From positions 1-33,470 of the forward strand of contig JAFDAM010000020.1 in the NCBI GenBank assembly GCA_019313825.1: a stretch of 33,470 bases of DNA, given 5' to 3'. Positions 1 to 33,470 of the stretch are shown piece after piece. The notes below the pieces were generated by a model. It searched no databases. It was not told the origin of the DNA and saw only the letters and a list, made by a program, of their open reading frames with translations. The stretch comes from Deltaproteobacteria bacterium. GTDB lineage: Bacteria > Desulfobacterota > DSM-4660 > Desulfatiglandales > HGW-15. Within the stretch, counting starts at the first letter, position 1. Each line of letters opens with the position of its first letter. A program made the translations under genes and the position numbers.

Positions 1-69
1 GTGACTATAAATCCATATCAGGGCTATTTTGAGATTTGGGTAAAATGGAAAGATGATCATGACAGATAA
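1..69 (+). CDS. 3' end of an unidentified gene (partial)
   Basis: Frame 1 is open from the first base of the window to a TAA at 67-69. It encodes 22 residues ending in [13 protein letters not shown]. The stop lies 9 bases past the chosen start of the histidine kinase (59), so the two genes would overlap by 11 bases, as in a translationally coupled operon. The piece is too short to assign a family. It could be a chance open frame. Confidence 0.35.
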   Translation: MTINPYQGYFEIWVKWKDDHDR

Positions 70-2476
70 AAGGATGCCGCTTGTGCTCACAATAGATGAC
101 GAACAGTCTGTTCGTCAAAGGTTCAAGAATTATCTAGAGGACTGCGATTATAGGGTGTTGGAGGCAGAAAACGGAAAGGTCGGATTGGAGATATTCGAAC
201 GAGAAGGCCCCGATCTTGTCCTTGTGGATCTGCGAATGCCGGGGATAGACGGCCTGGATGTCCTGGCTAAGGTTAGAGAGATATCGCCTGATACTCCTCT
301 TATAGTTGTGTCGGGAACAGGCGTGATTAGCGATGCCATAGATGCGTTGCGCCTGGGGGCATGGGACTATCTGCTCAAGCCCATTGAAGACATGTCGATA
401 TTGTCTCACGCGATTGAGAGGGGCCTGGATCACGCCCGTCTTGTCAAAGAGAACCGCGTCCACCAGGAACGCCTGGAAGCACGCACTGCCGAATTGGAAC
501 TGTTATTGGATAATATTGAGACTCAGATCTGGTATCTGTCTGACGCTGAGACATGTGGCGCTGTAAATAGAGCGAGGGCCGATTTTTTCGGACGTGAAAA
601 GAGTGACCTGGAAAATAAGAAAATTGTTGATCTACTTACCGAAGAAGAAGCGCGGGTCTGTCTGGAGGGCAATAAAGATGTTTATACACACAGGGAACAG
701 ATATATAAAGAAGAGTGGGTTCAAGACAGAACAGGGAAAAAAAGATTCCTTGCTGTCACTAAGACACCCAAATTGAACGCTCATGGAGATGTTGAATATG
801 TGTTCTGTTCCGGGCTGGATATTACAGATCAAAAGCGGGCAGAGGCGGAGCCAAGACAATCTAAAAAAGCTGCTGAAAAGGCCCATAGGGCCAAGAGCGA
901 ATTTCTTGCTAATATGAGTCACGAGATTCGCACGCCAATGAACGGGGTCATGGGCATGACCAGCCTGCTGCTCGACACGGAGCTTAACAAGGAACAGAAA
1001 GAATATGCTAATATGATCATGGGTAGTGCAAAATCATTGCTGACATTAATCGACGATATCCTTGATTTTTCCAAGATCGAGGCAGGAAAGATTGAAATGG
1101 AGGTGATCGACTTTAACCTGCGCACTGCTCTGGAGGAGACAATTGATCTCCTTGCCCTGCGTGCCCAGGACAAGGGCCTGGAATTCGTCTGCCTGATCGA
1201 ACCGGATGTGCCCTCCCTTCTGAAAGGTGATCCGGGGCGTCTGCGCCAGGTTATAAATAACCTTGCAGGCAATGCCATCAAGTTTACATTTAACGGAGAG
1301 ATTACGATCCTGGTCAGTCTCGACCATGAGAATGATGAGCAGGCAAGGATAAGATTTGAAGTTACAGACACCGGTGTCGGGATTCCGGAAGATCGTCAGG
1401 ATACCCTCTTTGATGCCTTTACCCAGGCAGATTCATCTACAACACGCCATTTTGGAGGAATAGGACTGGGACTATCCATATCAAGAGAACTTGCCCTCAT
1501 GATGGACGGCAAAATCGGCTTGGAGAGTGTCGAGGGCAAGGGATCAACATTCTGGTTTTCGGCAGTATTAGGCAAACAGCATCCCAGTATGATTCAAGCT
1601 GGAAAATCCGTGAAGGATTTAGGCGGAGAACGGATCCTTGTTGTGGATGATAACGCGAACAACAGACGCTGGCTTAGTATAATGCTGGAATATTGGAAAT
1701 ACCGTTATGATGAAGCTCCTGACGCAGATACTGCGTTGAAAAAACTGCAAACGGCTATTGATCAGGGAGATCCGTTCCGCATTGCAATCATCGACATGTA
1801 TATGCCCGGCATGGATGGTGAATTACTCGGAAAGAAGATTAAAACGGATTCGTTTCTGCGAAACACTATCCTTGTTATGATGACATCTCTGGGCAGACGG
1901 GGAGATGCTGTTAGGCTCAAGAGCATCGGATTTTCCGCATACCTTACAAAACCTGTAAAACAATCGATCCTATATGAATGCCTTGGAACAATCCATAACA
2001 GCGATGAACTCGCTTCAGAATATCAGAAGGAACAGATCGTTACACGTCATTCCATTGCGGATACAAGATTGGCCAAGACCCGGATCCTCCTTGCCGAAGA
2101 TAACATTATCAATCAGAAAGTTACAATTGGGATACTAAAGAAACTTGGATATCAAACGGATGCCGTACCAAACGGGTTGGAAGCGGTCAAGGCGCTGGAG
2201 GCAACACCCTATGATCTTGTGCTCATGGATGTGCAGATGCCAGTGATGGACGGATATGAGGCTACTCGGAAGATTCGTAACATAACATCGAAGATCAGAA
2301 ATATACCGATTATTGCCATGACTGCACATGCCATGCACGGCGACCGGGAAAAGTGTATTGAGGCGGGAATGGATGACTACATTGCCAAACCGGTGGATCC
2401 GAAAGAACTTATTGATCTGGTTCAAGAATGGCTTGAAAAATCCGGCTCCCTGCTGTCGGAGAAACGGCAGCCTTAG
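59..2476 (+). CDS. Hybrid sensor histidine kinase: REC-PAS-HisKA-HATPase-REC-REC
   Basis: This is a cytoplasmic hybrid two-component kinase of about 805 residues with no membrane segment. It starts with a receiver domain (about residues 7-120, phospho-Asp in VLVDLRMP, Lys in LLKP). A coiled linker and a PAS domain (about 145-260) follow. The dimerisation domain has the phospho-acceptor His in [15 protein letters not shown], and the ATPase domain carries the N box ([11 protein letters not shown]), DTGVGIP and GIGLGLS. Two further receivers follow (Asp in AIIDMYMP and VLMDVQMP). No HPt domain is seen, so a separate phosphotransfer protein is likely. ATG at 59 is preferred over 53 because GGAAAG at 47-52 sits at proper distance from it and abuts the ATG at 53. 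The N-terminal receiver suggests it takes input from another kinase. The signal is unknown. Confidence 0.93.
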
Positions 2477-2616
2477 ACAAGGCAGTTTCTGAAAGATTTG
2501 ACCTGGTAATTACTGATATGACCATGCCACGGGTGACAGGTGAAATAATGGCCAAAGAGATCATGGAATTAAGATCTGATATCCCGATTATTCTCTGTAT
2601 AAATCTTATTTTTTAA
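2452..2616 (+). pseudogene. Receiver-domain remnant after the histidine kinase
   Basis: In a different frame from the kinase, codons from 2452 to the TAA at 2614-2616 read as the middle of a receiver domain: FDLVITDMTMPRVTG with the phospho-Asp, then IMELRSDIPIILC. Family members continue with a GF(S/T) loop and the conserved Lys region. Here the frame ends in INLIF and a stop, and the N-terminal acidic pocket is missing. It overlaps the last 25 bases of the kinase. This looks like a leftover of a hybrid-kinase receiver lost by deletion or recombination. Confidence 0.55.
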
Positions 2617-2638
2617 GATACGCCCCCGCTGTTTTTCA

Positions 2639-3991
2639 CTATACCAGTCCTTGATCCTGCATCGCATTCACCACCTTCAGGAATCCTGCAATGTTGGCAC
2701 CTGAAACGTAATTGCCGGGCTGCCCGTATTCTGAAGCAGCTTCCAGGCATGTCTTGTGGATATTCTTCATGATTATCTTAAGTCGGCTGTCCACTTCTTT
2801 TTTTGGCCAACTCAAACGCATGCTGTTCTGGGACATCTCCAGACCTGATACCGCGACACCACCTGCATTGGCTGCCTTGCCCGGGGCGTATAGGATCTTA
2901 TTATTTAAGAAAATATCGACTGCCTCGGGTGTGCATGGCATATTGGCGGCCTCACATACCAGTTTCACTCCGTTATTAGCAAGATTCCGGGCATCTTTTT
3001 CGTTGATCTCGTTCTGTGTCGCGCAGGGAAAGGCACAGTCGGCCTTGTGATTCCACAAGGGGTTATAGTCGAGAGTGGTATCTGCTTCCGTGTAAACCGT
3101 TTCGGAATACTTATCCAAATAATCTTTGATCCTTCCCCTTCTGATATTTTTAATCATCTTGACATATTCCAGTTTGTCCTTGTCTATACCTTCTTCATCA
3201 TAGATATAGCCGGTGGAATCGGAAAGGGTAACCACTTTGCCGCCAAGCTCTATAACCTTTTCCGCCGTGTATTGTGCCGCGTTTCCTGCTCCGGAAATTA
3301 GGCAGGTTTTTTCTTCAATACTGTCATTCATTGTGGAAAGCATCTCAGAAGCAAAATATACGCAACCATAGCCGGTGGCTTCAGGGCGGATTAGACTACC
3401 CCCCCAGCCCAAGCTTTTACCTGTCAACACTCCGGTGAATTCGTTACGTAATCTTTTATACATGCCGAATAGATAACCGATCTCCCTGGCGCCAACGCCG
3501 ATATCACCGGAAGAAACATCCGTGTCCGGGCCGATATGGCGGAAAAGCTCGGACATGAAACTCTGGCAGAAACGCATGACCTCATTATCGGATTTTCCCT
3601 TGGGTTCAAAGTCTGACCCGCCCATGCCGCCACCCATGGGCAGGGTGGTCAATGCGTTATTAAAGACCTGTTCAAATGATAGAAATTTGAGGATACTCAA
3701 GGTTACCGAAGGATGGAAGCGCAGACCTCCATTGTAAGGCCCAAGTGCGCTGTTCATCTCTATTCTATATCCCCTGTTTACATGCATCTGTCCCTGGTCG
3801 TCCTGCCAAGGGACCCGAAAAAGAAGCACCCTTTCAGGTTCGGTAATCCTTTCCAGGATAGCATTTTGACGATATTCCGGGATTATTCGGTCCAGAACAG
3901 GTTGAACAGATTCGATTACCTCTCCCACTGCCTGATGAAATTCCTTTTCATTGGGATCCCTGGCCGTAATCAGTCTTAAAATATCCGACAT
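2639..3991 (-). CDS. gdhA: Glutamate dehydrogenase homologue lacking the active-site lysines
   Basis: This full-length (450 aa) member of the hexameric Glu/Leu/Phe/Val dehydrogenase family would interconvert glutamate and 2-oxoglutarate plus ammonia with NAD(P)H. The substrate domain shows GGLRFHPSV, TTLPMGG, the catalytic-site Asp (D163 in SSGDIGVGAREIG) and the Ser region VSGLEMSQNS. The cofactor domain shows SGAGNAAQYTAEK. All three conserved lysines are replaced. By alignment with the Clostridium symbiosum enzyme, K89 is N87 (codon 3731-3733), K113 is N111 (3659-3661) and the catalytic K125 is M123 (3623-3625). The start ATG follows an AGGAGGTG ribosome site. The next gene leftwards in expression terms is independent, and the neighbouring minus-strand gene is a glutamate synthase relative, so a role in ammonia assimilation is suggested. 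The protein may be a catalytically dead paralogue. Confidence 0.9.
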   Translation of the reverse strand: MSDILRLITARDPNEKEFHQAVGEVIESVQPVLDRIIPEYRQNAILERITEPERVLLFRVPWQDDQGQMHVNRGYRIEMNSALGPYNGGLRFHPSVTLSILKFLSFEQVFNNALTTLPMGGGMGGSDFEPKGKSDNEVMRFCQSFMSELFRHIGPDTDVSSGDIGVGAREIGYLFGMYKRLRNEFTGVLTGKSLGWGGSLIRPEATGYGCVYFASEMLSTMNDSIEEKTCLISGAGNAAQYTAEKVIELGGKVVTLSDSTGYIYDEEGIDKDKLEYVKMIKNIRRGRIKDYLDKYSETVYTEADTTLDYNPLWNHKADCAFPCATQNEINEKDARNLANNGVKLVCEAANMPCTPEAVDIFLNNKILYAPGKAANAGGVAVSGLEMSQNSMRLSWPKKEVDSRLKIIMKNIHKTCLEAASEYGQPGNYVSGANIAGFLKVVNAMQDQGLV

Positions 3992-4064
3992 ACAGCACCT
4001 CCTGTTATTTTAGTCAGTTGAATTCGAAAACTCAGGTTGCCCTGATAAACCACTATTGCTTTAT

Positions 4065-4186
4065 GCGCCTTCGCCAGAATACTTTGTAGCTTAGCTTGTC
4101 GAAGCGCAGCGGAGATCCCGCTTTCAGCGGGGCTACAGGGATGAAAGGCGAGGCGACCACGCCGTAGCTCGTCAGAGCGAAGGCGG
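4065..4186. repeat. Imperfect palindromic intergenic element
   Basis: The 205-base gap between the two nitrogen genes has no credible gene. CGCCTTCGC at 4066-4074 and its exact inverse GCGAAGGCG at 4177-4185 enclose about 100 bases. These contain short GTAGCT-type repeats (GTAGCTTAGCTTGTCGAAGC near 4086 and GTAGCTCGTCAGAGCGAAGG near 4164). It could fold into a long stem and act as a terminator for the gltB-like gene, or be a small dispersed repeat. Confidence 0.4.
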
Positions 4187-4196
4187 GTAGCGATTT

Positions 4197-5780
4197 TCAG
4201 GAATCGATAATCTCAAGCGCGTCCTCCCTGTAAGCGTTCATGACATATGGAATGCCGGTAATCTTTTCACATTCTTCGGTAAGAGAGACTATGTCCTTTC
4301 TGCTTATGTACTTTACCTCCCAATTCCTTGACCCGGCCATTATCTGTTGAAGTCCTACCTTTATCTTATCCGTAGCATTGAATATTCCGATAGCTCCTAA
4401 TGGAAGGTCATCCACTTCTGAACCATATTTCGCTTTAAGGACTTCATAATTCATGAAGATCTCTTCTTTGGTAGATCCGAATCTTGCGACTGAAGCGGGA
4501 AGACCATTGTCTTCGCCTCTCAGCCATTTTTCGGCGTTTTTACCCACCATGCCTGGGATCATCAGCGCCCTGCCCATGCAGACGGCCTTACAGTAAGGGG
4601 AACCAAGTGCCAATGCCTTAAAAACGTGATCTTCTGAGGAAAATCCTCCTGCAAAAGCAATGTCCGGGACCCACTTTCCCCTACCGGCCAAACGATCGCA
4701 CAATTCATAGGCCATGGAATGGAGGTATATGGAAGGGATGCCCCACTCGGTCATCATCCTCCAGGGGCTCATTCCCGTGCCGCCAGGAGCCCCGTCTATG
4801 GTAAGGAGATCGATTTTGGCATCACTGGACCAGCGTATCGCCATAGCCAGTTCTCTTATGGGGTAAGCTCCTGTTTTAAGGGTTATACGTTTGGCGCCAA
4901 GCTTTCTTATCCTTTCCACCTCATTCATGAAACCTGCCTGATCAATGAATCCAAGGCGGGAATGGCGCTCGAACTGCTTAAGCGGACCCGCCTTAAAGGC
5001 TGCCTGGAAAGCGGGTTCTTCAGGGTCTGGGGTTACTATATAGCCTCGTTTTTTCAGTTCTATGGCTCTGCTTAAGGAACTTACCTTGATCTCTCCCCCG
5101 ATACACTTAGCTCCCTGACCCCATTTCAACTCAATAGTCTCCACCCCCAGTTTCTCAATCACATACTCTGCCACACCGTTGCGCGTGTCCTCCACATTCA
5201 TCTGTACGAGTATATCCCCATAACCTTCGTGGTACCGACGATATTCCTTTATTCGACGGTCCATTTCCGGGGATTTGGTGATCTTACCCTTCTTGTTAAG
5301 TTCCAGCTCGGGATCAATTCCACAGATATTTTCGCCACAAATCAGGCTGATACCGCTTATGGCGGCGCCTACGGCAAAATGTTCCCAGTTTCTTTGCGCA
5401 ATATCCGTGCTGCCCAGGGCACCGGTGAATATGGGCGCTTTCATTTTCACCTTATGGGTTACTCCATAGGAGGTCTCCGTATTGACGGCAGGAAATGTGG
5501 CCTTATCAGGATCTGGCTCTATTCCCTTTGCCCCCAACGCGTATCCCATTATATTCAGGTAAGAATAATCGACCGGGTAATCTTTATCCGCGCCGGCGGT
5601 TATACGCCCGAAAGGCTCCGGATAGAGGAGTTCTCTGCCTCTAAAAGTGGCCCGGAACATATCACAGTTACCCCGACATCCATCAACACATCTACTGCAT
5701 ATACCTGATTGGGGGGCGACATTTCGGGAACGATTACTAGTCTGGAGGGCTTCATTTGCGTTCGGTCTATGTAGGTTCAT
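4197..5780 (-). CDS. FMN-binding glutamate synthase family protein
   Basis: This 527-residue protein matches the FMN/synthase domain of glutamate synthase (COG0069 type) without the glutaminase domain. Recognisable parts are the phosphate/FMN region TIDGAPGGTGMSPWRMM and LHSMAYELCDRL in the C-terminal half of a TIM barrel, and ITLKTGAYPIRELAMAIRW before it. The N terminus carries four cysteines (CSRCVDGCRGNC), a possible metal or iron-sulphur site. The classical 3Fe-4S motif of GltB is not visible; SPYCKAVCMG has only two cysteines. The ATG at 5778-5780 is chosen because GAGAGGTG lies just upstream; the GTG at 5786 is part of that ribosome site. An amidotransferase and an electron donor would be encoded elsewhere. 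It may use free ammonia or act in another amino-transfer reaction. Confidence 0.85.
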   Translation of the reverse strand: MNLHRPNANEALQTSNRSRNVAPQSGICSRCVDGCRGNCDMFRATFRGRELLYPEPFGRITAGADKDYPVDYSYLNIMGYALGAKGIEPDPDKATFPAVNTETSYGVTHKVKMKAPIFTGALGSTDIAQRNWEHFAVGAAISGISLICGENICGIDPELELNKKGKITKSPEMDRRIKEYRRYHEGYGDILVQMNVEDTRNGVAEYVIEKLGVETIELKWGQGAKCIGGEIKVSSLSRAIELKKRGYIVTPDPEEPAFQAAFKAGPLKQFERHSRLGFIDQAGFMNEVERIRKLGAKRITLKTGAYPIRELAMAIRWSSDAKIDLLTIDGAPGGTGMSPWRMMTEWGIPSIYLHSMAYELCDRLAGRGKWVPDIAFAGGFSSEDHVFKALALGSPYCKAVCMGRALMIPGMVGKNAEKWLRGEDNGLPASVARFGSTKEEIFMNYEVLKAKYGSEVDDLPLGAIGIFNATDKIKVGLQQIMAGSRNWEVKYISRKDIVSLTEECEKITGIPYVMNAYREDALEIIDS

Positions 5781-6061
5781 GATCACCTCTCATTTAAGAT
5801 TGAAGGTCTCATAAAAAGTCAAAATACCCCCTCCCTTAATCCCTTACAACTCCCGTAAGAGTGCGGGATCTTCGACAGGAGAGTAGTAACGGGACTTTTA
5901 CAAGTCCAACAAGGTTAATAAGAAAAGCATCTGTCCCGGTTAGAGAAAGAGGCCTTTGTACTCTTTAAAAAAATACTTCTCACGCCCTTATGTGAAGTTT
6001 CTATTAGAGTGAATAGCCGTTATATCTATTTACTGTGTCTATTTGATTTGTCAAGCATATT
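5781..6061. other. Intergenic region upstream of the glutamate synthase-like gene
   Basis: No gene is seen. AAAAGTC near 5814 and GACTTTT near 5894 form an inverted pair around a C-rich segment, so the 5' leader of the minus-strand gene may fold. The right half (about 5960-6061) is AT-rich and could hold promoters, but no hexamer pair stands out. Confidence 0.3.
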
Positions 6062-6307
6062 TTACTCTGTGTCAAAGGACGACAATTTTTTATAAAGAGC
6101 TTCGTTGCCCGTTGCCAGAATGAACTCAAAAAATGACATCTGTTCAAGGTGATAATATGTAATACGTCCTACCGGCATACTGTACTTGTATTTATTTAAT
6201 GCAAACTCCAGCAATGAACCCGAAGCAATAACCGGAAGATCTCGTACCCATCGTAAATCAGGCCAAGTCCATCCCAAGCGGCGAAGCCGCGTTATCTCAA
6301 ATTTCAA
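6062..6307 (-). pseudogene. Fragment of an AAA-14/DUF4143-type ATPase
   Basis: The segment PVIASGSLLEFALNKY through MPVGRITYYHLEQMSFFEF matches the core of the AAA_14/DUF4143 ATP-binding proteins, which are usually about 400 residues long. Only about 55 family residues remain. The Walker A part is gone and a stop comes soon after the EFILATGNEALYKKL segment. The first 20 or so codons come from a palindrome (GCGGCGAAGCCGC at 6278-6290) and the array-side hairpin, so the listed ATG is not a natural start. The remnant directly abuts the leader-distal end of the CRISPR array. Confidence 0.6.
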
Positions 6308-6319
6308 TGGAAATTTGAG
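6296..6319 (-). terminator. Perfect hairpin flush with the last CRISPR repeat
   Basis: CTCAAATTTC (6296-6305) and GAAATTTGAG (6310-6319) are exact inverse copies, 10 bp with a 4-base loop, ending at the base before the leader-distal repeat. In the direction of array transcription (minus strand) it follows the last repeat, and a second short hairpin (6278-6290) comes next. There is no clear U tract, so termination is an inference. It could instead stabilise the 3' end of the pre-crRNA. Confidence 0.45.
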
Positions 6320-6364
6320 GTCTCAATCCCTTTCAATCCCTTCGTGATTCAGGTCAATTCCAAC
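6320..6364 (-). repeat. Terminal 45-bp repeat with a 10-bp internal duplication
   Basis: The leader-distal repeat contains TCAATCCCTT twice in tandem, making it 45 bp where every other copy is 35 bp. The duplicated block includes the crRNA handle region. Terminal repeats are often degenerate, but usually by substitutions rather than an exact tandem duplication. Confidence 0.9.
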
Positions 6365-8741
6365 GGCTTTTATTCTCTTCCTCAATGGCGACGATCAGGA
6401 AGGGTCTCAATCCCTTCGTGATTCAGGTCAATTCCAACCAGGTAAATTTAAACACTTTAACTCGGAGGGATATTAGTCTCAATCCCTTCGTGATTCAGGT
6501 CAATTCCAACAAACCAATACGGGTTGTGTCTTGGCGTATGTGATGCCGTGTCTCAATCCCTTCGTGATTCAGGTCAATTCCAACGAAAAGGAACTACACA
6601 AATACAACAGGTGGATTGAGTCAAGTCTCAATCCCTTCGTGATTCAGGTCAATTCCAACTAGTTTTTAATATTATTGATAATAGATAATATTAAGAGAAG
6701 TCTCAATCCCTTCGTGATTCAGGTCAATTCCAACACAGATGGTAGAGATTACATAAGAGATGTTTCCTTGGGTCTCAATCCCTTCGTGATTCAGGTCAAT
6801 TCCAACGGATAAGATTATGACCGATATATATAAAATCTTAGACAAAGTCTCAATCCCTTCGTGATTCAGGTCAATTCCAACTCTTTTGCGCGCTCCCTGA
6901 TTCAGCAGTTTGAGCAGAAAGTCTCAATCCCTTCGTGATTCAGGTCAATTCCAACACATCAGCATATCCCTCATAAGACCATTGTTTAGAAAGAGTCTCA
7001 ATCCCTTCGTGATTCAGGTCAATTCCAACTTTGAAGGCTTTTCTGAATTACGGACCACCCTAAAGTACGTCTCAATCCCTTCGTGATTCAGGTCAATTCC
7101 AACTAATCTCTTCCCCTGCCCATCATGGAGGTGGGTAGTGAGTCTCAATCCCTTCGTGATTCAGGTCAATTCCAACCAATCTTTAACTTGCATGCAATTC
7201 CAGCAAAGCATGAAAAGTCTCAATCCCTTCGTGATTCAGGTCAATTCCAACTTGACATACAGGCTCTTAATCAGTTGCCTGACAATGCCAAGTCTCAATC
7301 CCTTCGTGATTCAGGTCAATTCCAACATTAAAAATGTCTATACGTTAAGCATAGGCATATGTGAGTCTCAATCCCTTCGTGATTCAGGTCAATTCCAACA
7401 GACATGTACGCAAAGGCGAAGGAGTAAACTATCCAATAAGTCTCAATCCCTTCGTGATTCAGGTCAATTCCAACACACTGCTAACTTCCTTCTATCCACC
7501 CATACCTGTACTAAGTCTCAATCCCTTCGTGATTCAGGTCAATTCCAACCCATCATACAGTGGCAGAATGGACCTGGCCGGAATAAGGTCTCAATCCCTT
7601 CGTGATTCAGGTCAATTCCAACAAAGATGTTTTAAATGCAATGACCATACTGAATGGGTGGGTCTCAATCCCTTCGTGATTCAGGTCAATTCCAACTCTT
7701 ACATGTGCCAGAGTCATCGGCGAATGTATCAGGAAGTCTCAATCCCTTCGTGATTCAGGTCAATTCCAACTATGCTAGCAGGCAAATCGGTTGACATGCC
7801 TGCTAATAAGGTCTCAATCCCTTCGTGATTCAGGTCAATTCCAACCGGTTTTAAGGCGGTCCATGAGGCCCGGATGGTTGTCAAGTCTCAATCCCTTCGT
7901 GATTCAGGTCAATTCCAACTTGTCAACTCCAAGGTAATCCATCAGATAAGCCAAGTTATTGGTCTCAATCCCTTCGTGATTCAGGTCAATTCCAACTTGG
8001 AAATAGAGGGTTTTGTATTGCATACCTTGACAGCAGGTCTCAATCCCTTCGTGATTCAGGTCAATTCCAACGAAATTTCAGAGTATATCTATTGGGAGTC
8101 GGGTTGTAAGGTCTCAATCCCTTCGTGATTCAGGTCAATTCCAACGTCGGGTTGTAATATAAACGAAGCCATTGCATGGGAAGTTGCGTCTCAATCCCTT
8201 CGTGATTCAGGTCAATTCCAACAAGAAATGTGCGGTTACTGTTATCATTTTAATAGTACTTCAAGTCTCAATCCCTTCGTGATTCAGGTCAATTCCAACT
8301 AAAAGTATTCTATGCTATCGAACATAAAAAATATCGGTCTCAATCCCTTCGTGATTCAGGTCAATTCCAACGATTTATACACAGTGGATGATAACTACAT
8401 TGTGTTTGGTCTCAATCCCTTCGTGATTCAGGTCAATTCCAACTGGTGATGATATCAATCCTGTTGCTAATTTCTTTTCCTCTGTCTCAATCCCTTCGTG
8501 ATTCAGGTCAATTCCAACTGATTTTACGGAGCTTCTTTAATCCTTTACCCTGCCCATGTCTCAATCCCTTCGTGATTCAGGTCAATTCCAACACGTTGCA
8601 GGGTTTGCAGAAATTAGCTTAAGAGCAGCAGGTCTCAATCCCTTCGTGATTCAGGTCAATTCCAACCAAAGGCAAACCCCAGAGAAAAGGACAGGGTGTC
8701 TTCTGGGTCTCAATCCCTTCGTGATTCAGGTCAATTCCAAC

Positions 8742-9366
8742 CGGAATCTTCCGCCACCAAGGGGAAGATATTTTCTCTAGTCTCAATCCCTTCGTGATTC
8801 AGGTCAATTCCAACAGGGGAAGATATTTTCTCTAACGGCCACAGGACCGTTAGTCTCAATCCCTTCGTGATTCAGGTCAATTCCAACGAGAAGATATTTT
8901 TTCTAACGGCCATAGGGTCGTTAGTCTCAATCCCTTCGTGATTCAGGTCAATTCCAACGGGAGAAGATATTTTTTCTAACGGCCATAGGGTCGTTAGGTC
9001 TCAATCCCTTCGTGATTCAGGTCAATTCCAACGAAGCGAGGCAGATATCTTTTTTTATGCTTGGTACACAGGTCTCAATCCCTTCGTGATTCAGGTCAAT
9101 TCCAACGGGAGAAGATATTTTCTCTAACGGCCATAGGGTCGTTAGTCTCAATCCCTTCGTGATTCAGGTCAATTCCAACCAGGGAGAAGATATTTTCTCT
9201 AACGGCCATAGGGTCGTTAGCGTCTCAATCCCTTCGTGATTCAGGTCAATTCCAACTCACAAGAATGATCTCACTGTCTATAAACAAGATAAAGTCTCAA
9301 TCCCTTCGTGATTCAGGTCAATTCCAACGGGGAAGATATTTTCTCTAACGGCCACAGGACCGTTAG
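8742..9366 (-). other. Spacer cluster repeatedly sampled from one target region
   Basis: Spacers at 8815-8852, 8888-8923, 8959-8997, 9107-9144, 9180-9221 and 9329-9366 are near-identical. Each holds GAAGATATTTT-(C/T)TCTAACGGCC and ends in CGTTA. Their ends differ by up to 4 bases and they fall into three variants. The spacer at 8742-8779 overlaps the same region by 20 bases. Two unrelated spacers (9033-9071 and 9257-9293) lie among them. Different ends and interspersed unrelated spacers argue for repeated uptake rather than duplication of one unit. Confidence 0.85.
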
Positions 9367-9446
9367 GTCTCAATCCCTTCGTGATTCAGGTCAATTCCAA
9401 CCGCGGGCCTATGATTTGCCGTAAAATCGGGCGCTTGGCAACACAT
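9363..9446 (-). CDS. Possible 27-codon ORF running from the leader into the first repeat
   Basis: A second AAAGGAGGT (9455-9463) sits 9 bases (from GGAGG) before an ATG at 9444-9446. The frame MCCQAPDFTANH continues through the whole first repeat and stops at a TAA (9363-9365) in the newest spacer. The ribosome site lies inside the preceding small ORF, so the two would overlap. It may be accidental, because its 3' end depends on which spacer was last acquired. Confidence 0.2.
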   Translation of the reverse strand: MCCQAPDFTANHRPAVGIDLNHEGIET

Positions 9447-9636
9447 TTCCGCGTACCTCCTTTAATATTTTAAAATACATAAGTAATCACCTCCTTTCAT
9501 ATCACCTGGTTTCACTCTAAAGCACTGATAAGACAGGCAAAATATCCAGCAAGCGTACCGCAGGAGCGGCCAGCCGGACATGCTCAACAATATCAGTAAG
9601 TTATCAATTCAACTGGTACAGGCTTCAAGGTTCGCG
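9402..9636 (-). promoter_or_regulatory. CRISPR leader
   Basis: This 235-base stretch lies between the first repeat (in transcription order) and the proximal cas2 gene, where a leader is expected. On the minus strand it contains two copies of AAAGGAGGT (9489-9497 and 9455-9463), each followed by an ATG after 9 bases from GGAGG, and a 12-bp palindrome TATTTTAAAATA (9466-9477). I could not identify a convincing sigma-70 promoter. The boundary to the array is sharp at 9401/9402. Confidence 0.75.
9409..9480 (-). CDS. Possible 23-codon leader peptide in the CRISPR leader
   Basis: ATG at 9478-9480 (minus strand) is preceded by AAAGGAGGTG with 9 bases between GGAGG and the start, a near-ideal ribosome site. 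The frame runs MYFKILKEVRGN to a TAG at 9409-9411, 23 residues, rich in basic and hydrophobic residues. It ends 7 bases before the first repeat. No family is recognised. Translation is an inference from the ribosome site only. Confidence 0.3.
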   Translation of the reverse strand: MYFKILKEVRGNVLPSARFYGKS

Positions 9637-9915
9637 TCATAGCACGGTATACTCTTCATCCGGGTCAACAAGAACGCCCTGGCCGATGATCTCAATGGTG
9701 CCCGCGCATTTTTCGCATAAAGGGAAGTATTTCACCGCATCTTCAGATGCCTCTATCTCCCCCTCAATTCGGGTCTTCATTTCCGAGAAGTTCTTGCCCT
9801 CAACGTTTACCTCAAAGATGGATTTCTGCACACGCGTACCATAGTCTTTGAGCACCTTCGCCACCTTGCCAAGCCTGCGGGGTTCGGCAATATCATATGC
9901 CACGAGCATGTTCAT
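9637..9915 (-). CDS. cas2: Cas2 (proximal copy)
   Basis: This 92-residue protein has the Cas2 ferredoxin-like fold signature: the first strand with its Asp (MLVAYDIAEPRRLGKV), then GTRVQKSIFEV, and a C-terminal PLCEKC pair before a Gly-rich strand. Cas2 dimers bridge Cas1 dimers during spacer integration. It is the cas gene nearest the leader and is separated from the other cas2 by 180 bases, unlike the overlapping cas1-cas2 pair. Its translation start is embedded in a hairpin (9917-9939), suggesting independent control. An internal ATG two codons downstream is an alternative start. Confidence 0.93.
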   Translation of the reverse strand: MNMLVAYDIAEPRRLGKVAKVLKDYGTRVQKSIFEVNVEGKNFSEMKTRIEGEIEASEDAVKYFPLCEKCAGTIEIIGQGVLVDPDEEYTVL

Positions 9916-9916
9916 G

Positions 9917-9939
9917 ATAAAATCGCTCCACGATTTTAT
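9917..9939 (-). promoter_or_regulatory. Hairpin that places the cas2 Shine-Dalgarno in its loop
   Basis: ATAAAATCG and CGATTTTAT form a perfect 9-bp inverted repeat around a 5-base loop, read TGGAG on the minus strand, directly upstream of the cas2 ATG (9913-9915). TGGAG is the only purine-rich ribosome-site candidate there. A second hairpin, GCGGC-TTC-GCCGC, lies just upstream (9945-9957). The arrangement suggests structure-dependent translation. Confidence 0.5.
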
Positions 9940-10095
9940 AATATGCGGCTTCGCCGCTCATATAAATCAAAAGCACTAACCGTCTAATCAAATAAAAATA
10001 TTTGTCCAGAATAAAATCTTGGGAGTTCATTGTTATGCAACGGTAGAATCAAAAACTAGCATATGTGGTATATAGATAAAATAAGCCTCCCTTGA

Positions 10096-10371
10096 TCATA
10101 CAACCATATAATCTAACTGTGTAAGTTTTATCCCCAATCCTGATAGCTCCACCTTATTTAAACAACGTGAACAGATCTTGTAGATTCGAACGGCATCACT
10201 TTCAAGATCCAGCATATCCTTGCAAAAACGCCTGATCCTTTTGAGCGCAACATCGTCTATATCGCATTCAAAGACCGACTTCTGGGTATTCAGGCCGAAT
10301 TCCTTTAAGAAGGCATGGGTCCTTTTCAGGCGTTTCGGATCTGTAATATCATATGTTACAAATATGATCAT
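10096..10371 (-). CDS. cas2: Cas2 (distal copy, coupled to cas1)
   Basis: A second Cas2 of 91 residues: MIIFVTYDITDPKRLKR with the conserved Asp, LNTQKSVFECDID, and KICSRC near the C terminus. It is clearly diverged from the proximal copy, so this is not a recent duplication. Its ATG overlaps the cas1 stop by 4 bases (10368-10371), so the two are probably made together and this copy is the likely Cas1 partner. The 180 bases between the two cas2 genes hold hairpins but no gene. Confidence 0.93.
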   Translation of the reverse strand: MIIFVTYDITDPKRLKRTHAFLKEFGLNTQKSVFECDIDDVALKRIRRFCKDMLDLESDAVRIYKICSRCLNKVELSGLGIKLTQLDYMVV

Positions 10372-11525
10372 TTCAGCAATATGGGTTGATAAACATCAAC
10401 CTCTCCTTCTATAACTTTCCGGTAATGGCCTGCCTGAAAAATAATGGCGTCACCGTATGTAAGTTGGCGTTCAGCAGGGGGATAGAAAAATGTTGTGGTC
10501 AATTTTTTCTCAAAAGCATCTATAACCCGTTTAAAGGCCTCCTGTCTGAGTTTAACGGGGTATTTTCCGGTGACCTGGGCCGGTTGTGCAGGTGTCTCCT
10601 CCATCCTTTGTTCGGGAAGATCAAATTCTACAGATTCAGCATCGCTAACGGATATTAAACCGATGGGATCAGCAGTGACGTCCGGAGTTACCTCGGTTTC
10701 TGAATCCACGGAAGCCTTTTTTGGCGGTTCTTCCCTTATAAAATCCTCCTCCTGGAGTATATTAAGGTTAAAAAGGGACAAGGTGAGAGTTTCGGCAATA
10801 ATCGAACGGAACTCTTCCATAAGGTCGAGCACCAGGGAATAGCGCCCGTAGTCGATTGAATGGAGAAAACCCGGATACGGGTCCAGTCCAGCCACACGCA
10901 CTGCAGAATAGACCCTGTTCATCAGGAACGTGTACAGGAGGGATAACACCGCATTGACCGGATCGGTTGGCGGCCTCCGCACTCTTTTTGAAAAGTCCAT
11001 GTCCGAAACAAGGCCGCACCGGAAAACCTTGAAGAAAAGGGCGCCGCCCCTGCCTTCGTACCCACGCACGCTGTCGACACTTTCCGCGGCAGCAAGTTTT
11101 GCAAGCAGATCCTGGATCTGCGCTGCCGCATTACCAGCCTCGGGCTTCTTCCTGCTCCTCTTGATCCTCATTAAGAGCGTTGCCATATTGGAGAGCTTGC
11201 CGGCCACAATAACCTTCGCAAGTCTGAGCCCAAAATCAGGATCATCCAGCAGGCGGTACTGTCTTTTGTGAAGGAACACATTCTTTGATTCAACCGGAGC
11301 AAGCCGGCCGAGATACCTTCCGAACCGGGTGAGAAACACGGTGTCGATGTTGTTGCGCATAATCTGGCACATGGCGCTGTGTGTGATCTCGATGTTTCCA
11401 AAGAGCAGAAGCTGATCCAGCTTGTAGGTGAAAAGGGTGTTATAGATGCCATCTCCCTTCCGAACCAGCAGATGCCGCCCCTCTTTTACGATCCGCGCAC
11501 CCTGGGTCTTGACATATGCGATCAT
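10368..11525 (-). CDS. cas1: Cas1 integrase with an acidic insertion
   Basis: Cas1 inserts spacers into the leader end of the array. The start at 11525 follows AGAGGAGGCGG; the upstream in-frame ATG at 11576 has no such site. The N-terminal beta domain (MIAYVKTQGARI) leads to the catalytic helical domain: E157 in GYEGRG, H222 in GFLHSIDYGRYS, and LDLMEEFR at 233-240. The protein is 385 residues, where typical Cas1 is 320-345. The excess is at about residues 265-322, between NLNILQEEDF and the C-terminal helix VKLRQEAFKRVIDAFEKKL, and is rich in Glu, Asp, Pro and Val, so probably disordered. The shared 17-bp cas motif lies 50 bases upstream of the ATG. Confidence 0.95.
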   Translation of the reverse strand: MIAYVKTQGARIVKEGRHLLVRKGDGIYNTLFTYKLDQLLLFGNIEITHSAMCQIMRNNIDTVFLTRFGRYLGRLAPVESKNVFLHKRQYRLLDDPDFGLRLAKVIVAGKLSNMATLLMRIKRSRKKPEAGNAAAQIQDLLAKLAAAESVDSVRGYEGRGGALFFKVFRCGLVSDMDFSKRVRRPPTDPVNAVLSLLYTFLMNRVYSAVRVAGLDPYPGFLHSIDYGRYSLVLDLMEEFRSIIAETLTLSLFNLNILQEEDFIREEPPKKASVDSETEVTPDVTADPIGLISVSDAESVEFDLPEQRMEETPAQPAQVTGKYPVKLRQEAFKRVIDAFEKKLTTTFFYPPAERQLTYGDAIIFQAGHYRKVIEGEVDVYQPILLK

Positions 11526-11575
11526 AATCCGCCTCCTCTCTTTTTCTGCATTATAAGAGGAGACCTTTATATTCA

Positions 11576-11592
11576 AAGGATTGCAACGTTGC
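11576..11592 (-). promoter_or_regulatory. Shared cas-promoter motif upstream of cas1
   Basis: The plus strand reads AAGGATTGCAACGTTGC, containing the 10-bp perfect palindrome GCAACGTTGC. Very similar sequences precede cmr1 (23285-23301) and cas6 (25867-25883). A TTGACA on the minus strand (11603-11608) with 17-bp spacing puts the -10 (TGCAAT, 11580-11585) inside the motif, as expected for an operator. Confidence 0.6.
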
Positions 11593-11647
11593 CGTATTCA
11601 GTTGTCAAAGAGCATAGTTTATCTGTTGGCAAAAACTGACAGCCAGT

Positions 11648-12823
11648 CTATTTCATTATCTTTTCTTTTAACCACCCCTCCAAATCAGAGATTTGCCGAA
11701 GAGGTACAATTTGCGTGTTAAACAGCTTCCCCCTCTCAAGCAAATGGGGTTTAATATTCCCATTTTTATCAAGCACGTTATTTGAAGTTGTTGCCAGAAT
11801 GCCCTTTGGAGTCAAACCAAAATTCTGCCGGAGGGCTCCAAGCTTATAAAGGAAGTCATTAATTGTCCCCCCTCGTTCCTGTTTTTCGCTGCCCATGGGA
11901 GCTTTCAATGATTTACATTCTACAACATAAAGAATATTTTCGTAGGTAAAAAGCACATCATATTCGTTATCATTGCCATTGATCCTACAATGTAATCCGA
12001 GGCATATATCTGAGTTATCTCCTGGCAGGATTGATTCAATAGCCAGGAAAACCCGTTCCTCAAGCCACCCCCCTCTCAGGTAGTTCCAATCAGATGCATC
12101 AATCCTTTTCGATATAGCGCCTCCTGCGTATGCAAAACCAAGTTTACCCAGCAGGTTTTTTTCAACGGGGCTTTCAGGCAGATAGTTCATTAAAAAGTCG
12201 TATCCTTTTTTAACGTCCTTTCTTTTTAATGAACGCAGGATTCTCCCCATCTGCTGTAATAGTGGCTCAATTTCTTTGTAATGGTCAAATAAAAAATAAG
12301 TGGTATGCTTCCTGTCATGAGCTTCCTGTTTTAACTCATCGAGTATTTTTCGATTTTCTATCGAAACATTATACGCAGTCAAATATGCCTCTACTGAAAG
12401 ACGAATCGGGACAGGAATAGGGTCATTTGGCCGATGCACACGGAAATACAAATTCTTAGGTATGGGCATATAAACCATATCCGCGCCATAGCTTTTAAAT
12501 ATTTCATAAGCGGCAAGAGACATAAGTTTTGTTCCACCGGTTAAATTAGTAATAAATTGATAGTAATTTCTATTTGATTTGAGCCATTCAATTACCTTTT
12601 CATAAAAATCAGGAACCGAGCCTTCAGGGACTATAATCTTAGAGCTGTGGTTGTGATAATCCATATTAAGGATTGAAAGGCAGTTGAGAATAGCCTGAGA
12701 CTTGTTCTTCTTTTCCATTGAGGCAGTGCTTAAAAGCAGCAGGTAATCAGGGCGGATTGCAGCGGTTATTAGAATATTTGGAATAGTCTGATCACTCACC
12801 AAAGAAACCAGGCAAGTCTTCAT
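11648..12823 (-). CDS. card1: Card1/Can2-like CARF nuclease
   Basis: A 391-residue CRISPR ancillary effector. The N-terminal half is a CARF domain (LVSDQTIPNILI near the start and ITNLTGGTKLMSLAAYEIF at about 91-109), which binds cyclic oligoadenylate in this family. The C-terminal half is a PD-(D/E)XK nuclease: GGWLEERVF (about 251-259), then D289 in NEYDVLF and E302-K304 in YVVECKS. Characterised Card1/Can2 proteins are cA4-activated nickases or RNases. The start overlaps the stop of csx20 by 4 bases (12820-12823), so the effector and its putative off-switch are coupled. The intact Cas10 cyclase motif in this locus provides the expected signal. The exact specificity cannot be read from sequence. 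Confidence 0.82.
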   Translation of the reverse strand: MKTCLVSLVSDQTIPNILITAAIRPDYLLLLSTASMEKKNKSQAILNCLSILNMDYHNHSSKIIVPEGSVPDFYEKVIEWLKSNRNYYQFITNLTGGTKLMSLAAYEIFKSYGADMVYMPIPKNLYFRVHRPNDPIPVPIRLSVEAYLTAYNVSIENRKILDELKQEAHDRKHTTYFLFDHYKEIEPLLQQMGRILRSLKRKDVKKGYDFLMNYLPESPVEKNLLGKLGFAYAGGAISKRIDASDWNYLRGGWLEERVFLAIESILPGDNSDICLGLHCRINGNDNEYDVLFTYENILYVVECKSLKAPMGSEKQERGGTINDFLYKLGALRQNFGLTPKGILATTSNNVLDKNGNIKPHLLERGKLFNTQIVPLRQISDLEGWLKEKIMK

Positions 12824-13212
12824 TTCTCATACCTCCTGAAAATCTGGTGCTGAAAATGATGAGTCAGTTTAACTGATCCGTCTTGAAAAAGCTCTTCTTT
12901 TGTCTCGCGACGTGTTGTTGAATATATGGGGATAAGCCCGAGTTTGAAGGCATAATTAACCATGATATAGCATGCCCCGAAATCGCCCTGGATAAGCACG
13001 AAATCATTCTTTTCGGATTTTGTTTTCAGCCATGCCTGCACAGGTTCCAGGTATGCCTCTATTGTGGGTAAATCCGGGGGGATATTGCTCCAGATCTTTT
13101 TATGATCAGGCGGCATATCCATAATCCGTTCTACACCCAATGCATGCAGCGCGTTGGCCCTCTGGGCCTTCGTGAACGTATGGTTGAATATCAGGAAAAG
13201 TGATGTTGTCAT
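12820..13212 (-). CDS. csx20: Csx20 family protein, candidate ring nuclease
   Basis: This 130-residue protein matches the Csx20 family: LFLIFNHTFTKAQ at the N terminus, LGVERIMDMPPD, IWSNIPPDLP, VLIQGDFGACYIMVNYAF and YSTTRRET, ending in a basic tail. Csx20 occurs only with type III systems and has been proposed to be a ring nuclease that degrades cyclic oligoadenylate. It is first in a two-gene unit with the Card1-like nuclease, which fits a role in ending the signal. The promoter region upstream (13213-13278) does not carry the motif seen before the other cas operons. Confidence 0.8.
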   Translation of the reverse strand: MTTSLFLIFNHTFTKAQRANALHALGVERIMDMPPDHKKIWSNIPPDLPTIEAYLEPVQAWLKTKSEKNDFVLIQGDFGACYIMVNYAFKLGLIPIYSTTRRETKEELFQDGSVKLTHHFQHQIFRRYEK

Positions 13213-13278
13213 TTGGTTTTTTGTACACTTGAAAGATCCAAGATCGATCCTCTCTATACGATAGATCTAAAAATATTA

Positions 13279-13316
13279 TTGACAAAAGAGTATTTATTTA
13301 ATATTATTGCAATAAT
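13279..13316 (+). promoter_or_regulatory. Promoter and operator of the VapBC-like module
   Basis: TTGACA (13279-13284), a 17-base spacer and TATTAT (13302-13307) form a strong sigma-70 promoter. A perfect 14-bp palindrome, ATTATTGCAATAAT (13303-13316), overlaps the -10. This is where a ribbon-helix-helix antitoxin would bind for autoregulation. Confidence 0.7.
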
Positions 13317-13336
13317 CCATCTAAAAAGAGGTGACT

Positions 13337-13597
13337 ATGCCAAAGTATCAAAAAAAGATCCAGGTATTATTGACAGAGGAGCAATTTCAGGGCCTGGCTG
13401 AAATCGCCGCGCAACAGAAAAAGAAGCTGGGCGCTCTGGTTCGGGAGGCCATCGAAGAATATCATTTAAAAAAGGCCAATCAGCGCCGTATCTCCAATGC
13501 CGTGGATCGGCTCCTGTCTTTACCTGAGCTGCCCGTTCCCGAAAATTACCAGGAATGGGAAGCGGAATACCAAAAGAAAAAGTATTCTTGCCCATGA
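13337..13597 (+). CDS. Ribbon-helix-helix antitoxin, VapB-like
   Basis: An 86-residue protein. The N terminus KYQKKIQVLLTEEQFQGLAEIA with the following KKLGALVREAIEEYHLKK is a ribbon-helix-helix DNA-binding domain. The C-terminal tail (PENYQEWEAEYQKKK) would clamp the toxin. The ATG at 13337 is chosen because AGAGGTG sits just upstream; the GTG at 13331 lies in that ribosome site. The stop overlaps the toxin ATG by 4 bases. The module faces away from the cas genes and carries its own promoter. Confidence 0.8.
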   Translation: MPKYQKKIQVLLTEEQFQGLAEIAAQQKKKLGALVREAIEEYHLKKANQRRISNAVDRLLSLPELPVPENYQEWEAEYQKKKYSCP

Positions 13598-14010
13598 AAG
13601 CTCCATCCTATCAGTTCATTGATGCCAATCTGATTATGTACTCTATCGGAGGCCCTCATCCCCTTCGCGCGCCATGCAGAATAGTACTTGAAAAAATTAA
13701 AGACGGACGCATACAGGTTGTTACTAATACTGAAGTGCTCCAGGAGATATTGTACCGGTTTTTTTCAATCAAGAGATTCTCTCAGGCTGAATCGGCATAT
13801 ACTTCAATGGTTGAACTCTGCGCGGAGATTTTTCCTGTGACGCTCCGCGACACGGATCTGGCAATGGATTTAATAAAAAAATATCCCGGCATAACCTCGC
13901 GTGATGCAGTTCATGCTGCCACTATGATACATCATGATATAAAAGAGATTCTCTCTGCCGATTCCCATTTTGATTCCATCCGGGAGATCCGGCGAGTTCC
14001 GCCGGCCTGA
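13594..14010 (+). CDS. PIN-domain toxin, VapC-like
   Basis: This 138-residue PIN ribonuclease shows the acidic set: YQFIDANLIMYSIGG (first Asp), NTEVLQEIL (Glu), and GITSRDAVHAATM with a further Asp and the LSADSHFDSI strand. PIN toxins cut specific RNAs, often initiator tRNA or rRNA. The ATG lies in an ATGA overlap with the antitoxin stop. Its position between csx20 and the other modules makes it part of a toxin-antitoxin cluster inside the cas locus. Confidence 0.85.
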   Translation: MKAPSYQFIDANLIMYSIGGPHPLRAPCRIVLEKIKDGRIQVVTNTEVLQEILYRFFSIKRFSQAESAYTSMVELCAEIFPVTLRDTDLAMDLIKKYPGITSRDAVHAATMIHHDIKEILSADSHFDSIREIRRVPPA

Positions 14011-14046
14011 ATCCGGCATTGTTTTTTCAAATGAAAATATTTATTA

Positions 14047-14091
14047 TTGACATTAACAAAATTGTAAATTAGTATTTATGTAAAATACTAA
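14047..14091 (+). promoter_or_regulatory. Promoter and operator of the AbrB/RelE module
   Basis: TTGACA (14047-14052), 17 bases, then TAGTAT (14070-14075). A perfect 9-bp inverted repeat with a 5-base gap, TTAGTATTT / AAATACTAA (14069-14077 and 14083-14091), covers the -10 and start site. It is the likely binding site of the antitoxin-toxin complex. Confidence 0.65.
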
Positions 14092-14114
14092 ATATTTGTT
14101 TCAGGTGATACATC

Positions 14115-14375
14115 ATGTTAAGACGAATAACCCGCAACAAGCAGGTGACAATACCAAAAGAGTTCATGGGGCGCCTTCATTTAAATGAAGGCGATTATGT
14201 CAGCATCGAGTGTGATGATGACTCAATTCGACTGCGAGCCGTGGACATTCAGGAATTCAGTCGCAATGATTACAAAAAGCTGGCCTCCAAGCTTGATCAA
14301 TTGAAAAAAGAGCGGGGCACACGTCACAAGGACTCCACATCAGCGCGTAAGCACCTAAAAAACTTAATGAAATAA
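14115..14375 (+). CDS. SpoVT/AbrB-type antitoxin
   Basis: An 86-residue protein with an N-terminal swapped-hairpin AbrB domain: MLRRITRNKQVTIPKEF followed by LNEGDYVSIECDDDSIRLR. The C-terminal half is charged and probably helical, wrapping the toxin. It is followed after one base by a RelE/ParE-type toxin. AbrB antitoxins paired with RelE-fold toxins are a less common but known combination. The operator upstream supports autoregulation. Confidence 0.82.
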   Translation: MLRRITRNKQVTIPKEFMGRLHLNEGDYVSIECDDDSIRLRAVDIQEFSRNDYKKLASKLDQLKKERGTRHKDSTSARKHLKNLMK

Positions 14376-14376
14376 A

Positions 14377-14652
14377 GTGCGATACGAATTTAAAACCAGC
14401 TTTGACCGTCGCTTCAAGAAATTTTCCTCGCCCCGTCAACAAAAGGTTTACCAGGCCATTGACACCCTCATGAAGTACGTAGACGGCGAGGCTGAACTAC
14501 CCACCGGACTCGGCCTTAAAAACTGGCATGCAGATTACTGGGAAATCCGTGCCGGGATCAAGGACCGCATTCTCTTTGAGTTCACCGACCAAATCACCTT
14601 TCTTTTTGCGGGCAATCATGACGAAATAAAAAAATTTATGCGACAGAAATAG
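14377..14652 (+). CDS. RelE/ParE-type toxin
   Basis: A 91-residue protein with a GTG start one base after the antitoxin stop. The pattern YEFKTSFDRRFKKFSSPRQQKVYQAI, then LKNWHADYWEIRAGIKDRILFEF and ITFLFAGNHDEIKKFM matches the RelE/ParE fold, with the typical W-x-I-R-A-G-x-K/D-R-I strand and a basic surface. Members cut ribosome-bound mRNA or poison gyrase. The C-terminal NHDEIKKF resembles RelE/YoeB-like members. Its target cannot be decided from sequence. Confidence 0.8.
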   Translation: MRYEFKTSFDRRFKKFSSPRQQKVYQAIDTLMKYVDGEAELPTGLGLKNWHADYWEIRAGIKDRILFEFTDQITFLFAGNHDEIKKFMRQK

Positions 14653-14665
14653 AAAATGCTCTTAT

Positions 14666-15136
14666 TCAGCGTACATCATACAGGCATAGTACTGCTGCCC
14701 AGCCGGACGGCAGTATCTCCAACGGCTCCTCCATCTCCTTTCCATATTTGACAACCATCTCCAGAAAATATTTGGCGTGGAAGAAGGCTTCAACAAATGG
14801 TCGTGTGTGATGTGTCCATTTTTCGTTGTGTCCATGTTCAAATTCCTTTCCGCCGGCGCCCTCTTTGATGATTTCCTCAAATTCCTTACATAGTGACCGG
14901 CCTTCCGGCGCCAGGCCCTTCAATACATCAACAATCCTCCTGGTTACATGCTGAAGCCCATAAACCTTGAAAGAATGATGATAGAAGCGGTAGATAGGAT
15001 CTTCATACCCCCAATGAGAACTGACTTCTTCCAAAAGTGTCTCAAGTTCGGGAAGTTTTGTCTGGATATTAGCGAGCAGCTTATTTCCCTTTTCTTTCAT
15101 GTCAGTGAAATAATCAGGGGTAACTTCTTTACCCAT
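14666..15136 (-). CDS. Conserved hypothetical protein
   Basis: I do not recognise a named family. The 156-residue product is mostly helical and soluble. A His/Trp-rich segment, HGHNEKWTHHTRPFVEAFFHAKYFLEM, is followed by LPSGWAAVLCLYDVR at the C terminus. The clustered His could bind metal. ATG at 15134-15136 is preferred to the upstream in-frame ATG (15220), which would overlap the nucleotidyltransferase gene; an AAGGAC lies upstream. It follows HEPN and MNT on the same strand with a 40-base gap and may belong to that module. Confidence 0.6.
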   Translation of the reverse strand: MGKEVTPDYFTDMKEKGNKLLANIQTKLPELETLLEEVSSHWGYEDPIYRFYHHSFKVYGLQHVTRRIVDVLKGLAPEGRSLCKEFEEIIKEGAGGKEFEHGHNEKWTHHTRPFVEAFFHAKYFLEMVVKYGKEMEEPLEILPSGWAAVLCLYDVR

Positions 15137-15143
15137 CGGTTTT

Positions 15144-15171
15144 GTCCTTAGCCCAATAGGGGATTGGAGAC
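15144..15171 (+). repeat. Orphan CRISPR-repeat-like sequence
   Basis: The 28 bases begin GTCCTTAGCCC and end GGGGATTGGAGAC. The end resembles the 3' end of the array repeat (AAGGGATTGAGAC) with two single-base insertions. It contains a short stem CCAAT/ATTGG. It sits alone in the 40-base gap between the MNT gene and the hypothetical gene. It may be a decayed or solo repeat of another family, or coincidence. Confidence 0.25.
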
Positions 15172-15176
15172 CTCGA

Positions 15177-15488
15177 TTAATCTGCGCTGTAAACGACTTC
15201 TCCGGTTTTTGTAATCTCATCCAGGAATCCGCTTACATCATCCCCCTGTTCCACTAAAACAGGCTCTATCCTTAAATCAATGTCTCTGCTTAACTTAAAA
15301 AGCAGCGCGCCGGTCGAAAGATAGTCATCTTCTATAGAATCTAAAACCACTGCTACATCTATATCGCTGTCCTTTCCTGCGTTTTCTTTTGCGTGGGATC
15401 CATAAAGTATGACTTTCTTCACAGACAACTTTTTCTTTACAACTTCCGCATAATTTCTGACAATTTCTATAGCTTGTTTTTTGTCCAT
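15177..15488 (-). CDS. MNT nucleotidyltransferase, antitoxin of a HEPN/MNT module
   Basis: A 103-residue minimal nucleotidyltransferase: LYGSHAKENAGKDSDIDVAVV holds the GS motif and the two metal-binding Asp residues, and DIDLRIEPVLVE supplies the third acidic strand. In characterised HEPN/MNT pairs the MNT protein inactivates the HEPN ribonuclease, in some by adding AMP groups. The start lies 22 bases inside the HEPN gene, with AGAGGA upstream, showing tight coupling. Confidence 0.85.
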   Translation of the reverse strand: MDKKQAIEIVRNYAEVVKKKLSVKKVILYGSHAKENAGKDSDIDVAVVLDSIEDDYLSTGALLFKLSRDIDLRIEPVLVEQGDDVSGFLDEITKTGEVVYSAD

Positions 15489-15853
15489 TGGTATAATTCC
15501 TCTGTTCTTTTCAAGATATATTCACATCTTTCTTTGCTAAGCGCTTTTAATACTTTTTCTTTGTATGTCGGATACCTCGCTTCAATGTTCAATGGTCCAA
15601 CTAATTCAACAAGATCCTTTTGATTCTCGTCCATTTTTTCAAATAGTCCACTTTGCTGGGCCAGGTATCTCAGATTATGTGTGAAAGGGGGGTTCTCATT
15701 ATTTATGAGGACATAGTGCCCTTTAAACATTTTTTCAATAACCTGATGGCACATAAATCCTACATACAGGTATCTGCCGCCCTTCAGCATAACCCATGCA
15801 GTCTCCAGATCATATTCGGCCATGTCAACCCAATATTCCTTTTTATCTTTCAT
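15467..15853 (-). CDS. HEPN-domain protein, toxin of a HEPN/MNT module
   Basis: This 128-residue four-helix HEPN protein of the COG2250/PF05168 type shows DMAEYDLETAWVMLKGGRY, CHQVIEKMFKGHYVL, PPFTHNLRYLAQ and NIEARYPTYKEKV, all typical of that group. The RX4-6H ribonuclease motif of HepT proteins is not clear, so catalytic activity is uncertain. ATG at 15853 is chosen since GAGGTG lies at proper distance upstream. The gene precedes MNT in the same operon. A short interrupted frame upstream ends in an ATGA overlap with this start. Confidence 0.82.
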   Translation of the reverse strand: MKDKKEYWVDMAEYDLETAWVMLKGGRYLYVGFMCHQVIEKMFKGHYVLINNENPPFTHNLRYLAQQSGLFEKMDENQKDLVELVGPLNIEARYPTYKEKVLKALSKERCEYILKRTEELYQWTKNKL

Positions 15854-16068
15854 TCCCGGCACCTCTTCTCATTCTCAGACATCTGTCCACAATATTCAAA
15901 GAGTTCCATTGGTTTATTATCCTGTTATTCTCCCAGTACTGCTTTTACCCTTTGCACCTTTACCCGCTGCTTCTTTGAACCCTTTTTCCACTTCCCATGG
16001 GTTTCCCAATATCTTTTCAAAGCAAACGCCAACACCTTCCTGTTTTCCGCTGAAAACTCATCAATCAT
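15850..16068 (-). pseudogene. Interrupted small ORF upstream of HEPN
   Basis: ATG at 16066-16068 opens a 47-codon frame (MIDEFSAENRKVLAFALKRY, then a basic tail) ending in a TAA at 15925-15927. The same frame continues after that stop for 24 codons (QDNKPMELFEYCGQMSENEK) to a TGA that overlaps the HEPN ATG by 4 bases. The continuity and the overlap suggest one gene of about 71 codons split by a nonsense change. The middle part is low complexity (GGTTCAAAG/GGTGCAAAGGG on the minus strand) and resembles an intergenic repeat. No family is recognised. Confidence 0.35.
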
Positions 16069-16084
16069 CAGGTATGTTTATAAA

Positions 16085-17281
16085 CTAACTCTGAGGCTTA
16101 TCTAACTGGTCAATCAGTTTAGAAAGATATTTGTCCTTTTTCCTGTCAATTTTTTTGAATCCTTTTGTGCCTAATTTTTCTTTTATTGCTTTTGCTATTT
16201 CTGCCTTATCTTCAACTGTCTTAAGTTCTTTTTCTATATTGTTTACAATTTCGCCTAAGATACGACCTGTTTCGGTATTCTTGAGAAAAGATAGCTTTTC
16301 AAGCATTTTATCTAATGGTAATTTCTCCTTAGTCTCTATCAATTTTATAGAATCGCCATCAAGCTGCTTATCTTTCAAATCAGCCAGTCTTTGAATCTCA
16401 AATCTTCCGTAACCAACAGCAGTTTTTGCGCCCACTCCTTCATCTTCAAGAGCCTTTTGAAAAGCGGTCTTTAGTGGTTCGAGAAGAAAATCCGAATCCT
16501 TTGAAATCAATGCCTTAAATGTAAATACTGCTCCCGGCTTTACCGTGAGGAATTTGATGGGGGTAGGGTCAAGGTAATCAGCCGGAGGTGTTTTGTTCTC
16601 ATCGTCGCCATAATATTGGCCATAATGCGGATTGATTATGTCAACATGAAGATCGGGGACCTTGTTGGGATAGGCATCTAGAAAAATCACTTTGCCTTTT
16701 AATTTTTTTATTTTCTTTTTCCCTTCTTTTTCTTCGTCTGCGTCGCCGCCAAAAATAGCAGGTACTAAAGTTTTCAAATTGGATTCAATGATATATTCAC
16801 CATCTTTATTTGAAGCTCTATAATCAGACAGATTGTCACTTTCGATCAGTTCCAGCATATGTGCAAATCTTACAATTCCTTTAACACTGGATGCAGGGAG
16901 ATAAGGAATCCCGATAGTATGGTCAAAAACCATCCCAATTTCATACGGATGAGTCTGGCCGATTCCGGTTATCAATGGAGTTTTAAGTTCTGCTTGATAG
17001 TTAATAATTTTATAGCCTGCGTTTTCATAAAATTCGCAAAATTGTTTTTGGTTCCTTTGCTTTTTATCAAGAAGGTTTTTAAGTGTTTTGTTGGTTTTTA
17101 ATCCATTGTAGATGGATTCGTAATATTGAACCGCTTCTTTATCATTACCGCGTTGATTACACGGCTTGCATTTAGTTGCATTATTCAGGGGGATCAGTTT
17201 ATTAAACCACAGGGAAAAATTGCCCTTACTAAACGATTTGGCAACCGTCTGAAGTTGATTGCTATATGGATAAAACATCAT
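16085..17281 (-). CDS. cmr6: Cmr6, Cas7-like subunit of the type III-B complex
   Basis: A 398-residue RAMP protein at the end of the cmr operon. LITGIGQTHPYEIGM, GIPYLPASSVKGIVRF, the Gly-rich LHVDIINPHYGQYY and the final RAMP signature GVGAKTAVGYGRF identify Cmr6, which caps the backbone near the 3' part of the crRNA. A long charged helical C-terminal tail (about residues 325-398) is unusual in length. Two ATGs at 17281 and 17278 follow GGAGG, and the second has the better spacing. The C-X2-C in the N-terminal part (TKCKPCNQ) may bind metal. Confidence 0.93.
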   Translation of the reverse strand: MMFYPYSNQLQTVAKSFSKGNFSLWFNKLIPLNNATKCKPCNQRGNDKEAVQYYESIYNGLKTNKTLKNLLDKKQRNQKQFCEFYENAGYKIINYQAELKTPLITGIGQTHPYEIGMVFDHTIGIPYLPASSVKGIVRFAHMLELIESDNLSDYRASNKDGEYIIESNLKTLVPAIFGGDADEEKEGKKKIKKLKGKVIFLDAYPNKVPDLHVDIINPHYGQYYGDDENKTPPADYLDPTPIKFLTVKPGAVFTFKALISKDSDFLLEPLKTAFQKALEDEGVGAKTAVGYGRFEIQRLADLKDKQLDGDSIKLIETKEKLPLDKMLEKLSFLKNTETGRILGEIVNNIEKELKTVEDKAEIAKAIKEKLGTKGFKKIDRKKDKYLSKLIDQLDKPQS

Positions 17282-17288
17282 ACCCTCC

Positions 17289-17696
17289 TTATAGGTCGGC
17301 GTTTGCGTATCTTTTTACCCATTCCAACAAAGCAAGCGTCTCTTTTTGGGCTGTAAGGTATTTAAGCTGATCCATACCGGATAATTGTCTAATGAAATCT
17401 GTGCGGGTTTTGGCTTTGTCCTTTTTTAAAAATCTGTTTTTCACATCATCCTTTACAAAGGGGAGCCATTTCCAAATCATATCAAATAAAACAATATGCT
17501 TATCTTTTTCTTTTATTTTCAAATCCTTATCAGTCCCCTTTGAAAGCCAGAACGCTAGTGCCTGACCAAAACCATTTTGAAGGATCATTGAAGGTGCACC
17601 TGCGGAAAAAGATTTGAAATCTTTCTTTTTGTCTTTAGGTATGGCAAGCACTTCTTCCAAAGCAAACTCTGCTCTTTTCTGCCCAAGTGTTCTCAT
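17289..17696 (-). CDS. cmr5: Cmr5, small subunit of the type III-B complex
   Basis: A 135-residue, all-helical, basic protein of the Cas11 type. MRTLGQKRAEFALEEV and APSMILQNGFGQALAFWLSKG match Cmr5; the C-terminal helix KYLTAQKETLALLEWVKRYA is also typical. It forms the inner filament that contacts target RNA and Cmr4. Its start overlaps the cmr4 stop by 4 bases. Confidence 0.93.
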   Translation of the reverse strand: MRTLGQKRAEFALEEVLAIPKDKKKDFKSFSAGAPSMILQNGFGQALAFWLSKGTDKDLKIKEKDKHIVLFDMIWKWLPFVKDDVKNRFLKKDKAKTRTDFIRQLSGMDQLKYLTAQKETLALLEWVKRYANADL

Positions 17697-18613
17697 TTTG
17701 CACCTCCTAGGTTCCAGTCAAGTTTACATATCCCCTTTCCAAGGGTTTCATCGCCGCCGATCTGGATGAACCCTTTTACAGTATCTTCCACATGGTTTTT
17801 TATCATCTCAGCATTCATGTCTTTTACCAGATCAGCAAGCAGATTTTGCTTATCATCATTTTTTATTTCGCCTAGGTTTCTTCCACTGTAGTGAACAATG
17901 GCGTATAAAATAGAATCAGCCGGTAAAAATTCTTGATACCTTAGTGCACCTTCTTCGGCAGTTCCTGTTTTTGAACTGATCTTAATGTTTGTTTGGATTT
18001 CAGTGCAGGATGAAATAGCATAATCGAACATTTCATCGGAGATTAGAATCAGCCTTTTCAGTTCGGAAAAATATTCTTTAATAAAGGCTTTGTCTTTGAT
18101 GCCGTTTTTAACATTCACAACTGCATCCTCGATAATAACATCACCATTAAGATTTTCTTCTCCGATATTAAATGCGTTATCGTTTTTTATTTCATATTCA
18201 TCAGTTATCATTTCCATACCAATATATTCCAGATCGGTTTGCAGTCTTTTAAGAATATACGGACATGTAACCCAAACAAAGGGGGCGATATTTGAGCGCA
18301 TAGGAAATGCCAATAGCCTGGCATCGGATACCGACATTGCGCCAGGCAAACTATCAATGTCATTTCCCCAGCCGTCCTGCTTATCAGAGCCAAAAAGCAG
18401 ATTTATGAGCTGGATATCATTACTTTTATCGCAGAACTGTCTGAAATGTGCCCTGAACGCCCCTTTTATGCCGGATGCCTGGATGTGAGGGTAGTTCGTA
18501 TGCCGTTCCCTCTGAATCGGCAAGTCAACGGCAGATGTTGATGCGCCGCTGCCGGCATGGATCGGTGACACCGCATAAAATCTACAAATTGAACACAACT
18601 CTTTTTTCAGCAT
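17693..18613 (-). CDS. cmr4: Cmr4, backbone subunit and target-RNA nuclease
   Basis: A 306-residue Cas7-type RAMP protein. VSPIHAGSGASTSAVDLPIQRERHTN contains the Asp (AVDLPIQRE) that in characterised Cmr4 proteins cuts target RNA every six bases. QASGIKGAFRAHFRQF and the insert GSDKQDGWGND/GAMSVSDARLLAFPMRS are family features, and the C terminus has FIQIGGDETLGKGIC. Its catalytic Asp is present, so periodic RNA cleavage is expected. Confidence 0.94.
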   Translation of the reverse strand: MLKKELCSICRFYAVSPIHAGSGASTSAVDLPIQRERHTNYPHIQASGIKGAFRAHFRQFCDKSNDIQLINLLFGSDKQDGWGNDIDSLPGAMSVSDARLLAFPMRSNIAPFVWVTCPYILKRLQTDLEYIGMEMITDEYEIKNDNAFNIGEENLNGDVIIEDAVVNVKNGIKDKAFIKEYFSELKRLILISDEMFDYAISSCTEIQTNIKISSKTGTAEEGALRYQEFLPADSILYAIVHYSGRNLGEIKNDDKQNLLADLVKDMNAEMIKNHVEDTVKGFIQIGGDETLGKGICKLDWNLGGAK

Positions 18614-18624
18614 AACTGCCCTCC

Positions 18625-19569
18625 CTATATCTGTATGAAATTATTATTTAGTTTTTTGTTAAAAATGCTGCCAGGAGGAAAAAATCCTGTCATTGGCTTG
18701 TGAAAGCCCCTTTTCATATCCCATCCTCCCAAATATTGGATTTTCCCGGTTGCAACAACAGCTTCGTTTGACTGCTTTGTGCCTGCTGTCTGCGATATAG
18801 ACATAAACAAACCTGAACCGCTCGCGATAAAATTAATATCCGGCATCTTGCTGTATAATCCGAACCTTTGTTCGGCCCCCAGGTTCAAGACCCCGTTATC
18901 TGAAATCGGTAAGGCCCTATCCACACCGAATATCAGGTTTACATTTTTATTGAGCCTTGCATGACTGAAAGCGTATAAGTGATGAGGCCTCACACTTCGA
19001 TTACTGTCAAGGGCAATGCCTGTTCTGTTTTCCTCATGAAAAAAAACATGAATCTCTTTTATGAAAACAGTATTTTTATGAGAGTATAAGTCGGATAAAG
19101 AAATCCATTTTCCGCCCAGAGTTTCCAGTTCACTTTGTTCACCCTTCGCCCAAAAAAGATTTTTTAAAGAGGTTTTTATCAAGCGGCTGTTTATCAGACG
19201 ACTTTTATATATCTGCAATGGCATTTTTCCTCTATCATTCTTTTTACCATTATCCTTATCGCAAAACCACGAATAAGGCGCCGGCACATAGAGCGTATCG
19301 TTCAAGCTGAATAAAGGCCCAATAATCGAAAAACCTGCCTTTTTATCCGCTGGGCCGATTATGTCGAGCAACTTGCCGTCAATACTGTTGTCATAATACT
19401 GCTCAATCGATATTTTATTCTGCTTAAGGATTGTGGTTCTTAACGCGCCTTCCATGGTATGTGCAGGCGGCGGGAAATTGGCTGTTGCGGTATGATTTTC
19501 TCCCATATTCATAGGTCCGGCTCCCTTAAAAAACAGAGTATCCGCTGGCTTAAAACTATACCAGTTCAT
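18625..19569 (-). CDS. cmr3: Cmr3, Cas5-like subunit holding the crRNA handle
   Basis: A 314-residue protein. WYSFKPADTLFFKGAGPMNMG, TANFPPPAHTMEGALRT, SNRSVRPHHLYAFSHARL and the glycine-rich end YLGGWDMKRGFHKPMTGFFPPGS match Cmr3. It anchors the 5' handle of the crRNA and pairs with Cas10 at the base of the complex. Its ATG overlaps the cas10 stop by 4 bases. Confidence 0.93.
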   Translation of the reverse strand: MNWYSFKPADTLFFKGAGPMNMGENHTATANFPPPAHTMEGALRTTILKQNKISIEQYYDNSIDGKLLDIIGPADKKAGFSIIGPLFSLNDTLYVPAPYSWFCDKDNGKKNDRGKMPLQIYKSRLINSRLIKTSLKNLFWAKGEQSELETLGGKWISLSDLYSHKNTVFIKEIHVFFHEENRTGIALDSNRSVRPHHLYAFSHARLNKNVNLIFGVDRALPISDNGVLNLGAEQRFGLYSKMPDINFIASGSGLFMSISQTAGTKQSNEAVVATGKIQYLGGWDMKRGFHKPMTGFFPPGSIFNKKLNNNFIQI

Positions 19570-22268
19570 TGTTTACCTCCCTTGTCGGCGATAAATCCGG
19601 CTACAATCAAGCCTTCAGGCTCAAAAGACGGTTTTCCGTTCGGATCTTTGATTACGATGATATTGACCATTTGTTTTGCAAAATCTTCAAGTTCTTCCTT
19701 GCTATTTTTTCCTGCAGCCAGCATGGAACGATCAAGCTGCTTTTTAATAAAACCGGTTAAAAGATTCTTATAATTATCTTTTTTCAATATTGCTTCTATT
19801 CCGGATCTGAAATGCTCAAGCCTGTAAACTAGTGAAGCGGAAATTTCCTTTTTGTTCTTGTTGCTTATTAAATCTCCGATCCGGTGAAAGGATTCCCAGG
19901 TTTTATTATCCTCCCATTTACTTGCAAAATATCGCGATCCGCCGGAGCGTTTTCTAAGCTCAATGGCGCAGGCATTGCGTCCTGTTTCTGTTTTGGCTTT
20001 TTCGTCCAGAAGGTGATGAGCCCTTGCAATCATTTGAGATAAATTTTCCTTATGGTGACAAATCAGAATACCGGCAGAGATGGAAATAAGATCGCCTTCT
20101 CCCAGACAGGCAGACATTTTCCCGGGTTCCGCATTCCATGTATTGCTGATTGTTTCATTTTTCTTATCTGAAATAATCCTGAAGAAGGAGTTATAATATC
20201 CTTGTATCTCCTCTGCGGTTTTTAATACCGTATCAACCGGTAAAACAGCGCAAATATCATCTCCGCCCGCATAAATCAGCCTCCCGTTATTATTTCTTAT
20301 GATGCTATCGACTCCGTAAATGGAAAAATCCCCCAATGACTCCGATATAGCCGCATGAATAGATGGCGTAAGAAGCCGTTGATTATGTTTATCGAATATG
20401 AGTTCCCATGTTGTCCTGAATTTTTCGTCAAATTCAGGCTGTTTCAGTCTATCCACAATTTCAGGATGGATCACTGACTCCCATGTTGACGCAAGGGTTT
20501 CGCCGTTGACCAGCTTGCCCATATGATCGCCGTCCATAATAAGAATGGCATAATACCTGTCCCGGTTTTCCGCCTTTTCATCAGGTTCGTCGTGAGCTTT
20601 TTGAGCGATTTTGTATTGTTCTTCTTTCTCGGTTACACCCTCTCTTTTAAACTTATTGTAAAAGGCCAGCTGAGTTGTTGACGGGTAATGATCCATACCT
20701 TCAAAGCTGCTGCAAAGGATGTGGTCTTTTTCTTTTTGCAGTGCTTTGTATGCTATTCTTTTGATAATGCATACCGAGCAAAGCCTTTCGTTTTCATTAA
20801 AATCATATTCAGCCAGCCATGATTTGTTAAGATTATCCCAAAATTCCTTAATATTCTTTTTATACTTTTTAGCGCCATCGCCCGATTTATGAGCCGTTGA
20901 ATGCAACACCTCAAATTCACCGCAAAGGTGACATTTTTCACCCGGTTCCGGCGATCGCGCAATCTTTTTTTGTGACTTCTGGGCTGCCAGAGCTGATTGA
21001 ACCAGGGCATGCGACACTGAGTAAAGCATGCCGCGGCCGCTGTTTTCATAATAGGGCTTATCCTTGATTAACTCATTAAATATTTCCAGCACCTTATATT
21101 GCTTTGCATAGCTTTTTTCCGCCTGAAGGTCTGAAAAATCATCTTTGTCGTCCTTGTCCAAGAGCTTGACAGCCGACCATTGAAGATCCCAGTAGTTTGA
21201 ATTTTGTCTTTTGAAAAGTTCCTTTATGTGTGTATGTTCTCCCAGAACAATTGATAAAATATGGTTTTCAACAATCTTGCTCAATTTTAGCCACGCGTTT
21301 TTGATATGTCCGGAAAGATCTTCACCGATGGTTTCCACCAGAGTTAAAGGCACAAGAAAAAGAAATTTGTTCGGAAAAGATGCTATCCCCTTTGCCTTGT
21401 TATATGATGAAACGTTTCCTGTTTCCCATTTTTGTTTAAGGTATTCGTTAATCAAAGGCTGATCTATCAAAGACGGATACAGGATATGATCCGGCCCTAA
21501 ATTTTCAATAACCCAGCGGATACCTTCAAAGGCCAGCCAGGATAGCAGAACCGATCCGGTCCAGTAATCCCTTAGTTTTCTTGCCTTGGCAATAAATACC
21601 TGAACCGGGGTGACGCTGAATACCATCATGCCGATTTGACTTGCATCCTTTGCCATATCCATACATGAATATAATGCCGAAGTAAGGGCATTGTGCTGCC
21701 AGATGGAGTGATCGGGGAACCTTGAATCAGCAGGGAGCCTGTGCCATAATGCGCCAATTTCAGCCACATTTTTTTCGGCCAACCTGAACCTGAGTACGAG
21801 GTGTGTGTATAAAAAGCGCGCCATCGCAAATCCTTCAGGATCATCTTTGAATCTGGCAGAATAACCCCCTTCACCTGCTTTTACACCGATATCCTCCCGT
21901 AAAAAATCTAGCAGTTCCGCACCAATACTACCCTCGTCTTCTCTTGAAAGACTTTCCGGCAGGTTAATGGTCAGTCGAGATTTATTTGAAGTAGGGTGTG
22001 TTATTATCGGATTTTTCAAAAAATCCACAGCGCCGTTCAAATTCGAATTCTTGCTGTAAGTCGGCACCTGGCCTCTCTCAAATCCAGCGGCAATGCTGTC
22101 GGCTTTTTTCCAGAATTCATCACTTGGTTTTTGAAGGCCAAAAACTTCAAGCTGTTTCGCTCCTCGCTCTTCATGCCCACGTATTTGGAAGACCTTATCA
22201 ATCGGGTCGTGCATATAGGCCGCGAATTTGGCATCCCAGTAACCGGTATCTGGTTTTTGAAATTTCAT
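19566..22268 (-). CDS. cas10: Cas10 (Cmr2), cyclic-oligoadenylate synthetase subunit
   Basis: A 900-residue large subunit. The N-terminal HD-type site is visible as YMHDPIDKVFQIRGHEE (H20, D21). A zinc site follows (CHLCGEF and RLCSVC). The first palm domain has LIMDGDHMGKLVNG. The second has the cyclase motif GGDD at residues 668-671 (codons 20256-20267) in LIYAGGDDICAVLP. With an intact GGDD, target-RNA binding should trigger cyclic oligoadenylate synthesis, the signal for the CARF proteins of this locus. Overlaps of 4 bases with cmr1 upstream and cmr3 downstream show a single transcript. Confidence 0.96.
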   Translation of the reverse strand: MKFQKPDTGYWDAKFAAYMHDPIDKVFQIRGHEERGAKQLEVFGLQKPSDEFWKKADSIAAGFERGQVPTYSKNSNLNGAVDFLKNPIITHPTSNKSRLTINLPESLSREDEGSIGAELLDFLREDIGVKAGEGGYSARFKDDPEGFAMARFLYTHLVLRFRLAEKNVAEIGALWHRLPADSRFPDHSIWQHNALTSALYSCMDMAKDASQIGMMVFSVTPVQVFIAKARKLRDYWTGSVLLSWLAFEGIRWVIENLGPDHILYPSLIDQPLINEYLKQKWETGNVSSYNKAKGIASFPNKFLFLVPLTLVETIGEDLSGHIKNAWLKLSKIVENHILSIVLGEHTHIKELFKRQNSNYWDLQWSAVKLLDKDDKDDFSDLQAEKSYAKQYKVLEIFNELIKDKPYYENSGRGMLYSVSHALVQSALAAQKSQKKIARSPEPGEKCHLCGEFEVLHSTAHKSGDGAKKYKKNIKEFWDNLNKSWLAEYDFNENERLCSVCIIKRIAYKALQKEKDHILCSSFEGMDHYPSTTQLAFYNKFKREGVTEKEEQYKIAQKAHDEPDEKAENRDRYYAILIMDGDHMGKLVNGETLASTWESVIHPEIVDRLKQPEFDEKFRTTWELIFDKHNQRLLTPSIHAAISESLGDFSIYGVDSIIRNNNGRLIYAGGDDICAVLPVDTVLKTAEEIQGYYNSFFRIISDKKNETISNTWNAEPGKMSACLGEGDLISISAGILICHHKENLSQMIARAHHLLDEKAKTETGRNACAIELRKRSGGSRYFASKWEDNKTWESFHRIGDLISNKNKKEISASLVYRLEHFRSGIEAILKKDNYKNLLTGFIKKQLDRSMLAAGKNSKEELEDFAKQMVNIIVIKDPNGKPSFEPEGLIVAGFIADKGGKQ

Positions 22269-23233
22269 CGTGAGTCTCCTGATAATTCCAGTATTTTTTG
22301 ATTCACCTGCTCGCAGGCCTGAAAATATTCTTCTCTTTTGCCTTGTTTATAATAGTTGTAAGGCATATAGAGAATCTGCCCCTGGTGTTTTCCATCATGT
22401 AGCTTGTTTACATGCAGGAAGTAAGGTTTGGAGTGTCGGTCATTAATATTAACCTCACCTTTAACAATTAAGGGTTTGGCTATCAGTGATCTTTTTTCAA
22501 AAACATGTTTATTCTCAAGGTTATTTCGAGCTTTCCTGTATACTTTCCCAATTTCAGATAATGCATCTTCCCATTTATCTTTTGGGGTGAACTTCTCGAA
22601 AAGTTTTGTCATTTCGGAGAAAGCCGTGTAAGATTTCATGGTTCCTTCATTTTTATATCCTATCGATGATTTTTTCGAACTAATTGAGCCGAATCCATTT
22701 CTTGAACGTGATCCCAACCCGCCAAAATTAATAAGGACTTTAAATGAGTTAAGGATTTCATCCTTTTTAAAATTGTCATAAAACCTTAATACAATCTTGA
22801 ACCTACTCCCCGCAGGTATATGCTCTTTTACATATATGTTTCTTTTAAACTGTTTATTGTATTCGCATAAACCGTATGCAAGGTACTCGATAATAGATAT
22901 TTTGAACGTTCTCCCTTTACTCGTTGTTGGAACCTTAATTCCCTGTGGCAGATCGGCCAAGACTGAATTTGCATTTTGGGTATCTTTTATGTGCAAAGAA
23001 AAGCTTGCTTTTTTAGCTATCGAGCCAAAGATTTCCGCCTCTTGACTTTTCATGTCAGCCAGGTTTTCAGACCCATACAATGCCCTCCACCAGAACCTGA
23101 GTGCGCCTTTAATTGAAGGAACTCGAAGTTCAGCTTTTTTAGGGTCAGCGCCGCCGAGGAAGAGAGGCGTGATAATTTCTATATCAAAATTTTGACTCTC
23201 AATTCCTTTAAACCGTGAAATATAAAATGACAT
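22265..23233 (-). CDS. cmr1: Cmr1, Cas7-like subunit at the distal end of the complex
   Basis: The first gene of the cmr operon, 322 residues from the chosen start. FDIEIITPLFLGGADPKKAE, LRVPSIKGALRFWWRALYG, EAEIFGS and the late GGLGSRSRNGFGS are signatures of Cmr1. ATG at 23233 is preferred to 23239 because GGAGA sits 7 bases before it and directly against the other. The shared cas motif lies 51 bases upstream, almost the same distance as in cas1. Confidence 0.93.
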   Translation of the reverse strand: MSFYISRFKGIESQNFDIEIITPLFLGGADPKKAELRVPSIKGALRFWWRALYGSENLADMKSQEAEIFGSIAKKASFSLHIKDTQNANSVLADLPQGIKVPTTSKGRTFKISIIEYLAYGLCEYNKQFKRNIYVKEHIPAGSRFKIVLRFYDNFKKDEILNSFKVLINFGGLGSRSRNGFGSISSKKSSIGYKNEGTMKSYTAFSEMTKLFEKFTPKDKWEDALSEIGKVYRKARNNLENKHVFEKRSLIAKPLIVKGEVNINDRHSKPYFLHVNKLHDGKHQGQILYMPYNYYKQGKREEYFQACEQVNQKILELSGDSR

Positions 23234-23284
23234 TTTCATTCTCCGTACATAATTATTATTGTCTATCGTAAAGCGGATTTAAAC

Positions 23285-23301
23285 AACCACTGCAACGTTG
23301 C
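23285..23301 (-). promoter_or_regulatory. Shared cas-promoter motif upstream of cmr1
   Basis: The plus strand reads AACCACTGCAACGTTGC, with the perfect palindrome GCAACGTTGC at 23292-23301. It agrees with the cas1 site at 14 of 17 positions. It lies in the short divergent region between cmr1 and a broken AbrB-type gene. Confidence 0.6.
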
Positions 23302-23320
23302 GAAGCCCTATTTCCCATTA

Positions 23321-23349
23321 TTAACAAATGGTACAATGGGTATTATAAT
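23321..23349 (+). promoter_or_regulatory. Promoter of the broken AbrB-type gene
   Basis: TTAACA (23321-23326), a 17-base spacer and a perfect TATAAT (23344-23349) face right. An AGGGAG ribosome site and ATG follow at 23389. The promoter survives although the gene is broken. Confidence 0.6.
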
Positions 23350-23388
23350 CAACTTTACATTGTTACTATTTTCCAAGGGAGAAATAAT

Positions 23389-23663
23389 ATGGCAGATAAC
23401 AATATTTTAAAAACAGATTCAAGGGCCGAATTACCTTGCCTCCACCCTTTCGTGCCGAATCTTTATTCGGATATGTTGTTGAAGGAGATCAGCTTACCCT
23501 TTTTCCTGTCCGGACAGTTCGTAAATATCCTGATATGTCCGACCTTCCCTGTGAGGAGCTTTCAAAACAATGGACCTCACAGGAAGAAGAGATCAACAAG
23601 GGCACCCGATCCGCCATTTCCGCGGCAACTCCCTCGGACGCATAAAAAAAACTCCGTAAATAA
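23389..23663 (+). pseudogene. Frameshifted AbrB-type antitoxin
   Basis: The ATG opens MADNNILKTDS, then the frame is lost at about 23420. Supplying one base there gives KGRITLPPPFRAESLFGYVV followed by EGDQLTLFPVRTVRKYPDMS, a SpoVT/AbrB-type protein known as an antitoxin. The restored frame ends at a TAA (23643-23645). One further change there (TTA to TAA) would explain it, since LKKLRK and a stop at 23661-23663 follow. A second start at 23671 gives only about 20 codons before the end of the neighbouring cas gene, so any toxin partner is lost. Confidence 0.7.
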
Positions 23664-23727
23664 TCTGATCATGACAATCAAGGCGCCCCCATTCATGATA
23701 TATGCGAATCCAGGCCATAAGCTATAC

Positions 23728-24852
23728 TCAGAAAACTATCTCTATCTTCCCCTTATCCATCCGAATCCCATACCTGGTGTTGGGTCTTGCACCCTGTGAC
23801 GCGATCTCAAGGTCTTTCAGCGAGTATGGTCCGAAACTTTTCAAAAGATCGCTTTTGATCTTGCCCTTGTACATGTTGAAGTTTTCAGAGCTCAGGCCTG
23901 TTATTCCGGTATCACTCATTTCATCAAGGGGCCTGCCCGTGGATATCTTTTTGTAGAGATCGGTGATCTTTCTCTGTCTTTCAAAGATGGTCTGGATATC
24001 CAGAAAACAGTCCGTGCAACTGCCGCAGTTATCGACTTCCTTTGTACATTCTTTTTTCTGCATGATAAAAAACGAATACAATGCCAGGTGGGCGGGCATC
24101 ATATCCATTTCAAGCGACCGGTAGGTGATCTTTCGGTTGATAAGGTTCACGGTCAATGAGGTTTTTTCTTCCCTGATCAGGGAAAGCATCAGTGTGCCCG
24201 GGTCTTTTGGTTCCTTAAGAAAATCAGCCGACAAGTGGCTGCGGATTGATACAAACGGAATGTGTATAAGATCGACTTGCGCGTATGCGGCATCCTTATA
24301 AAACGGCCGGCCCTTGTTGTCTTTCAGCTCGATCTGCCTTGATGTTTTCGGCGGATAATAGAAATCCCGGTTGCTTTCAAATTCAGGAGATACAAGCACG
24401 TGATAGATCCTGTCCTGCGGCCGGCCGTACATCTGGGCGGCCAGCGTGAGACACGAACTCATTGTTTTGCGGCCGCCCGCAACGGAAAAGAGCACGCTCG
24501 TATCAGGAGAACGGGTAAAATTAAAAGAAAGCTCCAGGCATTTTCTGAGTAGATGTTCGTTGTCGGATTCATTGGAGATATCCGGGATCTCGACTCCATG
24601 CTCGTCCGTGATCACGTGAATATTGCGATGCGAAAAATCAATACTGTTTGGATCGATCCCGTACTCATCAAGGTACCGGTAATAATGGCCGCCTTGTTCC
24701 GCCAGGAGGCCGGTGTAAATCATGTCCTTTCCGTCCCGCGTGGTTATCACATGAACGGCGTCTATTCTGCGCGAACTCTGGTGGAGCGCGAACAGGGTTT
24801 CAGTCACGACCTGTGGACTTAGACCGGTAACGGCCAGCAGTATATTTTTCAT
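23728..24852 (-). CDS. NE0113-family CARF protein
   Basis: A 374-residue type III ancillary protein of the Cas_NE0113 family. The N-terminal CARF domain shows ILLAVTGLSPQVVTETLFAL, HVITTRDGKD and SVAGGRKTMSSCLTLAAQMYG, where the ligand loops lie. The remainder resembles a winged-helix region (MMPAHLALYSFFIMQKKE). A four-cysteine stretch, ECTKEVDNCGSCTDCF (about residues 267-282), could bind zinc or an iron-sulphur cluster. No HEPN RX4-6H motif is seen. Related proteins have been linked to ring-nuclease or regulatory roles. Its ATG overlaps the cas6 stop by 4 bases. Confidence 0.8.
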   Translation of the reverse strand: MKNILLAVTGLSPQVVTETLFALHQSSRRIDAVHVITTRDGKDMIYTGLLAEQGGHYYRYLDEYGIDPNSIDFSHRNIHVITDEHGVEIPDISNESDNEHLLRKCLELSFNFTRSPDTSVLFSVAGGRKTMSSCLTLAAQMYGRPQDRIYHVLVSPEFESNRDFYYPPKTSRQIELKDNKGRPFYKDAAYAQVDLIHIPFVSIRSHLSADFLKEPKDPGTLMLSLIREEKTSLTVNLINRKITYRSLEMDMMPAHLALYSFFIMQKKECTKEVDNCGSCTDCFLDIQTIFERQRKITDLYKKISTGRPLDEMSDTGITGLSSENFNMYKGKIKSDLLKSFGPYSLKDLEIASQGARPNTRYGIRMDKGKIEIVF

Positions 24853-25793
24853 GATACCTTCTCCGCCTTCATCTTTCCCAGACCAAATGATGTCTGCTTG
24901 CCCAGATGAACTTTGGAGCAGAGATCGACAAGTGGCATATATTCACCGATTTTACCTTCATAGGTGATCGAACCCACCATGCCGCCCATGAGCATCGACT
25001 GTTCCTGTCGGAAGGAATAACGTCGCCAATCATACCATCTGAGGCTGTCTTCCACGATCCTTATCTCTTCTGACCTTTTGACAAGTCCCCTGTAGTCCAG
25101 TTCGGGTTCGCCTTCACCATAGCATTCGAAAAGCGAAGAAACCCTGCGCAACATAGCCCTTACCAGGACATGAAAAGGCAGATCGGCTTTAAGCCTGTTT
25201 TCAAATTTAAGGCGCATAGGGGTGACCATGTTTACTTTGAGCCTGAAGCTCTCTTGCGGCGAGAGATCCGCGGGTAAAAGGGAAATGTGCTCAAAAGTAT
25301 CGCCAGCGCGCAATTTCCGTTCGCTGCTGTTATAAACAGGCTTATCTCCAACCATTACAGACTCAAGTTTAAATAGTCCTCTTTTCCCATTAAGCCTTCG
25401 GCCTATGCCGATCTTTCCCATCTGTTCAAAGGCATAGATGAAATATGGGATACTATGGTTAACATCTCCAAAGAGCAGCAGGTTAAAATCAAAGGAGGAC
25501 CCTTCCTGAAAGTGAATGTCCGTATTGAGCGGAGGCTCGATGACAAAGGGGTTCGGTGGTCCTGAAATCCTTGCCCCCCTGGATGATTCTTCAGGTAATG
25601 GTTTTTCAAACACAACTGAGTATAAACATTTCCTGTTAAGCAAACACTGTCTGCACTCCTGTCTCTTAAGCGCACAGACAACGTTTTTCAGGGCATGGCC
25701 AAATGCTCCTCGAAATGTGGAGCCTTTGAAATACGGAAGCAGCGCATCGCTTGTAAGGCGGCATACGAGATGATATTTTCCGAAAAGCATCAT
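24849..25793 (-). CDS. cas6: Cas6 pre-crRNA endonuclease
   Basis: A 314-residue RAMP protein of the PF10040 Cas6 type. DALLPYFKGSTFRGAFGHAL at the N terminus is followed by a cysteine cluster (CALKRQECRQCLLNRKC), FEKPLPEE and PPNPFVIEPP. The C-terminal RAMP part has MGGMVGSITYEG and the Gly loop HLGKQTSFGLGKM. It would cut pre-crRNA inside the repeat to leave the ATTGAGAC handle. The catalytic His cannot be fixed by eye. The ribosome site is weak, and ATG at 25790 is an alternative. Confidence 0.9.
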   Translation of the reverse strand: MMLFGKYHLVCRLTSDALLPYFKGSTFRGAFGHALKNVVCALKRQECRQCLLNRKCLYSVVFEKPLPEESSRGARISGPPNPFVIEPPLNTDIHFQEGSSFDFNLLLFGDVNHSIPYFIYAFEQMGKIGIGRRLNGKRGLFKLESVMVGDKPVYNSSERKLRAGDTFEHISLLPADLSPQESFRLKVNMVTPMRLKFENRLKADLPFHVLVRAMLRRVSSLFECYGEGEPELDYRGLVKRSEEIRIVEDSLRWYDWRRYSFRQEQSMLMGGMVGSITYEGKIGEYMPLVDLCSKVHLGKQTSFGLGKMKAEKVS

Positions 25794-25866
25794 TCTTTTC
25801 AGCTAAGAAAAAAAGATTTCAATATTATCATGAAGAGGAACTTTATAAGGGATCAGTGGATTAATA

Positions 25867-25883
25867 AAGCATTGCAATGTTGC
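25867..25883 (-). promoter_or_regulatory. Shared cas-promoter motif upstream of cas6
   Basis: The plus strand reads AAGCATTGCAATGTTGC and lies within TTGCAATGTTGCAA (25872-25885), where TTGCAA occurs twice in one direction. It differs from the cas1 site at only two of 17 positions. It is 73 bases before the cas6 ATG, further than in cas1 and cmr1. Confidence 0.5.
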
Positions 25884-26242
25884 AATAGCATTAGTGTTAC
25901 AATTCTGTCTTTTACTTGTTTGTAGATGCCGCTTAACCCTGTTAAAAACAATTTAAAGTCAGACGAATAGTCAAGAATGATTATGATGTTAGGTGATGGG
26001 ATCTTAAATCTTATGTGTTATTGTGCTTTGCCTTTGATTCTTGGGATAATGATAATGTTATTTTTATTATCCAGATCATGTTTATTATCCTCAATGAAAT
26101 ACATATTACATTTACAGGTTAAAACATCAAGTCTAATTTATGACCTGATAAGGTATAAATATCGTATCTCTTAAACAATGGGTAGGTCTATTATACACTC
26201 CTCCGGTAGCTGAACGTTATATTGCAGCCTAAGAAAAAATTT
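25884..26242. other. Intergenic stretch without a convincing gene
   Basis: An AT-rich stretch. A plus-strand frame at 25977-26174 would encode a hydrophobic peptide, but it has no ribosome site and its composition follows the AT-rich base content. I see no convincing gene, RNA or mobile element. Confidence 0.4.
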
Positions 26243-26356
26243 ATGGCGTATCTCAAATTAAATGGTTTCATAAGGGCCGGGGTTGACCAGGCCAGGTTTG
26301 TCATTTATGATCTAAGCCTTGAGGCCAAAGGATTAATCATCAACAAGGAAAGATGA
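26243..26356 (+). CDS. Possible small ORF or gene remnant before the AddB-like gene
   Basis: A 37-codon frame, MAYLKLNGFIRAGVDQARF followed by VIYDLSLEAKGLIINKER, has balanced protein-like composition. The frame is open upstream to a TAG at 26207-26209, so it may be the 3' remnant of a longer gene. The ribosome site is weak. A 24-codon frame starts at 26360 and overlaps the next gene's start. No family is recognised. Confidence 0.25.
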   Translation: MAYLKLNGFIRAGVDQARFVIYDLSLEAKGLIINKER

Positions 26357-26420
26357 TACATGGAAACCGATTTGAAACAATCAGAGACTTGTCAGAGTTG
26401 TATAAGGATCGATTTGAATA

Positions 26421-29400
26421 ATGGGCAGGGTTAGCTATCTTGTGGGCCGTAGCGTTGATGCAAGGCAGAGTCTTCTGGCCGGGAAGATGGCCTCGCATGG
26501 GCAGGCGTCCGTCCTGCACCTTGTTCCCACAAGGGGGAGGGTCATGGAGCTTGAGGCGGATGACGGGTTCTGGCTCAGGAGGAGGGTGGATACCTTAACC
26601 GGTATTATATATCGGATCTTTGAAGAGAATGTCAGGTTTGAGCGGTTCAAGGATTACAGGTCTATCGATGATACTGTACGATCCCTGCTTGTAGAGAAGA
26701 TCTTGAAGCAAAGGGGGGCACAGCCTGACGGGCTCCCTTATTTTTCCCGCCTTTTATCGGACCGTAATCAAGAGATCGATTTCCCCGGAATATACAGGAC
26801 TATCTCCGGATTCTTCTCCCAGCTCGTGAGGAATAATATCCAGGACAGGTTTGTCCAGGAACTGGAAGGCAGGATAATAAGACTGGACCAGAGAGCGCCC
26901 GGCACGGGCGAAGAGCGATATGCCCTGGAAAGTGATCTGACGTGGCTCTTTGGGGATTATGAGGAGATCAAGAGGGAGATCAGGGGATATGATGAGGATG
27001 ATCTCATATCCGGTGTCAGATCCTTTTTAAAGGATGGCGGCATACCCCATGTCTTGACCGATATGGAGGTCATCGTATTTGACGGCTTTATCCACCTGTC
27101 GCGGGTTGAGGAGGATATTCTCTTCCATCTATTCAACCATGTCGATGAGGTGTGGTGGCTCCTTGATTATGACAGCCTGACAGAAGACCCGATCAATGGA
27201 TTTAAGAGATCAAGCGGGAGAGATGCCTGGTGGCATTGGGAGGATAAGGGTCATATAGGAGATGCCCATGAAGGTCGCCATGAGGCATACCGGATCTTTG
27301 TCCCCCTGGTGTCCCTGATGGAGAGGCTGGAAGACGCGGGCGTTGATACACAGGTAGAGAGGGCCGATGAAGCGCCTTTCCCCAATCCGGTCGCCGGAGG
27401 TATCTACTTCCATGGGCTGATGGATGAGATACCCGCAGACAGTCTAAAAATCAGGTCCTTTGCCAACAGGGTGGATGAGATACGTGCCATTGCAGGTGAG
27501 ATCAAGAGAATTATCCATGAAGACAGTATGGACGCGTCCCAAGATCTCGGGAAGATGAGGGTTATCTTCCCTGACCTGAATGACTATTCCTCTATCATCT
27601 CTGAGATATTTTCCGAGTATGGACTACCGGTAAGCCTTACAAAGGGACTTCCCCTGTCATCGCATCCTGTCTCCAACATTTTCCTGTGTATCTTTGATGT
27701 GTCATTGAACCATTTTAACCGGGAGGATATCTTTCGTCTCTTTTCTTCAGGCCTGATACAGGTGCGACATTCTCATGGCTTGAATAGAGATGATGACCGG
27801 TTTAAGTGGTTAAAAGAGAGATATCTCCTTACAGGTGATGACTTCTTCGAAATTAAAAAGTTCTTTGAGGAGAATCCCGGAGAACAGGTTTTGTATGATC
27901 TGGATATATCAATATTTGATGGGGTGGCCCGTAGATGCGGACTTAATAATTTGGGGGATGACCTGTCAGGGCTGGGGGAGAGGGGTATCCTGTGGGTAAG
28001 GGAATTTTATCAGGATCGGTGCAGGGATGCAAGGGGCGGCATGGAAAAGGATAAACTGCGTCTTGAATACTATGGATTTCTTATCCAGGCAGATCTGCTG
28101 GAACAGAGACTGAGATCCTTTCAGGCCCTTGCCAATCAGACTAGTCCACAGGGAATATTGGAGCGGTTTTTCCGTATCCTCGAGATGCTGGGGTTCCCGG
28201 AGAATATTGTGGATGTGCTGGATAGACCATCCGACCTTAATCCCAATATGATAAGGGAGATGGTAAAGCGGGATGTAAAGTCATATTCCATTCTAAGGGA
28301 CCTGGTTCAGACCAGCGCAGGGGAGCTGCGGATCGCCGGGGAGCTTTTTCAGATCAGGGAAGGCCGTGATCTCCTTTCCCGATTCTCTTCTATATTCCGG
28401 CACAGGCTCAACAGCGCCTATCTGCTTGATGAGAGCAATCCGAATGTCATACGCGTCTCCCAGTGGTTGGAGACCAGGGGAAGATCCTTTGATTACATCT
28501 TCAGCGGGGGGCTGACCGCGGACAGGTTCCCCCTTAGAGAGGATATGAATTTTATCCTGCCTGATTCTCCCAATAGGATGTTCAGGATACCGGACCTGAT
28601 AGACCAGTCAAGGCACCTGTTCAGCCATCTTCTCAGAAACTATCGAAAGAGGCTCTACGTCTCATATCCCAGATATACGGAAGAGAAAGAGGTCCAGCCT
28701 TCACCAATGCTTGCAGATATTGAATCAATGATAGATAGCCGTATCTCCCCTGAAACCGGGTCCGGCACACTTGAGGAGATCTTCAGATGGGAGGACAATC
28801 CCTATCTCTCATCTGAAGGGGAGATGTTAAACGCCACAATCAGTAAAGGAGGGGCATCTGAAAAGAAAGGGGACAAATTCTTTCCGTTAGAGCAGGTCAT
28901 ATTAAGGGATGAATCACCTGTTGAAGAGATTGTCAGGGGGATCAATGCGCTTGAATCACGACGGGCCTCGGACGGATTTTTTGAATACGACGGGCTGATA
29001 AGAGGATCGGCCAGGTTCGGTGAGTTTCTGAATGGGAGAGATAATATCTTTTCTCCTTCACAGCTGGAGACCCTGGCCAACTGTCCCATGCGCTATATGT
29101 TTGAGCGCATTTATGGTCTGGAGGTTATGGAGGAGCTTGGCTCCGAAGTCTCTCCTATGGATATGGGAGAACATCTCCATGCCGTACTGCGGATCTTTTT
29201 CAAAGGGCTGCGGGATGAGGCAAAGAATGTCTATGACTTGGGCCTTGCTCAGGCATTTTCTCTGGCCGGGGAGGTGGCTGAAGCCTATTTAAAAAAACAC
29301 TCCCTGTTGAATAGAATGGAGTTTTTCGAACCCCAGAAACGGGGGTTCCTGGAGGGATTGGATCAGGATATGACAGGTCCGTCACAGGATTCAGAAGAGA

Positions 29401-30221
29401 GGGAAGGTGTCTTTGCCCGACTTCTCCGTTTTGAGGAGAGAGAGTTCAGGGACAGGATACCTGAAGGCCTGGAATACGGATTCGGGCATAAAGAGGATTC
29501 TCCTGTCCGGTTGGGAAAGACCGGGATAAGGGGTTATATTGACCGCTTTGATAGGAATAAAGAAAATAGGGATAAGGTCTATATCTATGATTACAAGAGC
29601 GGAAAGATTCCGTTGTCCAATATGGTAAAAAAGGGTCTTTCGTTTCAGTTGCCCGCCTATATGAGGGCCCTGAGGTCAGGGCGGAAATCTGCGGCCTTCT
29701 ATGCGTTGAATAGAGATGTCCTTTTAAAGGAGAGTCCTCTTAAGCAAACTATAGTTGATCATGGAGATGGGGTTAAAGGCCTTGATATTACCGGAGTTCG
29801 ATTGACAGATGACTTTGCTGATGAACTGATGGAGATACTGGAAAACGGGCGTTTTCACCACTCTGCTGACGAGATGAACTGCCATTATTGTGAATTCAGA
29901 TACGCGTGCCATAAGGATACGAGAAGGATGAATCACCTGCTGGATTCGGGAGCGGATCATCAGGTCTATTCGGGGAGAAAGAACTTTGAAAGATGGAAGA
30001 AGGTGGATGCATTTCAAAAGGAATGGAAGACCGCTTCGCAGAGCATGCAAAAGGCGTTTAACCTGAAGACCGAATCAGGCAGGAGGGGACATTTTGAAGC
30101 TGTCGTGAGATTCAGGAAAAAGATAGAAGATGACCGGGATTCATTGCCCTTTCATGGTGACTATATCGATGAACTCCTTCATGAGATAGGAGATTTTGAA
30201 AAACGATATCTGACCCTATAG
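26421..30221 (+). CDS. AddB-like PD-(D/E)XK nuclease with a degenerate ATPase site
   Basis: A 1266-residue protein of the AddB/RecB-like nuclease group. The N terminus (YLVGRSVDARQSLLAGKM, then SVLHLVPTRGR) occupies the place of a helicase motif I but lacks GxGKS, as in AddB. The C-terminal nuclease starts at SPSQLETLANCPMRYMFERI (C888). It continues with GEHLHAVLR and GYIDRFDR (D1041), then YIYDYKSGK (D1057, K1059), and closes with NCHYCEFRYAC (C1154, C1157, C1163). Together these cysteines match the AddB iron-sulphur cluster. AddB works with AddA in double-strand break repair, but no AddA is adjacent: the next gene is a tRNA. It might act alone or with a distant partner. Confidence 0.85.
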   Translation: MGRVSYLVGRSVDARQSLLAGKMASHGQASVLHLVPTRGRVMELEADDGFWLRRRVDTLTGIIYRIFEENVRFERFKDYRSIDDTVRSLLVEKILKQRGAQPDGLPYFSRLLSDRNQEIDFPGIYRTISGFFSQLVRNNIQDRFVQELEGRIIRLDQRAPGTGEERYALESDLTWLFGDYEEIKREIRGYDEDDLISGVRSFLKDGGIPHVLTDMEVIVFDGFIHLSRVEEDILFHLFNHVDEVWWLLDYDSLTEDPINGFKRSSGRDAWWHWEDKGHIGDAHEGRHEAYRIFVPLVSLMERLEDAGVDTQVERADEAPFPNPVAGGIYFHGLMDEIPADSLKIRSFANRVDEIRAIAGEIKRIIHEDSMDASQDLGKMRVIFPDLNDYSSIISEIFSEYGLPVSLTKGLPLSSHPVSNIFLCIFDVSLNHFNREDIFRLFSSGLIQVRHSHGLNRDDDRFKWLKERYLLTGDDFFEIKKFFEENPGEQVLYDLDISIFDGVARRCGLNNLGDDLSGLGERGILWVREFYQDRCRDARGGMEKDKLRLEYYGFLIQADLLEQRLRSFQALANQTSPQGILERFFRILEMLGFPENIVDVLDRPSDLNPNMIREMVKRDVKSYSILRDLVQTSAGELRIAGELFQIREGRDLLSRFSSIFRHRLNSAYLLDESNPNVIRVSQWLETRGRSFDYIFSGGLTADRFPLREDMNFILPDSPNRMFRIPDLIDQSRHLFSHLLRNYRKRLYVSYPRYTEEKEVQPSPMLADIESMIDSRISPETGSGTLEEIFRWEDNPYLSSEGEMLNATISKGGASEKKGDKFFPLEQVILRDESPVEEIVRGINALESRRASDGFFEYDGLIRGSARFGEFLNGRDNIFSPSQLETLANCPMRYMFERIYGLEVMEELGSEVSPMDMGEHLHAVLRIFFKGLRDEAKNVYDLGLAQAFSLAGEVAEAYLKKHSLLNRMEFFEPQKRGFLEGLDQDMTGPSQDSEEREGVFARLLRFEEREFRDRIPEGLEYGFGHKEDSPVRLGKTGIRGYIDRFDRNKENRDKVYIYDYKSGKIPLSNMVKKGLSFQLPAYMRALRSGRKSAAFYALNRDVLLKESPLKQTIVDHGDGVKGLDITGVRLTDDFADELMEILENGRFHHSADEMNCHYCEFRYACHKDTRRMNHLLDSGADHQVYSGRKNFERWKKVDAFQKEWKTASQSMQKAFNLKTESGRRGHFEAVVRFRKKIEDDRDSLPFHGDYIDELLHEIGDFEKRYLTL

Positions 30222-30271
30222 GCCTGCCTCTATCACTTCAGCCTGAAAAGGACAGTCTCAACCGGCAATGC

Positions 30272-30383
30272 ATAATAATAAGGTTCAAGGTTCAGAGTTC
30301 ACGGTTCAGGGGTTAAAAGATTTCGAGATGTAGATGTGTTTTGCCATGTGCCGTGCGCCTTGAGCCTTTAGCCTTATTATATA
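30272..30383. repeat. Small inverted-repeat element with GGTTCA units
   Basis: ATAATAAGG (30275-30283) and CCTTATTAT (30372-30380) are exact inverse copies, and GGTTCAAGG next to CCTTGAGCC nearly extends the stem. Inside are degenerate units of GGTTCA (AAGGTTCAAGGTTCAGAGTT and on). Such TTCAAGG-rich elements are often dispersed between genes. Coding is not apparent. Confidence 0.45.
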
Positions 30384-30392
30384 TCGTCTTGA

Positions 30393-30506
30393 AGAGATCC
30401 CTCCATGGCGGGACCTCCTAGGGTCGATACACCCTTTTAGGGTGCAAACAAAGCCACGTCCTTCTTCCCGCTTTACGGGAAATCTTCGATGGGCGTGGAT
30501 TTTTTA
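30393..30506 (+). ncRNA. Structured RNA candidate ending in an intrinsic terminator
   Basis: Consecutive hairpins can be drawn: TCCC/GGGA (30398-30413), or alternatively GACC/GGGTC (30412-30425); CACCC/GGGTG with a TTTTA loop (30430-30444); and a terminal structure. The last has an outer stem CCACGTCC/GGGCGTGG (30454-30461 and 30491-30498) and an inner hairpin TTCCCG/CGGGAA, and is followed by six T. The final part is a good intrinsic terminator for the plus strand, either for the AddB-like gene or for a separate small RNA. No known RNA family is recognised. Confidence 0.45.
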
Positions 30507-30630
30507 CTAAAGATTTGCTTCTAACCCGTTCGCCATTGAAAAGAGACCCCCACCGACCATCTTTAGGACACAAATTTTATTAGTGCAAAATCCTAACCGG
30601 ACATTAGTGACGGACAATAGTAAAAATTGA

Positions 30631-30659
30631 TAGACAGGAGAAAAAAAAGAGACTATATT
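30631..30659 (+). promoter_or_regulatory. Promoter of tRNA-Thr
   Basis: TAGACA (30631-30636), a 17-base spacer and TATATT (30654-30659) each match the sigma-70 hexamers at five of six positions. The tRNA begins 19 bases after the -10. Confidence 0.55.
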
Positions 30660-30677
30660 TTATACCCTGTTGGCCGG

Positions 30678-30753
30678 GCCACCGTAGCTCAGATGGCAGA
30701 GCACCTCACTCGTAATGAGGATGTCCGCGGTTCGATTCCGCGCGGTGGCTCCA
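30678..30753 (+). tRNA. tRNA-Thr, anticodon CGT
   Basis: A 76-base cloverleaf. The acceptor stem GCCACCG pairs with CGGTGGC. The D arm is AGCTCAGATGGCAGAGC. The anticodon stem CCTCA/TGAGG encloses loop CTCGTAA with anticodon CGT, reading ACG (Thr). The T arm holds GGTTCGATTCC. The discriminator T and an encoded CCA end the gene at 30753. Confidence 0.97.
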
Positions 30754-30785
30754 TTGATTTCAACCACTTATACAGCCTCATTTTT

Positions 30786-30849
30786 TACCCCTTCTGAAAA
30801 AGTCTCCAAATTGTCTCCTACCCGCCCTACACTAATTTTTCAAGGGGTA
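30786..30849. repeat. Inverted repeat downstream of tRNA-Thr
   Basis: TACCCCTTCTGAAAAA (30786-30801) and TTTTTCAAGGGGTA (30836-30849) are inverse copies except for a two-base insertion. The enclosed bases contain GTCTCC twice. The placement just after a tRNA recalls integration-site remnants, but no integrase gene is present in the window. The left arm with the preceding T run may also end tRNA transcription. Confidence 0.35.
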
Positions 30850-30930
30850 GGTATCTCACTCATATTGGCACAGAGGGGTTTTGCAAGTAGCTAAAGGGCA
30901 GCAATCAGACTGAAAGGAAGTGAGTCAAGC

Positions 30931-32241
30931 ATGATTTCATTTATCTCTACCTTCCCCCCTATCATATGCGGTATTGGCACCTACACGAAATATATTACAG
31001 ACCACATATCTAAAAAACATTGGAGGGTCATCTCTTTTGATTTGAATAACTTTCCCACATCAAAGGAGACTTTAAGTCCAAAGCTTACGTCTCAAGTAGA
31101 CTACTGCCTCTCATTTCCTTATCCATCGCTTCCATCCATATCCAAGAACGATCTTCTCTGGTTGCAACATTCCTTCGGCATGTGGGGTGATGTCAATGAT
31201 CATTTTTTAAGCCTTCTGCGAGAAGCAAAGAGAAGAGGCAACAAAGTAGTAGCAAGTTTCCATACGATCCATTTTGAAACAGAAGAAACGCCTTGTGGTA
31301 TGTGCCGAAATGAAGAACAATCGCTCAGGGAGATTCTCCCATTGGTGGATGCCCTTACCGTATTCACTGATGGAGCTCATAGGGCTGTAATGAATGCATT
31401 TCCTGAGTTTGTCCATAAGATAATGGTCTTAAGGCATGGAGTTCATCTATATCCCAAAATAGATCCACTGCTGGCAAGAAAAAGGGTTTTCTCTTATTTG
31501 ATCAATGAAGCCGCGATACCTCCCCTCCAAAAAAAGGAACTAAAGATAGCTGAAGCCCTGTTCTATTTAAAAAATTCAATTCTGATCGGTAACTATGGAT
31601 TCATCACTTCGGATAAGGATCCCTTGCAACTTTTCGAACTCGGGAGACTCGTTCAAGAAAGGCTTCCCGATCACCGGGTAGTAACCCTCTTTGCAGGTAT
31701 CATCCAAAGAACAAATGATGGATCGCCACATAAAGGAATTCCGATACTTGAAGCCTTGAGATCCAGTCATAATGGAAAATACAACTTTTTCTTTAAGGTC
31801 TATGTTCCTGAAGACATTTTTCCAATCGCTTTCAGAGCCCTCGATTTTGCTGTTTTTTGGTGTCATAATGCCACTCAATCAGGCAGGTTAGCGCACGCGC
31901 AGGGGACAGGAGTCTTTATTACCGGCAGAGATTGTGAAGGAATAGGAGAGACTCTCAAACTCTCCGGCTTGCCTGCGGCTGAATCGTTAAGTGAACTGGC
32001 CGAAATAATTGCTGAGGTGGTTTTGGAACCCGGCATGAAGAAGGAATTAGAAAATCAAAGCTGGCAGTATGCCCAACGTTACTCTTTCGCAATGCAGGCG
32101 AAAAAACATCTATTGATTGAGAAAATATTGGCCCGAGGAATGGATTTACCCCCTTTGGATGCAGGGGTGGCCTTACAGATCCGAGGGAAAAAATCGGAAA
32201 GAGGTTATAATTCCAACCACCTTGGCCAGAACTATCATTAG
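30931..32241 (+). CDS. GT-B glycosyltransferase, GT4-like
   Basis: A 436-residue cytoplasmic protein with a two-Rossmann GT-B layout. The N terminus ISTFPPIICGIGTYTKYI matches the TFPPxxCGIAxFT start of a group of GT4-like transferases. The acceptor half includes NKVVASFHTIHFE and LVDALTVFTDGAHRAV, then VLRHGVH. The donor half shows NYGFITSDKDPLQLFELGRL and YVPEDIFPIAFRALDFAVF, then ATQSGRLAHAQGTGVFIT. A good ribosome site (AGGAAGTGA) precedes the ATG. The GH130 gene downstream suggests work on a mannose-containing glycan or its storage, but the sugar is not known. Confidence 0.8.
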   Translation: MISFISTFPPIICGIGTYTKYITDHISKKHWRVISFDLNNFPTSKETLSPKLTSQVDYCLSFPYPSLPSISKNDLLWLQHSFGMWGDVNDHFLSLLREAKRRGNKVVASFHTIHFETEETPCGMCRNEEQSLREILPLVDALTVFTDGAHRAVMNAFPEFVHKIMVLRHGVHLYPKIDPLLARKRVFSYLINEAAIPPLQKKELKIAEALFYLKNSILIGNYGFITSDKDPLQLFELGRLVQERLPDHRVVTLFAGIIQRTNDGSPHKGIPILEALRSSHNGKYNFFFKVYVPEDIFPIAFRALDFAVFWCHNATQSGRLAHAQGTGVFITGRDCEGIGETLKLSGLPAAESLSELAEIIAEVVLEPGMKKELENQSWQYAQRYSFAMQAKKHLLIEKILARGMDLPPLDAGVALQIRGKKSERGYNSNHLGQNYH

Positions 32242-32263
32242 ATACCTCAAAGCGCCTTTTTGA

Positions 32264-32437
32264 AAAGGAAGCCGAATCATCCCATCGATCCTCAACATAG
32301 AATATGAAAAGTCTTTCGGTATAAGATGTGTGGCCGAGGAGGGTAAAAAGGAAAAAATACGCATTCCTAACCTAAAGCTGTGGCATGATTTTTGCTTTAC
32401 AAAAACTGTTAAAGTTCTGTCAAACGAGACCGAGTAA
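32264..32437 (+). pseudogene. Possible gene remnant between the glycosyltransferase and GH130 genes
   Basis: A 57-codon stop-free frame without a start reads SILNIEYEKSFGIRC, IRIPNLKLWHDFCF and VKVLSNETE before a TAA. It has a protein-like composition and is in another frame from the glycosyltransferase. It may be the tail of a lost gene, or chance. It overlaps the sigma-54 promoter. Confidence 0.25.
32381..32396 (+). promoter_or_regulatory. Sigma-54 promoter upstream of GH130
   Basis: TGGCATG-N4-TTGCT fits the RpoN consensus, with GG and GC separated by exactly 10 bases (32382-32383 and 32394-32395). Transcription would start near 32407, about 77 bases before the GH130 start. It implies control by an enhancer-binding activator. 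Confidence 0.6.
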
Positions 32438-32483
32438 TAAATTTAAGAGAATAAATGTTTCAATGTAAAAAAGAAGAAGATAT

Positions 32484-33470
32484 ATGTCAGAAACCATTAT
32501 TGGTTCACTTAGATCAAGTCCTGTTATAAAGCGTTGTCCGCAAAATCCGGTATTATCATCAAAGGAGATCCCTTACAACTCTGTTCTTGTCTTTAATCCG
32601 GGGGTGGGTAAATATGATGGGAAATATGTCATGCTTTTTCGGAACGACTACGGCTCCTTAAAAGCACAGCGCATTGATGGAACTAACATAGGTTTGGCTT
32701 TGAGTGATGACGGTATCAGTTGGGAAGTACAACCTAAACCATGTTTTAGTGCCAGAGGTAAAGGGATTATCCATATTTACGATCCTCATATCACAATCAT
32801 CGAAGACAGATGTTATATGTCTTTTGCAATGGATACGTTTCATGGAGTCAGAGGATGTATTGCTGTTACTGAGGATTTTGAAAACTTCAAGATACTGAGT
32901 ATGACAGTGCCCGATAACCGTAACCTGGTATTATTCCCTGAAAGACTTGATGATATGTTTGTTCGGCTCGAACGGCCCTTTCCAACTTACAGTCGAGGGA
33001 AGGATCGATTTGATATCTGGATATCGGACTCTCCAGATTTGAAATATTGGGGAAATTCCCGCCTTCTCATCGGGGTGGAGGATGTTCCCTTTTCTAATAA
33101 CAAGATTGGTCCTGGTCCTCCACCTGTTAAAACCCACAAAGGTTGGCTTACTATCTTTCATTCTGTGGACGTAGATCCTCGTCGCGGTAAAAACGGTTGG
33201 GAAGAAACCTGGAAAAAGCGATATTCAGCAGGAATTATGCTCTTGGATTTGAAAGACCCCGGAAAAGTCATTGGAATTTGTAAAGAACCTCTTATGGCTC
33301 CTGAAGCTCTATATGAAGTTGAAGGTGGTTATAGAAACAATGTGATCTTTCCAACTGGCATGATACTGGAGAAATCAGGTGAGGTAAAAATCTATTATGG
33401 TGCATCTGATACAGTAGTCTGTCTGGCTACCACCCATGTGGATGCTCTTTTAGATCTATGTACGACAAAG
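32484..33470 (+). CDS. GH130 family glycoside phosphorylase (3' end outside the window)
   Basis: ATG at 32484 opens 329 codons that run off the window without a stop. The protein is a five-bladed beta-propeller of the GH130 type: RCPQNPVLSSKEIPYNSVLV and FNPGVGKYDGKYVMLFRNDYG at the start, then GLALSDDGISW, IYDPHITIIEDRCYMSFAMD with the likely general-acid Asp, and RNNVIFPTGMIL near the end. Members phosphorolyse or hydrolyse beta-mannosides. The ribosome site (AGAAGAAGA) is modest. A consensus sigma-54 promoter precedes it. With the upstream glycosyltransferase it forms a small glycan-handling pair. The exact substrate is not decided by these motifs. Confidence 0.85.
   Translation, partial: MSETIIGSLRSSPVIKRCPQNPVLSSKEIPYNSVLVFNPGVGKYDGKYVMLFRNDYGSLKAQRIDGTNIGLALSDDGISWEVQPKPCFSARGKGIIHIYDPHITIIEDRCYMSFAMDTFHGVRGCIAVTEDFENFKILSMTVPDNRNLVLFPERLDDMFVRLERPFPTYSRGKDRFDIWISDSPDLKYWGNSRLLIGVEDVPFSNNKIGPGPPPVKTHKGWLTIFHSVDVDPRRGKNGWEETWKKRYSAGIMLLDLKDPGKVIGICKEPLMAPEALYEVEGGYRNNVIFPTGMILEKSGEVKIYYGASDTVVCLATTHVDALLDLCTTK

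Follow-up and report, generated by a model that had tools for sequence, protein, structure and literature searches.

Repeated sampling of one hairpin-bearing target in the newest spacers of a type III-B CRISPR array from a deltaproteobacterium

Results

The type III-B locus and its CRISPR array

The window, by which we mean the whole stretch of DNA analysed (33,470 nucleotides of contig JAFDAM010000020.1), belongs to a deltaproteobacterial genome (GCA_019313825.1) of 2.27 Mb, held in 158 contigs and 65% complete, and carries a complete type III-B (Cmr) locus on its minus strand, with an array, its own cas1-cas2, and cas6 (Table 1). The genes follow one another on this strand in the order cas6, NE0113 CARF protein, cmr1, cmr2/cas10, cmr3, cmr4, cmr5, cmr6, Csx20, and Card1-like CARF nuclease, continuing with cas1, two cas2 genes, the presumed leader, and the array. 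Assignment to type III-B is based on Cas10/Cmr2 together with Cmr1, 3, 4, 5, and 6, all of which score over the cut-off in Pfam, NCBIfam, and PADLOC, with no type I effector found among the proteins of the locus that were scanned. The adaptation module is free of reverse transcriptase, with Cas1 matching Cas_Cas1 only and no RVT_1 domain found across the source genome at its 65% completeness.

The fixed gene order of cas1 followed by cas2b and cas2a is also seen in loci L159-L162, L164, L165, L250-L252, L261, L272, and L288. Each of the two cas2 paralogues has its own orthologue in related III-B loci (up to 78% for cas2a with cas2a, and up to 82% for cas2b with cas2b), and this points to an integrase that may contain two different Cas2 subunits. 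The gene for the Card1-like CARF nuclease (11648-13212) adjoins that for Csx20, the NE0113-type CARF protein lies at 23728-24852, and the locus likely carries several cyclic-oligoadenylate proteins. Small toxin-antitoxin-like genes occupy the interior of the cas locus between Csx20 and cmr6 (13331-15862), among them a PIN protein (13555-14010) and a HEPN/nucleotidyltransferase pair (15177-15862). Just past cas6, the opposite strand encodes a large protein (26421-30221) that resembles AddB and has a PD-(D/E)XK nuclease domain; AddAB has been reported to help type III-A adaptation in other systems (PMC9048733).

The crRNA strand of the array is the minus strand, and the end of the repeat on that strand, ATTGAGAC, together with the diverged oldest repeat at 6330, places the newest spacers at the right. 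All repeats are identical apart from this oldest one, which has two differences. In the stretch 6319-6364, which takes in this oldest repeat, the bases adjoining the repeat resemble an incomplete further copy of its end (GGTCTCAATCCCTTTCAATCCCTTCGTG). Further into the array, the neighbouring spacers 18 (8072-8110) and 17 (8146-8187) have 12 nt in common (TTACAACCCGAC) at their facing ends, as if they were overlapping stretches of one target.

Table 1. Coordinates of the array, its newest spacers, and the cas genes in the window.
Feature	Coordinates	Strand	Description
CRISPR array	6330..9401	-	41 spacers between 42 repeats of 35 nt (minus-strand repeat GTTGGAATTGACCTGAATCACGAAGGGATTGAGAC); the leader is at the right-hand end
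Spacer 9	8742..8779	-	Exactly 20 nt overlap with spacer 8; covers the neighbouring second hairpin
Spacer 8	8815..8852	-	Hairpin target, haplotype A
Spacer 7	8888..8923	-	Hairpin target, haplotype B1
Spacer 6	8959..8997	-	Hairpin target, haplotype B1
Spacer 5	9033..9071	-	Unrelated to the hairpin target
Spacer 4	9107..9144	-	Hairpin target, haplotype B2
Spacer 3	9180..9221	-	Hairpin target, haplotype B2
Spacer 2	9257..9293	-	Unrelated to the hairpin target
Spacer 1 (newest)	9329..9366	-	Hairpin target, haplotype A
Presumed leader	9402..9636	-	Assigned by position only (newest repeat to the end of the nearer cas2); the diverged far-end repeat agrees
cas2a	9637..9915	-	PF09827, E = 2.3e-21
cas2b	10096..10371	-	PF09827, E = 4.1e-19; 30% identity to cas2a
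cas1	10368..11576	-	PF01867, E = 5.2e-83, the sole Pfam match; without a reverse transcriptase domain
cmr6, cmr5, cmr4, cmr3, cmr2/cas10, cmr1	16085..23239	-	Complete III-B effector module
cas6	24849..25793	-	PF10040, E = 1.6e-16

One target in seven of the nine newest spacers

Spacers 1, 3, 4, 6, 7, and 8, counted from the leader, all correspond to one protospacer of ~38 nt, and with spacer 9 they make up seven spacers of the same strand, covering a target of 58 nt (GCTAACGRYCCTRTGGCCGTTAGARAAAATATCTTCYCCYTGGTGGCGGAAGATTCCG). This occupancy of seven of the nine leader-proximal positions by six near-identical spacers and one overlapping by 20 bases had been described in the original prediction, and is confirmed by the array coordinates. 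On a common reference the six copies start at positions 2, 1, 3, 2, 3, and 3 (a span of at most 3 nt) and end at 39, 42, 40, 40, 38, and 40 (at most 5 nt). Even if all nine spacers were drawn from a single 1-kb element, the probability that six of them would begin within 2 nt of one another on the same strand is bounded at 8e-12, and coincidence of uptake sites can be excluded.

No two of the six copies are identical, and they fall into three haplotypes, with A found at 8815 and 9329, and at 8742 over its overlap, B1 at 8888 and 8959, and B2 at 9107 and 9180; B1 and B2 are separated by a single-base difference. From old to new the order of uptake is A, A, B1, B1, B2, B2, A, which bears out the predicted passage of three variants from A to B and back to A. 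The haplotypes are not significantly clustered in time (p = 0.14), and their grouping is suggestive at most.

Duplication of a repeat-spacer unit would reproduce the ends of a spacer exactly, yet the ends differ, and repeated independent uptake of one target is consequently well supported for the six copies, but not proven. The original prediction had likewise read the differing ends as several uptakes rather than simple duplication, and this holds on closer comparison, with each same-haplotype pair differing at both ends and identical spacers with identical ends, the mark of unit duplication, not seen among the six copies. Furthermore, some terminal bases cannot derive from the neighbouring unit: those of spacer 3 are absent from both spacer 4 and the repeat, so that spacer 3 was not made from the unit of spacer 4. 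No same-genus genome, and with it no sister array, was found among the relatives searched.

Hairpin structure of the target

The protospacer begins with the palindrome CTAACG(GT/AC)CCT(G/A)TGGCCGTTAG, in which 8 of the 9 pairs are Watson-Crick in each version, and the base of this hairpin coincides with the spacer edge. A second hairpin lies 7 nt further on, within the stretch sampled by spacer 9. Almost no dinucleotide shuffle folds as well as the hairpins do (z of -2.6 to -4.7), and the protospacer folds well as DNA or RNA. With the base of one hairpin at the spacer edge and the other sampled by spacer 9, structure is a likely reason for the uptake hot spot. The palindrome noted in the original prediction is real, however it was given no role there, whilst a role in the hot spot appears likely here.

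Compensatory changes in the stem between haplotypes A and B are not supported, with each keeping its 8 of 9 pairs and the weak pair placed differently. No known RNA family was found at the target, where a chance match to GP_knot2 fell far under the gathering score, and no intrinsic terminator is called at the site by the rule of the tool used. Two older and unrelated spacers, 37 (6660-6699) and 22 (7771-7810), consist almost wholly of perfect hairpins, of 10 and 9 bp respectively.

Search for the invader

The original prediction had proposed searching with the spacers for their source, and the search was run against viral, plasmid, and GTDB contigs, with no copy of the protospacer found in IMG/VR, INPHARED, PLSDB, the GTDB contigs, or, outside the array, the organism's own genome. 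In IMG/VR, exact searches with degenerate patterns for the hairpin, the linker, and the second hairpin gave nothing, or chance matches that do not extend, as did spacers 2, 5, and 22 and the overlap of spacers 17 and 18. The whole array used as a query against INPHARED and PLSDB returned weak chance matches only, and the GTDB contigs yielded four 20-mer matches, none of which extends into the hairpin. Self-targeting was considered and set aside, with no convincing match in the organism's own genome outside the array.

Comparison with other arrays of the phylum

Comparison loci were taken from the surroundings of cas1 or cas10 in genomes of the same phylum, with arrays classed by their repeat, giving a final set besides the window of 32 type III arrays (651 spacers) and 42 type I-C arrays (1,246 spacers), or 74 arrays and 1,897 spacers in total. 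Re-sampled targets occur in arrays of both types, with the largest cluster comprising 2 spacers in type III and 3 in type I-C, compared with 7 in the window. The I-C arrays resemble the window array in holding near-identical spacers with slightly different ends within one array; however, their re-sampled spacers have a mostly fixed 5′ end (offset 0), as expected with a PAM, whereas both ends vary here. All ten re-sampled pairs of the type III arrays share one orientation, as do all seven window spacers, a pattern that fits selection for spacers directed against transcripts.

In type III arrays that adjoin a cas1 of their own, 6.6% of spacers contain a stem of 7 bp or more, compared with 3.2% in I-C arrays (odds ratio 2.1, p = 0.003). 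The comparison is exploratory, its contrast being stronger in the first set and weaker with further controls. The array-level test of type III against I-C gives p = 0.017 on one set and p = 0.11 on the broadest. This modest excess of hairpins is consistent with a preference for structure, without proving it. An array of the same family with seven spacers (L249 of genome G006) mirrors the window array in miniature: two of its spacers are differing versions of one hairpin target, and a further spacer also forms a hairpin. The position of hairpins inside the spacers of other arrays follows no clear rule by eye. Arrays rich in hairpins also occur outside type III, as seen in the type I-C array L224 of genome G098, where an unusually high number of spacers, 9 of 83, have stems of at least 8 bp.

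Discussion

The reading that we favour, with a probability of roughly 0.55, is that a recurrent element supplied Cas1-Cas2 with the same hairpin-bearing fragment on several occasions. The III-B module, with its Cas1 and two Cas2 paralogues and no reverse transcriptase, would have taken up one short hairpin fragment on six or more occasions, and on a single occasion an overlapping piece that includes the neighbouring hairpin. The DNA of the invader may fold on itself when single-stranded, for instance at a replication or transfer origin or where a strand is displaced by transcription. Such a folded strand would resemble a duplex prespacer substrate and make the site a local hot spot, and the base of the hairpin would help to set the spacer end. 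The three haplotypes would then represent sequence versions of the element encountered over time, and selection for transcribed targets may contribute to the strand bias. These versions may be lineages of the invader that followed one another or copies inside a single multicopy element, the two readings offered in the original prediction. The tandem hairpins prompt a guess at a rolling-circle, conjugative, or single-stranded DNA element.

The closest known system is the type III-A Cas1-Cas2 of S. thermophilus, also without a reverse transcriptase, which, unlike type II, is described as preferring single-strand origins, oriT, attenuators, and other hairpin-rich DNA, and as using no PAM (Zhang et al. 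2021, as reported in PMC9048733). In that account, as here, uptake is focused on partly palindromic hairpin DNA; however, the S. thermophilus work it describes is an experiment with plasmids and host DNA, whereas the present case is one natural III-B array in which a target has been sampled six to seven times in three versions. Uptake from RNA by RT-Cas1, as in Marinomonas (PMC11014452), is likewise a type III process with a one-strand bias, but was rejected here, with no reverse transcriptase found in Cas1 or in the 65% complete source genome.

Among the alternatives we give most weight, whilst still considering it unlikely, to a hot spot created by a free DNA end (a nick, cos, attachment, or transfer site) or by a short multicopy element of very high copy number, the hairpin then being either coincidental or a component of that site. 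The six spacers vary little at either end, as though a discrete fragment had been captured, and type III-A adaptation in S. epidermidis is raised by free DNA ends (PMC9048733). However, there is no sign of a DNA end or of high copy number, with the target absent from all collections searched, and spacer 9 extends across the right-hand boundary of the set. Additionally, a free end partly merges with the favoured capture of a hairpin-bearing fragment, as nick and transfer sites often bear hairpins.

More tentatively still, the hairpin may act as a structural decoy, yielding a discrete fragment, its two ends determined by structure, that is recaptured by the III-B Cas1-Cas2 with its two Cas2 paralogues. 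Guide and target would both fold on themselves, resulting in poor immunity, the return of the element in new versions, and the rewriting of the same weak memory.

It is doubtful that the set goes back to a single acquisition, or a few, copied when repeat-spacer units duplicated or recombined, with ends and bases altered later. Haplotypes do sit in neighbouring pairs (spacers 6 and 7, and 3 and 4), replication slippage is a known duplicator of repeat-spacer units (PMC9048733) and likewise leaves a repeated spacer within an array, and exact duplicates, often adjacent, are present in the comparison arrays. Units duplicated by slippage are identical, however, and none are here; the differing ends of each same-haplotype pair and the end bases of spacer 3 speak against duplication, as do the unrelated spacers interspersed in the set, and recombination between identical repeats shifts entire units without trimming them.

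Broad uptake, after which selection kept only spacers against one transcribed spot, appears improbable as the whole explanation. In Thermus thermophilus, whose type III systems also lack a reverse transcriptase, a strong strand and position bias of phage-derived spacers came from selection (PMC7515739), and the single orientation of the seven window spacers and of the ten re-sampled type III pairs elsewhere would agree with this; selection could account for part of the pattern here, as it does for the Thermus strand bias. The Thermus bias, however, narrowed spacers to a 6.6-kb early region, whereas the focus here is a single 38-nt site that shifts by only 3-5 nt, and it is unlikely that the best protection would come from a guide that folds on itself, aimed at a target that does so too. 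In a second strain of Thermus, an offset copy was read in that study as independent uptake (PMC7515739), by the same reasoning as is applied here. An assembly artefact joining strain variants of one unit is very improbable, for although the genome is a metagenome assembly of 158 contigs and 65% completeness and near-identical units of ~73 nt are difficult for short reads, assemblers usually collapse rather than multiply such units, and every unit here is distinct, with complete identical repeats on either side and unrelated spacers between.

Repeated capture of a hairpin-bearing fragment suggests self-folding DNA as a possible preferred entry point for type III-B memory. If this is true, the array is a natural record of one hairpin taken up at least six times, and the structure preference seen for type III-A in the laboratory extends to III-B in the wild. 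The 58-nt target in its three versions, together with a defined module, would allow a direct test of prespacer choice without a PAM or reverse transcriptase, and also of the protection that such memories confer.
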